DNA from: Atrina japonica | Lineage: Eukaryota > Mollusca > Bivalvia > Pterioida > Pinnidae | Length of the DNA stretch: 64,000 nucleotides | Reading direction: 5' to 3' | NCBI GenBank assembly: GCA_030159075.1 | Contig: BROG01000030.1 | Span: 186,001-250,000, forward strand | Part shown: piece after piece, positions 1 through 64,000 of the stretch | Layout of the letters: the number at the start of each line of letters is the position of its first letter | Position numbering within the stretch: the first letter of the stretch is position 1 | Translations under genes and position numbers: made by a program | The notes under the pieces: model-generated | The model's database searches: none | Told to the model about the DNA's origin: nothing | What the model saw: the letters and a program-made list of their open reading frames with translations, nothing else

Positions 1-117
1 TTCAGTGTACTTAAAAATTTGAGAAAGCCATGGAAACCAACTCCATCAATCTTTGGAAAGAGAAGTACTTGTGTTATCTCAGACTGTGTTGTACAGAGTC
101 TTATCATTATGTAAGAA

Positions 118-1259
118 GTGCATGCAGGGCAGAGATGTGTTATGTACATAGTGGATATTTCTTTTGAGACAGATGGACATGTTCATGAAACACAATGTGA
201 ATGTGCAACAGGGATGGGACCCAATGCACATGTTTGTGCTGTGCTATATGCATGTCATATGTTTACAGTGAAGAAAACCATAATAACAGAGCAGACATGC
301 ACTCAGAAACTGCGAACATTTCACCATGCACCTCAGTACAAGGGATCACCAGTGAAAGCTAGAGACATAGTCATGGGAGGCTGTGGTGAATTTTCAAATG
401 TATCATTTGATCCACGACCAGAGGAATACAGGGGAATGTTGGGATATAGTGACTTCTTTAGAAACATTTGCATGAATTTCAAAGGAATATCATCCATGCC
501 CATTTTTCAGTTTTTTCAGCCAGCAAATAATTTAGCTGTTGAACATGCCATGACTATTTAAAGGAAACACCCGAGGATACGTTCTTGCAATCCATTAATG
601 TAAGCAAGATCAATGAGAAGGAGAGAATGGAGGTGGAAATTTCAACTAGGGAACAGAACAAGAATGAAACATGGCGTAACAAAGAAAAAAAAGAATACAA
701 CCTCACATTATGGTCGTATATGCAAGGCAACAGAAAGGAGTGATATGAAAAAAAAATAGCATCTGCTCTAATTGAAAACAGAAAAATAAAATCAGAGGCC
801 ATTGCAAATATATTGAAATATGAGAAAGAGGGAATAAAAAAGTATGAAAATGACAAAGGTGTTACTGTCAAAGACTGTGGTATATATGTGTGCAGGGAAT
901 GCCCTTTTCTCGGTTCCTCGCCTGATGGCATCCTGGATAAAAACTTAATTTGTGAAGTGAAGTGTCCTTTCTCTACAAAACAAACAAGCCAATCAATGGT
1001 ACCACAGTTCCGTATTTAAAATCAATCAATGGCAAATTATTCTTGGATAGTAAACATGACTATTATTACCAAATTCAAGGACAGTTGTTTTGCTCAGAGC
1101 ATTCTGCATGTGACCACATTAACTGACATACAATATATCAGGATTGAAAAGGATGTTGAATTTATTTCAGGAATGATTGAGAAGTTGAAATCTTTTTACA
1201 GGTGTTACTTTCAACCAACTCTCTTAGAAAAAATGTTTAACAAGCCTCTGTACCAGTAG
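118..1259 (+). pseudogene. SWIM/YqaJ-like nuclease gene of a DNA transposon, decayed
   Basis: Three plus-strand open segments in different frames make one degraded gene. The first (118-561) has a SWIM-like zinc finger, seen as a CEC pair followed by HVCAVLY; the usual second Cys before His reads Ala. The second (813-1019) carries the YqaJ-type nuclease core FLGSSPDGI...CEVKCPFS, with the catalytic Asp of SPDG and the E-x-K pair. The third (1029-1259) resembles the family's C-terminal helices. YqaJ nucleases are lambda-exonuclease-fold (PD-(D/E)XK) enzymes that recur in eukaryotic DNA transposons. The gene converges on the DDE_4 transposase pseudogene on the other strand, so I read both as one dead element of ISL2EU type (family arrangement from memory). 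At least two frame changes separate the segments. The 5' end may lie outside the window. Confidence 0.72.
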
Positions 1260-1689
1260 TACATGTCTTCTCATAAACTACCAGTACGTAAACTACCAGT
1301 ATGTGATATAACTCGTGACCAACACAATTCGTTCTTGATACTGAACAGAAAACGAAAACACTGAATAATTTTGAACATAGCAAATTTAATAAAGTTTTGA
1401 AACTGAAAATCCAATGTAATTCTTTCTATTAAAATAGTTGGTGAGGAACTTACATTACATTACATTAAAGTCTCTTGATGAAAAACTGCAGTACATGCAC
1501 TTGATGATAAAATACATGTATACATGTATGCTTATATTGTGTCTGTATACAGTGATCACCAGAATTTGATTTATGGGTGTTTATACTACTTTCGACATCT
1601 AAGCAGTATTTGGAATAATACAGTTCCTAAAATTGCACTACATGCAGCAAACAAAAATTATTTCAGTTGAAAGTTTTGTTTCTGTTGCA

Positions 1690-2781
1690 GACATGGGTTC
1701 AACCAATATTTTCTATGTTTTTGCCAATCCTATTAGTCTCTCAATATGCACACGTTTGCTGGAAATCTTTCGGTCGTTTAACACTGTTTTCCTACACATA
1801 CGATTTTTCTTCCTAAAGAAAGTAGGAATATTTTAAGTGATATCATAAGGTGCAAATAAATTCTGGACATTGAAGCCCTTATCTGCTATGATACTGTCTT
1901 TTGGATCACACAATTTCAATAAACCCGAACGTTCAACTATCTGTCTGTCACTGGTTGATCCCGCATATGACTTTGAAACAAATGATATAAGCCCACCTGG
2001 TGTTGCTCCGACAAGTACTTTAACAGTGTTTCTGTTTTTATAAGTGGAAAACGTAGCTTGCTGAGACTTAGGATTTCTTGGTTTTTAACAGGGCACTCTG
2101 TACCATCTATTATGATTCTAGTCTTTGGGAAACTATGCTTAAATCAAGTTGGGCAAAAGTATCGAACAAATTCCTGTGATGGCCAGATATTCAACTCGCT
2201 CCATTGCCTATACATGAAACAAACCCATGTTAACCATATGTTTGACACACCTTTCTCAGAAATCCCAAATAACCTTCACAATTCAAAATTTGTAGTATGT
2301 CTTCTCAATTTCATGACCAACATGAAAAACTGATCAGGCACGTTCACATTAACAATATAATGGTAAACATAATTCAGACAAAATGCTGCTGGCCCTAAGG
2401 TACTGAGAACACAGTAGAATTTCATATTTTCTTAACCAGTATAGAAGTGAATCCCTACATTCTCTATGCTAAAGATGGCTTCTTTGTGGGTCTGATTTTC
2501 TGAATTCATGAAACTGCTTGTTTTGTTTTCCATCACATGATAAGTTTCAATTTCAAGTACATCATTATTCATTTCAACAATTTCACAAGCACCTATTCTA
2601 ATGTCTTCATATGGAATGCCAATAGTACTATCAGTGACAATTTCACATTCCTCACTGATAGTAACATTGGTTTGGTCCTGTCTTTGCGAGCCTGTGCTGC
2701 AGGAGTGGGTGTATCATTTGTCCAACTAAATCGACTTGGGACTGCTGTTTTCTTTAGCCGGCGTTGACGCATAGTGGTTCC
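1690..2781 (-). pseudogene. THAP-DDE_4 transposase exon, decayed
   Basis: Reading the minus strand from 2781 down, a splice acceptor (pyrimidine run ending TTCACAG) opens an exon whose start, RRLKKTAVPSRF, looks like the end of a THAP zinc finger (AVPTIF-type motif). A linker, a helix-turn-helix (FMLVMKLRRHTTNFEL) and a DDE nuclease follow. All three catalytic acids are recognisable: IIIDGTE near 2105-2125, IADKGF near 1885-1900, and HIERLIG near 1740-1750. Stops and a frame change near 2040-2180 show that the copy is dead. The enzyme would cut and join transposon ends. It faces the SWIM/YqaJ gene. The upstream THAP exon should lie beyond 2781 on the minus strand, but I could not identify it. 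The DDE_4 assignment is confident; the superfamily name is from memory. Confidence 0.72.
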
Positions 2782-3759
2782 TGTGAAGAAAAAAAAAAAC
2801 AACTTGTCACCCGATCTCAGTAGTTTTGATACAACAATATATATAATACAAAGAAAAATACTTGGGGGACATTTACCTTGTGTAACCGATATTGGGAATA
2901 ATATAGCAAAGCCTAGAACAGTAGCAAATGGTGTATTTAACCACCCTCCACACTGATGTAACTAATCACATCAATACTGATAGTGAAAGAAATTTGTGTC
3001 TGACAAAATCTAACAGATTTCTGTCTTTATTATTTATTTATTTTATTTTTTTATATAAGCCTACTTACTAACAGGTGGTCTTAACTAAAGATGTGTACTG
3101 TAGTTGGCTGTACAAGTGGACTACATGCTTGTATGTTTGCCGATATTTCAACAATCCTATTAATTCTTCAACGATCCTATCAATACGACAGTATTGTAAA
3201 CTACGATAATGTGAAATGTGCACAAAACTTTTAATCTCAATATAACTTGCTCAATTAGACAATTAGAAAATCCGTTCGATTCCAAACTTGATCCGTGGAC
3301 ACATATTCGGCGAGAAAAACAAAAATGAACTTTTTTAAAATCGATAACGAGCAGATAAATACATATTTAACGTTTCCGTTTTATTCACGAACAAAAATAA
3401 TTACAATCCATGATAGGAAAGCGAAATGTAATCATCCTCCGTGAAATGGTTTTTGCAGACGTAGCTGTACTTGCTCGGAGGACTTCACAAACTTCGTTTT
3501 GTCTCATTTAATTGCATGGATCCATTTATCTCTAAGACTTTTATCCCGAGGGATAATATGATCTCCTGGATTACTACAAAAAGGTATAACACAGGTCGTT
3601 CTAGGCATGACGATGACTCATTAGTTGTTGACACTTACTCGCTTCAATGGTTTAGAATAGATATGGCCGCTGGTTAAATGGACCAAGTCGGTTGCAGCGC
3701 CACCTATATGACCCCTTTGGGCAAATAACTCACTTCGATCCCTCATGGATGAACAACTG
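2782..3759. other. no gene seen; possible transposon flank
   Basis: AT-rich sequence without a supported gene. A short plus-strand stretch near 3091 begins like a THAP finger (MCTVVGCTSG) but runs against the orientation of the neighbouring transposase and has no partner residues that I can place. Confidence 0.4.
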
Positions 3760-4560
3760 TGTCCAGATGTCCGGAAGGAGTCAGCGTTTTCTACCAGCAT
3801 GCCAAACCCGTCGCAAATATTACATGGAAACATCTCGAGTTCAGTGAAATGTCAAGTTCGGTGTAATTGTCAGCAGTTACTTTTATTTATGATTGGCGAA
3901 AGGGAATCACGGTTTGTGGTATTGCTCATGAAAACTATCTAATAATCCTGAGAGGAGACTCATATTGTTTAAGAAGATCCCGTATCGACCATAAAACTCC
4001 TTAAACGACGATTTAAAGCGTTCAACAACGAAGCCTTGTGTATGGAGTTTATTGGCGATTCGTTTCGCTCTCAGAATAAAATATTCATAAGAGGAGCATG
4101 CCATGGCTTAATGTATATGTAATGAAAACACCACAGGCAGCAGAAGATGAAATGTTACTACTTAAAAACTGGAAGTTAAGAGATATGGAAATTGAAATCG
4201 TCACGTTTGTCATACAGTGAGGTATGAAGTTGACCGTCCTTTCAAATTTTTAAAAGCAGAAGCCTTGAACTGGGCACGATATAATGTAAACGAATGCACT
4301 TACTGAGATTACAACGGGTAGTTGACGGGGTTAAAAACAGGTAGATTCTATCTATGTGGAGTTAAACTCCTTTTAGAATTTTTAGCCTATTTAATTTTGA
4401 ACTATGTGTTATTTTTATCGTGAAAAATGTAGAATGATATATCAACTTACACTGTTTATAATTAGAAATTACAGCATAAATGGAAAGACGAAATGCAATG
4501 ATTTGACCAAAAATATACCGGTACATTGAATTGTGATATAATCCAATAATCATTGTATCT
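3760..4560 (+). repeat. diverged third copy of parts of the tandem unit
   Basis: Two blocks match the 15854-45376 duplication unit. Bases 3760-4000 (pattern GGAGTCAGCG...ATGCCA..CCCGTCGCAAAT...GTCAGCAGTTACTTTTA) match 19040-19260 and 42905-43110. Bases 4320-4460 (AACAGGTAGATTCTATCTATGTG...) match 26005-26150 and 45200-45340. The stretch at 4490-4550 (ATGATTTGACCAAAAA) matches 46260-46310. Identity is visibly lower than between the two tandem copies, and intervening parts are missing. This shows that the unit contains an older dispersed repeat family. Confidence 0.7.
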
Positions 4561-4570
4561 AATATACATA

Positions 4571-4602
4571 TAAATAGATAGATAGATAGATAGATAGATA
4601 AG
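4571..4602. repeat. GATA microsatellite
   Basis: A run of TAGA/GATA tetranucleotides, about eight units. Confidence 0.9.
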
Positions 4603-4929
4603 TTGATTTTAATTTATTTGAGCATATTTATTGCTTATTTGTGCAATGGATTGGCGACAAGTTTAAACAAACTTAGAGTCTGTCGCTCCAAATAGAGAAT
4701 TTAACCACATGAATGCGTCATCAAACACAAGTACAATATACGTACCAAGTATAAAATGGAAAACAATGAGAAAAATGAAAGGTAAAAGTGAGGATATTCA
4801 GTTTAGTGTGATCTTGTAAAGTGTGTTTTAGTTTAGATAGATTACAAATTAGTGGTGGGAACTCAAAGGGTGCAAGAAGGGGAGTGAAATGTCATTATAA
4901 TTGTCAAAATCTGAAGAAAAATATAATTT

Positions 4930-5240
4930 AGGAAAATCGCTTTGATTTAGAAATAAATGTTGAATATTTGTATGTTTAGATGGGCGGTGAAGTTGTTATA
5001 ACCATTGAGTATGGCATCAATAATTGGTATTACACCAAATTCACTCAGATCGTTGAAAAGACCTCTTCTTATTACTTGATACCTGTCGCAGTCAAGAAAA
5101 TAAATGATCAGCTCTTTCGTTGGGGTGGCCACAAAAGCATTTGTCATCAGGAACTATATTGACGTGATGGAGGTCACCATTAAGAAAACTGCAGCTGTAA
5201 TTATATAAGATAATAAGTCTGCGGTTTAAAGTTTGGGCTA
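4930..5240 (-). pseudogene. LINE ORF2 C-terminal fragment
   Basis: On the minus strand the sequence reads through a zinc-binding tail typical of non-LTR retrotransposon ORF2 proteins: CFCGHPNERADH, then, after a frame slip, a FLDCDRYQVIRRGLFNDL segment. It ends with the short hydrophobic helices that normally close such proteins (HLNIQIFNIYF). No reverse transcriptase core is present nearby, so this is a 5'-truncated insertion. It is distinct in sequence from the long LINE at 19726-24882. Confidence 0.55.
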
Positions 5241-5612
5241 ACTCTTCATAGTTCGTCCATAGTGGCAAATATTCTGGTATAGCCTGGGTGAACCTTTGAA
5301 ATTAACATAAATCGCAAATATCATAAGGGGATACCTCATTTGAGGACCCTTTCTCATAGTGTTCTACGGGTCTAGTAGATTTAGACTATATCTTAATTTT
5401 ACGTCTATATACTGGGCTAACCTGTCATAGTTAGTCCATATTGGGAAATATTCTAATATAGCCTGGTCGAACCTTTGGAATTAGCATAAGTCGCAAATAA
5501 CATACAAGTGGGGTACCTCATTTCGGGACTCCTTCTCATAGTGTTTTACGGGTCTAGGAGATGTGGACTATATCTTACTTTTACGTCTATATACTTAGCT
5601 AACCTTTCATAG
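5227..5612 (+). repeat. tandem duplication of a ~184-bp unit
   Basis: The block starting GGGCTAAC..TCATAGTT.GTCCATA..GG.AAATATTCT recurs at about 5229 and 5412, and its start recurs again at 5597. The units share GCCTGG.(C)GAACCTTTG(G)AATTA and the CTCATAGTGTT(C/T)TACGGGTCTAG block. Two full copies and a partial third. Confidence 0.8.
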
Positions 5613-7039
5613 GTAGCCCTTCCATTCATCAATAACGAAATTCCATTGCAAAACATGCATATATACATTCTTGTCATTGAGTCATTCAACTTTGACAGTA
5701 AATGTCTCGTGTCTCCTATGAGATTATTATTACATAACAGAAAATACATATTTTGTGCTGAGCGTCGCGGTTTTGACATATAACTATGTGACTTTTATTT
5801 TAAGTTCATTGATTCCGACATAAAGGACGTGCCTCAATGTACTTTATGTACTAGGTGTATTTTGATTAATTTTGGTCTCGAGAATGACACACGTGGGCCT
5901 AAAAGCCTCCATCTAGTTTGAAGGTTTAGAGATATTAATTGCCAAACTTATTTAATGATTGATTATTTTTTTTACGAACATCAATGTTGTCACACATGTA
6001 GTTGTCTCTGTCGTTTGAAATCTTTGTTATGAAAAAATCGATCTCAGAAGTAAAAGTATAGATTATTTGCATTATTATTAGACAAAATATCATTGTTATT
6101 TGTTCTACCATCAACATAATCACGTTCTTTTGACTTAAAATTGCAAAATGCATTTCAGCGTGGACTTTCTCCGAAATTGATATTTAAAGAATAATAGTAA
6201 AACATAATAAGTACACTGTATTGTAGATATAACAGGTGTGTAAAATATAAAAAAGAGCTAACGACACATTGATCACACATACAATTTGTCTAAATTTGAG
6301 ATAAATTAATGTACATAACTTTAACAGGTGTCAAAGATTAAGGTATATTTTAATGCATTTGAATGAGAATTAGAAATTTCTTTAATAGTAATTGTTTGAT
6401 ATCATGAGATTTATCCTAATCTTGATGTTTGATTTACAAAGATTTTAAAATATACTTGTTAAGACCTGTATCAACTTTTGCTTGGAATTTCTAACTTTAA
6501 AGTTGGCTTTCCAACTTTTTTCTTGGCTTTTGCAACTTTATTCTTGGAATTTCCAACTTTGTACGAGTTAGACAGCTAATGTCTACTAAATTTCCCTTTG
6601 TTTTCAGAGGTAATCAGTTTGTCAAAGATGCCACAATTAATGTTTGGAAGCCACAAAATAGTCTTTCATGCCTTTAAAGATAATAATAATAAGATTCCGG
6701 GGGAGCATACCACGTAAAATTTATTTCATTTGTATTATGTTTGCTGAGAAAATCTTCTTTTGAACATGTCTAGATCTGCCACCACGTTATACTACAATCT
6801 TGATCACAAAGGCAAAGAAACTGAAAAAAATAAATGATTTGTCCCATAAATATTAAAAATAAATAAATTTCTGTTGTGACGTAATGAAAATGAATAATCT
6901 GACTAAAGTAAAGTGACCCCAATATGCTTCCGTAGATATCAAACTATCAAGAGGTTGGAGTCAAATTTCTTACATACATGAATTTATTTGGGAAATGAAA
7001 TTTTAAATGCTCTGTACCAGCGTAAAATGACTCTAAGGT
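5613..7039. other. AT-rich, no gene seen
   Basis: No convincing coding frame. Around 6470-6560 a short imperfect repeat of about 30 bp built on CTTGGAATTTCCAACTTT occurs four times. Confidence 0.5.
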
Positions 7040-7057
7040 ATATATTATATATATATA

Positions 7058-7104
<47 letters not shown>
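7040..7104. repeat. TA microsatellite
   Basis: A long run of alternating T and A with two short interruptions. Confidence 0.95.
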
Positions 7105-7106
<2 letters not shown>

Positions 7107-8334
7107 GTAGTGATATTTTACATGACTCAAAACTGGAAATCTAGACTCTGCAACAGCAAACAATGATATACTACATGTATTGAATTAAACATGTATTTAA
7201 GTTATTTTCAGGCCTAATGAATATTTGTTTTTTTAAATCAACGATGACAAAAGAATGATGTTTGCACCAGATTTAACTCCATTATCGGTAATATATCGAC
7301 GCTGTCTCATGTGTAACCATGCCACGTTCACCGTTCAAAATCCGTTAACCCCGTAATATCAACCGGATATACCATCATACATGGATGATCCGTAACAAGT
7401 GCGTTGTTTCTCACATCTCTGATATAATTGCCCATATAAAGTATGAAAGAAACATGCATTTATGATTACTATGTACGAGGTATGAATTAAGTGATGCACC
7501 ATTGAATTATCACTCGCCGAACAATACAAAATTTATAACAATATTACCAGGTTTTATGACAGGTGTGTATGACATATCCGAAAATGCCTTAATAAATATA
7601 CCTTAATGCCTTAATATACATGTATATATAAAATAATAATACATTAGGCTGGCATAAGCACTGAATCACGTGTGTGTACAATGTACATTTATTATTTTAT
7701 AATTCATTTTTCATTGTTACTAAAATAGGTCATATCTGTTTCAAATGATGCGACGAGGAAGCATTACTGTGGAACAACACTCGAAATTGTTCAATAAATG
7801 TATGCCAAACAAAATGTCAGAGACTCATAGAGCTATTTGTTAGACCATCAAGATATCAATATGTATTTAATAAATGCAAACTGATGAAAGTAAACAATGA
7901 TGATAATATGAGTTTCTATTATCTTCCAGTGTCAATTATTGACCGTGGTTTAGCTCTATTAGGATATCTGCATTTATGCCTACAATGAATTATGATAAAG
8001 TTGTTTTTTTTACAAGATTACAAGATTTTATTGATTCTCAAATTAACTAAATTAATGCTATAGAGAAAAACGTAATATTATACATAACAACAATATTTAC
8101 ATACATATACAAATAATGTTATATGACAATACAGTATAGCAATACATTAATTTGCATTTCTAATGAGGCCCTATTTTGTGTACAACTATCCTAATATAAT
8201 TGCAGGTTTTTCATATTTGTAACATTACAATTTTTTTTAAATAACAAACTTTAAAGTATTGATTTGTTTACTTGCCAAATGCAAGTTTTCTTACAAAGAT
8301 CGTGGATATTTTTGTGACGTAGTGGATATTTATA

Positions 8335-8559
8335 CTGTAGAATCAGAGAATTTCGTGAGGTTGAAATTTTAAGTTGTTAGAAAAAAACAGATTCGTTGAC
8401 ATTTTATTTCGTTGAAATAAAACAAAAGTTGGTAAAGGAGCCTATCTGTATAATACCCAGCGCAATATTTTGTTAATTTTCGTCATGATATTAATTTCGT
8501 TAATATATGAAAGCAACGAAACGAAATTAAAACCATGACGACATTGTTTGATTCTACAG
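8335..8559. mobile_element. 225-bp MITE with TA target sites
   Basis: The termini CTGTAGAATCA (8335) and TGATTCTACAG (ending 8559) are perfect inverted repeats flanked by TA on both sides. Internal parts, such as TTTCGTTGAAAT and AACGAAACGAAAT, are also partly inverted. There is no coding capacity. This pattern fits a mariner/pogo-type MITE. Related AACGAAATT...ATTTCGTTGATATCGG fragments occur near 49160-49220 and 60885. Confidence 0.75.
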
Positions 8560-10460
8560 TATATTATGCCCTAAATCAACTTGTATATACTGCAAAACAA
8601 AGGTAATTCCATTATTATTAAGTATTTATAGGTAACTTCTTCACCGTTAGACTGGTTTTTAATAATTGCGTAATATTCTATTGGGACTTTAATCTCAGCA
8701 TAAGCTATGTATTTTTTTTCAAAAACTATGTTGCCTTTTTAATACTTCTTTTGATACACAATAACAAAACAGAGCGATACTCAGCCACAAAAAGTCTTAA
8801 ATGCCTACATATTTTGTGAAAATTGCTTGGGAAACAAGTTTTTTACTTTTTTTAATTGTAATTGATTAATATTTGTACATAAATACCACACTGGACCTGA
8901 CTTTATTTTCACAAAATATAGAGGATTTTTCATGCCTGCATATCCCAATTCTCAAGGGGATATTGTATGCCAATGCTCAATTCAATTCCTTTTATTCTCA
9001 TTGTACAAAACAATAGGTCGAAAGGGAAAATGCCAAACAATTGTACAATCGTTATAACGAATATATAGCGTGAAAAGTGTACAGGTGTATATACTATTAT
9101 ACTCAACCTGGAGTGTTAACTCTCCCGCCGTTTCGGTTATTGATAATTTTGATAAATCAGAATTTCAGAAGGAAGATTATAAAACTTTAAAGTATTTGAA
9201 CGAAATTCTAAGGGTATAAATGCCTATACTTTCCTAGGTTCCTTAAGAGATTTGTCATAGTCATAGTATATAATGATATTCATTGCCAAATCCATCCCAT
9301 ATAAATTACAGTCTTTTGATTTCTAGGAGTATTTGTCCATCTGCCTGTTTCAATAGGTAGTCTATGATTACTAGTTCTAACTCAGGCTTATAATTCAATG
9401 TTATTTCTAGGTAGATCAAGGTCCAAATATTTATATGCGTATCGCTTTACCATCATGCTCTAGGTTAATTGGTATTTTGGCGCTGCGGGATGTCGAGCAT
9501 GAGCCTTACGTCATACATGAAGAACGACTATTCAGTGGCATAGGATTTAGTCAAGATGGGTTCGACTGCATTACCGTCATCATGTATGTTTTGGTATTGA
9601 TTTTCATAAAACATTATTGGTAACTTTTTTTTATTATTATCAATTTATTGGTAACTTAGTATTCATCTCAATTCGCAAATATGTATTTTGATAAGAAAAC
9701 GTTACCCCCCCCCCCCACGGAATTCTAATTTACAACGAACGTAAAAAGTAAACAAGCAAATTATACAATGTGGTTATTTTTCAATCCTAATTTGCAATCT
9801 AACGAATGGTATATGGGATTCACAATTTTTCACGAAATTGATAAAATGAAAATTACAGTTTTTAAGGGATTAGCCATTTTGAGTAAGATGATGAGTAAAC
9901 AAGGAAAATTACGTTTCCTCTTACAAATAGTGACCAACACGGAAGTCTTGAAAATCCAGAGATGTGATCAATAGCTGATTATTTTACCCTATTTGATCAT
10001 TAAGGGGGGGGGGCTTGCCAATTCTTTCTCTCTTATTAATTCTTTAAAAGAAAAAGAATTGACTGTGTACCATAGAAATTCATGAAAGCTGAAAATTTTA
10101 GCTAGCTGAGGCTCATTTATCCATGTATTAAACTAAAAAAGATTTTGTTGAAAAAATTATAAATGAGGAAACTCATATTACTTGACAATTCGCCCAGTAT
10201 CTAGGGGAACTTTTGGCTAGCTAATTCTTTCCCCACTAGTTGATTATCAAGGGGAAATATCTTTCCCCCTATTTGATCAATCAGGGGGGAAACTTTTGCT
10301 AAATTTAACTAAATCTTTGAAAATATTACAGTATAATAATAAAATTGCATGTTTTCCGGTTGAAATGAAGCATACAATAAAATGTTTCTGTTAAATACAA
10401 AGTAAATTGCTGATTACTCCACTTATATACTGTGATTGGTTAAAACTATCTACAATCTTA
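8560..10460. other. no gene seen
   Basis: AT-rich sequence with homopolymer runs of C near 9706 and G near 10004. The region near 9000 resembles the untranslated tail of a retroelement, but nothing can be assigned. The preceding stretch, 7105-8334, is likewise empty of recognisable genes. Confidence 0.4.
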
Positions 10461-10464
10461 AACA

Positions 10465-10640
10465 TCTACAGTGGAACCTCGCTATTAAGACAACCTAACT
10501 GACAGACTCAAAGTGGTCTGATTAATGAAGTGGTCACTTAAGTGAAGTTCTGTAATTATTCAATATTAATAAAGAGACTGGAAATTCATTACGAGGTGGT
10601 CTTCTAAGCGATGTGGTCTTTAGGCGAGATTGCACCTTAT
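10465..10640. repeat. short dispersed repeat (GTGGAACCTCG...GTGGTCTTTAGGCGAG type)
   Basis: Begins ACAGTGGAACCTCGCTATTAAGAC and ends GATGTGGTCTTTAGGCGAG. A second, more diverged member (GTGGTCTTTATATAAAG...GGTGGCCGTTAAAGTAGA) is at 60160-60340. Such non-coding repeats are widespread in marine invertebrate genomes (from memory). It lies directly 3' of the carboxylesterase gene. Confidence 0.55.
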
Positions 10641-10646
10641 TTCATA

Positions 10647-13605
10647 TTAATTGTTAATTGAATAGAAAGCAATGAATGCAGTGCAATATATAGAAAATGT
10701 GTACTGCATACGTAAACCATGGTTCAACGTATTTGGTACCTGTGTACCTTTCAGTAATTTAGGAATTTCATATAACCAAAGATTAGTTTTGCTTTCTTTA
10801 TATTTCTGTCCAGTAACAATATTCCAGTCCAACTGTAGATAGGATTTGTTGACGGCATTGTACTCTGGCCAATGTAGGAGGTCAGGGTCTCTTCCACCAT
10901 TTGGATCACTGGAAATAAGAACAGAATAGTGATAAACATTTAGTATATATCTAACATAAATTCTATTGAAATATGCAAGATGTTTTACAACATTCCCTAC
11001 ATGCACCAAACAGCTAAATGGCATCGGTACTATGATTCACTAAGACATTATTTCAAAGTTATAGGGATGTATTACACATACATTCATATTGCTATAGCTA
11101 CTTTATGTGCGATAGCTAAAAGAATCTGCTATCTATAGTTATTCCAAAATTTTTTACATTTAATCCCGAATAAGATTAAGTAAAGTATTATATTGAACCC
11201 TATTACATTGAAATACCGCTATATTTGAAATTATTTTTATTTTTTAATATTATCTCACGTCTCACCCATTCAGTTATATGGTAACGACCAGTTTTAATGG
11301 TTGAGGAGAAAGCCTGGTTACAATGTGCGGCCAGTTTTTAATGGTGGAGGAGAGAACTTGAACCTGTATGAACAACACAGTGTTAATTTTAACCTACTGT
11401 TAGCCCATTGGTTTGACATTGATTAACTTCACGTTAAATTTAACAACATGTTTTGCAACTGGGTCCTGGTTACAATGTGTTCGGGAAGAGACCTTTCGCA
11501 AGTAAACTGGCAAACTTTGTCATAAAACAAGCTCCAGTGGATTTCAAACCTCCGCTAACCAGAAGCGAGAGGTTTCATGATTCAAAGCGAGATGTTATAA
11601 TCACTCGGGCACGGACGCCCCGCCCTTTGTTTTGAAACCCCTGTAAAGACAAAGTAATTTCCATTCGTTTCATTATATCCGGGTTTGGCTGTTTTTCTTT
11701 CCCCACTAAATACTAGATCCTGTGTAATCGACTATGCCTGACGAGTATACCACCATCCTACCAAGGCACAAGACCTCAGTATAAACAAATGTACATGCCT
11801 ATCGCAACTTTTTAATTGACGAAAGATAACTCATCTTTGAGTAAATAACAATGGGATGTTTTGTCTCTAGTAAGGGCGTTAACTGTGTTCTATGATTGAA
11901 ATGTGAAGACATTGGACTGTATACAGTCACCATAATCATATTATGAAAATAATTTAGTATTAGCAATAATGATAATTAGCCCAAGTTTGAAGAGTTTACC
12001 ATTTGAAAGAGATACAGAGACAGACAGACAGAGAGAGGAGGTAATTCACCCCCTTACTTACCCTGTCTTTGCAAAGTTTGTCCAATATCTCACCATCTTT
12101 TTGGATAACTCAAAATCTTCAGGATGTACTGTGATGTTAATATTTTGAAGAATGTATATATGAAATAAGTAAATGTTATCTGTACGATGCTCGGATCCTC
12201 TGAGCCATGTTGGATTGGCAAAGGTATATCCCTCCGGACTCTGTCGAGTAAAAATATATTGATATTGTTTTGATCGGGTGTTGTTTTTCAAGTGCAGATT
12301 TAGATTTTCCACAGATGGAGCTACAAAAAATAAATCCGTGAACATATCCAAAGCATGTAGGGCTTGCTGGGAAATGTTGTTTTGTATGCAGTAACTTTTA
12401 CAGATGGCAGCAGAAACATTTACATTAGAGAAAAAATAAACTTTTGTAAGGTTGAAGACAATATTATTGAAAAAAATCTCAAAAGGTATGCCAAAGCTTA
12501 AGTCAAAAGGGAATCTATTTTGAAATGTATAAAACATTACAGATCCTGCTTGATTGCAATTTCCTACTACAATATCAAGAGATTTAAAGAAATCTAATGC
12601 AGCCGATGGAGGTCCTCTTAGAATATTAGAAGGTGTGTCGTGAAGAAGTTCAAAATCAACGACTGGAGCTAATTCGTTGAGGAAATTTATCGCATCAAGA
12701 GGACGAAATCTAACAGTAAGCGTTGCACTCATCAGCACTTTTGCACTTCGGTTCCGCATACATTTCAAAAAGCTGGGATCCTGGATTTCTTGAGTACATG
12801 TAGCTGCAATGCCTATTTCATGTGTTAGTTCCATACCTCTGTTTGCCGCACCAAAGAATGAAGTTCCACCACCGCCTTGAAAAATAACTTTGTGAAATAA
12901 ACCTTTATTATTTGGAAACAAAGCTTGTATACTTGCACTGAAACTACCGGCAGATTGACCAAATATAGTCACAGAGTTTGGATTACCTCCAAAAGATGCA
13001 ATGTTTTTGTTAACCCATTTCAGTGCCAATATCTGATCCCAAAGTCCATAATTTCCTTTTGCAAGGGAATTTCCTGACGTAAAAAATCCAAAAATGCCAA
13101 GACGATAGTTTATTGTCACAACAATAACATTTCCCTCTAAAACAAGATTGGAACCATCGACCCACATACCAGCTCCCCGTACAAATCCACCTCCATGAAT
13201 CCATACCATGACCGATAAATTTGTTTGAGTCATAAAATCATTAGGAATATATATATTCAAGAATAAGCAATCTTCGGATATATTTTTATTTGGAGAATCG
13301 ATCTTTCTAAATAGAGAAGGCGGCTGCATGCATGCAGCTCCAAATTCTGTTGCATCAAGAGTGGTGTTCCAGGATGGATGCGGAATAGGTTTCGCGAATC
13401 TGAGATGTCCTAAGGGTGGAACAGCGTACGGAATTTTACGAAACTGATAAACTGTTTGATTTTCTTTGCCGATGACCGGAACTTCCACACCTTTTATTTT
13501 TCCTTGTGGTGTCTCAACATTAACTGTATTATCTGTTTGATTGGAACTAACGTATGTCGCACTGGTTACTGCTACCGCTAAAACGATCCATAGAGTTAAG
13601 GACAT
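10647..13605 (-). CDS. secreted type-B carboxylesterase/cholinesterase-like protein, two exons
   Basis: Coding exons are complement 12062-13605 and 10647-10908, about 601 aa. The donor is G|GTAAGT at 12061 and the acceptor TTTCCAG ends at 10909; joining restores the frame across the conserved TG-PN turn. Met1 at 13605 opens a signal peptide (LWIVLAVAVTSA). An in-frame upstream ATG exists, but this start is preferred. An acceptor-like TTTCAG abuts it, so a 5' untranslated exon is possible. Family marks are EDCLFLN (111-117), the oxyanion HGGG (137-140), the elbow GQSAG with Ser218, and His473 in GSEHRTDNIYLF. The elbow has Gln for the usual Glu. The GTNxxEG acid position reads GNCNQAG, so Ala353 replaces the catalytic Glu. 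Cys92/113 and Cys270/282 fit the family disulfides. It is probably secreted and probably a weak or inactive esterase, or a binding protein. Confidence 0.9.
11270..11630 (-). mobile_element. tRNA-derived SINE remnants inside the esterase intron
   Basis: On the minus strand from about 11625, a tRNA-like head (GTCCGTGCCCGAGTGATTAT...GCTTTGAATCATGAAACCTC) leads into the same body seen at 58850-59020 (AAAGTTTGCCAGTTTACTTGCG). A duplicated tail segment (CCATTAAAAACTGG, GGTTACAATGTG) follows, reaching about 11280. Boxes A and B are degraded. It sits within the 10909-12061 intron. Confidence 0.65.
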
Positions 13606-15205
13606 CTGAAATTCATTTCTAAGTATTATAAATTCATATATTGAAAAATCCTTTGTAAATACAAAAACGACACTAAAAGTATGAATCGTGAAAAATATGA
13701 TGCATATATTATCATCATATATAAGTACATCTGCAATACATATTAAGTATAATGTATTAATTACTATATTGAAAAATAAGTTAATATTCTTTTGGGAACA
13801 CATTTATTTTAGTGTCCTTGTTTGCGTCCCGTTTTGATGATGATAAAATACGAACAGTACCAATATAAAATTGTATATGTTTACCTTGATAGGATTTCCT
13901 GGGGTTTTCCCTATTTGTGGATGAAGTTTTGTTTGACATTTTAAATATAATTTTCTTAAGAAATAGATTTAAGGTAATTATGAAGAATAAGGTAATAGTT
14001 ATAGGTCCTACGCATAAACAGCTATTGAAGAACTTGATACCGACAAACATTTTGTCCATCTATACATTATATAAACATTCAATGAACGACACAACAGTCA
14101 GAGAAATGATTTATAATGTACTACTAGTAATCGTTTTTTCTTTATAAATGTAATTTAAAGATATTTCTATGTCAGTAGCTTACATACCTTGGAAAAATAG
14201 TTGTCCAAACAAAACTCAAAGGAGGAGGAATGGCACCTGCACGTTACATGTATGTAATTCAGAATTATTGTGCAATACGGTTAACTAGATACCCATTATA
14301 TAATTGCTGGGGTAACAGAGAACATGGTCATATATATCCTTTTCAATGGAATTGTTATTTAAATTTATGTCTGACATTTCTGACATAGCGGTAAAGGAAC
14401 CTAGTAAAACGTTTACTTACACCGTTTCATGTAAAAGTTTTGTGTGTCTCGTAGCCACGAATACCACCGCATATGATAACAATAAGTAGGCTATATGCAT
14501 GGGTAACCTTTTGGATAATACAGTACATGTGTTAAATTTTCAACATGTAAATATTTCCGGTAATTCACCTAGATGATTTCCATTTCAATTAACTTTCACT
14601 TTGATACATTCCATCACAGGTATCATATATCAAAATGGCTAATACTTTTCATCCAGTCCTCCCTATATTTGCCCACAATGAGTATATGCACAGACAAGAA
14701 ACTGAAGCAAAATGATAGTGATTGTTTGTGATTTCTCCTAATATAAAAACAACACAACCTTAAGATTTAAAATAACTTTTACTAAAAGTTCTGTCGTTAT
14801 TGATACTGATATAGATATTAACAGTATGACAGACATACAGAAACCATCTATAAAAACAGCCGTAATTCTAGAATTATTGTTTCTGCTTTATTTAATTTTT
14901 ATTCATGAGAGACAGATTCATATACATTTTTGTTACTTTCTGATACTGCTGGATGATGAGCATCACATGTCCAAGTAGAGCTTGACAACAACCCTATATC
15001 ATAATGTTTCCAAAATTAGCACTCTCCTAATTCAGTGCAGAGGAATCAAACAAATTGAAAGAGACGTGTTGTTCTATATTGAAAGAAATGTAATATATTC
15101 TGTATTTAGAGAGAATAATGTTGTTCAGTATTGAAAGGGAATGTGTTTCTATGTTCTGAAAGGGAATATGTTCTGTACTGAAAGGGAATGTTCTGTGCTG
15201 AAAGG
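13606..15205. other. 5' flank of the esterase gene; no other gene seen
   Basis: The minus-strand frame stays open for 66 codons upstream of the chosen Met, but its sequence looks unselected. Beyond it there are only AT-rich stretches and short repeats, such as TTGAAAGG(G)AATGT.TTCTGT near 15060-15200. Confidence 0.4.
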
Positions 15206-15235
15206 AAAATCCAGAGGTGGAATCAGGTGCAATAG

Positions 15236-15845
15236 AGGAGTAAGCATCCCCTGTTGACCGGTCTCACCCGCCGTATCCAAGGTTAAATTCAAATGAAATA
15301 TGTTAGGAATACATGGATGATAAGCATTTTCTGTTGACCGGTCTCACCCGCCGTGGGTCATCAGTTAATTTCAAATCAAATATGTTAGGAATACACAGAT
15401 GAGGAAGCATTCCCTGTTGACCGGTCACATCCGTCGTGGGTCCACAATTAAATTCAAATCAAATATGTTAGGAATACATAGATGAGGAAGCATTCCCTGT
15501 TGACCGGTCACATCCGTCGTGGGTCCACAATTAAATTCAAATCAAATATGTTAGGAATACATAGATGAGGAAGCATTCCCTGTTGACCGGTCACATCCGT
15601 CGTGGGTCCACAATTAAATTCAAATCAAATATGTTAGAAATTTTAAAATACTGAATACATAGATAAATTATGAGGAGGATTTATTACATTCCCTGTTGAC
15701 CGGTCACATCCGTCGTGGGTCCACAATTAAATTCAAATCAAATATGTTAGGAATACATAGAGGGGTAAGCATTCCCTGTTGACCGGTCACACCCGCCGTG
15801 GGTCCACGGTCAACTTCAAATCAAATATGTTAGGAATATATAGTC
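15236..15845 (+). repeat. minisatellite, ~83-bp unit, seven copies
   Basis: CTGTTGACCGGTC recurs at about 15251, 15331, 15413, 15498, 15581, 15693 and 15777. Each unit continues (A/T)C(A/C)(C/T)CCG(C/T)CGTGGGTCCA and AATTCAAATCAAATATGTTAG. The central three units are nearly identical, and one carries an extra ~30 bp. A related single copy is at 48755-48810. The array ends directly at the left edge of the tandem duplication. Confidence 0.9.
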
Positions 15846-16224
15846 GTCACAATCGGTTTGTTGGCATGTCGTTCTGCAAAGTAGACCGTGTAACAAGTTA
15901 ATATGTTTATAGATATGTTATCACCGTGTTGTTGTTGCTGCTGCTGCTGCTGCTGTTGTTGTTGTTATAGTGGTGGTGTTGTTTTATATAATCAACAATA
16001 CCAAACTTCCTCAGTTGAGCTTGAAATACGCTGGACTATATCGATGTCTGTGCATCTGTTTAGTCAATTTGGTCGAAATACACACAGAAAGACAAGAAAT
16101 ATATGTAATACAACTTGCCTTGCAAATTACATGTAATAACAATGGAAATCAAACTGTTACTGATTGTTTGTTTGTAAACGTTAAAAATACCAAATCCGCC
16201 CTTATCACACCGATTTTTATCGAG

Positions 16225-17215
16225 AAACGAAATTTATTACAAATTGCGTCAGTTTTGTCACTGTTGAAAAATGCAAATCGACGCAATTTGTAATGAAATT
16301 TTAAAATACTGTGATAAAGGTTTTATTCTTTTTAAATCATCTAATAAGGTCATAAATATGTCAAAATATCTAGATAATGTTAGTTGTACATTGTTTTGAT
16401 AATAAATTCGAAGGTTTTGGAGATTTATTACAAATTGCGTCGGTTTTGTCATTGTTGAAAAAAAAAAGCAAATCAACGCAATCTTTAACAAATCTTAGAA
16501 ATGCCTTAATAAGGGCTTGGTTCTTTTTAATCATCCAATAAGGACATAATGTATGTCAAAATATTTAGATATGTTAGTTGTAGGTTTTGTTGATCATAAA
16601 ATTGAACGTTTGAAGATTTATTACAAATTGCGTTGGAGTTCCATTTTGCGAAAGATCAAATCAACGCAATTTGTAATAAAATTCTGAAACTTCGATTTTA
16701 TCGTCAACACAACCCACAACTTACAGATCTAGATATTTAGACATATATTATGACCTTATTGGATGATTAAAAAACACTCGGACCCTTATCAAGTGATTTA
16801 AAAAAAATTAGTACAAATTGCGTCGATTTGCATTTTGCGAAAGATCGCATCAACGCAATTTGTAATAAAATTCCAAAAGTAATATTCAAGGTATAAAATT
16901 AATTTCACGTTATCTTCTGAAGTTATAAAACATTAGGAAATTTTAGATCCACCCTTGTCACGTAAACTTTTATAAAGAAAAAATGAAGTTTTAAAGATTT
17001 ATTACAAATTGCGTCGGTTCTGTCTTTGGTGAAGAAAGCACATCGACGCAATTTGTGATAATATTTTTAGAATTCCATCATAGTGGGTTCGAATCCATCT
17101 ATTTCATTAAATTGGTCATAATGCATCTTGACACGGCCATCTCTAATGCTGCTCACTTTTGCAAGGAATCTCGGACTTCCATTTTTATTACAAATTGCGT
17201 CGTTATTTCAAATTG
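16225..17215. repeat. array of ATTACAAATTGCGTCG hairpins, copy A
   Basis: Five inverted-repeat pairs, each with a left arm like TTATTACAAATTGCGTCG and a right arm like CGACGCAATTTGTAATAA. They are separated by 20-35 nt loops and begin near 16228, 16423, 16618, 16811 and 17000; a lone arm pair lies near 17185. Spacers of about 130 bp share GGTCATAA.TATGTCAAAATAT and AATAAATTCGAAGGTTTTGGAG. Arm bases vary, but pairing is mostly kept. No coding frame runs through. Confidence 0.85.
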
Positions 17216-18180
17216 CGTGGTGACAAAGCTGCGATCTTAGAGCGTAGCTTGGTCGCCGCAGGTCGTACGCAGTCGACGGTTGACCGAGGGTTGGTCACGC
17301 CTTGGTCTTCCGTGTTTGAACGTGGTCGAGGAATGGTCTCTCCGACGTAGCTCGTTTTTGTCAAAAAACTGAGTCTCGACCTAAAGTCGCATAGAGAGCG
17401 TCGAAAGAACGAACAAGGTCGAGAAAAGGACGAATTGGTCGAGGCTAGAACGGTGATGAGCGATGATCAGCCTTCTTCAGCGAGAACTGATTGTGCGCAT
17501 GGCTGTGCTGCTGGGTGTACGGAGATAGGTCCTGTAGGTAAATTCATCTCCCATCTCCCAGCCTCAGTTCCGTCATGAGGGGGAGTACTGACCATAATGT
17601 TCCCTCTTTGGTTTTCACGCAGCCAGGGTGCAACCCAATATTTCTTCTTGGTATACTTCTTTTTCCTCATCTTCAGCAAGGTTAGCATATCCAGAGAGTC
17701 TTGCTGAAGTTGCAGGGCACGGTGTTATAATAACATAGCTTGATGCACGGCGATTGGGTCCATGTTGTTATACCTTCGGAGGCTTGTCAAAAACTGGTCG
17801 GCCACCGATCACAGTGGGTCGCACGCAAATCCGGGCGACCGTGACAAAATTGTGCGTAGCTCAGGCGAGAAACTGTCTAGCAAAGATCGAGAATTGAGCG
17901 TACAGAGCGAGGCTAGAACGTTTATATCGCTGGCTAAATCGTATTGAACGAGGGTACGTTGCAACTCGTACGTAGCCAGACCGGTCAAGATTGAGCTTGA
18001 TCGGTCGAGGTCGCATACTTGTGAGGATAGATCGCCGAGATATCGACGATATGTCGCAGACTGATCGAACAGAACGAGCCTTGGTCGTGTTTAGGTCGCA
18101 TCAGATCGAGTGGATAGACGCAAATAATGCGTATGTAGAGCGTCTACGTACAGAGCGTATAGGACGCAGGTAGAACATGC
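17216..18180. other. CpG-rich GGTCG-repeat block, copy A
   Basis: An abrupt change to CpG-rich sequence with many GGTCG, GGTCGCA and CGTACG words, some repeated on both sides of the central fragment at 17467-17763 (for example GAGGCTAGAACG at about 17440 and 17908, and GTCAAAAAACTG/GTCAAAAACTGG). This looks like the subterminal repeats of a defective DNA transposon. The equivalent in copy B is 27811-28775. No intact gene. Confidence 0.5.
17467..17763 (-). pseudogene. Harbinger/ALP1-like N-terminal exon fragment, copy A
   Basis: The minus strand from ATG at 17763 reads MDPIAVHQAM, then a stop, then a Gln/Leu-rich stretch and LLKMRKKKYTKKKYWVAPWL. The basic run followed by YWV-x-PW is the usual opening of PIF/Harbinger nuclease-like proteins (HARBI1/ALP1 family). 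The frame then continues about 45 residues without recognisable nuclease motifs and ends at 17467. The fragment is duplicated at 28063-28360 and sits inside the GGTCG-rich block, so it is probably the remnant of a captured or internally deleted element. The family call is tentative. Confidence 0.4.
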
Positions 18181-19715
18181 ACATCGAAGGTCGAAACGAC
18201 ATTACATCTGTGTTTTAAAATTTGTATGGGGGTTTTATGAAGTTTATGTATCCAGTACAAATATGGTAAATGAAAAACGAAAATAAATTCGTTCATAATT
18301 CATTATTATCCCCTACCATGAATGTTGATTAATTATTGCTGCCGGTTGCAGATGTCTTTTATTAATTGATGCTACACTAATAGATCTCCCCATATTACAA
18401 TGAAAATCAGTAACATTTTTCATTAAAGCTTTCAGAATATCGGTGTATTTTTACATGACATGCTGTTACAGTGCGGTATCTCAACGTTTCCAATAAGGAT
18501 CATTCGTTGATCGATAGCGTATGTTTATCCAAATATCGTCTGCTCTTCAAGCCGATATGTATCCCTAATGATAATTATCTTTATATGTATTATCATTCAG
18601 GGAATTCTGTCACCTATTGACATCATTATTGCACACAAGATATTTACACACAAAGTATTATTTCATTAAAGTTCCATGACCGCTCAATTTCGCTAACAAA
18701 AAATATCGAAAAAATATTCTCACATTATACATTTTTATGACATAGTAATCAAATCTAGCGCACACATGCAGTGGAATTGGCCAGGAAATGATAAAACAAC
18801 AATGATGCAGACATCCCTTAATGGCGATCGCCAGCTGCAGTGAACCATTCGCGGCTGTTATTACTTTTAATTATTACTGAAAGATCGTATAACATAGATG
18901 TTAATTTGTGGGAAGTATCTCACCGAACACAGCATTAATTCATTTTTGGAAATTAAAAAATATTTCTGTGCATTTACTTTAACCACTTTCAAGATAAAAA
19001 GATAAAAACAAAAACATGTATTAATGCATTAGGACCAGGTGTGGGAAAGGAGTCAGCGTCCTCTGTTAGCATGCCACACCCGTCGCAAATGTTTCATCGA
19101 AACCTCTAGAGCTCAGTGAAAAGGTCACTTTCGTTGAACTTGTCAGCAGTTACTTTTACATATGATTGGCGAAAGGGCGTCACTGTCTGTGGTCGTGCTC
19201 ATGAATACTGCCTAATATTCCTGAAAGGGTTCTTCATGTAGTTTAAGGAGATCCTTATATCGAAAATAAAACTTATGATATTTATAATTGTAATTGATTA
19301 TATTATACTCGTAATTGTACATCACATGTATCCGGAACTGTGAAATACTGAAATAAAAATAATACTAAAAAGAGAATCCGTTAGAGGATATGGTGACACA
19401 CTCCTATTCAGACATTTTCTAAAGTTTGGAAGCCCGGAGAGATATTAACAAGACGAGAACATGAGGCCATTCTGAAGGTTACAGACAATATATTATGACC
19501 TATTATGACCGCGTGATTTCGTTCTGCATCTGACATTTTAGCAGTAGCCTATATTTGTGTTTTCATTTAAAACTTTCAGAACATTTCATTCAATTTACAT
19601 ATCTTTTTCAATTATATTTTTAAGTGCCAAAGTATCAATTGTATCTATTAATATCGGTAATTGTGTCGTTCCAACTATATTTGTTAATTAGACCTATACT
19701 TAAGTGGCACCTGCC
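18181..19715. other. non-coding part of unit A, including the Polinton empty site
   Basis: No gene seen. The uninterrupted TTTTAATTATTACTGAAAG sequence at 18866-18884 is the pre-insertion state of the site that holds the 13.3-kb element in copy B; ATTATT is at 18870-18875. The 19030-19260 block is the dispersed repeat also seen at 3760-4000. Confidence 0.8.
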
Positions 19716-20008
19716 ACAGACTAATATAAAATATTATTTTGTATAATATAATATAAAAATCACGTGATTAAGGTAAACAAGGCTGTGTGAATTTTCAGGC
19801 GTCAATAAGGTATTTAAAAGTGTATTTCCAGATATTTGCAGACTTTTTGGGACAACTATTCCTTTAATCCAATAAGCAGTGATTCCAAATATTGTTGTTT
19901 TATTCACATACATTTCACGGTAACTTTGTATTTATCAAAACAAATTTGAAGCGATACCTGAATTTACCTGAACGGAAGTAAACAAAGAGGCACAATAAGG
20001 GTACGCCA

Positions 20009-20995
20009 ATGAAGAACAAACATAGAAAGAAAAGAAATATAGAGCAGGTATCTAAATCATCCAGTAGTTCAGCGTTTGCTGATACTTCTACTACTGACTT
20101 AAAATCGCCTCCCTGTTCACAACTTATATCAGAAGCAATGGCTGCTTTAAACAGTTCACCCGTCCCAGGGCCTTCAGGACACCAATTCTTTAGTACTCCT
20201 ATGAGTACAGGTGATAGTCACAAGTTTCACGCTCCTTCTCAGACAACTACGACGTTTCAGCAGGTTAATCTTATGGAGAGAATTTTGCAGGAATTTTGCA
20301 GTCGTATGGAAAGGATTGAAATGAAATTAAATAAACTAGATAACATTGAGACAAGTATATCCAAATTAGAGAACAAGGTTGGTGTGATCGATAACGAAAT
20401 GCGAAACTTAAAGTCAAAGCTAGACGCTTATGATACAAGTTTTACTTTCATTTCAGACAAATCAAACGAAAATGAAAAAATATGTAAATCCATTCAACTA
20501 TCTGTTGAAAATACAAAGTCAGATGTACAGGTATTAAAAACTGAAAATGAGAGCCTGAGAAACGAAGTGATCGATCTCAAAGCAAGAAGTATGAGAGAAA
20601 ACCTTATGTTTTGGGGCATTGAGGAGTCTGAGGGTGAAAACTGTGTGAACAGAATTATTGATTTATGTGAAAATGAGCTGAAAATTGAAAATGCGAGGGA
20701 GCAGATTAAGATTGACAGAGCACATCGCACAGGTAGAAGGTTTTTAGGCAGGTGTGGGAAACCCCGTGCAATAATGGTTAAATTTCAAAATTTCACTATT
20801 AAAGAGGAGGTGAGGTCCAAAAGCAAAATGCTTGCACGTACACAGTACGGCATCAGTGAGCAGTTTCCCAGGGAGATATATGAAAAACGTAAAGCGTTAA
20901 TCCCCGTAATGAAACGCGAGCGTGAAAACGGTGCTGATGTAAAGCTAATTAGAGACAGATTATATGTAAACGGTCGACCTTTTGTACAAAGGTAG
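20009..20995 (+). CDS. LINE ORF1 RNA-binding protein
   Basis: An intact 328-aa frame. The N-terminus is basic and Ser-rich. Residues about 90-195 are heptad-like, with repeated MERIEMKLNKLDNIE and ISKLENK, and should form a coiled coil. Residues 200-325 resemble the L1-type ORF1 RRM plus C-terminal domain: LMFWGIEESEGEN, KIDRAHRTGRR, PRAIMVKFQNF and a final RDRLYVNGRPF. In this family ORF1p trimerises and coats the element RNA. It ends 28 nt before the first Met of the ORF2 frame. Unlike ORF2 it is uninterrupted, so the copy is not very old, although ORF1 alone cannot mobilise it. Confidence 0.85.
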   Translation: MKNKHRKKRNIEQVSKSSSSSAFADTSTTDLKSPPCSQLISEAMAALNSSPVPGPSGHQFFSTPMSTGDSHKFHAPSQTTTTFQQVNLMERILQEFCSRMERIEMKLNKLDNIETSISKLENKVGVIDNEMRNLKSKLDAYDTSFTFISDKSNENEKICKSIQLSVENTKSDVQVLKTENESLRNEVIDLKARSMRENLMFWGIEESEGENCVNRIIDLCENELKIENAREQIKIDRAHRTGRRFLGRCGKPRAIMVKFQNFTIKEEVRSKSKMLARTQYGISEQFPREIYEKRKALIPVMKRERENGADVKLIRDRLYVNGRPFVQR

Positions 20996-21022
20996 GGATG
21001 CCCAGAGACTGAAACATCTTTT

Positions 21023-24000
21023 TTGTGCTGGAATGTGGAGGGATTAAAATCAAAATTAAACGATGCTGAGTTTAAAAATCTTATAAATGAATATGATTGC
21101 CTTTGTTTTACTGAAACATGGATGAAATTATATGATGTTTTTGAAATAAAAGGTTATAACAGTTTTTGTATTCAAGGGTCAAAAGAAAAGGGAAAGAGAG
21201 GTAGACACAGTGGTGGGGTTAGTTTTTATTATAAAAGTGAAATTGGTGGCGGTATTGAATGTTTTAGAAAAAGACCGTATAAAGGTATGCAAGCGATATG
21301 GGTTAGATTTAAACATGTGTTTTTTCATACTACTAGGGATGTTTATTTGTGTATTTTGTATATTTTGCCTAATATAAATATGATGATATTGATGTTTTTG
21401 ATATATTAGAATCAGATATCTTGGAAATACAGAAAGAGGGGAAGGTGTTCTTATGTGGGGATTTTAACTGTAGAGTAGGCCAGATGAACGATTTCATTGA
21501 AAATGATAATATTTGTCACTACATTTTTGATATTGATGATGATGAAGGTGATTTCAGTAATGTTTTTCCGAGATCATCACGTGATAACAAATGTAATGCT
21601 GCTGGTCGTCGTTTTATAAGTATATGCTTAAATACTGATCTAAGAATTGTGAACGGCAGAGTTGGTACAGATAAGAATAAAGGTAGTTTTACATTTTGTA
21701 ATTTTTCTAATATTAAGGACTTTAAAGTTAATGATTTTAACGAATTTTCTAAACACGCACCTGTGGAATTTCAACTTCTTTTTTCTCATATAAATGTTAA
21801 TGTATCTAACTGTGGTAAAACTGATAAGATTGTGTGGGAATCGGGAAACCATGTAAAAAAAGTGGAGTTTTTAAATTCATTGAATAATTATGTTGATTAT
21901 TTTAATGATCTTGTTGATGGAATTACTGATTCCGATAGAAATGGTGTTCAGAAAGCAGTACACGGGATAAGTAAGGGGTTATATGATGCTGCATTTAAGG
22001 TATATGGTAAATCATTTCGGGTGAATTCTGTTCGATCTACGAGTAAAGCTAATGACTGGTTTGACAGGGATTGTTTAGAAAAACGTAGACATTTTTGTTA
22101 CATGCGGAATAGGTATAAAAAATTTCCATCGAATATGAATAGAATAGATTTTATTTCCAGCAGATCATCATATAATAAAACAAAGCGTTTAGCGAGGCGA
22201 AAATATATGCAGAGGAGGGGGTTAGAGATAGCTAAGAATGCTAGACATAATTCTAGAAAATTCTGGAAATAATAGTAAGAATGTGTCATCGAAATTTTCA
22301 GTAGACGATTTTAAAAGTCATTTTGAGGAAGTATTTAAAGAAAATAATAACCCTATAAGTGAGTTAAATGTATCTAGCCAAGAAAATTTAAAAGATCGTA
22401 TAAATAATGTTGAATTTTTAGATAAAATAATATCTGAAGATGAAGTTTCTAAAGCAATTAAAAAATTGGAAACGTAACAAGAGTGTTGGAATAGATGGCA
22501 TTCCTGGCGAGTTATTTATAGATGCTAGGGACGTCCTAGCACCTACACTCGTGCGTTTATTTAATAAGATGTTTGAGGGGGAGATATATCCCTCATCTTG
22601 GATGGAAGGAGTTATTGTTCCTGTTCCCAAAAAGGTAAGCCCATAGAGTTTAAATGATTTTCGGGGGATAACCCATAAGTAATATATTTAGTAAAATTTT
22701 CTCAATTATTTTAAATGATAGATTAACAAACTGGGCCGAAGAAGAAGAGAAATTATGTATAAACCAATTCGGTTTTAGGTCAAATATGTCAACCGTTGAT
22801 TGTATTTTTATTTTAAATTCTATAGTGTCTTCTGTTTTGAATAGGGGTGAAAAACTTTATACAGCTTTTATAGATTTTCAAAAAGCATTTGATAGAATAC
22901 CTAGAAGTGAACTTTGGGTGAAATTGTTACATACTGGGGTTTCTAGTAAATTTGTTAAGATTGTTAAATTAATGTATGAAGAAGTTAAAGCTAGAATTAG
23001 ATTTGACTCACGGATAAGTGATCAAATAATTTCGCATTCTGGTGTGAAGCAAGGAGAACCATTGTCTCCAATATTGTTTTTGTTTTTTATAAACGATTTG
23101 TTTTAATATTTATCACTAGATGATGAAAAGTGATATTTTTTGTTTACATGATTTACGTATAAATAGTTTGCTATATGCGGACGATACAGTTATTTTTGCT
23201 AAGTCTCCAGGTGCTCTTCAAAGTTTATTGAATAAATTATATGAGTATTGTTCTCTTTTTGGTGTCACTGTGAATATAAATAAGTCAAAAGTTCTGGTGT
23301 TCAGAAAGTGTCATAGGATGCAAAATTTGCGTTTTACTTATGATAATATTGATTTACAGATTGTTGATAGATTTATTTATCTTGGTTTATTATTAAATTA
23401 CAATGGTCTTTGGAAACAGACTCTGAAACGAATTGGTGAACAAGGTTCAAAATCTCTATACGGGCTTTTTAATTTACTTAGTGAAGCTTTTCTTACCTGT
23501 TAAAGAGTCCACATATGCTTTTGACAGTAAGATAAGTCCGATACTTTTATATGGTTCGGAAATCTGGGGCCTGACCAGTAATCAGGATAATTTAGAACGT
23601 TTACATATAAAATTTTGTAAATATATTTTAGGTGTGCATAAATCTACAACTAATGCTGCTGTTGTTGGCGAGCTAGGTAGGGTTTACCTGAATGTCAAAG
23701 CTTCTCTAAGGGTTTTGAAATATTGGTTGAAAATTATAAAAGATAAAAATAATTTATTTTATATAATATATATAATTTATTACGTGAAAATATTAATGTA
23801 AATGGTAGAAATGACAATCGGAATTGGGCTAGTAACGTAAAGGCATATCTATTTAATTTAGGGCTTGGTGATATATGGATTATGCAAGATCACTTTGATA
23901 TTAATTACGAATTTTTAAAGCGTCGTGTTTTAGATAATGCAATACAAAAATGGAGGACAGAATTAACCTCATCTACAAAATTACAAATTTACGCTAAAAC

Positions 24001-24375
24001 TAAATTGAATTGATTATGGAGACATATCTAAATAATATAAATTCCAAATCTCTCCGTTCGTCTTTGACAAGATTGCGTATTAGTGCGCATGATCTAAATA
24101 TAGAAAGAGGTAGATATGTAGGTATGGATAGACAGGATAGACTGTGTAACTGCTGTAATATGGGTGTCATCGAGGATGAGTATAATTTTTTATTAGTCTG
24201 TCCTTTGTATCACGATTTGAGGGTACGGTATTTTTCTAAATATTACTGTCATTGGCCAAATATAAGTAAGTTGTACAAGTTATTTAGTATCTCTAGTAGT
24301 GCAAGGCAACTGAAATTGGCATTATATATTAATATCTCTATTAAGCATAGGTCATCCTTCCTGAATACAAATTAG
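21023..24375 (+). pseudogene. LINE ORF2: APE endonuclease and reverse transcriptase, broken
   Basis: Domains in order: the endonuclease starts with FCWNVEGLKSKL (21023) and continues past a frame change near 21380 with LCGDFNCR (21450) and NDFNEFSKHAPVEF. The reverse transcriptase runs from about 22440, with KSVGIDGIPGELF, FIDFQKAFDRIPR, SGVKQGEPLSP and LLYADDTVIFAKS, so the YADD catalytic core is intact. The tail (24010-24375) has a cysteine cluster, CNCCNM...CPLY. Frame changes lie near 21380, 22260, 22465, 22640-22780, 23106, 23500 and 23800. An apparent nonsense TAG follows VPKKVSP at about 22642. Function would be target-primed reverse transcription; this copy cannot make it. Confidence 0.88.
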
Positions 24376-24892
24376 ATTATTATTAAATTTATTTGTATTT
24401 TAAATTAATTGATTTATTTATTATCATTATTTTCTATTCATAGATATTAAACTTAAGTTATACTATAACTGAGTCTCTGGGAAATGAAATAAAATGAAAT
24501 AATATGTAATAAAATTTTATAATAATAAATGAAATTAATTTAAAGTCTAAAACCAATTTAGAATATCGGTATGAAAAAAAACAAAAAAAAAACAAACAAA
24601 AAATTAGATAATTTATGTGTATGTATATAATTATAAATACATTTATATGTATATGTTGGATTATTGGCACTAATGTTATTATATACAATATTACTATAAG
24701 TACTGAAACTATTGCTGTTATGTGCTGAAATACTATTATCATTTTGTGCATAATTATGTTGGTCTGTAACATTTTCTTAAATTTACATGTACTTGTTTAC
24801 TGTTGATATGTAAAGGAACGGCTATAAGCATGTACATGTATATTGTTTTAAGCTGAATAAAAGAATTATATACAGTGAATATACAGACTAAT

Positions 24893-25916
24893 CCTGCAAT
24901 CTGGACAGGTGAGACATCTTTGTTAGTTAATTTAATTATAGCTCCAAAGGATTAAATATCAATATCAGACTATAATTATTACTTGCATATATTTTAAACA
25001 TAATACCAAAGTTATAATGCTCAAGACGATATCGACTTCATCAGTTGAGCTCCAATTTGAAAAGTGTGTGTATTTTCTAATGATAAAATGGTATCATACA
25101 AGGCCAAATAATATCTCTAAAAGTAACTATATTATAATAATGCCATATATATTTTGTACATTTTCACTTTTAGGTTAGTTAGTTAGGATTTTAGAATTGT
25201 ACACGGAACATACGGGTGTGATTTAAGAAGATCCTGAACAAAATAAAAGTTTAGAAAATTTATACAACTTACGTCCTCATTCACACGATTATCAAAATTA
25301 ACACCGGTGACATAACTATCCTTCAAAAGTATCACATAGATAAATTGATTAACGCCCAACACGAGGGGCAATGGTTAGTTAGAAATTAAATTTTTTAGAT
25401 CTATTTCTTTTCATATACTTTAACTACTTTCAAGTTAAAAAGATAAAACCAAAACCAATACAAAGTTTTGGTATTCTCCTTCCAGCGACTTTATAGAACA
25501 GCAGCTACAGCCTTTAAAGGAATGGGGTCTCTTGATGAGAAATACAAAAGTAGGTGACTAAATATTGGTATGTTTTCATCTTCCTTTCCTGTTCTGAATA
25601 TCTATACACAGTGCATTTTTCCTCCCTGATTCATTCTCTTCTTTTTCGTCTTTTTGTTTTTGGTTTATTTGGAACAGGGCAACCTGTCTCCTGTTTCGAA
25701 TTCATCGTGCTACCGATGAAAATGTCTATAAACTTTTTATGTGAGGTCGCCATGTATATCACACAATGTGATCTTACTTCTGATAGAGACCCACTGAAAG
25801 TTTTGTATTCCTTTCAAATTACACTCGTATTACTCGCTGCTCACAAACAAAGCAACATACAAAAGTATAACTTATAGGAACGTAATATCTATACATAAGC
25901 ATGACTTTTAAACAGT

Positions 25917-25950
<34 letters not shown>

Positions 25951-26413
25951 CCATAGGGGCAAATATGTTCTGTACTTACCTTAAAGATGTAAGTGTAGCT
26001 GACGAGGTTGAAAACAGGTAGATTCTATCTATGTGCAGTTAAACTCGTCATAGAACTTAGTCTATTTAATTTTGAACTATGTTATTTTTATCGTGAAATC
26101 TGTAAAATGCATCAACTTACAAGTTTATAATAAGAAATTATAGGACTTTAAAAGTGTTAAAGTAAAAGTATTGCGCAGGACACAATATGATGTAAACAAC
26201 GAAAGTACCTACTGATATTAAAATTTAATCTAATATTTGGCTGGAATAAAAACGAGTTGCAAATGTGGTAATAAGCTCTCTGGACTTTTTAAATTGAATA
26301 TTTCTGGAAAACATACCCAGCTGGGCCACGGGGAAACAATGATTTTGTGTTTGGCTTCCGAATTAATGTATCAACAAAATATTTTTAACGATTAAAAGGT
26401 CAAAATTAAATGT
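24893..26413. other. remaining non-coding part of unit A
   Basis: No supported gene. It contains a GA microsatellite at about 25928-25950. Its last ~215 bp before the unit boundary are absent from copy B (compare 26150-26395 with 45345-45362). Confidence 0.6.
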
Positions 26414-26785
26414 CGGTTTGTTGGCATGTCGTTCTGCAAAGTAGACCGTGCAACAAGTTAACATGTTTATAGATATGTTATCACCATGTTGTTGCTGCTG
26501 CTGCTGTTGTTGTTGTTGTTATAGTGGTGTTGTTGTTTTATATAATCAACAATACCAAACTTCCTTAGTTGAGCTTGAAATACGCTGGACTATATCGATG
26601 TCTGTGTATCTGTTTAGTCAATTTGGTCGAAATACACACAGAAAGACAAGAAATATATGTAATACAACCTGCCTTGCAAATTACATGTAATAACAATGGA
26701 AATCAAACTGTTACTGATTGTTTGTTTGTAAACGTTAAAAATACCAAATCCGCCCTTATCACACCGATTTTTATCGAGAAACGAA

Positions 26786-27810
26786 ATTTATTACAAATTG
26801 CGTCGGTTTTGTCACTGTTGAAAAATGCAAATCGACGCAATTTGTAATGAAATTTTAAAATACTTTGATAAAGGTTTTATTCTTTTTAAATCATCTAATA
26901 AGGTCATAAATATGTCAAAGTTAGTTGTAGATTGTTTTGATAATAAATTCGAAGGTTTTGGAGATTTATTACAAATTGCGTCGGCTTTTGTCATTGTTGA
27001 AAAAAAAAAAAGCAAATCAACGCAATCTTTAACAAATCTTAGAAATCCCTTAATAAGGGCTTGGTTCTTTTTAATCATCCAATAAGGACATAATGTATGT
27101 CAAAATATTTAGATATGTTAGTTGTAGGTTGTGTTGATCATAAAATTGAACGTTTGAAGATTTATTACAAATTGTGTTGGAGTTCCATTTTGCGAAAGAT
27201 CGAATCAACGCAATTTGTAATAAAATTCTGAAACTTCGATTTTATCGTCAGCACAACCCACAACTTACAGATCTAGATATTTAGACATATATTACGACCT
27301 TATTGGATGATTAAAAAACACTCGGACCCTTATCAAGTGATTTAAAAAAAATTAGTACAAATTGCGTCGATTTGCATTTTGCAAAAGATCACATCAACGC
27401 AATTTGTAATAAAATTCTGAAACTTCGATTTTATCGTCAGCACAACCCACAACTTACAGATCTAGATATTTAGACATATATTACGACCTTATTGGATGAT
27501 TAAAAAACACTCGGACCCTTATCAAGTGATTTAAAAAAAAATTAGTACAAATTGCGTCGATTTGCATTTTGCAAAAGATCGCATCAACGCAATTTGTAAT
27601 AAAATTCCAAAAGTAATATTCAAGGTATAAAATTAATTTCACGTTATCTTCTGAAGTTATAAAATATTAGGAAATTTTAGATCCACCCTTGTCACGTAAA
27701 CTTTTATAAAGAAAAAATGTAATTTTAAAGATTTATTACAAATTGCGTCGGTTCTGTCTTTGATGAAGAAAGCACATTTTTTATTACAAATTGCGTCGTT
27801 ATTTCAAATT
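26786..27810. repeat. array of ATTACAAATTGCGTCG hairpins, copy B
   Basis: Same arms as copy A. One spacer-plus-hairpin unit (AAACTTCGATTTTATCGTCAGC...AACGCAATTTGTAATAAAATT) occurs twice in a row at about 27220-27410 and 27410-27600. The last hairpin has lost its right arm, with the sequence jumping from AGAAAGCACAT to the final ATTACAAATTGCGTCGTT. Confidence 0.85.
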
Positions 27811-28062
27811 GGGTGGTGACAGAGCTGCGATCTTAGAGCGTAGCTTGGTCGCCGCAGGTCGTACGCAGTCGACGGTTGACCGAGGGTTGGTCACGCCTTG
27901 GTCTTCCGTGTTTGAACGTGGTCGAGGAATGGTCTCTCCGACGTAGCTCGTTTTTGTCAAAAAACTGAGTCTCGACCTAAAGTCGCATAGAGAGCGTCGA
28001 AAGAACGAACAAGGTCGAGAAAAGGACGAATTGGTCGAGGCTAGAACGGGGATGAGCGATGA

Positions 28063-28360
28063 TCAGCCTTCTTCAGCGAGAACTGATTGTGCGCATGGCT
28101 GTGCTGCTGGGTGTACGGAGATAGGTCCTGTAGGTAAATTCATCTCCCATCTCCCAGCCTCAGTTCCGTCATGAGGGGGAGTACTGACCATAATGTTCCC
28201 TCTTTGGTTTTCACGCAGCCAGGGTGCAACCCAATATTTTTTCTTGGTATACTTCTTTTTCCTCATCTTCAGCAAGGTTAGCATATCCACAGAGTCTTGC
28301 TGAAGTTGCAGGGCACGGTGTTATAATAACATAGCTTGATGCACGGCGATTGGGTCCATG
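28063..28360 (-). pseudogene. Harbinger/ALP1-like N-terminal exon fragment, copy B
   Basis: A nearly identical copy of the fragment at 17467-17763, with the same in-frame stop soon after the MDPIAVHQAM start and the same KKKYWVAPWL motif. It was duplicated with the unit, so the break predates the duplication. Confidence 0.4.
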
Positions 28361-29461
28361 TTGTTATACTTTCGGAGGCTTGTCAAAAACTGGTCGGCCA
28401 CCGATCACAGTGGGTCGCACGCAAATCCGGGCGACCGTGACAAAATTGTGCGTAGCTCTGGCGAGAAACTGTCTAGCAAAGATCGAGAATTGAGCGTACA
28501 GAGCGAGGCTAGAACGTTTATATCACAGGCTAAATCGTATTGAACGAGGGTACGTTGCAACTCGTACGTAGCCAGACCGGCCAAGATTGAGCTTGATCGG
28601 TCGAGGTCGCATACTTGTGAGGATAGATCACCGAGATATCGACGATATGTCGCAGACTGATCGAACAGAACGAGCCTTGGTCGTGTTTAGGTCGCATCAG
28701 ATCGAGTGGATAGACGCAAATAATGCGTATGTAGAGCGTCTACGTACAGAGCGTATAGGACGCAGGTAGAACATGCACATCGAAGGTCGAACGACATTAC
28801 ATCTGTGTTTTAAAATTTGTATGGGGGTTTTATGAAGTTTATGTATCCAGTACATATATGGTAAATGAAAAACGAAAATAAATTCGTTCATAATTCATTA
28901 TTATCCCCTACCATGAATGTTGATTAATTATTGCTGCCGGTTGCAGATGTCTGATATTCATTGATGCTACACTAATAGATCTCGCCATATTACAATGAAA
29001 ATCAGTAACGTTTTTCATTAAAGCTTTCAGAATATCGGTGTATTTACATGACATGCTGTTACAGTGCGGTATCTCAACGTTTCCAATACGGATCGTTCGT
29101 TGATCGATAGCGTATGTTTATCCAAATATCGTCTGCTCTTCAAGCCGATTTGTATCCCTAATGATAATTATCTTTACATGTATTATCATTCAGGGAATTC
29201 TGTCACCTATTGACATCATTATTGCACACAAGATATTTACACACAAGTATTATTTCATTAAAGTTCCATGACCGCTCAATTTCGCTAACAAAAAATATCG
29301 AAAAAATATTCTCACATTATACATTTTTATGACATAGTAATCAAATCTAGCGCACACATGCAGTGGAATTGGCCAGGAAATGATAAAACAACAATGATGC
29401 AGACATCCCTTAATGGCGATCGCCAGCTGCAGTGAACCATTCGCGGCTGTTATTACTTTTA

Positions 29462-29467
29462 ATTATT
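29462..29467. repeat. target-site duplication, left (partner 42735-42740)
   Basis: ATTATT occurs on both sides of the element and only once at the empty site in copy A. Confidence 0.93.
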
Positions 29468-30060
29468 AGTAGTAATAGGCAGCTCCATGGCGGGCATTTG
29501 AATTTTCGCCGCTAGGGGGCGCCACCAGTGGCGCTGTTTGATGACGTCATCAGAATGCTGGCTTCTGATTGGTCAATTCAAATGCCCGCAATGGAGCCGC
29601 CTGTGACGTCATAAGCGGAAGTGCGTCATACCGGAAGTGAGGTCATACCGGAAGTGAGGTCATGTTGTCATGGCAATAAGGAGAAAGAGCCAATCGTTGA
29701 GTTTGGAGGCGTGTCTATGACCGGAAGTGGAAGGTTGTGGAGGCGGCCATCTTGGTTAAGGAGCCAATGAGAGCCTTCGTTACAAGAGGTCGGGGTCACG
29801 AGAGTTCGCGAGAGTTCGCGAGAAGTCAACGGGAAGAGAGAGAAGTTGGGTTTTTCAAGTTTTGAGCTGAGAGTGAATCTATTTTTAGAACCGAAACTTT
29901 GGGTTTTTCCAGGTTTGTGAAACCAGTAGTTGGTGGCGCCACCGTCGGTGAAACTAGTAGTTGGTGGCGCCACCGTCGGTAAGAGTGCGCATGTGCGAGA
30001 AGCGGTAGGCCGAGCTCGACTCAAGCTTGTACTAAGACTTGTACTAAGGCTTGTAGAGTG
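29468..30060 (+). repeat. left terminal inverted repeat of the Polinton-like element
   Basis: Matches the reverse complement of 42011-42734 with small gaps. It contains a palindromic end, TGACGTCA at 29542-29549 and 29604-29611, several ACCGGAAGTGAGGTCAT words, CCAAT/ATTGG words, two copies of GTAGTTGGTGGCGCCACCGT, and a Thr-Lys-free GC-rich composition unlike the flanks. Confidence 0.9.
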
Positions 30061-30061
30061 A

Positions 30062-30250
30062 CGAGTATGTACAAAGGGAGATCACTCTGTAAAGACTTTA
30101 TAGGTGAAACAAAGGGAGATTACTCTGTATAGACTGTAGAGATGGGGCAAAGGGAGATCACTCTGTATAGACTGTATAGATGAAACAAAGGGAGATTACT
30201 CTGTATAGACTATAGGTGTGGAACAAAAGGGGAGATGACTCTTTATGGGC
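30062..30250 (+). repeat. ~38-bp tandem repeat inside the element
   Basis: Five copies of AAAGGGAGAT(C/T)ACTCTGTA(A/T)AGACT plus a variable tail (about 30075, 30113, 30151, 30187 and 30226). It begins at the inner edge of the left inverted repeat. Confidence 0.85.
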
Positions 30251-30404
30251 TGTATGCACTAAACCAGAGGGGTGGGTGGGTAGCGAAACAGGAAGGTTAG
30301 GAAGGGTAGCCATCTTTGGTATGGAATCATGGGATATCTAGTTTTTCAGGGACTGACTAATCTCACGGCAGGAGTGAGAACCATAGAACATGAAAGTGTG
30401 TAAC

Positions 30405-30600
30405 GTACTCAAAGTTTGTCAAAATGATCAAGTGTGTGTGTGTGTGTGTTGTTCTCAAAGTTTGTCAAAGTGATCAAATGTGTACCGTTCTCATGTTTCA
30501 AAGTTTGTCAAAGTGATCAAGTGTTTGTGTCGTTCTCAAAGTTTGTCAAAGTGATCAAGTGTGTACCGTTCTCATGTTTCAAAGTTTGCAACGTGTGCAA
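30405..30600 (+). repeat. TCAAAGTTTGTCAAAGTGATCAAGTGTG repeat
   Basis: The word CAAAGTTTGTCAAA.TGATCAA.TGT occurs four times with alternating spacers (GTACCGTTCTCATGTTT or a TG run with GTTCT). The open frame crossing it is a by-product of the repeat. Confidence 0.8.
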
Positions 30601-30789
30601 CGTTCTAAGTTATGAAGTCTCAAAGTGACACAAGTGACAGACACAAGAAGCACAATTGACACAAGTGACACAAGTGACAAAGTTGTATGAAGTTGTTCAC
30701 TTACATCGTTTCAACAAGTATCAAAGTTCAGATAGTGAAAATAGTATCTGCATTATTTTATATTATTTCTTGTACTACTGTATATAAAA

Positions 30790-30905
30790 TAAAAAATTAA
30801 ACACTCACCCAGAGAGAGTTTTTTCTGACGATGTTGACTCTTCGAGCTTCGGCTGCCAAATGAGCTCTCAGTAGTCTAACTGAACTTATTCTCAAGTTTT
30901 TAATG
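30790..30905 (-). repeat. internal ~110-bp conserved motif, left copy (inverted)
   Basis: The minus strand reads GTTCAGTTAGAC..CTGAGAGCTCATTTG...CCGAAGCTCGAAGAGT.AACATCGTCAGAAAA and ends GGGTGAGTGTTT.AATTTTTTATT. The same motif occurs twice in the opposite orientation at 41537-41662 and 41719-41841, so it flanks the gene set as a second inverted repeat. Each copy ends with a splice-donor-like GGTGAGT. Confidence 0.8.
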
Positions 30906-31045
30906 TTACTATTTTTAGAATTGCCTCGTTTTGAATTTCTGTCTGATAAAATTGAATCGATCAAGTACAAGAAATAAATTACTTACTATAGGCTAGACTT
31001 ACCGCTACAGTATAACACATACAAAAACTGCATAGTTTCAGTTAA

Positions 31046-31085
31046 GGTTTCTTTTCGTGTAAGTTAGGTGGCCCTGAAAAGGGCC
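31046..31085 (-). terminator. histone-type mRNA 3' stem-loop 1 with downstream element
   Basis: The minus strand reads AAAC-GGCCCTTTTCAGGGCC-ACCTAAC (loop TTTC, 6-bp stem) at 31070-31085, then CACGAAAAGAAACC at 31046-31059. This is the form of the SLBP-binding stem-loop plus the purine-rich U7-binding element of replication-dependent histone genes. It begins 24 nt after the stop of the minus-strand gene at 31110-31325. Confidence 0.9.
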
Positions 31086-31109
31086 GTTTGTTTTGGGTTG
31101 TTAAAACCC

Positions 31110-31325
31110 TTATAGGCAGCAGCAACAGCAGTCCCGGCAGCACACCATCTTTTTTCTTTCTGTAGCTGCTGCACGGGCCGCAGCAGCTTGGCAAAACCTT
31201 GCCATCCCGGCTTTCTGGCGTTCAAAGAACTCCCACTCTTCGGCTGCCGTCTTTAGCTTTTCCAAAATATACCATGGCTTAATAGCCCAAAACAGCTCGC
31301 TATCAATTGTCTGCTCTGTACTCAT
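31110..31325 (-). CDS. small element protein 1 (71 aa, Cys-rich tail)
   Basis: The start is ATG at 31325 (MSTEQTIDSELFW), not the longer frame upstream, because a TATA-like CATATAAAAAG lies at 31395-31405, about 70 nt upstream of it. The protein is mostly helical by appearance: KPWYILEKLKTAAEEWEFFERQ, an Ala-rich segment, then a basic ERKK and a cysteine cluster, CCRDCCCCCL, at the end. The cluster could be an acylation or metal site, but nothing is proven. I do not recognise the family. It is divergently paired with the gene at 31559 (233-bp gap) and followed by a histone-type stem-loop. The clean stop-to-stem-loop spacing supports a real gene. Confidence 0.65.
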   Translation of the reverse strand: MSTEQTIDSELFWAIKPWYILEKLKTAAEEWEFFERQKAGMARFCQAAAARAAATERKKMVCCRDCCCCCL

Positions 31326-31558
31326 GTTTTCAAAGTAAACAGCTATAACCATAACTCTTCTGGAATGAAGTGCGGTGAAATGAGACGCGCACGGCTTTTT
31401 ATATGAGCAGTATAGTGCACGCGACGTACTCCGTCTCGTCAACTTTGACCTCTTTGATGATTGGTCTATGTATCGTTGGCAACGTGATTCCACCAATGAA
31501 AACGTCAAGAGTGATAGACGCCTAGGAGAAATCAGTCTAAGAGTGATAAAAATAAAAA
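31326..31558. promoter_or_regulatory. divergent promoter between small genes 1 and 2
   Basis: The gap holds a TATA-like box for the minus gene (31395-31405), CCAAT at 31493-31497 and its inverse ATTGG at 31460-31464. Paired CCAAT boxes in a short divergent gap are typical of histone gene pairs. No clear TATA box is visible for the plus gene, apart from AT-rich sequence just before its ATG. Confidence 0.55.
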
Positions 31559-31900
31559 ATGTCAAACATGGCGTATACTATGGAGTACACTATGGAACAA
31601 GAAATCGAACCTGTTCTAATCGAGCCTGTATATGATACTAGGCAGATTATTCGTGATACTAAAGATAAGTTACGAAAGATTGATCTGAACTTTCATCAGG
31701 GAAAAGAAGATGTTCGCCTGAGACGAATTGTACTTCTCAATTCTGTTTTTACGGGTTTGGTAGAGAAGAGAGAAAACGTAAGCAGATGGATGAGAAGTGT
31801 TTGCCGTTTAAAAAGAGATTCTGTACATGAATCATGGCAGATATGCCAAAAACAACGGTCCTTTTCAGGACCACTTATATCTTACGAGAAGAAACCTTAA
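31559..31900 (+). CDS. small element protein 2 (up to 113 aa)
   Basis: Starts MSNMAYTMEYTMEQEIEPV. The body has charged helices (DTRQIIRDTKDKLRKIDLNF, LRRIVLLNSVFTGLVEKR) and a Trp/Arg-rich stretch. I do not recognise the family. The frame as written runs through the histone-type stem-loop (31857-31872) and its downstream element to a stop at 31898, so an mRNA cut after the stem-loop would lack a stop. A one-base difference at the A-run near 31809-31814 would put TGA at 31828-31830, 27 nt before the stem-loop, as in its neighbours. The true C-terminus is therefore uncertain and the last ~23 residues are doubtful. Confidence 0.6.
   Translation: MSNMAYTMEYTMEQEIEPVLIEPVYDTRQIIRDTKDKLRKIDLNFHQGKEDVRLRRIVLLNSVFTGLVEKRENVSRWMRSVCRLKRDSVHESWQICQKQRSFSGPLISYEKKP
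31857..31896 (+). terminator. histone-type mRNA 3' stem-loop 2, with compensatory change
   Basis: GGTCCTTTTCAGGACC at 31857-31872 followed by ACTT, then ACGAGAAGAAACC at about 31884-31896. Compared with the other copies, a stem C:G pair has become T:A on both arms. This covariation shows that the RNA stem itself is under selection. Confidence 0.87.
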
Positions 31901-32044
31901 ACTGAATGTGCAGTGTATATAATAAAAATGAGTTATAGGGTTTATGAGACAAGAATATGAGTTATAGGGTTTATGACACAATAAAATGAGTAATAGGGTT
32001 TATGTTTTATAGTAGTAGATGTAGCATATCTCAATACAGTTTAG

Positions 32045-32083
32045 ATTACTTTTCTAATGAGTTGGGTGGCCCTGAAAAGGGCC
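32045..32083 (-). terminator. histone-type mRNA 3' stem-loop 3
   Basis: The minus strand reads AAC-GGCCCTTTTCAGGGCC-ACCCAAC at 32068-32083. The downstream purine element is weaker here (TTAGAAAAGTAATC). It serves a minus-strand transcript arriving from about 32358. Confidence 0.83.
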
Positions 32084-32217
32084 GTTAGTTAGGTTACTAA
32101 TATTGACAGTAACATCTTCTCTTTTTCAGAGGTAAACGTTGTTCTGCTTCCAGTAGATCATCTGTCTTTCTCTTGATCGTCATGATGATCGGTATCTGTA
32201 GGTGACGAAAACTAGCT

Positions 32218-32358
32218 CTAATTTGTTTCCTTGTAGAAACCCTGATTCAGTTTCGTCAGTAGACTCTGATAGTAACGATTACACTTCATTGTACGCCACT
32301 TGGTCTTCTGTTGTAACAGAATAATTCTGTAAATAGCTTCTGTATAGATACTCTCCAT
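32218..32358 (-). CDS. small element protein 3 (46 aa as written; probably damaged)
   Basis: ATG at 32358 follows a C/A-rich leader and gives MESIYTEAIYRIILLQQKTK followed by basic, Tyr-rich sequence, ending at TAG 32218-32220. About 135 nt then separate it from stem-loop 3, much more than the 14-37 nt in its neighbours. Continuing frames run on to a TAA about 5 nt before the stem-loop, so the gene may have an indel. No family recognised. It is supported by its place: divergent partner of the gene at 32476 and upstream of a stem-loop on the right strand. Confidence 0.4.
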   Translation of the reverse strand: MESIYTEAIYRIILLQQKTKWRTMKCNRYYQSLLTKLNQGFYKETN

Positions 32359-32475
32359 TTTGGTTTTTGTTTTTTCACTAAGCGATGTTCAACAAGAAGG
32401 AAAAGAAACGCTCACGCGACATGTGATGTCACATCCTGCCGAGTATGTCTCAGAGTCTATAGTCATTGTTTGATC
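32359..32475. promoter_or_regulatory. divergent promoter between small genes 3 and 4
   Basis: A 117-bp gap between two ATGs on opposite strands. It contains a CRE-like TGATGTCACA near 32424 and a short AT box (TCTATAGTC) near 32457. It is more compact than the other divergent pair, and no canonical TATA is visible. Confidence 0.4.
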
Positions 32476-32670
32476 ATGGCTGACTGTGTAACCATGTGGG
32501 ACGAAATACAAGAAAAAGAAGAATGGCTGATATGTGCCGATACAGTGGGAAGAAAGGTGGACTGGTTATCGAATATCGACGAATGGATTGAGCTCGTGAA
32601 GCTTGAAAAAAGAAAAAGAGAAAGACGACAGAGAAAACGGACAAAATGCTTTTTATGCCATGGCATATAA
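32476..32670 (+). CDS. small element protein 4 (64 aa, basic C-terminus)
   Basis: ATG at 32476 (MADCVTMWDEIQEKEEWL). An acidic, Trp-containing N-terminal half is followed by KLEKRKRERRQRKRTK and a final CFLCHGI. The basic run could be a nuclear localisation signal or bind nucleic acid. The stop is 16 nt before histone-type stem-loop 4. A minus-strand frame of similar length covers the same bases, but it ignores the stem-loop orientation and is taken as a shadow. No family recognised. Confidence 0.65.
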   Translation: MADCVTMWDEIQEKEEWLICADTVGRKVDWLSNIDEWIELVKLEKRKRERRQRKRTKCFLCHGI

Positions 32671-32686
32671 AGCCTAAAACACAAAC

Positions 32687-32727
32687 GGCCCTTTTCAGGG
32701 CCACCTAACTTTTTACGAAAAGAAACC
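32687..32727 (+). terminator. histone-type mRNA 3' stem-loop 4 with downstream element
   Basis: AAAC-GGCCCTTTTCAGGGCC-ACCTAAC at 32687-32702, then TTACGAAAAGAAACC ending at 32727. Form and spacing are the same as in copy 1 on the other strand. Confidence 0.9.
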
Positions 32728-33089
32728 TATGACTGATTAGAGCAGTTTTTAAAACATAGATCCTTTGTATACCCTTATTCTGTATCTCTTTCTCTGTATC
32801 TCACTCTAAGTGTTACACTTTTACTCTTGATCTCCTTCTACTCATAGTTTTGTAGTTTTGTTTTTTACATTAGATCGCTCCTTTATGTCTACCTTGTAGA
32901 TACTAGAGCAGGACTCTAAGTGTACTCTTAGTGTACACCTTATACCCAGTAGGTTTAAACTCTAAGTGTACTCTAAACGTGTACACCTTTTAGTCATAAA
33001 TACACAAACACCAGATCAAATTTAAATAAGTTTAATGCCCCGCTAAAAACCTTTTTAGATAGTCAACAGAGGATTAGGACCGTCCCTCT

Positions 33090-33350
33090 GTGACTATGTA
33101 CAATACATAAGCATGAACTATGAGAACATTAACTATCAGAACATTAATTATGAGAACACTGATTCACTCTCTGTGACTATGTACAATACATAAGCATGAA
33201 CTATGAGAACATTAACTATGATAACATTAACTTTGAGAACATTAACTTTGAGAACACTGATTCACTTTCTGTGACTATGTACAATACATAAGAATGAACT
33301 ATGAGAACATTAACTTTGAAAACATTAACTTCATGTTAAAACGTTCATCA
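33090..33350 (+). repeat. CTGTGACTATGTACAATACATAAG repeat, ~90-bp unit
   Basis: Three copies (about 33090, 33172 and 33271) of CTCT/CTTTCTGTGACTATGTACAATACATAAG, each followed by two to four copies of TGAGAACATTAACT. Another motif, CTCTAAGTGTACTCT, repeats at 32915-32990. The surrounding 32730-33500 shows no gene. Confidence 0.8.
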
Positions 33351-33506
33351 CAAAACTTTGAGTCACTTTGTCTCACTACTACGGTTGATCTTGCCCATAC
33401 AGCACGGAGCAAAAGAACGTCAGCTTTTGTCCTAGATCGGTCGGTTCGGATTCCTTGACGCTGTGACACTAAACGTATTTACATGATAAACAGTACTAAA
33501 TGACAA

Positions 33507-34082
33507 TCACTGCTGTTCGGGTTCCACTTTCCCTTTCTTGGTGGCTTTGACTCCCTTCTTGAGCATCAAGTTGAGTTTACGTTTGACCCCTGTTGAAGTC
33601 TGTTCGGGACATTCATAAGCCCAATGACCTGACTGATGACATTTATAACACTGGTCCGATTGACGAGATCGATTTTCTACTTTGTTCTCAGGTTCTACTC
33701 TTACTGATGTTGTTGTTGTTGTTGTTGCCGTCCCGTTATTCTTAAGACATCTAGGAGACCAATGTCCAATTTCACCACAAATGAAACAAGGATGAGTCTG
33801 TGGCGTAGGCTTATATTCGTACCCCATATATGATGTTCTGACTCCTGGCTGTACGTTATCCTTCAATTCTTTCAGAGTAGTTGTAATAGTCGTGAGTTCT
33901 TCCCTCATTTTTTGTAATGTGGATAGCAAGGCATTACGTAACATTCCCTGGGTCGCATCATTTTCGTGTTTTTCTTCCAACTGGTCTAAAGTTTTGAGAA
34001 CTTCATCAAACTCCCCTTCTAGGTAAGGTGTAATATTAGGTGAATAATTTGGGTGCGTCTGAGACAAGCCTGGATAACTCAT
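33507..34082 (-). CDS. two-zinc-knuckle (CCHC) protein, 191 aa
   Basis: The start is ATG at 34082 (MSYPGLSQTHPNYSP); the frame is open upstream but only from a non-ATG codon. A TATAAAG-type box lies about 45-50 nt upstream on the minus strand. The N-terminal half is helical (EVLKTLDQLEEKHEND, LSTLQKMREELTTITTTLKELKD). Two CX2CX4HX4C knuckles follow: CFICGEIGHWSPRC and CYKCHQSGHWAYEC, separated by a Thr-rich linker. The tail is strongly basic (KRKLNLMLKKGVKATKKGK). Such proteins bind single-stranded nucleic acid, as in retroviral Gag and CNBP. Zinc-knuckle genes are not a standard Polinton component as far as I recall. It lies 3' of the BIR gene, same strand, and has no histone-type stem-loop. 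Confidence 0.85.
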   Translation of the reverse strand: MSYPGLSQTHPNYSPNITPYLEGEFDEVLKTLDQLEEKHENDATQGMLRNALLSTLQKMREELTTITTTLKELKDNVQPGVRTSYMGYEYKPTPQTHPCFICGEIGHWSPRCLKNNGTATTTTTTSVRVEPENKVENRSRQSDQCYKCHQSGHWAYECPEQTSTGVKRKLNLMLKKGVKATKKGKVEPEQQ

Positions 34083-34232
34083 GTTGATGACTGATTCAAA
34101 TGATGTTTGGTCACTGCACTTCACTTTACTTTATAGCCGTTCTTCTTATTCTATATTTAGACTCGTTCCTGTCAGCCACTTGGATGTTCCCAGAAGGGAG
34201 GCTCCACACAGGGTTTTTTGTTTGTGTTATGT

Positions 34233-34649
34233 TTATATCAGCAATTGACTGAAAGCACAATCTTTAGACCAGCGTCGATGTTCTGTAAAAGCATTATCGC
34301 TCCATTCCCAATCTTTTAAAACAGATGCCACACAAGAAAAACACTGAACGTGGTCACTGTTCCCTAAATACACAAATCCTGCTCTGGCTAATTCTGTCTG
34401 TTTAGGTCCCGGTAGATATTTGGGCCAATGATCTTTAAACGTCAGGTACCTGGATTCATACGTACAAAAATTAGGCAAGGCTAAAGATATTCTTAATTCC
34501 TGATAAAACGATAACCCTCTGACGGTAGCAGGTCTTAGTTTAAAAGTGGTCACACCTTGTCTCCTTTCGGTAGGTGGAGTCCTTGTCACTTCTATCAGAT
34601 TAACTCTCGGTAACGCTATCCACTTCAACCCGACGAGCTCGTGGTACAC
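34233..34649 (-). CDS. BIR-domain (inhibitor-of-apoptosis-like) protein
   Basis: The frame ends in a clear BIR repeat: YLTFKDHWP, an ELARAGFVYLG stretch, CFSC, a DWEW stretch and an EH followed by RRWSKDC. The zinc ligands fit CX2CX17HX6C, one residue longer than the usual CX2CX16HX6C. It has one BIR and no RING domain, with about 55 residues before the BIR. BIR proteins bind caspases or IAP antagonists; viruses such as baculoviruses and malacoherpesviruses carry them, so a role in keeping the host cell alive is a reasonable inference. An ATG at 34649 starts this frame, but a promoter-proximal frame (34600-34815) overlaps it by 50 nt, so the natural N-terminus may be longer. Capture from a host IAP gene is likely. 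Confidence 0.85.
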   Translation of the reverse strand: MYHELVGLKWIALPRVNLIEVTRTPPTERRQGVTTFKLRPATVRGLSFYQELRISLALPNFCTYESRYLTFKDHWPKYLPGPKQTELARAGFVYLGNSDHVQCFSCVASVLKDWEWSDNAFTEHRRWSKDCAFSQLLI

Positions 34650-34815
34650 TATCTACTTCTACTCGATGAACTCGTGGTACACTATCCATCATGTCTCGGT
34701 TCATGGGAGCACTATCCGTGACGGTCTGACTAGCATCCATCGTCGATGAAAATAAAGTTTCCATACTTGATGTTCTTTCCATCGTGTCTGAGAGTGAATG
34801 GTCCCTGATGTGCAT
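34600..34815 (-). CDS. short frame overlapping the BIR gene 5' end
   Basis: Minus-strand frame with a duplicated VPR.RRVEVDSV motif, ending 50 nt inside the BIR frame. A strong TATAAAAAG at 34825-34833 lies only 10 nt before its first ATG (34815), so transcripts should start downstream and use the Met at 34764 (METLFSS) or a nearby one. It may be an upstream regulatory frame, or the true N-terminus of the BIR protein separated by a one-base indel. I cannot decide between these from sequence. Confidence 0.4.
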   Translation of the reverse strand: MHIRDHSLSDTMERTSSMETLFSSTMDASQTVTDSAPMNRDMMDSVPRVHRVEVDSVPRARRVEVDSVTES

Positions 34816-34871
34816 TCTCACTCCCTTTTTATAAGGTTCATAAAATCTATTTTTAGATCAGAACTAAAAAA

Positions 34872-35471
34872 TCATATTTTTCTACGTTTTTTGTCCTTAA
34901 ACACAAATTGTATCATCGGTACGTCTACATGATGACCAAAAGGATCCCATGCTACTGGTCGTTGTTCTTTATGCACATGATACATCATACCTGCACGATT
35001 GCCATTATTATCATTTAATTGTAAATGAAAAGTGTCACCGTACATGGGAGACTGACGACAATCGCTTAACCATTGTCGTAGAAACATTAAAATATCATGA
35101 GGTATTTCTTCCTGTTCTACTTTTCGTGGTCGTCCCCCTTTCCACTCCTTCCTCTGTCCCTTTTCTTCTTCTTCTCTTTGTTCTTTTGTTCTCTCTACGG
35201 ATACTTTGCGTGGACGTCCCCTCTTTCTTTTCATTCTCTGTTCTTTTCCTTCATCTCTCTGTCCTTCTGACTTTTTCTCTCCTTCTATCTTTTCCTGTCC
35301 TTCCATCGTTTCCCCTATTCTTTCTTTCTGTTCTTCTTCTTCTCTCTGTTTCCCTTCTTCTCTTTGTTTCTCTTCTTCTCTCTGTTTCTCTCCTTTCCAC
35401 CCCTTACGTCTTTTCATGTCTTCTTTTCTCGCGTCTTTAGTCATGTCATTTTCTCTTTTCGTCGGATTCAT
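34872..35471 (-). CDS. AT-hook DNA-binding protein, ~199 aa
   Basis: The start chosen is ATG at 35471 (MNPTKREND), which leaves the preceding gene free; an in-frame ATG at 35579 would overlap that gene. Residues about 10-120 are extremely Glu/Lys/Arg-rich (repeated KQREEE), followed by two AT-hooks, KRGRPRKV and KGGRPRKV, about 30 residues apart. A compact C-terminal domain follows (DILMFLRQWLSDCRQSP...DTFHLQLND) and a basic end (FKDKKRRKI). AT-hooks bind the minor groove of AT-rich DNA, suiting a genome-condensing or replication accessory protein. The C-terminal domain is unknown to me. The plus-strand frames opposite are shadows. Confidence 0.75.
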   Translation of the reverse strand: MNPTKRENDMTKDARKEDMKRRKGWKGEKQREEEKQREEGKQREEEEQKERIGETMEGQEKIEGEKKSEGQRDEGKEQRMKRKRGRPRKVSVERTKEQREEEEKGQRKEWKGGRPRKVEQEEIPHDILMFLRQWLSDCRQSPMYGDTFHLQLNDNNGNRAGMMYHVHKEQRPVAWDPFGHHVDVPMIQFVFKDKKRRKI

Positions 35472-35547
35472 ATTGATAAATAATACAAGATGTGAACACG
35501 ATGACTCTCGGTCATCAACTGACCCAAGTCCTGTGTTGCACTTCATT

Positions 35548-36571
35548 TTAAATGACACGACGAAAATGAAGTTTGGCAATCACTTTTCCTCCTAGAAAAT
35601 GAATTTTACGTCCCATGTCATCTCTCAATTGTATTTCAATGGTATCAAAATACTTTTTATTAAAACTCACATAATTGTAATGAAAAGGTTCCCAATGTTG
35701 ATGATTGAGCGATTGACCCGTTTGAAAAGGGACCACACGTAATAACGGTAACGATTGTGAACCTACAATTTGACTTTCGGCAATGTTACTGTAGACATAG
35801 ATACCACTCATACCAATATTTAAATCGGGTGGATACTTTGGCATGTGTGTGACATCGATCCATTTAGTCATCTCCTCATTCATGTCAATGGCTTCAAAGC
35901 CTAGCTTATAACCTAGTAGACTTGGAAAACGTATTAAAAAGGGAACGGAATAGATGGATCGGCCTTTAAACTCAATCATGAATCGATCTAAAGCTTCGTC
36001 ATACCTGAATTTAATAGTATTTTTATGAGAGAGATCTTCTATCCCATCAATGACATATTGAAAGGCTCTAGAAAACCCAACTTTCATCTCTTCTATTAAA
36101 GCAGCAGGAGATTTATAAAGCCCCGAACGAAATTTAAGTTTCCTACAAAAGCGATCCCCGACTTCGTATCAGTTTTAGAGATGACATGATCAAATTGGGG
36201 ATCATCTAACGAGACGTGTTTCTTAATCAATTCTACAGTAAAACGTTCATGTTGACGATATTTCATTTCCTTTTTCTTAGGATACGTAGAAGGGTCCTGG
36301 GGATTTTTAGGTGTCACGACGGATTCCAAAGGAACGTGAAGGGGAACCAGGACATCTATGTAATTCTCATCGGATCCTATCGATTCTATTAAGTTGGGAA
36401 AGATCAATTCACTCAACGCTACTTCCCACTCACTATCCATCATACTTAAAGCTTGAGGTAAATGAGTTTTTTGAATTCTGTTAAGGTATTATCGGGAAAG
36501 ACTTTTAAACTAGCATCGCTAGGTAAAGTCATGTAAAAACTACCATGATCTTTAGAATCGAGAGTCGCCAT
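35548..36571 (-). pseudogene. virion-type (possible minor capsid/penton-like) protein, three frames
   Basis: ATG at 36571 begins SFYMTLPSDASLKVFPDNT. The protein continues after a -1 shift at an A6 run (36467-36472) with MMDSEWEVALSELIFP, and after another -1 shift at 36129-36135 (AAATTTC) with EEMKVGFSRA...LPLLRVVPFQTG...FDTIEIQLRDDMGRKI...LHFRR. The W-E-V-A-L-x-E-x-x-F-P and PLLRVV...LHFR pattern is one I associate with a protein that accompanies PolB in metazoan Polinton-like elements; a beta-rich minor capsid role is my inference. No nonsense codons were seen, only two frame changes in the same direction, so the gene may be damaged, mis-assembled or frameshifted by design. A TATA-like box (TATAAAAC) lies near 36632-36640. 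Confidence 0.55.
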
Positions 36572-36694
36572 GATGCGTGTACTTGAGATCACACTGTATC
36601 AATGAACCCCTACCCGTCACTGTCTTCTGTTTTATATCATCAACACCAACACCAAAGTCAAGTTTCATACATTTTATTACTCAAAAAACTTTAT

Positions 36695-39600
36695 TCAATA
36701 ACCATAAGGTAAAGTACAAAAGTTTTCAATGCGATGTCTCTTATCATACACGACACGCACTTCTTTAGTCATCGCCTGTGTTTTGACTTTATGTTGTTTC
36801 GTTCGCATGATCTTATGAGGGTACGATACCAGTACTTTCTTTTGTTGACCACGTAACAACTGTTTCAATGTATCTACGTTGACTGTAGAAGTGGTACGAC
36901 TATCAAAAGTGATTCCTTTGACTTTACACACCGTTTTGTCCTGACGAGTCTTGTACGCATAATTTTTAGGACCTCCCGAGACAAAGGATAAGATAGAATC
37001 GCCATCTAATTCGTCTGTCCATCCTCCTAAACTGTGTATGATGGCAGGATTCCACTGCTGTGGATCGTGTTGATAAATGATACTGTCTGTATCAAAATAT
37101 AACACACGTTCTCCCAAACGTTCTAGGGTGGCATAGAGATGTAACCGTGCTAAAGACGTCGTAAAGGCTGCTAACACTACATTGCTAAAACCATTGGGTT
37201 CATCAAAGTCATCCTTCTGTTTTGAATTCACCAGCATCATGTCTAGCTCATCATGGCCTTCGTCATTTGGAATCAGTTCTAAATGTAATACCTCACGAGT
37301 ATCATCTTGAAGTAACTGTTGTAATGCTTCGTAACTCTCCACATACTGTGTCTGAGGTAAATTAGTCCGTTGAGCAAATTTACCCCACAAACAGTTCAGA
37401 AACAGTTTAGCAATGGTCCGTAAGATAGGATTCTTCTCTACATCTTCTTCTCGTATGATCAGTTGTTCTCTCGTTTTCAATCTCTTTGAGGTACTGACGA
37501 CGATCTTCTACTGTTTGACAGGAAGCAGGAAAACCACTAGCTTGTTGCTTAATCTGGAGAAACTGATCAATATAGCTACGAAATAAAGTATTGGACTGAT
37601 CAGGGAAATGCCATACTTCAAAGATACGATCGATCACATAACCTTTTTCTATAGCTTTATTCAATTCACACGTCGTCCATGTACCTAACAAACGTCGTTC
37701 TTGATTCGTATGAGAGCATCGATAACTCATACCCAACTCCTGTTCGATTCCTTGTTGAGCACAAGTACGGCATAAAGGAAAAAGTAGCTTTCCTCCTGCA
37801 AACCGATAAGGTAACACGGGATGAAACAGATGACGAGGAGGAATAACTCGACATTGTACCAGTCCAAAATATTGATCTAGACTTTTGAAATCATGTGTAA
37901 TCACGTCTGGGTGTCCAATGGGAAAAGTCCCATGTTTCAAGACAAACGGGTACAAAGAACATACATCCACGTAACGAATGTCTCCTTCTTCACATAGCAA
38001 ACGAGTAGCATTCGTTCGACCTCCAAATAAAGCATCTTTAGGAACTAACGGGTCGGGAAAATCTTCATACGTTTTATCAATGAAATGTTGAAACTCTGGA
38101 TCCGTCTTGTACCTTTGACGATAGTCATGTTCCCCACAGCGTTTCTACTTGATAGTGTTGACGCAAATACTGATCTCTCTCTAAGGTCTTTTGATACACT
38201 TCTTCATACGTCAAAGAAGGATGAAACGGGTGTTGCTCTTGCTTTAAGTTAGGAAAACACAAGGGACATCCGTGCCAAAAACAGCCATGAAACTCGTAAA
38301 TGGTGCGAGAGTCTTCATGATAACCATCCACGCGATAAGATCCTACTTGGACTTCCCCTCCCTGACGAGCATGTCTAATCGTTTGACCAGTTTCATGTTC
38401 TTTCCAACTCAACAGCGTAATGCTAGGGTGGAATACTGTCGTGGTGAAGGATATCCCCGCGGAGGTATGATACCAATCGTATCTTTTTGCATATGATTGC
38501 GACGATAGGCTATATTTCCCGTACTGGCAAACGTAATCGATTCAGCAAAGGGGTCCACATCGGTTAGTTTCAAACACATGCTTTGAAAATGCATAAAAGC
38601 TTGTCGCAAAATAGTCACGTCCAATTCACAGTATTCTTCTAATTCGCATTGCAAATGAAAAATCTCACCCTTTTGAATTTGGTCTTGATACCACGCTTCA
38701 AAATCACGACGAACATCAGGTTTCATACCTTCTGGGTTGTAATACATAGCTGGGGGATATATTCCTATGTAATCAGCATTAGCTTCTGTATTGAACAAAT
38801 GCGGAAAGTAGCCTTTCTTGAGTTCAGTCAATCCAAAAGCTTTAGGTAACGAAGCTAAAGGAAATGACAAGAAATTACACGAGTCTTTAAACCTGATGTT
38901 TCCAGCCGTCATAGACATAATCTTAGAACCGTTCATGATCACATCAGGTTTTTCACAGGCATGATGTACCAGATGATGTAAAATAAACTGTCCATCGTAC
39001 CCTTTAAAGTTATGAGCAACAGCTATAGCTCCATCATGTAAAAGTTTCTCCCTTTGATGTATGTCATCATACACGGTCGTTTGAAATAACCAAGTCAAAA
39101 AATCAGTGAGTGTCGTGGGACCTCGGAATATGATACGATGATCCTCCATGGTTTTACATTGCTCACACCAATCATCATCGGATGTACACTGGGGACATAC
39201 ACGATGAGCAATACATAGATTAGGTTTATGTTCTCCGGTATCCTGGGTACACTCAAAATCATAGAAAATGTAATAAGGGGGTGAAGATGATTCATCCTGA
39301 GAAGGGATCCGTTGTATAAAACAGCGATGATCTAGATCCACGATCTGTTTACAATGGTGACATTTTTTTCTTCTTTTCTTGACAGCAGTGTTGTGTGAAT
39401 TGTTTCTTACTCATCCATACTTGACAAGTGGGACATCGAGTCATTAGCTGACATGGAGTCTTGGCCGTATTACTACTATAAGGTTTCAAATGATTCTCGT
39501 AACACTGAGTCGATGTGAATGTCCCCCTGACAATGTGTACATTCTATTGGTTTTATCGTGTTGTCGGGAACACAGGGCCACGGTGCAAAACAACGAAAGC

Positions 39601-40471
39601 AGCATTGAGGGCATCGGTGATCTTCTATATGATTATAACCCACATCACAACGGTCACTCTCTTCAGGTCCACTCTCTTGCTGGGGATCACATCCAGCTTG
39701 TTGCATTAAGGCATGAGCTTCTCGTCGTTGAAGAGTAGGCATGAGCTTCTTCCTTTTTGCATCACCATAAATCAAAGTTTTCCAATAGCGTTGCCAGTTT
39801 TTGTACTTGTCTCCATCTCCATGTCCAGGTATCTGACAATGAAAACGACCAACTACAATAGCACGAGCTAAACAGGTCTTGTCTGTATTCTTGATCTGTA
39901 TCAAACTTCTCTTCTTGTTCAGCATGACTTTTTTATCAACACTGAGATGATATTTTCGTTTTCCACCCCCGCTACCTACAGGTTGTATGACATAGATTAC
40001 TGACAGGGTGGTAGACCCATCTTCGATTCTAAAATTTTCATTACTCTGTTGCACTTTCTCAATTTTCTCCATGAGTAGATCAGCATTCAGGTCTTTAGCA
40101 TCCGTAAATTCTACCCACACTTCACTTTTTAAAGATGGATGATGTATATTGACTCTCATCTTATCCCGATCTTCACACTGTAGTTTGTTCTTAATAGAAG
40201 TCAACATATGATCTATTACCTCTGATACCAAGTGTATGACATCTTTAGAAAAATGTTTAAATTTGACTTGGTACACATTCGAAGCCGTTTTAAACTTACG
40301 TGATTTACGCTCACTCAAAGTGTCTACTTCATAGTAATCACTATAATCGGTGAGTTGTCTGTTTGCATTAAACCCATCACCCCGTTGATCTCTCTGGTGA
40401 GCCTGTCTTTGACTTCTCGCCTGTTCTTGTCTTTCATTTAACAATAAATCAAAGTTTGGTAAATTAGCCAT
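36695..40471 (-). CDS. protein-primed-type family B DNA polymerase, interrupted by frame changes
   Basis: One long gene starting at ATG 40471, with TATAAATA at 40529-40536. Order: an N-terminal domain (KRSLIQIKNTDKTCLARAIVVG near 39870), zinc-binding pairs around 39360-39600, 3'-5' exonuclease motifs (YDFE 39252-39263; HNFKGYDGQF near 39010; YCELDV near 38620), a Vsr-like insert (VDGY...YEFHGCFWHGCP, 38260-38330), then polymerase motif A (DVCSLYP, 37947-37967), motif B (KLFLNCLWGKF near 37400) and motif C (DTDS, 37082-37093). It would replicate the element from protein-primed ends. At least five frame changes occur: a G5 run at 39523-39527, an A7 run at 39363-39369, near 38410, a G4 run at 38132-38135, and an A4 run at 37474-37477. 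No isolated nonsense codon was found. Confidence 0.88.
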
Positions 40472-40528
40472 TCCGTGTGTATGCTTCCGTTGTCAAATCT
40501 AAAATGAAGTACGGTAACTGTAGACATG

Positions 40529-40536
40529 TATTTATA
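40529..40536 (-). promoter_or_regulatory. TATA box of the polymerase gene
   Basis: TATAAATA on the minus strand, 58 nt before the ATG at 40471. Confidence 0.65.
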
Positions 40537-40689
40537 ATAGAAAAGAAAAGAACTGTATAGATACTTAAACGAAGTATCATCACATTTATATAGTCTTTTA
40601 TATTCTAGTCTTTTATGTTTTATAGTTCCATAAAACTAGAATGTATTGTATTTCGTTTTATTTTCATATAGAATTAGAAATATTAAAAA

Positions 40690-40935
40690 CTAGTGACAGT
40701 ATCTGTCTTAAAAACAGGTGGCCGTAGACGTAGATGTCTAGACAGACTACAACAACAGGTGGCCATATGTCAAAAACAGGTGGCCAGATGCCAAGTGTCA
40801 ACAACAGGTGTTCAGATGACAAGTGTCAAAAATGTCAAAAACAGGTGTTCAGATGCCAAGTGTCAAAAATGTCAAAAACAGGTGTTCAGATGCCAAGTGT
40901 CAAAAGTGTCAAAAACAGGTGGCCAGATGTTCAGA
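40690..40935 (+). repeat. AAAAACAGGTG(G/T)(C/T)CAGATG(C)CAAGTGTC repeat
   Basis: Six or seven copies of ACAGGTGGCCAGATG or ACAGGTGTTCAGATGCCAAGTGTCAAAAATGTC, in periods of about 22 and 46 bp. Three overlapping frames through it are by-products (a cysteine-rich KCQKCQKQV repeat in more than one frame). Confidence 0.85.
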
Positions 40936-40955
40936 CGGGAGAAAAAATCAATACG

Positions 40956-40978
40956 TGACGTCATTCACTCTATATAAG
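40956..40978 (+). promoter_or_regulatory. CRE and TATA box of small gene 5
   Basis: TGACGTCA at 40956-40963 and TATATAAG at 40971-40978, followed by the ATG at 41015. The spacing is compact and typical of a strong core promoter. The same TGACGTCA word recurs in both terminal repeats. Confidence 0.75.
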
Positions 40979-41014
40979 CTAATACTACCTGAGTCTCGGT
41001 ATTAGTTCATCATC

Positions 41015-41320
41015 ATGGATAACTCATCCGACATGGAGATGCAACCTGAAGAGAGAAACATACGAATCATTCTGACACAGAGGACACGTATTGTAGTAAG
41101 GCCACGCAGCCCAATCAATTCTGGTAGGACCCCTGTGACACCGACTACACAACACCAGGAACCACCTAGACCTGTCCCTTCACTTCCAGTACCTGTACAA
41201 TACGTACTAGCTCAGGAAGCATTAGCCAATCTTCGACAACATAAGGCCGAGATAAATCGACTGATGATAGAAAAAGAAAGAGAAGTTCGGCGTTGGCGAC
41301 GTCTACTCGACAGATATTAG
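41015..41320 (+). CDS. small element protein 5 (101 aa)
   Basis: Begins MDNSSDMEMQPEERNIRI. The middle is Pro/Thr-rich (RPRSPINSGRTPVTPTTQHQ, PRPVPSLPVPVQ) and the end is a basic helix (LRQHKAEINRLMIEKEREVR then RWRRLLDRY). No family recognised; it may be a nucleic-acid or protein adaptor. The promoter (CRE plus TATA) and the histone-type stem-loop 36 nt past its stop make this the best-bounded small gene in the element. It lies alone at the right end, transcribed outward, opposite to the polymerase block. Confidence 0.72.
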   Translation: MDNSSDMEMQPEERNIRIILTQRTRIVVRPRSPINSGRTPVTPTTQHQEPPRPVPSLPVPVQYVLAQEALANLRQHKAEINRLMIEKEREVRRWRRLLDRY

Positions 41321-41356
41321 AGTCTCTCTCTTATTCAGCTTTTCGGAGCAATCAAC

Positions 41357-41396
41357 GGCCCTTTTAAGGGCCACCCAACTTATTCGGAAAGAAACC
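41357..41396 (+). terminator. histone-type mRNA 3' stem-loop 5 with downstream element
   Basis: CAAC-GGCCCTTTTAAGGGCC-ACCCAAC at 41357-41372, then CGGAAAGAAACC at 41385-41396. The loop is TTTA rather than TTTC; both loop forms occur in known metazoan histone messages. Confidence 0.88.
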
Positions 41397-41536
41397 TTCA
41401 CTAAAGGTATGCAGGGTTTGTGTTATTCTGTAGTGACTACACATTACTTAGTCCCGTATATTCAACATTAAATTTTATTTGTGTTTTTTGTGTTTTTGTT
41501 GTATTCACTTCATTAGATAAAAGTCTAAATATAGTA

Positions 41537-41841
41537 AGTCATGTGACTAGAGAGAAGTTCAGTTCAGCCTGTGAAAACTCATTTGAGATCCGAAGCTCGA
41601 GGTGTTAACATCATAAGAAAAAAACACTACTTTTAGCATAGGGTGAGTGTTTCATTTTTTATTAGATAGGGCTAGATTATTTTCCATGCACTAAAAATAG
41701 AATTATCTCCAAAAAAAAGTCACATGACTAGAGTATAGGTTCAGTTAGACCTCTGAGAGCTCATTTGCGATCCGAAGCTCGAAGAGTTAACATCGTCAGA
41801 AAACCACTACCAGCATAGGGTGAGTGTTTGAATTTTTATTA
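41537..41841 (+). repeat. internal ~110-bp conserved motif, two right copies
   Basis: Copies at 41537-41662 and 41719-41841 begin GTCA(C/T)(A/G)TGACTAGAG, contain CTCATTTG(A/C)GATCCGAAGCTCGA and GTTAACATC, and end CATAGGGTGAGTGTTT. They are inverted relative to 30790-30905. The intervening and following bases (to 42010) hold no gene. Confidence 0.8.
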
Positions 41842-42010
41842 CCATAGGTTTAGTGTTTATCGTATGAAACATGTACAAACAATATCTCAGAAAAAAAAAA
41901 TTAGGTAACTTCATTACTTATCACTTAATTATGCTATCAGGGAAATACCCTATCATCTAATCAATGTTCATTCACTCTAGACCTTAAAGGCCCATCACTA
42001 TACATTTACT

Positions 42011-42734
42011 CTACAAGTCTTAGTACAAGCTTGAGTCGAGCTTGGCCTACAGCTTCTCGCGCTTGCGCACTTGAAACAGGACTCTCGCAGACTAACTCAA
42101 AGTGACGAGCTCGGCCTACCGCTTCTCGCACATGCGCACTCTCACCGACGGTGGCGCCACCAACTACTAGTTTCACCGACGGTGGCGCCACCAACTACTG
42201 GTTTCACAAACCTGGAAAAACCCAAAGTTTCGGTTCTAAAAATAGATTCACTCTCATCTCAAAACTGGAAAAACCCAAAGTTTCGGTTCTAAAAATAGAT
42301 TCACTCTCAGCTCAAAACTGGAAAAACCCAATTTCTCTCTCTTACCGTCGACTTCTCGCGAACTCACGTGACCTCTCGTGACTTCTCGTGACCCCAACCT
42401 CTTGTAACGAAGGCTCTCATTGGCTCCTTAGCCAAGATGGCCGCCCCCACAACCTTCCACTTCCGCTCATAAACACGCCTCCAAGCTCAACGATTGGCTC
42501 TTTCTCCTTATTGCCATGACAACATGACCTCACTTCCGGTATGACGCACTTCCGGTATAACCTCACTTCCGGTATGACGCACTTCCGCTTATGACGTCAC
42601 AGGCGGCTCCATGGCGGGCATTTGAATTGACCAATCAGAACCAGCATTCTGATGACGTCATCAAACAGCGCCACTGGTGGCGCCCCCTAGCGGCGAAAAT
42701 TCAAATGCCCGCCATGGAGCTGCCTATTACTACT
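42011..42734 (-). repeat. right terminal inverted repeat of the Polinton-like element
   Basis: The reverse complement of the left repeat. It is about 130 bp longer because AAAACTGGAAAAACCCAAAGTTTCGG with its flanks, and a CTTCTCGC segment, occur twice. It has the same terminal palindrome, TGACGTCA words and CACTTCCGGTATGACG words (four copies at 42530-42590). Confidence 0.9.
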
Positions 42735-42740
42735 ATTATT

Positions 42741-45099
42741 ACTGAAAGATCGTATAACATAGATGTTAATTGGTGGGAAGTATCTCACCGAACACAGCAT
42801 AAATTCATTTTTGGAAATTAAAAAATATTTCTGTGTATTTACTTTAACCACTTTCAAGATAAAAAGATAAAAGCAAAAACATGTATTAGTGCATTAGGAC
42901 CAGGTGTGGGAAAGGAGTCACCGTCCTCTGTTAGCATGCCACACCCGTCGCATGTTTCATCGAAACCTCTAGAGCTCAGTGAAAAGGTCACTTTCGTTGA
43001 ACTTGTCAGCAGTTACTTTTACATATGACTGGCGAAAGGGCGTCACTGTCTGTGGTCGTGCTAATGAATACTGCCTAATATTCCTGAACGGGTTCTTCAT
43101 ATAATTTAAGAAGATCCTCATATCGAAAATAAAACTTATTATATTTATAATTATAATTAATTGTATTATACTTGTAATTGTACATCACATGTATCTGGAA
43201 CTGGGAAATACTGAAATAATAATACTAAAAAAGACTCCCTTAGAGGATATGGGGACACACACCTATTCAGTAATTTTCTAAGGTTTGGAAGCCCGGAGAG
43301 ATATTAACAAGACGAGAACATGAGGCCATTCTGAAGGTTCCAGACAGTATATTATGACCTATTATGACCGCGTGATTTCGTTCTGCGTCTGACATTTTAG
43401 CAGTAGCCTATATTTGTGTTTTCATTTAAAACTTTCAGAACATTTCATTCAATTTACATATATTTTTCAATTATATTTCTAAGTGTCAAAGTATCAATTG
43501 TATCTATTAATATCGGTAATTGCTTTGTCGCTCCAACTATATTTGTAAATTAGACTTATACTTAAGTGGCACCTGCCACAGACTAATCCTGCAGTATGGA
43601 CAGGTGAGACATCTTTGTTAGTTAATTGAATTATAGCTCCAAAGGATTAAATATCAATATCAGACTATAATTATTACTTGTAAATATTTTAAACATAATA
43701 CCAAAGTTATAATGCTCAAGACGATATCGTTTCTGTCAATTAGACTTCATCAGTTGAGCTCCAATTTGAAAAGTATGTGTATTTTCTAAAAATAAAATAG
43801 TATCATACAAGGCCAAATAATATCTCTAAAAGTATAGCCGAAATCCGTCTAAGAGTAACAAATGTCATCAGCGTCGGAAGCAAATTGAAAGTGGGGGCTA
43901 AACCAACTTAAAACACATACACACGCCAGAAACGTCTATGCCCTATGTCTATATTTGCAAAAAAGGGGGGGGCTAGCCACACACACACACACACCCCGGT
44001 TCCGACGCCTATGACTGTAAAAAATGACTATCTTAGCTTTAGATAATTTTCGAATTTAAATAGTGTTAACAGTGCCAAATATTACTTTAGTATAAGATGA
44101 TCAGCTGGTACCGGAATACCAGGTACTAGGTTTATGTATACCCTCGGGGATTCAAACGGTCCACCAGCAACGACCTAGTGGTTATAAATATTATAAACAT
44201 AATACCAAAGCATTATGCTCAAGACGATATCGTTTCTGCCAATTACACTTCATCAGTTGAGTTCCAATTTGAAAAGTATGTGTATTTTCTAAAGATAAAG
44301 TGGTAACATACAGATTATAATAATGCCATATATATTTTGTACATTTTCACTTTTAGGTTAGTAAGTTAGGATTTTAGAATTGTACACGGAACATACCGGT
44401 GTGATTTAGGAAGATCCTGAACAAAATAAAAGTTAAGAAAATTTATACAACTTACGTCCTCATTCACACGATTATCAAAATTAACAGCGGTGACATAACT
44501 ATCCTTCAAAAGTATCACATAGATAAATTGATTAACGCCCAACACGAGGGGCAATGGTTAGATAGAAATTAAAAATTGTAGATTTATTTCTTTTCATATA
44601 CTTTAACTACTTTCAAGTTAAAAAGATAAAAACAAAAACAAGTACAAAGTTTTGGTATTCTCCTTCCAGTTTGATAAACAACGACTCTAGATAGAACAGC
44701 AGCTACAGCCTTTATAGGAATGGGGTCTCTTGATGAGAAATACAAAAGTAGGTGACTAAATATTGATGTTTTCATCTTCCTTTCCTGTTCTGAATATCTA
44801 TACACAGTGCATTTTCCCTCCCTGATTCACTCTCTTCTTTTTCGTCTTTTTGTTTTTGGTTTATTTGGTACAGGGCAACCTGTTTCCTGTTTCGAATTCA
44901 TCGTTGTCTATAAACTTTTTATTTGATGTCGCCATGTATGTCACGCAATGTCATCTTACTTCTGATAGAGACCCACTGAAAGTTTTGTATTCCTTTCAAA
45001 TTACACTCGTATTACTCGCTGCTCACAAACAAAGCAACATACAAAAGTATAACTTATAGGAACGTAATATCTATACATAAGCATGAGTTTAAAACAGTA

Positions 45100-45146
<47 letters not shown>

Positions 45147-45376
45147 ATAGGGGCAAATATGTTCTGTACTTACCTTAAAGATGTAAGTGTAGCTGACGAG
45201 GTTGAAAACAGGTAGATTCTATCTATGTGCAGTTAAACCCGTCATAGAACTTAGTCTATTTAATTTTGAACAATGTTATTTTATCGTGAAAACTGTAAAA
45301 TGCATCAACTTACAAGTTTATAATAAGAAATTATAGGACTTTAAAAAGTAAAAGTTAAGAGGTCAAAATTAAATGT
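42741..45376. other. right part of unit B; includes the LINE empty site
   Basis: No gene. ACAGACTAAT at 43578-43587 is uninterrupted and marks the pre-insertion state of the LINE site. A ~130-bp block with CATAATACCAAAG and CTCAAGACGATATCGTTTCTG occurs at 43690-43820 and again at 44195-44320, separated by a GGGGGGG/CACACA-bearing stretch absent from copy A. A GT/GA microsatellite lies at 45100-45143. Confidence 0.75.
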
Positions 45377-45699
45377 CTGGAGGATACTAGAACGAAATTC
45401 TTCCCCGATTGTAAGTAAACTTTTTGCTGATCCAACCTTCTTTTGAGAAGGATAATCAATATGATTTACTAGCGGATCAGGCCTACTAGACGTATTTTCA
45501 CGTCTGGACGCAGAAAATGCTTCTACGGGCTTCCATTAGATGCGTGAAACACGACCCCCCTAATGCAATATTACCTCACAATTAATCCAGCACTTGAAAT
45601 TTTGTGTAGTGAGCAGGGACAGCGTACCCCTAAAGTTGATAAAATAGTTGTAAAACCTTTCATTTTTCATTTTTAAAAACAAATTTACCAAAATTTTGG

Positions 45700-45985
45700 C
45701 GCCTTGCTCCGCTCGGCGAATGAATTATAAATTTACACACTCAAATTATAAATTCTCAGTCTGCTTTGGATGATGTATGCATTGCAACACAATATATATG
45801 ATTTTATTCCATCTGCCTAAAAAATATATATCTTTTAAGTCTTAAATTCTATTTTAAATTTCTAGATCCGCCACTGTTGTATATATTTATTGCGTAATCA
45901 AAAGACACATGAAAACATTTTTTTACTGGCAAAAACATATTCATAACCAACCCCCCCCCCCCCAATTTTGGTTTGCTTCCTTTAG

Positions 45986-46065
<80 letters not shown>

Positions 46066-47430
46066 ACGTCTACCATACTGATTTTTTTTTTGCTCAGGAG
46101 ACTAGATCACGAGTTATCGCCCTTCATTCACAATTACATTAAAAAGGGTAAGCGTGACCTCCCCAAAACTGAAAATCCTGGTGTCTGTGACTTGACTGTA
46201 CTTTTTGTGCTGGACTTAGTGGGAAGACAGTATAAATGGAAACTTTATGATGAAATGTAATGATTTGACCAAAAAATACTAGTACATTGAATTATGATAA
46301 AATCCAGGAAAAGAAATTGTTGTTTTGTGCCCTTTAATTGTGGCAATTGATACATACAACAGTTGTGGATGCAGAAAAAACTTAAAAGGTGGGTGTTTTT
46401 AGGCTAGTGACAGAAAATTATACCTAATCGTGCAATACATACATCATCAAAAGATGACTGATGATTCAAAGTTGGAGTAGTATAAATATATAATTTATTC
46501 GCCGAGCGGAGCGAGGCGCTAACAATATTGGGAAATTTGTTTTTAATTGGTGACATAAAATTATACCTATTTGTGATGCAATGCAAACATCAACAAAAGC
46601 AGACTGAGGATTCAAAGTTGGAGTAGGTGTAAATTTAGAATTTATTCCTTGAGCGGAGTGAGGCGCGAAAATTTTGTGAATTTGTTTTTAATTTGAAAGT
46701 TGGAGTAATGTAAATTTATTCACCGAGCGGAGCGAGTCGCGAATTTTTTTTTTTTTTTTTTGGGGGGGGGGGGGTAGTTTTTAATTCGATGACATAAAAT
46801 TATACCTATTTGCGATGTTATGCACATATAATTTATTCGCCGAGCGGAGCAAGGCGCAAAAAAATTGGGAAATTTGTTTTTTATTTTCCGACTTTTATAG
46901 AAAAATTAAGGGTTTAACAACTACTTTATAAACTTTATGGACACGGTCTTCCTGATTACGTCACGTGATTTTAATTGTTGGATTAATTGTCAGGCAATAT
47001 TCATTAGGGTCGTGTTTTATGCATTTCATAAAAATAATTTTGTTTTTCTCATTTGAGAGTCTGAACAAGCGAGAGAACTTAGTTACAACCAAGAAAAGAT
47101 CACCAGCCTTCCACATGTAAACTGGGAAACTTTCTCACAAAAATAATCCTGAATTCCAGCGGGACTCGAACTTGCGCTGACAGGAAGTGAGACTTCATGA
47201 TTTAAAGCACGATGCCCTGACCACTCAGCCCCTACATACTGAGAAAACCGTCAAACGAGAATATTTTACCGATATGTAGGACAGATACAACACATTATAC
47301 AAAGTCCATAGTCCAAGTCCATAAAATCCCAAATACACAGACAAAGCCTGGTTGGATCCAGGATTTCGAGTTAGAGGAATGTAAGAGTATATACTTGTTT
47401 TCGCCGAACGTAGCGAGTCGCGAAATTTTT
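45700..47430. repeat. CGCCGAGCGGAGCGAGGCG repeat cluster
   Basis: Variants of TTCGCCGAGCGGAGCGAGGCGC are near 45705 (inverted), 46498, 46652, 46722, 46832 and 47400. They are usually followed by AAAATT.TG.GAAATTTGTTTTTAATT and GACATAAAATTATACCTATTTG.GATG, and by GATTCAAAGTTGGAGTA. The arrangement is a broken tandem array with one inverted member. TA/TG microsatellites (45987-46063) and T/G homopolymers (46748-46772) lie within it. No gene. Confidence 0.8.
47060..47262 (-). mobile_element. tRNA-derived SINE
   Basis: The minus strand from about 47256 reads GGGGCTGAGTGGTCAGGGCATCG, with a box B-like GTTCGAGTCCC at 47161-47171, then the body with AAAGTTTCCCAGTTTACATGTGGAAGG. Same family body as the SINE at 58792. 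It is better preserved than the 11270-11630 remnants. Confidence 0.75.
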
Positions 47431-47531
47431 GATGGACCTAATTTAAAAGCTCTGGGAAGAAATTTTTCTGAATTCGAGAAGTGATGTTAATACAAAATAA
47501 AATTTTGTATGTGAAAAATGTGGGGCATTAG

Positions 47532-47536
<5 letters not shown>

Positions 47537-47602
<66 letters not shown>
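47537..47602. repeat. TG microsatellite
   Basis: A long uninterrupted TG run. The poly-His/Thr frame across it is an artefact. An ATT-rich run follows at 47925-48022. Confidence 0.95.
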
Positions 47603-47604
<2 letters not shown>

Positions 47605-47987
47605 CTTTCCTTTTTTGTACTTAAATTGATATAAAATAACAACAACAACAAAATAATGCAAACATAAAAATTCCCAAAGTTATATTTATTTCATGAAAAT
47701 TGTTTGAAAACCCTAAGTTTGTCACTTTTTCACTTGCAATCGATTAATTCTATTTACTATTTGTATATTGCATACGACACTGAACCCGACCTTTATTTTA
47801 TAGGAATATAAGATTTTTTTATGTTTGACTCTTATTTGTTATTTTACATCAAGTACAAGTAGTAAAAGTATAAAAAATCGAATTTTTTCTTTTTCTTTTT
47901 TTCTTTTTCTTTTTTATTCATCTATTATTATTATTAATATTATTGTTATTATTATTTTTATTATTATTATTATTACCATCATTATTA

Positions 47988-48022
<35 letters not shown>

Positions 48023-48754
48023 GGTAAACATAACCCCTTCAAGGAAAAGAAACATCTACAGGGATATCATGCATATGTTAGGCTAAATTATTATTTGGAC
48101 AGCGGAGAACCCACTTGGGCCACCAAAGACCAAAAAGGACCAAAACTTGGTATACATCTAAATATTGTCTTCTCATGAACCAGTGATCAGATGTCTTTTA
48201 AAATTTATATGCAAGATTGTAAAGCATCTAAAAAGTTTGCAAATGAAAACAAAATGGACTACATTTATTTCAATTTTTTTTAACTCTGTCTTGATTTTGA
48301 TATCATAAAACAGAAAAGAAATCAGGAGCATCTAGGAAAATACAGAACATAGCTCTCCAATGAACAGTTGTTTAACTGGTATGATTTTCATAAGTTTAAT
48401 TCGATCTGTTTTTCTTTTGTTAACACATCAACAAAAATTATAAATGTTCATCAAAGTGCATTTCCTGAAAGAAGGGTCGGGTGGGCGCTCAACATAAAAA
48501 ACAGAATGGCCTAATTTTCTGGCATCTTTCTCAAATCAGACGGAGAAAAATCTTATGACAATTTTATAATTGCTCCGAGCGAGATGGATTTGTTGACAAT
48601 TATTATTATTTTGTTGTTGTTGATTTTATTCCTAACACTTAACGAATTTGTCCAACGAATAAAAATCTCAGATACCAAAGTATAAATCTTTAGGATGTCC
48701 ACGATATAGGTACAAATCTGGTAAAAAAGGACAAACATAGACCCCTTGAAATTA

Positions 48755-48990
48755 AGAGGTGAGATCAGGTGCCATGGAGGAGTAAGCATTCCCTGTCGAC
48801 CGTGCAGTCAGTCAAAATGAAATACGTGAGGAACGAATCCTCGTCACAATTGGTACAGACGTCTCAAAAGTCACTTAGTGAAGCAGAGCAACCGCAAACA
48901 AGACTACTTAGTATCATACCGACCAAAAATTTGCTTAACGTTGACTTCAAACGCGGTTTTCAATACAAGTTTTTAAATTGTGTCAAATAA
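48755..48990 (+). repeat. single copy related to the 15236-15845 minisatellite
   Basis: GAGGTGAGATCAGGTGCCATGGAGGAGTAAGCATTCCCTGT matches the leader and unit start at 15211-15260. The stretch that follows (to about 48990) differs from the minisatellite. The flanks, 47610-48750, show no supported gene. Confidence 0.65.
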
Positions 48991-50142
48991 AATGTATGGC
49001 ATTATAAGTCTAAGTTCCGTATAGAGCATTGTATGGATCAATATTTTATATGAATTACAGGTATCAATACAGTTCGGTATATTTTCAGTCACAGGTTGCG
49101 TTTATTTTATATTGGAATATTCACTGTCATTCATTTAAGTACAAATTGTCGTCTTGGGTTTATTTTCGTTGATATCGGTTACCCACGAAAATTACGAAAT
49201 TAAATTTTCAACGAAATTTTATGATCTTACATACGTATTTTCAGTACGATTTTTGACGATTTATCTTAAAATAGGATAGTAATAGATACTTTTAAATTTA
49301 ATAATTTAATTCAAAATTAATAATTTAAGGACAAATATATGAATTTTGAGCATTTTCATTTTTAATTAACAATACATCCAGTATTAGACTCTGGTAACTT
49401 AAAATTACACCTAAAATTTATTTCCTTTCCATGATTTTTGTATCAATACTGTTTAGGAGTTTAATTACATGTAATGTAGATGATCATACCAATTTATTTA
49501 TAAAAAGTTTTGAAGTAACATCAACAATGTATGGCAAGTACAAGCATTAACTGGAATTTTTCTTAACAGCAAGGTAATTGATGAATTGTTTCGCTCATTA
49601 TCGACGATATGAGTGATGATGGTGTTTAAAATGATTTTAATATATTGTCGTCTGCTAGATGAGCTCCAATGTTTAATCAACACAATTTGAAGACGACATA
49701 GCGTCGTATAATTCAAAATCGGAATCATTTTCTATTCAAATGGAGGCAAAAAGTCGACAAACATGATGATACTCACTTCCAAGTTGTTATTTCGTAAAGC
49801 ATATTTTATTCCAGATCAGCGTGTTGCACTTTACGGCTATGCACTTTAATTCATTTGCATTTTAGGTAATCTACTAATTAGTTTTTCAGATAAACTAATT
49901 ACAAAATGTTTCCTTCGCGCGTTTTACTGGAATGTAAAGAGAGACGTATTTAAGAAGTATTACTGGCAGTCGTATATTTTGACGATTAGGTAGGACATTT
50001 CTACAGTCGTTGACTTCTGAAATAAACCACCCTTTTCACATTAATATGACTGCAGAACATGCGACTCATTACAAATAAATATGGTAAAAACTTTCCGAAG
50101 ACGAAAGGTGTAGGTCCAGTATCAAAGTGGCTATTTTCGGGT
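48991..50142. other. no gene seen
   Basis: AT-rich. A fragment near 49160-49220 shares TTTTCGTTGATATCGGTTACCC...AACGAAATT with the MITE-type repeats. A minus-strand frame at 50001-50255 has a non-random look but no recognisable family or splice context. Confidence 0.4.
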
Positions 50143-51290
50143 CTTATTTCTACATCAGTTGAACAGAGAGTCCAAAACTTGGTAGTGTTCAATGGCCTCA
50201 TGAAAAACAAACACAGGCCTTCTCGGTGACAGCATACGGTACCAGGGAGTGTCAAATATGGTAATTATTCAGATGAATTATAGGATGACGTTTTAGTGTG
50301 GAAGCGTAAACAGTTCCCGTTCCTACAAAAGTTCTAAAGTATATATTTTTTCAAAGATGTTCGTGAATTTCTTTTTGCTTATTATATAATGATTTTGACA
50401 ACTGGGATTCGTTGCATTGTTTAAAAAATTGCATCCCAATAAAGACACACGGGTGAAAAATACTATAGCATCTAAGACCGTATTGTATTATGTTTTTCTT
50501 ATTAACTACATAAAGAAATTGGTTTTAGTTTAAAGTAAATTTAACTTTGTTGAACTCATCTAGTAATAACCTTTGACTTTACTACATACAATCTAATGTG
50601 CGTTTGTTCTAAAACTTCGAAAATTGATACCAACTTACAAAGTACATGTAGGACATACCAAAAATTACCAAGTGATGTTCTGAATGTTGAATAGTTTATC
50701 AGCAATACTTATTTCTACATCAGTTGAACAGAGAGTCCAAACCTTGGTAGTGTTCAATGGACATACTGTGCTACATTCTCATGAAAAACAAACACAGGCC
50801 TTCTCGGTGACAGCATACGGTACCAGGGAGTGTCAAATATGGTAATTATTCAGATGAATTATAGGATGACGTTTTAGTGTGGAAGCGTAAACAGTTCCCG
50901 TTCCTACAAAAGTTCTAAAGTATATATTTTTTTCAAAGATGTTCGTGAATTTCTTTTTGCTTATTATATAATAATTTTGACAACTGGGATTCGTTGCATT
51001 GTTTAAAAAATTGCATCCCAATAAAGACACACGGGTGAAAAATACTATAGCATCTAAGACCGTATTGTATTATGTTTTTCTTATTAACTACATGAAGAAA
51101 TTGGTTTTAGTTTAAAGTAAATTTAACTTTGTTGAACTCATCTAGTAATAACCTTTGACTTTACTACATACAATCTTATGTGCGTTTGTTCTAAAACTTC
51201 GAAAATTGATACCAACTTACAAAGTACATGTAGGACATACCAAAAATTACCAAGTGATGTTCTGAATGTTGAATAGTTTATCAGCAATAC
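50143..51290 (+). repeat. recent tandem duplication of ~570 bp
   Basis: CTTATTTCTACATCAGTTGAAC at 50143 recurs at 50708. The two units (50143-50707 and 50708-51290) are nearly identical to the end at ATCAGCAATAC. The second has about 19 extra bases (CATACTGTGCTACATTCT) near 50760. Non-coding. Confidence 0.9.
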
Positions 51291-52528
51291 AGTATGTATC
51301 TTATTTCTTCTCAGCTTTGATACCGAAAACAAATAAAAAACTTAGAAATGAAATAAACAGAAGGCGTGTTCGTATCGTCATCTTTATAAGCGAGAGTAAT
51401 ATGTCTCAAACAAATAAGTATAAAATCGTATAATTATGTCTATGCCAATACGAAGTTTTGCAAATTAGTATAGACATAATGCTGGTAAAATAAATAAAAA
51501 GAATATGGGTTTAGAAATTGATTTTACATTAGTTAGAATTGTGAAATGATAGATTTTTCTAATAATTTTAATTCACATATAATACGCGTAGGCAAATCGT
51601 TTATTCAAAGGACTGCTGATGTTGGACTAATGAAACTCTCTACTGTGCGGAGTCGAAGAAGTTCATTACACGTGCGCGCGAATGACAATGCTGTCCCATG
51701 AGCCGTTTTGAAAGTAGAGCAGTGGGCTGAGGAAAGGATGATTGAACTTTCTGAACTGTTTGCTGGTACATTAAGCTGTGTAAATAGGTATTTTGTCGTT
51801 TAAAGATAACAAATATGTGTTCTGATATGTTATTACAAGTGCATGTGCAGTTTAGCTGTGCACTCTGACTGTGTACAGTGTACATCCATCATTTTGTGAA
51901 GTTTTACTCGCATGCACTGATGGCGAGTGATGTAATCAGTCATGTCTAGGCCTATCATAGAGTGATGTACTGAAAAGGAGAGCATTTAAGTTAAACAAAG
52001 TTTATGTCAAGATATTCCAGGTTATAATGCATCACACAACTCCACAGAGGTCGAATTTAGCAATTCTGTCTCACTACAATAGTCAGCTGTAGACTAGTTG
52101 GAAACAAATTTTACCACGGCACTGGCGCTGTGTGTCCCAGCAAGTTTGGAAAGTTTTTTTATCATTATTGTTATAAATATTTCGGAAAAATGTTGTGTGG
52201 GAACATTATCCATACAGTCATTAAATACACATGTAACCAGGTTAAAAAAGGGTTCACAAGACTCCGCCTGCCAGGTTATATGGATCTTTCTATATGCAAA
52301 TAAGTGGAATACACTGTACTTCAAAACACATTCTATTCTGTTCTGGTGAAAAAAAAACTGCACATATGTATGAACTTTCTTATTTGAGGTCACAATGAAT
52401 ATTTCGCATATCTTACTTCTGATAGGGAACCAATGAAAGCTCTTTATTATTTTCACACTCCTAAAGCAACATACACAAATACAATTAATGCAAAGTCTCA
52501 ATTTTTATACAAGTATTTTAAGCATGAT
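51291..52528. other. no gene seen
   Basis: AT-rich sequence, no clear coding exon. Several ~100-codon frames overlap on both strands near 52094-52500 without recognisable content. Confidence 0.4.
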
Positions 52529-52534
52529 GTAATG

Positions 52535-53456
52535 CAGAGATGTTGAAAGTTTTTCAAACCAACCGGTCAATGGGACCGGTAACTAAACAGAATCAACCGG
52601 TCCAAACAAATTTTTACCGGTCCGACAATTTTTTTCAGTAATCCAACTAATTTAAACATTCATATTTGTACTTACTGAATGATGAAGCAACAACATCAAT
52701 TATAATGCACATGAATATTGTAATTTCCCTTTAAATTTATTCAAATTCGTCCAATTTGTTTAGCCAAACAATATCTGAAATGGGCCTATTGCTTTTGATT
52801 AGGGCATGTACATTATGGACCTTATACTCTAATGATTTTCTGATGGACTCATTTAACGCAATCACTGTGGTGGGCAATACTTTTTCGAGCTGATGCAGCC
52901 TCTCTAGACTGTATAATTTGAACAGAACGCACATGGCAAGGGGATTTCTCATGGTCTATAATGGCTGACAAACGATAATTTTTGGAACCTGAATGAAAAG
53001 TACTGGTTCGCCTGTGTTTCGATGAAGATGAACAAGTCATGCCCTTTTCGTCGTCATGTTTGAGCCATTTATTGTCGTTTAACCATTCTGGCTTACCGGT
53101 AAATTCTCGAGTCGGCCTATTAATTTCATATTTCTTCTTCTTTTCCGAAGAACTCTCTTGCGCTATTGGACGTGTCTTGCCGGGTGTTGTGCCCGAGATA
53201 TATTTAATTGGCCATGAGGCCATGTTGGTTTACTGATATCAATGTCAGTTGGATGTTTGAAATGAGACGCTTTATCCATTAAAATAAAGTTGTTCAAGTG
53301 TTTAAATGACCTAGAGTGAAAAGGACGTTTTGAAAAGAAAACAATTCGAGTCAGAGATTTTACCGGTCATTCGGACCGATCAGTTAGCGTTTCCAACCGG
53401 TCAAAGTCGATTTCAACCGGATTTGCCGGTCGGATCGGTTACTTTCAACATCTCTG
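52535..53456 (-). mobile_element. internally deleted hAT-like element
   Basis: The ends CAGAGATGTTGAAAG (52535) and CTTTCAACATCTCTG (ending 53456) are perfect inverted repeats, flanked by GTAATG at 52529-52534 and 53457-53462. hAT elements normally leave 8 bp, so the 6 visible bases may be a decayed duplication. ACCGGTC/CAACCGG words cluster at both ends. It encodes only the start of a transposase. Confidence 0.75.
52737..53223 (-). pseudogene. N-terminal piece of a hAT (ZNF862/KIAA1586-like) transposase
   Basis: Minus frame from ATG at 53223. After a basic leader come a WLNDNKWLKHDDEKGMTC stretch and TSTFHSGSKNYRLSAIIDHEKSPCH, which match the pattern of the zinc finger (W..F.WL....MfC..C....F..G..NFR...L..H..S..H) in hAT-derived host-like proteins. 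One cysteine of the usual CXXC reads Ser. After a frame change near 52900 it continues with KVHNVHALIKSNRPISDIVWLNKLDE, another family block. The DDE/RNase H core and dimerisation region are absent. It lies inside the 52535-53456 element and is not functional. Confidence 0.6.
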
Positions 53457-53462
53457 GTAATG

Positions 53463-54690
53463 TACATTTTCAGTTATTTCATCAATCCCCGAAAAACAAT
53501 GGACTCTTCTATAAACCAAAGAGAAGACACTGACCTTGTCCAAAATATTCTTTACGGGTGAATGAGTCTAATGAAACATAGTTGAAAATTTTATTAAATA
53601 TTGATAAGATTTTCTTTGAAAACAATTCCCAATCACATTTTTACTTGACATTTTCTTTGGTTTTTTACACTGACTTAAAGGCGGATCAACAGCAAGTCCC
53701 AAGATTTTAGGCCCAAAATCTACCTCCGACTTATAGATTAATTGACTTAATTTTTAAACTTATAGTCGAGTATATATTGTATGTTCTGATAGTTATCTTG
53801 TTTAAGTAGTATTCTTTTCAGAAAAAAATAAATATGACATTTTATTATGTGTCAGTGGCATTGCTGTTGTTTGGAAGTTAAAAGATCAACCAGTCCATTG
53901 GTCACGTTTCATCATTCATGGGTGAACAAGGTGCAGTAGATCTAATTGAATCTTTAAATTCATTAGGAAAAGATAAAATAATTTTTTTACTGTTTTGTTG
54001 TACAAAATAAACCAAGTACAAGTACCAAACAAATGTTGATGTAACTAACTGGAAGCAAATGTAACCCAAGCTGTAACGGTGGCAAGGATGAAATCAGTTA
54101 TTCAGACATCTGCTGACTTAACACTAGGCCTAATACCTGGTAGACGGGTATAGATCCAGCAATGAATGAACAGGGCCAGAGATCAGAAACAAGGAAAATT
54201 CTGAGACAAATTTTATTCTCAAAAGTTAAGAATTTACTCATCTGAGTAAAAAGTGAAAACTCAAGTACCATAAAACGACTCTAGAATTTTCTCAACTGAG
54301 GAAAGATTGTCAAAGGTCAATGTAAATCTTGTCCAGAACATATGTCCCAGTTTATGTCCCAATTCACTTAACTTCGATGTTTAAATATTATTCTAACCAT
54401 AATCTATGGTTAATTATTTAATAACCAACCAAGAGCTATAAAACACGTTAAAAATCAAGTTGGCGGCATGTTTTGTTGTGTAAAAGGGGGAATAGATATA
54501 TACCTTTTTAAAAACATTAAAAAGGTCTTGTAAAATGCCAATACATGACCAAAGTCAGTAATTTATACATGTACATAAGATATGTATAATGTATATAATA
54601 AACGATATTCAAGATACATATAAATTAGTATAAGTACATTAGATAAGTTAAATGACTCGGGACATTCACTGAGGCACACATGGGTGAAAA
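53463..54690. other. no gene seen
   Basis: AT-rich, repeat-poor sequence. A stretch near 54170-54330 (AATTCTGAGACAAATTTTATTCTCAAAAGTTAAGAA...) looks like a dispersed non-coding repeat, but only one copy is in the window. Confidence 0.4.
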
Positions 54691-55706
54691 TAAACGGTTG
54701 CCCGTTCGGGGTTCGAAAAATCCACTCGCCCGCTCGCATTGGCGAGTAAAAAATTGTTTCGGGCGAGTAACTATACATAATGAACTCGCCCATGTGGCGA
54801 GTGCTGACGCCCTACTGAAAATCTGTTTTCCCTTTTAAATTTCGAAACTGATCCATTTCCTTCAATTTTAAGTTCAAAATAGATTAAAATAAACAATTAG
54901 AAACTTAAATAATTATTTTATTGACAATTAAACACTTTAATCTTTACCTCATGGCCGAAAATGTCACAGAACACATCGTGTGTTGACTGCTGATACTTGC
55001 AGTTTGTGGAGGAAGTGGAAGTTGGATGTGTGTAAATAAAAGAACCAATACCGAACCGACCTGAATTTCAGGATTTGGTAAAATAATCATAACACTATAA
55101 TTTGTATAAAAGTTGTAAAATCTTAATTAAATGTAAGTAAATGATAAAAGTGAAAATAGTTACTCAGTACTGTAAATAAAAGTTTTAATGAAAATACAGA
55201 AATGGATAGCTGTTGTTTTCATCCAACAATAGTGAAAACTTACTTTTGTAATTTATCTTGATTTAATAAAACACATAGCAGTAATATCATAAAATAGTAA
55301 TGATAATAATAATTGATTTTAGTAATAATAATGATGCATTTACAGAGATGTAAATGCATCATTCAGAAACAATATATATTGTATATACATGTAAATTTAT
55401 CTATTAAAATAACAATAACTTAAAAAAACAAAATTAAATAAAATATTTTTTTCTTTGTGGGCAAACAGATTTTTATTGTGGGCAACCAAAATTTCAGTCA
55501 AGAATTTGAATTCTAAAAACTTAAAATAATAGCATACAAAAGTTGTAAGATTTTCACACATTTTCCATCTTAATAAGTAGAAAAAAGACAATTTGTCAAA
55601 TAAAGAGTATCATATCTATTAAGTCATATAAGATCTATTTACTTTGAAAAAAAATTTATACGCTCATAACACATTTACTTTGAAATACATGTACTACGTT
55701 TTCATA

Positions 55707-56850
55707 CTTGGGCGAGCGCAAAATGAGTTCGGTTGAGTGGAAGTTATGTAATCACTCGCCCAAAGGGTGAGTGCTTTTATACAAATTTTTCAAACCCTGC
55801 CGTTCACCCGAGGTGACTGAATTTATGATTGGGCGAATTGTTTTACGTACAAAGTCGCCTGTTTGGCGAATTGATTTCAGGAATTTTTTTGCCACATTTG
55901 GGCCCCTTATTCGGTCCATTTCCAGTGTTTTGTGTTTTATTAATTTATTGATATTCTAATAAATATATACAATTGTCTCTGAATGATATACATTGTATTT
56001 GCAAGGAAATTAATTGTAAATGCATTCTGTATTGTCAATATCATTTATATCAATCATTATCATTACTATTTTACAATGTAACTACTGTGTGTTTAAATTG
56101 ATGCAAATTACAAAAGTTTTCATTTTTTAAAACAATATCTATCCATTTTAAGTATCTCATTAAAACTTTATTGATATTCTAATAAATATATACAATTGTC
56201 TCTGAATGATATACATTGTATTTGCAAGGAAATTAATTGTAAATGCATTCTGTATTGTCAATATCATTTATATCAATCATTATCATTACTATTTTACAAT
56301 GTAACTACTGTGTGTTTAAATTGATGCAAATTACAAAAGTTTTCATTTTTTAAAACAATATCTATCCATTTTAAGTATCTCATTAAAACTTGGGCGAGCG
56401 CAAAATGAGTTCGGTTGAGTGGAAGTTATGTAATCACTCGCCCAAAGGGTGAGTGCTTTTATACAAATTTTTCAAACCCTGCCGTTCACCCGAGGTGACT
56501 GAATTTATGATTGGGCGAATTGTTTTACGTACAAAGTCGCCTGTTTGGCGAATTGATTTCAGGAATTTTTTTGCCACATTTGGGCCCCTTATTCGGTCCA
56601 TTTCCAGTGTTTTGTGTTTTATTAATTTATTGATATTCTAATAAATATATACAATTGTCTCTGAATGATATACATTGTATTTGCAAGGAAAATTAATTGT
56701 AAATGCATTCTGTATTGTCAATATCATTTATATCAATCATTATCATTACTATTTTACAATGTAACTACTGTGTGTTTAAATTGATGCAAATTACAAAAGT
56801 TTTCATTTTTTAAAACAATATCTATCCATTTTAAGTATCTCATTAAAACT
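55707..56850 (+). repeat. local X-Y-Y-X-Y duplication
   Basis: Block X (CTTGGGCGAGCGCAAAATG...GTTTTATTAA, ~237 bp) is at 55707-55943 and 56389-56625. Block Y (TTATTGATATTCTAATAAA...CTCATTAAAACTT, ~222 bp) is at 55944-56167, 56168-56388 and 56626-56850. Copies differ by about one base. X carries paired ACTCGCCCAAAGGGTGAGTG palindromes, and a relative lies at 54700-54800 (ACTCGCCC...GGCGAGT). Confidence 0.9.
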
Positions 56851-57215
56851 TTTATTCACAACAACCAGGGTTTTCCCTGGGATTTTTTAAATGAGGAGTC
56901 CATGGACTCCCACAACTACAAAATTAGGAGTCCATTTGGTAAATTAGGAGTCCATTTGCAGTGCACTTCAATTCAACCAGAATTAAACTGAATGTCAATG
57001 TGCACTTGTGTTGTTAATTACAGACATCCCTCTAGGGAAAATATCAACAGTACATGTGGAGCATTTGTTTTCTGATCATAGCTTAATAATGTCGGGAAAG
57101 TGAGTAGTTTTTCCTGCACTCATATTTGAAACAAAACATCGGCGCCATTTTTATACGTTACTGTAACACCATCATAATTTCTTGGTTTGTTCTTGAACAC
57201 TCAAGATTTCCCTTA

Positions 57216-58760
57216 CCGTAATCAGCCGTGTATAATCCGCACTCTTTTCACTCTAAAATTTGTCTCGGGCAGGGGGGTGCGGATAATACAGTACTACAGA
57301 ATCTTAGGACATTTTTTCAGCAGGAACTACTGCATGAGATTCGATGTGGGTGGTAAGCCTGACAAAGTTTTTTCGTAATAACGATGAATGAGTCAATGTA
57401 TATCATCATTATTCCATTGTAAATATTATCATTGCTTATGTATGCGTCTACGGTGACGGTGAATAAATCAATAAATGAATCTTGTTGTCTTTTATTTTTG
57501 TGTGTTTCAGTTTACAAATAGGCTAGACTACACAGGCACTTGTGTAATGCAATCACTTGATCCAGGGCGTTGTGATCGGTGGAATTTGCATAACGCAAGT
57601 GCCGGTGCAAGGCTAGCCTAGTTGCGATGTTTGGTGAGGAAACAGAATAGTACAGTACCTGTTGCTTATCTTCATCATGAAGTTTTGTTATTATTAAAAA
57701 ATAAAACAATCTCAACAAGAATTCTAATAATTATTTCACGCTGGTGAACGACGAAGCGAACAGCCATGTTGTAACTGTAAATGAGGGGGCTAACTGGAAC
57801 AGCAAATATGTAGTATCTTGTAGTTTCGTATTTTCCCATTTATATCATATTATGTAGTTTTGCGTTGTTTGTTTTGAAACAATGACTATACATTAATAAA
57901 TAAAACAATGTTTTCTGGGTGTTTTGTTCTGTGGAGGAATGTTATTTTACACAATTCATACAAAAGGTATATACCAGTAACTGTCTTACTAAAGTGCATC
58001 TACAGTGTAGTACTAAGTTACGGAACATGCCAATTATACAGGTAAGTACGATGATTTAATTTTAAATTGAAAGCATGATAAAAGGTGTAAAATAACACAA
58101 TGCCACACCAAGGTAATTAATGTTTGTTGTCTCCATTCATAATCAATGATGCGTGTAACAGACAACAGTATACATGGGTCTGTATATATATCCCTTTGTT
58201 TCAATAATTACGCTATACCCGCGTATTCTGGATATATAGATCGCTTGTGTACAAGTGCTCGCCGCTAATTAAAATTGTTACAAACTTTTATGTCGCCGAT
58301 TTCCGCAAATATAATATCTATTTCAAATGTTGTTCTAATACATACTATTAATTAAATATATAGGCTACCACGCCAGCAAAAGCAAATGATTGCGCTGTAA
58401 TTAACGGAATGTAAATTTTACAAAGACTTCGACTGATGTTTTGATATTTCTTTTGTTATTTATTTCAAATAATTAATTTGCTTATCATATCCCTTATCTA
58501 ATATCTCGAATATATATATCTAAAATAAATATTTATCTATTTCTTTCAAATACCGATCTGAGAATTTTGAAAATATTTCCGATCGTCATACTGCACTTAT
58601 ACACAATAATAATCAATCTCTCCGACGATTTTCGGCCATATGGCCGTGGAAAAAAGTCAATGCGGATTATACGCACGAACTCCTTTTTTCTCCAAGATCT
58701 GATGCTGAAATGGGGGGTGCGGATAATACGTAAATGCGGATTATACACGACCGATTACAG
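57216..58760. mobile_element. non-autonomous pogo-like element, ~1.5 kb
   Basis: The left end CCGTAATCAGCCGTGTATAA and following TCCGCA pair with the inverse right end (TGCGGATTATACACGACCGATTACAG, ending 58760). TA flanks both ends. Extra GTGCGGATAATAC copies lie near both ends (57285 and 58718). The interior (57300-58640) is AT-rich with no transposase. Confidence 0.6.
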
Positions 58761-58791
58761 TAATTCAATATATGATTATTGTATACATACA

Positions 58792-59029
58792 GGCCTCCGT
58801 GGCCAAGAGGTTAGAGCATTGTGCTTTAAATCACAAGGCCTCTCACCTCTGGTTCGAATCCCGCCAGGGTCATTTCGCATTAAGTGGGAAAGTTTGCCAG
58901 TTTTCTTGCGGAGGGTTGGTGGTCTTTACCCGGGTAACCGGGGTTTCTCCTCCACCAATAAAAACTGGACGCCATCATATGACTGAAAGATTGTTGAGTG
59001 TGGCGTAAAACAAAAAATCAAATCAAAAA
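58792..59029 (+). mobile_element. tRNA-derived SINE, well preserved
   Basis: tRNA-like head with box A TGGCCAAGAGGTTAGAG (58800-58816) and box B GGTTCGAATCC (58851-58861). A conserved body (AGTGGGAAAGTTTGCCAGTT...ACCCGGGTAACCGGGGTTTCTCC) and an A-rich end (ATCAAATCAAAAA) follow. Pol III promoter boxes look intact. The two frames through it are artefacts. Confidence 0.85.
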
Positions 59030-60544
59030 GTATACATACATGTACATTAAAGGATTATAAGAAATCAAATAAAATATAGTTGTTTAAACTACATTTGAAA
59101 TCATATGGAAAATTTATATTAAAAATCTATAAATTGTAATACAATTACATGTTTTTAGAAATATAGATGCAAAACTAAAACGTTACTAAATACATGTAGC
59201 CTACATGATGCCTCAAATTTATTTATTTTAAAATTATATCTATTTTATCCATTTAAAGTATTAAAGTACTTTATCATATGTAAGATTTACATACCCATTT
59301 CTGTAAATAAATCATTTTATATAGCTATCATTAGTACTTTCATTATTATTTTTTAATTTCCATAATTCAAATGAAAGTCGGGTTTGGTATCGCTTCTATA
59401 ATTTATATTTCCGTAAGTACCCATAAAGTGAGGAACGATGTTGTCTTGTTGATTCTAGATCTACAATAGATCTACATTAGAATTTAGAGGTAAAGTTTTT
59501 CCTGTTTTATTATAAATAAAATGATGGATTCAGTTTCTTGTTTTTTTTTCTTGTGAAATTGCAATAGAACATGAGAATTAAGAATGGACATAAAAAAGGA
59601 AGCAAACTGGTAGAAATAGGTCGCAGACATCAAGTATTTAACGCGTCCACTAGGACACGATAGATGCTATTTTAGGCGTCATTTAGGATTTTTACGCGTA
59701 AATATGCAGAATTTTTGCATCAGGGAAAACCCTGCTTGTGTATTTTATATAAATGTGATTATGACAAAATGTACATTTATATGACAAAAAAGAACTTCCA
59801 TATAAATGTACAGGTCTACCAAAGTAAATTGGCACATGTTTACAAACACTAGGAGTCTAAATCAAATTTGTCATCACAAAAGTATTAGAGATTCAGTAAT
59901 GCTGGAGTGCATGCAAGGCAATTATGTTTTACCTGTACAACCTATTTTTGGTATAGTTTTGGTTATTGACTACCCGGATGTGCCTATTACTTTACCTTTA
60001 TACACCTGTACAGGTAGTCCATGTACATGCCTTTTTGCTGACACTGTGTAACTTCTATTTAACTAAAGTTAATATTTTGTTCATCTAAAATTAGGTGGAA
60101 GTGTGTTGAGTTTTCCAGATGCTTACAATGTATTGTGCCAGAAATGCTTAGAAAAATTGTACAGTGATACTTGTATATAATAAACTCCTTAGGGACACAA
60201 GAAAACCAGTCTTTATAGGAAGGTGGTCTTTATATAAAGTTGATTTGTACACAATTGGTACTATTTGGGACAGCAAAAAACGATCTTTATGACCAGTTGG
60301 TCTTTATACACAGGTGGCCGTTAAAGTAGATTTTACTGTTTGTCAAAATTTGTTGCAAATTTCAAATATTTGGAGTAGGATTCACAGTGAAAAAAAGTTA
60401 ATTATTGAGTTTATATAAATGTGATATTATAAACTGCCACTATTGCCTAATGATTTATTGGATTTAAAATATAATTGAGTACAATGTAAATTGCATGTAG
60501 ATATATTGTGTGTTTGAAATTTACATAATTGAAATAAAACTTTA

Positions 60545-61160
60545 TAATTTTTAGCTCATTTGAACCAAAGGTTCAATTGAGCTTTTCAGATTGCCTTTTG
60601 TCCGTCGTCTGTCTGTCTACCCGTAAGCTTTTCACATTTTTGACTTCTCCAAAACTGCTGAAGGGATTTTGATGAAACTTTATACGTAGCAAGAACTCAA
60701 GGTCCTCTAACAAGTTTGTACATTTCGGCCTGATCAGCCTATGTGTGGATCCAGGGTGGGGCAAAAGAGGCCCCAGGGTGTATCTCTCTTTAAAAATCTT
60801 CTCCTCCAGAACATGAATTGAAAAACTAACTGTATCTGAGTGATCTACATAGATATATTATATGATTCAAGTTTGTTAATTTCGTTGATATCGGGAAAAA
60901 AAATTGTGATGAACTGTATAGGATGTAAGTACTAAAGGTCTTCTACAAAGTTTGGACATTTCAGCCAGATTGGCCCAGGGATGGACCCAGGGTGGGATAA
61001 AAGAGGCCCCAGAGGATACCCCTCTTAAAATAATCTTCTCCAGAATCGCTGCACGAATTCAAGGTGAAGGGCTTCAAATTTTGGCCTATGCTGGGCACTT
61101 ATGGCCATTGAGTAGTGAGGGTTCTTTAATGTGGTGAGCGATGTGAACCATGGGCCTCTT
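60545..61160 (+). repeat. dispersed molluscan-type repeat (TTAGCTCATTTGAACC...GGGCCTCTTGTT)
   Basis: Starts AGCTCATTTGAACCAAAGGTTC and ends GTGAGCGATGTGAACCATGG then GCCTCTTGTT. It has two internal copies of CCAGGGTGGG(G/A)(C/T)AAAAGAGGCCCCAG and of AATC(T/A)TCTCC(T)CCAGAA. The ending motif is very common in bivalve genomes, from memory. No coding content. Confidence 0.6.
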
Positions 61161-61194
61161 GTTTTCATTGAAATACTGGTAATCATGATTTCAG

Positions 61195-61291
61195 GTGCAC
61201 CCAGTGCACACTATTGTTTTTGTTGTGGAGTGCAAACATCGTAGAAGACATGAGGATCTTACTTTACCATTTCCCATCGAATTTGTTTTAG
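61195..61291 (+). CDS. candidate small internal exon, unassigned
   Basis: An open 97-nt stretch between an acceptor-like ATGATTTCAG and a donor-like TTTTAG|GTAAAA. It reads HPVHTIVFVVECKHRRRHED then LTLPFPIEFVLG in one frame. The charge pattern looks coding, but I recognise no family, and no neighbouring exon could be placed with confidence in the repeat-rich flanks. Weak support. Confidence 0.22.
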
Positions 61292-61539
61292 GTAAAATCA
61301 GTGAGGATTAATATTTGATATACAAATTCCTTGAAATGAATAGAATATTATTATGGTGTTTATCTTTTATGTCTAAATATACACATGTAGGACAACAAAT
61401 GAATAATAATTATGGGTGTGGAGAGTTTAAGTGTACAGGTACAATGTAATTAATCTGTACCTGCTGTTATGTACCTACCTGTACCTAGCCACAACAGATT
61501 CCTTTGTAATTACCCCTATGAAATTACACCTGTCACTGT

Positions 61540-62580
61540 TTGTTCTAATGACATTACATGTAGTTAATAAACAGGGTTATCAATCTGTGGTCCTGATGAT
61601 AATTACACCTGTCACTGTCTGTTCTAATGACATTAGTTAATAAACAGGATTATCAATCTGTGGTCCTGATGATAATTACACCTGTCACTGTCTGTTCTAA
61701 TGACATTAGTTAATAAACAGGATTATCAATCTGTGGTCCTGATGATAATTACACCTGTCACTGTCTGTTCTAATGACATTAGTTAATAAACAGGGTTATC
61801 AATCTGTGGTCCTGATGATAATTACACCTGTCTCTGTCTGTTCTAATGACATTAGTTAATAAACAGGGTTATCAATCTGTGGTCCTGATGATAATTACAC
61901 CTGTCACTGTCTGTTCTAATGACATTAGTTAATAAACAGGGTTATCAATCTGTGGTCCTGATGATAATTACACATGACATTAGTTAATAAACAGGGTTAT
62001 CAATCTGTGGTCCTGATGATAATTACACCTGTCTCTGTCTGTTCTAATGACATTAGTTAATAAACAGGGTTATCAATCTGTGGTCCTGATGATAATTACA
62101 CCTGTCACTGTTTGTGGTTGATAATAATTTCTAATGACATTAGTTAATAAACAGGGTTATCAATCTGTGGTCCTGATGATAATTACACCTGTCACTGTCT
62201 GTTCTAATGACATTAGTTAATAAACAGGATTATCAATCTGTGGTCCTGATGATAATTACACCTGTCGCTGTCTGTTCTTGATGATAATTACTAATGACAT
62301 TAGTTAATAAACAGGGTTATCAATCTGTGGTCCTGATGATAATTACACCCTGTCACTGTCTGTTCTAATGACATTAGTTAAATAAACAGGGTTAATTACA
62401 CCTGTCGCTATCAATCTGTGGTCCTGATGATAATTACACCAGTCTCTGTCTGTTCTAATGACATTAGTTAATAAACAGGGTTATCAATCTGTGGTCCTGA
62501 TGATAATTACACCTATCTCTGTCTGTTCTAATGACATTAGTTAATAAACAGGGTTATCAATCTGTGGTCCTGATGATAAT
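61540..62580 (+). repeat. 73-bp minisatellite, ~14 copies
   Basis: The unit contains TTCTAATGACATTAGTTAAT, AAACAGG(G/A)TTATCAATCTG and TGGTCCTGATGATAATTAC then ACCTGTC(A/T)CTGTCTG. The period is 73 bp (for example 61681 to 61754). Some units are shortened or carry a small GATAATAATT insertion (near 61975, 62120, 62280 and 62400). Confidence 0.95.
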
Positions 62581-62869
62581 TTGGAAGAATCTGAAGATAT
62601 GATTGACTTATGTAACAAAGGCACTTAAGACATGGATTAATATTTCAAAACAAGAGAGGCACCCTGTGATCCTTGACTTAAAATATTGTTAGTAAAACAA
62701 TTATGTTACAGTGCATTCCATATTGTATATATACTGGTACATGTATACAATGTATGTGTACAAGTAATGCATGTACATGTATATGAAATGTTTGGAAAAA
62801 TGAGATTTTAATTTTATTTGGATAAGTTGATTTATGGAACATGTGAACTTTTTTTTTTTGGCTCGCATA

Positions 62870-63770
62870 ACCTGGCGTCATCAGCGTCTGTAGACAAAGC
62901 TTTCACCTGGCTATAACTTTTTAACCACAAGGGACGGGGCTCTGACATTTTACATATAGATTTCTTATGAGGAAAGCATGTACCTTGACTTTTAACCAAG
63001 TGACTTGACCTACTTTTCAAAAACTTTAAACTTGGCCAAAGCTTTTAAACCATGAGGGATAGGGCTTTGATATTTTGCATATGAATTTCTTATGACCATC
63101 TAGCTTTCATCTGGTTCCTTGACCTTTGACCTAGTGACTTTGAACTTTGACCTACTTTTCAATAACTTTAACCTTGGCTATATCTTTAAAACCATGAGGG
63201 ATAGGGCTTTGATATTTCACATATATATTTCTTATGACCACAGCTTTCATTTGGTACCTTGGATTTTGACCTAGTGACCTTGACCTTGGACGTTGAACCA
63301 CTTTTCAAAAACTTTAACTTTGGCTATATCTTTTAAACCATGAGGGATAGGGGTTTGATATTTCGCATATAAATTTCTTATGGCCATCTAGCTTTCATTT
63401 AGTTCTTTGACCTAGTGACTTTGAACTTTGACCTACTTTTCAATAACTTTAACCTTGGCTATATCTTTAAAACCATGATAGATAGGGCTTTGATATTTCA
63501 CATATACATTTCTTATGACCACAGCTTTCATTTGGTACCTTGACTTTTGACCTAGTGACCTTGACCTTGGACATTGAACCACTTTTCAAAAACTTTAAAT
63601 TTGACTATAGCTTTTAAACCATGAGGGATAGAGCTTTGATATTTCACATAAATATTTCTTATGACCAGAGCCTTAATTTGTTACCTTGACTTTTTACCTA
63701 GTGAACTTGACTTGGACTTCGACGTACAGTACTTTTGAAAATTTTTAATCTGATCTGAAGGAATCAAAAT
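62870..63770 (+). repeat. TGACCTTTGACCTAGTGAC-rich array
   Basis: An imperfect ~140/280-bp repeat with AAACCATGAGGGATAGGGCTTTGATATTTC(A/G)CATAT, TTCTTATGACCA, AGCTTTCAT.TGGTACCTTGAC and TGACCTAGTGAC(C/T)TTGA(A/C)C. TGACCTTTGACCT, a perfect DR1 half-site pair, occurs near 63122. No gene; 63771-64000 is also empty. Confidence 0.85.
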
Positions 63771-64000
63771 TATACCAGTCTTTTGAGCTTAAAACCTGAC
63801 AGCTTTGGGTCAAATATCAACATTTCGTATTTTGAAAATTTACACCCATTTTGGTGAGCTTTGTTGTCTTCTGAGAGTTCTTGTTTTCAATTTGTATATG
63901 AAGATACATGTACACTCTTTTTGCTATGCATACATTATATGAACAAACAAAGAAACAATTTGCTTTGGATGCCTCATTTGGTCAGAGCATTTGCTTTGCA

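Follow-up and report, generated by a model that had tools for sequence, protein, structure and literature searches.

How would a DNA-based mobile element come to carry the 3' ends of histone messages on genes that are not histones? In animals, histone-type 3' ends are regarded as exclusive to histone genes, to our knowledge the only ones for which they have been reported. Within the window (the whole 64-kb stretch of DNA analysed here), an initial annotation had nevertheless placed five such hairpins in a mobile element, each behind a short reading frame. The locus therefore raises the questions of whether these hairpins are genuine histone-type ends, and what they would do for the genes that bear them.

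A Polinton-like element and its five stem-loops

Polintons have terminal inverted repeats (TIRs) beginning with AG and generate a 6-bp target-site duplication. The element in the window, 13,267 bp long (29468-42734), fits Polinton/Maverick elements in both respects. Its long left TIR (29468-30018, plus strand, placed by alignment) starts with AG, the right TIR (42106-42734, minus strand) contains extra repeat units, and ATTATT flanks the element on the left (29462-29467) and the right (42735-42740). It also encodes a type-B DNA polymerase (PolB; 36695-39341, minus strand) with near relatives in animals, oyster among them. The polymerase is broken into overlapping frames (36695-37480, 37407-38000, 38125-38412 and 38409-39341), three of the four pieces matching PF03175. 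Calling the element Polinton-like is justified by its TIRs, duplication and polymerase, but no integrase, packaging ATPase or capsid gene was recognised in it.

Many of the element's genes end without a stem-loop. At the 3' end of PolB, AATAAA occurs at 36695 and 36678 and there is no loop; loops are likewise absent from the genes, all on the minus strand, for an AT-hook protein (34872-35579; PF02178), a BIR (inhibitor of apoptosis) domain protein (34233-34649; PF00653, E 3.3e-20) and a CCHC zinc-knuckle protein (33507-34124; PF00098, E 7.2e-10). Also loop-free on that strand are a gene for a 331-aa protein upstream of PolB (39476-40471) and two frames at 35548-36087 and 36096-36443 (together 35548-36443). 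The family of the 35548-36087 protein may be penton-type capsid proteins, an assignment that no search result supported; its fold model reached a pLDDT of only 37.

The five stem-loops, A to E, lie on the strands and at the positions first reported: A at 31070-31085 (minus), B at 31857-31872 (plus), C at 32068-32083 (minus), D at 32687-32702 (plus) and E at 41357-41372 (plus). A cmscan search of the 64-kb window returned five Rfam matches at gathering score, each to RF00032 Histone3 and each full length, with E-values from 1.2e-8 to 3.4e-6. Ordered by score, these are D (32682-32728, plus, 40.9 bits), A (31044-31090, minus, 39.9 bits), E (41352-41398, plus, 38.7 bits), C (32043-32088, minus, 37.9 bits) and B (31852-31897, plus, 34.4 bits), the last just over the Histone3 gathering cut-off of 34 bits. 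The covariance search proposed as a check by the initial annotation was thus significant for all five hairpins. The flanks were also as it described: AAC precedes every loop, four are followed by ACC and the remaining one by ACT. The alternative TTTA loop was found in E. The compensated stem of B, GGTCC/GGACC, is present too, but it counts as a single event, because it is common to the gene B copies. Change on both sides of the stem was seen in gene B only.

That each hairpin lies 3' of a short frame can be seen directly for three genes. Gene A (31110-31325, minus) encodes 71 aa with a Cys-rich C-terminus and stops 24 nt before its loop; its longer frame, 31110-31565, has no Pfam match. Gene D (32476-32670, plus; 64 aa) and gene E (41015-41320, plus; 101 aa) are also without a Pfam match and have gaps of 16 and 36 nt, and a TATA-like TATATAA, so called from its letters, stands upstream of E at 40972-40978 (plus). 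The other two genes are decayed in the window. The frame of gene B (31559-31900, plus) runs through the loop, but in less decayed copies (L005, L007, L021) it stops 26 nt before it; the gene C region (32097-32357, minus, low end approximate) is broken and cut to 46 codons, compared with 119-122 aa in L005, L021, L039 and L046, and in L005, L039 and L046 the stop lies 13 nt before the loop. With B and C taken from these copies, the loop sits on the coding strand 13-36 nt past the stop in all five gene families. Genes A to D are packed within 2.2 kb; B and C point towards each other there, their loops about 195 nt apart. Gene E is isolated, close to the right TIR.

As the initial annotation stated, none of these genes is histone-like. 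Families A to E gave no Pfam match above cut-off and none to histones, and the model of a gene C relative, a helical hairpin, had no PDB match at E <= 0.001, which together rule out histones in disguise. Against a protein collection, a gene C profile found only three proteins, at 57-61% identity, on short contigs. Relatives of gene C are marked by the tail RRLPxKKRRCYC.

Past each loop lies a purine-rich element, read from the sequence: GAAAAGAAACC after A (31046-31056, minus), GAGAAGAAACC after B (31886-31896, plus), GAAAAGTAATC after C (32044-32054, minus), GAAAAGAAACC again after D (32717-32727, plus) and GGAAAGAAACC after E (41386-41396, plus). A U7-type element had been described after four of the five loops at 11-13 nt; it is present, though recognisable after all five and 13-14 nt past the stem. 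Poly(A)-type signals follow three of the loops, AATAAA 49 nt past B and ATTAAA 95 nt past E and 166 nt past A, and therefore polyadenylation of these genes is possible too. Close after C and D, no poly(A) signal was found.

The module on host histone genes and its predicted use

The same loop occurs on histone genes of the host. It lies 28 nt past the stop of a linker histone gene (L011; PF00538, E 3e-21), which we take to be akin to sperm protamine-like proteins, and 24 nt past the stop of an H2A.X-type gene. In both, ACCC follows the loop and a GAAAAG element stands at about the distance seen in A to E. A further H2A variant (L050) has no loop within 1 kb of sequence. The affinity of L011 to protamine-like proteins and the oyster relatives of PolB make a mollusc the likely host.

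Because the 3' ends of A to E resemble those of host histone genes, we predict that these genes yield messages cleaved without polyadenylation, and that they do so while DNA is being copied. We consider it probable that the host's SLBP/U7 machinery processes the A to E transcripts into poly(A)-minus mRNAs, mainly in S phase. SLBP would bind the loop, U7 snRNP would pair with the GAAAAGAAACC-like element, and CPSF73 would cleave directly 3' of the loop. Message levels would then track host DNA synthesis, a timing that would fit the small A to E proteins to the period in which replication of the element itself is possible. Such expression would also suit germ and embryonic cells, which are rich in SLBP.

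Conservation among copies and competing readings

The host genome (832 Mb) contains many copies of the element, and the motif, whose presence in related elements was to serve as a check, recurs in them, including at loci drawn by another gene. Of 59 gene 3' ends whose locus had been drawn by something other than that gene end, 53 retain the loop, compared with about 0.2% expected (an arithmetic estimate for any of three loop forms with <=3 mismatches in 170-nt stretches); with the Histone3 E-values, this rules out chance hairpins. In the 53 rows that could be aligned, the loop was 96% identical to that of the window copy, the downstream element 97%, coding sequence 84% and the flank 73.5%. The six rows left out were L009 A, cut off by the locus end, and L040 A, L024 B, L002 C, L036 C and L030 D, in which no loop was found within 4 mismatches. 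Since the copies share descent, their conservation within a single genome says less than conservation between species would. Across lineages at 45% protein identity, with third-position identity of 58% or 33%, the loop is identical at 16 of 16 positions, although two of the loci compared, L019 and L047, had been picked through their loops. In the same comparison the E/E2 flank agrees at 75%, suggesting that sequence is exchanged close to the termini. Scans of viral contigs for relatives yielded only L001, which has a PolB relative at 29% identity and no Histone3 match.

The modules could instead be passengers, derived from one captured host histone 3' end that spread by duplication or gene conversion and has no effect as downstream signals polyadenylate the genes. 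They are indeed similar between genes, and they move from one gene to another, as shown by L034 and L038, where a gene-A-type module follows the E-like gene; the poly(A)-type signals past A, B and E are also what passengers would allow. However, no other part compared is as well conserved as the loop and downstream element, genes C and D have no near signal to take over, and the module is retained across those divergent lineages, all of which makes an idle module improbable.

Alternatively, the module may persist for the sake of very short gene ends that halt transcription between packed convergent genes, with S-phase coupling a by-product. The converging B and C and the crowding of four loop genes favour this, but isolated gene E still has the module, as does an E-like gene beside the ATPase of a second element class described below. 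As any mRNA processed by SLBP/U7 would be tied to the cell cycle anyway, this proposal shares the mechanism of S-phase processing and differs on its reason; we think it unlikely to be the reason. That the hairpins work as DNA, for instance as palindromes that guide replication, packaging or recombination and merely resemble histone ends, is very improbable: they are palindromes within a DNA element bearing inverted repeats, but they always lie on the coding strand right after the stop, with AAC, ACC and a strand-specific downstream element, their conserved TTTC loop is asymmetric, they match the Histone3 model along its full length, and host histone genes carry the same module.

A second element class and relation to known systems

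S-phase processing of element messages may extend beyond the window class. A second class has termini and the loop module in common with it and carries a packaging ATPase of Pox_A32 type (PF04665) and a neighbouring gene that looks like a capsid gene, from its steady position next to the ATPase and because we take its product to resemble the major capsid proteins of Polintons and the double jelly-roll capsid. This gene gave no Pfam match (L022, L079) and no PDB match (L022). In all eight regions chosen by the ATPase gene the loop is present, with 0-3 mismatches. The capsid-like gene lies <= 8 kb from 73 of the 150 listed ATPases, and among those listed no PolB was within 8 kb of an ATPase or capsid-like gene; these counts cover 128 of 141 PolB rows (the other 13 being second fragments of sites already represented), 150 of 155 ATPase rows and 150 rows in a further set. 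The C-terminus of an L070 protein, without a Pfam match, is presumably integrase-like, from a motif we take to be characteristic. An rve integrase occurs at L047:1-1200, beyond the end of the element there.

We tentatively propose that one provirus family is split over two integrated DNAs, one with PolB and A to E and the other with the ATPase and capsid gene, both using histone 3'-end machinery to give chosen small genes S-phase-locked expression without poly(A) tails. If the A to E messages are indeed processed in this way, the SLBP/U7 route is open to takeover by a mobile element, which has its signal on five unrelated genes; the timing of a DNA element's genes to host DNA replication would be explained, and poly(A)-selected RNA data would miss such genes. 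The A to E ends are also naturally occurring substrates on which the specificity of SLBP and U7 could be probed. Polymerase and capsid genes appear to be divided between two classes, which bears on the kinship of Polintons, adintoviruses and those viruses that combine a two-part genome with a Polinton-type polymerase.

These ends share with animal replication-dependent histone mRNAs the stem-loop, the AAC and ACC flanks, the purine element at 13-14 nt and the short gap from the stop, but A to E are non-histone genes in a mobile element. With Polinton/Maverick elements and adintoviruses the window class shares long TIRs, the 6-bp duplication and a type-B polymerase with animal relatives, and its partner class shares the Pox_A32-type ATPase and capsid-like gene. 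Unlike them, it has histone-type 3' ends, and polymerase and capsid-like genes lie on separate elements with common termini. A two-part arrangement recalls the Bidnaviridae, viruses of insects whose genome is in two parts and whose Polinton-type PolB gene likewise lies on one of two DNAs (PMC11071308, PMC4061559). Bidnavirus DNA is single-stranded and the capsid derives from parvoviruses, whereas the partner here combines a Pox_A32-type ATPase with a gene we take to be like that of a double jelly-roll capsid. Adomaviruses and tailtomaviruses encode histone-like 'Histoid' proteins (PMC11071296); they and the present elements alike tie animal DNA viruses to histone biology, but there it is a protein that is histone-like, and here the mRNA end alone.

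Stem-loop genes of the Polinton-like element

A Polinton-like element occupies positions 29468-42734 of the window (13,267 bp); its long inverted repeats start AG, and it is flanked by the 6-bp target duplication ATTATT. Comparison of the window with Rfam by cmscan returned five matches at the gathering score, without exception Histone3 (RF00032), and these are the stem-loops of the initial annotation at 31070-31085 (-), 31857-31872 (+), 32068-32083 (-), 32687-32702 (+) and 41357-41372 (+). They belong to five small genes, A(-), B(+), C(-) and D(+) on the left side of the element and E(+) on the right. The minus strand also carries PolB, in broken pieces, and genes for zinc-knuckle, BIR and AT-hook proteins and for proteins without assigned role; cmscan of the window placed no stem-loop at any of these. 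The BIR (inhibitor of apoptosis) domain gene lies at 34233-34649 (-) (PF00653, E 3.3e-20).

Immediately left of the element is a direct repeat of ~3 kb (15933-18876 and 26487-29468; 98-100% identical blocks, ~10.6 kb apart). Elsewhere the window holds a 581-aa carboxylesterase-family frame at 12058-13803 (-) (PF00135, E 2.5e-122), likely a host gene; a broken LINE-like element at 20009-23503 (+) with L1-type RNA-binding, endonuclease and reverse transcriptase domains; and tandem arrays at 61488-62664 and 63005-63813 (units of ~73 and 140-146 nt).

At the ends of A-E, read 5' to 3', the stop is followed by 13-36 nt whose last three are AAC, by a 6-bp stem with a TTTC or TTTA loop, by ACC directly after it (ACT in B) and, starting 10-11 nt beyond that triplet, by a purine-rich element (GAAAAGAAACC or a near form). 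This layout agrees with the AAC and ACC or ACT borders first described. The accompanying claim that each loop lies 3' of a short frame holds as it stands for A, D and E but not for the window copies of B and C: B reads through its loop, where less decayed copies stop 26 nt ahead of it, and C is truncated, with the stop 13 nt ahead of the loop in less decayed copies. The PolB 3' end bears AATAAA. Because poly(A)-type signals also follow the loops of B (AATAAA at 49 nt), E (ATTAAA at 95 nt) and A (ATTAAA at 166 nt), these three genes may have a second route by polyadenylation; beyond the loops of C and D there is none within 1 kb.

By the tests applied, the products are not histones, in agreement with the initial annotation: Pfam gave no match above cut-off for A-E or their relatives, and a model of P0121, a gene C relative (a pair of long helices with a loose, basic, Cys-bearing tail; pLDDT 79.6), had no PDB match at E <= 0.001. 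Proteins A-D are small, most of their forms end in Lys/Arg and Cys, and their net charges run from +1 to +18.

Conservation and possible exchange of the 3' ends

A host linker histone ends in AACAAA, GGCCCTTTTAAGGGCC, ACCC and CGAAAAGTAC, and an H2A.X-type gene (PF00125; a label we presume from its tail, SQEY) in AAC, the same loop, ACCC and TTAGAAAAGTT, with stop-to-loop distances of 28 and 24 nt, respectively. Gene C has ACCC followed by TTAGAAAAGTAATC, and because this resembles both host ends, the element, judged by sequence, carries the signal in the form that the host itself uses, the host side being these two genes. Another H2A variant, L050, had no loop within the 1 kb fetched, and core histone arrays were not seen among 12 histone-fold matches in the host genome.

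In the 832-Mb assembly, 75 of 155,611 Histone3 candidates were scored and 72 exceed the cut-off. Of these 75, we inspected 69, one of them in the window, 50 in loci L002-L049 and 18 in L052-L069. A pattern search found 90 loops in the window and L002-L049, 81 with an upstream coding match to A-E, 8 unlabelled and 1 at the linker histone (PF00538); of the 18 loci L052-L069 it found a loop in 17, and all of these match A, D or E in coding sequence. The motif, whose absence from related elements the initial annotation had named as a point against it, thus recurs in many genomic copies.

As loci drawn by their loops are biased, conservation was counted at gene ends other than the one that had drawn the locus, a set of 59 with no gene E end. 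The loop is kept in 53/59 at <=3 mismatches and 42/59 at <=1. Across the 53 rows kept (6 of 59 were dropped), identity to the window copy is 84.1% in coding sequence, 96.0% in the loop, a figure raised by the anchor rule of <=4 mismatches, 97.1% in the purine element, where that rule gives no help, and 73.5% in the flank 100-220 nt from the loop start. Two lineage comparisons at 45% protein identity, gene C with L019 and gene E with L047 (both loci themselves drawn by their loops), give an identical loop (16/16), with third codon positions alike at 58% and 33%, respectively. Since the flank of E is 75% alike to that of L047, the comparison points to possible sequence exchange near element termini. 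The divergent gene C in L019 (2893-3046; 45% identity to the common form), where the match to the window element is confined to the gene's 3' end, hints at a further lineage.

A cleaner test came from eight regions upstream of ATPase genes, chosen by the ATPase and not by the loop. All eight have it (six exact, one with 1 mismatch, one with 3), and in 7/8 an E-like frame stops 16-40 nt ahead; in the other, L076, the frame is not recognisably E-like. In L034 and L038 (about 3006-3070), the E-like gene beside the ATPase has a loop module of gene A type together with left-end flank, which suggests exchange of 3' modules between genes or elements.

Two classes of element

Some E-like loop genes adjoin an ATPase of the Pox_A32 type (PF04665 above cut-off in L016 and L033). 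The loci concerned share the window element's left terminal 1.6 kb, as far as the loop module of gene A, with 74-92% identity, and beyond it their genes differ. L016, L022, L025, L033, L034, L038 and L070 form a second class with termini of the same kind and ATPase and capsid-like genes, the latter named by likeness to Polinton major capsid proteins and by place; PolB was not found in these seven loci, and genes of both classes occur together in no fetched locus.

Genome-wide, distances were taken among the scored parts of each candidate list (ATPase 150 of 761, PolB 128 of 1747, capsid-like 150 of 590). A capsid-like match lies <=8 kb from 73/150 listed ATPase places (for those within 10 kb, the median distance is 5,653 bp), so the test can detect neighbours. 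A listed PolB place lies <=8 kb from 0/150 listed ATPase and 0/150 listed capsid-like places; within 20 kb the counts are 2 and 1, and zero among the best 30 of each list. Further partners may lie among the candidates outside these lists. The simplest reading of these sequences would be one genome split over two elements. The capsid class may instead have a divergent polymerase of its own; in one copy, nearly end to end and decayed (L034, L070), tblastn with 120 PolB relatives detected no PolB.

A candidate processing route and known systems

Processing of histone messages by SLBP, U7 and CPSF73 is established. In the most likely route here, A-E would be transcribed by host RNA polymerase II, SLBP would bind the loop, U7 snRNP would pair with the purine element and CPSF73 would cut, leaving messages without a poly(A) tail. 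These would build up during S phase, and in germ and embryonic cells rich in SLBP, and be destroyed at the end of S phase, with PolB using ordinary polyadenylation. If so, the element would benefit from expression timed to DNA replication, from compact gene ends and from escaping poly(A)-based control.

Our search, which covered few subscription papers or preprints, found no literature joining 'histone stem-loop' with Polinton. Among the matches listed, no title concerned an adintovirus or Maverick with a histone stem-loop, a virus with SLBP and non-polyadenylated mRNA, a histone downstream element or stem-loop in a virus, DNA virus or transposon, or a Polinton with a bipartite genome. The available passages of PMC11071296 have as their subject not mRNA ends but viral proteins that are themselves histone-like.
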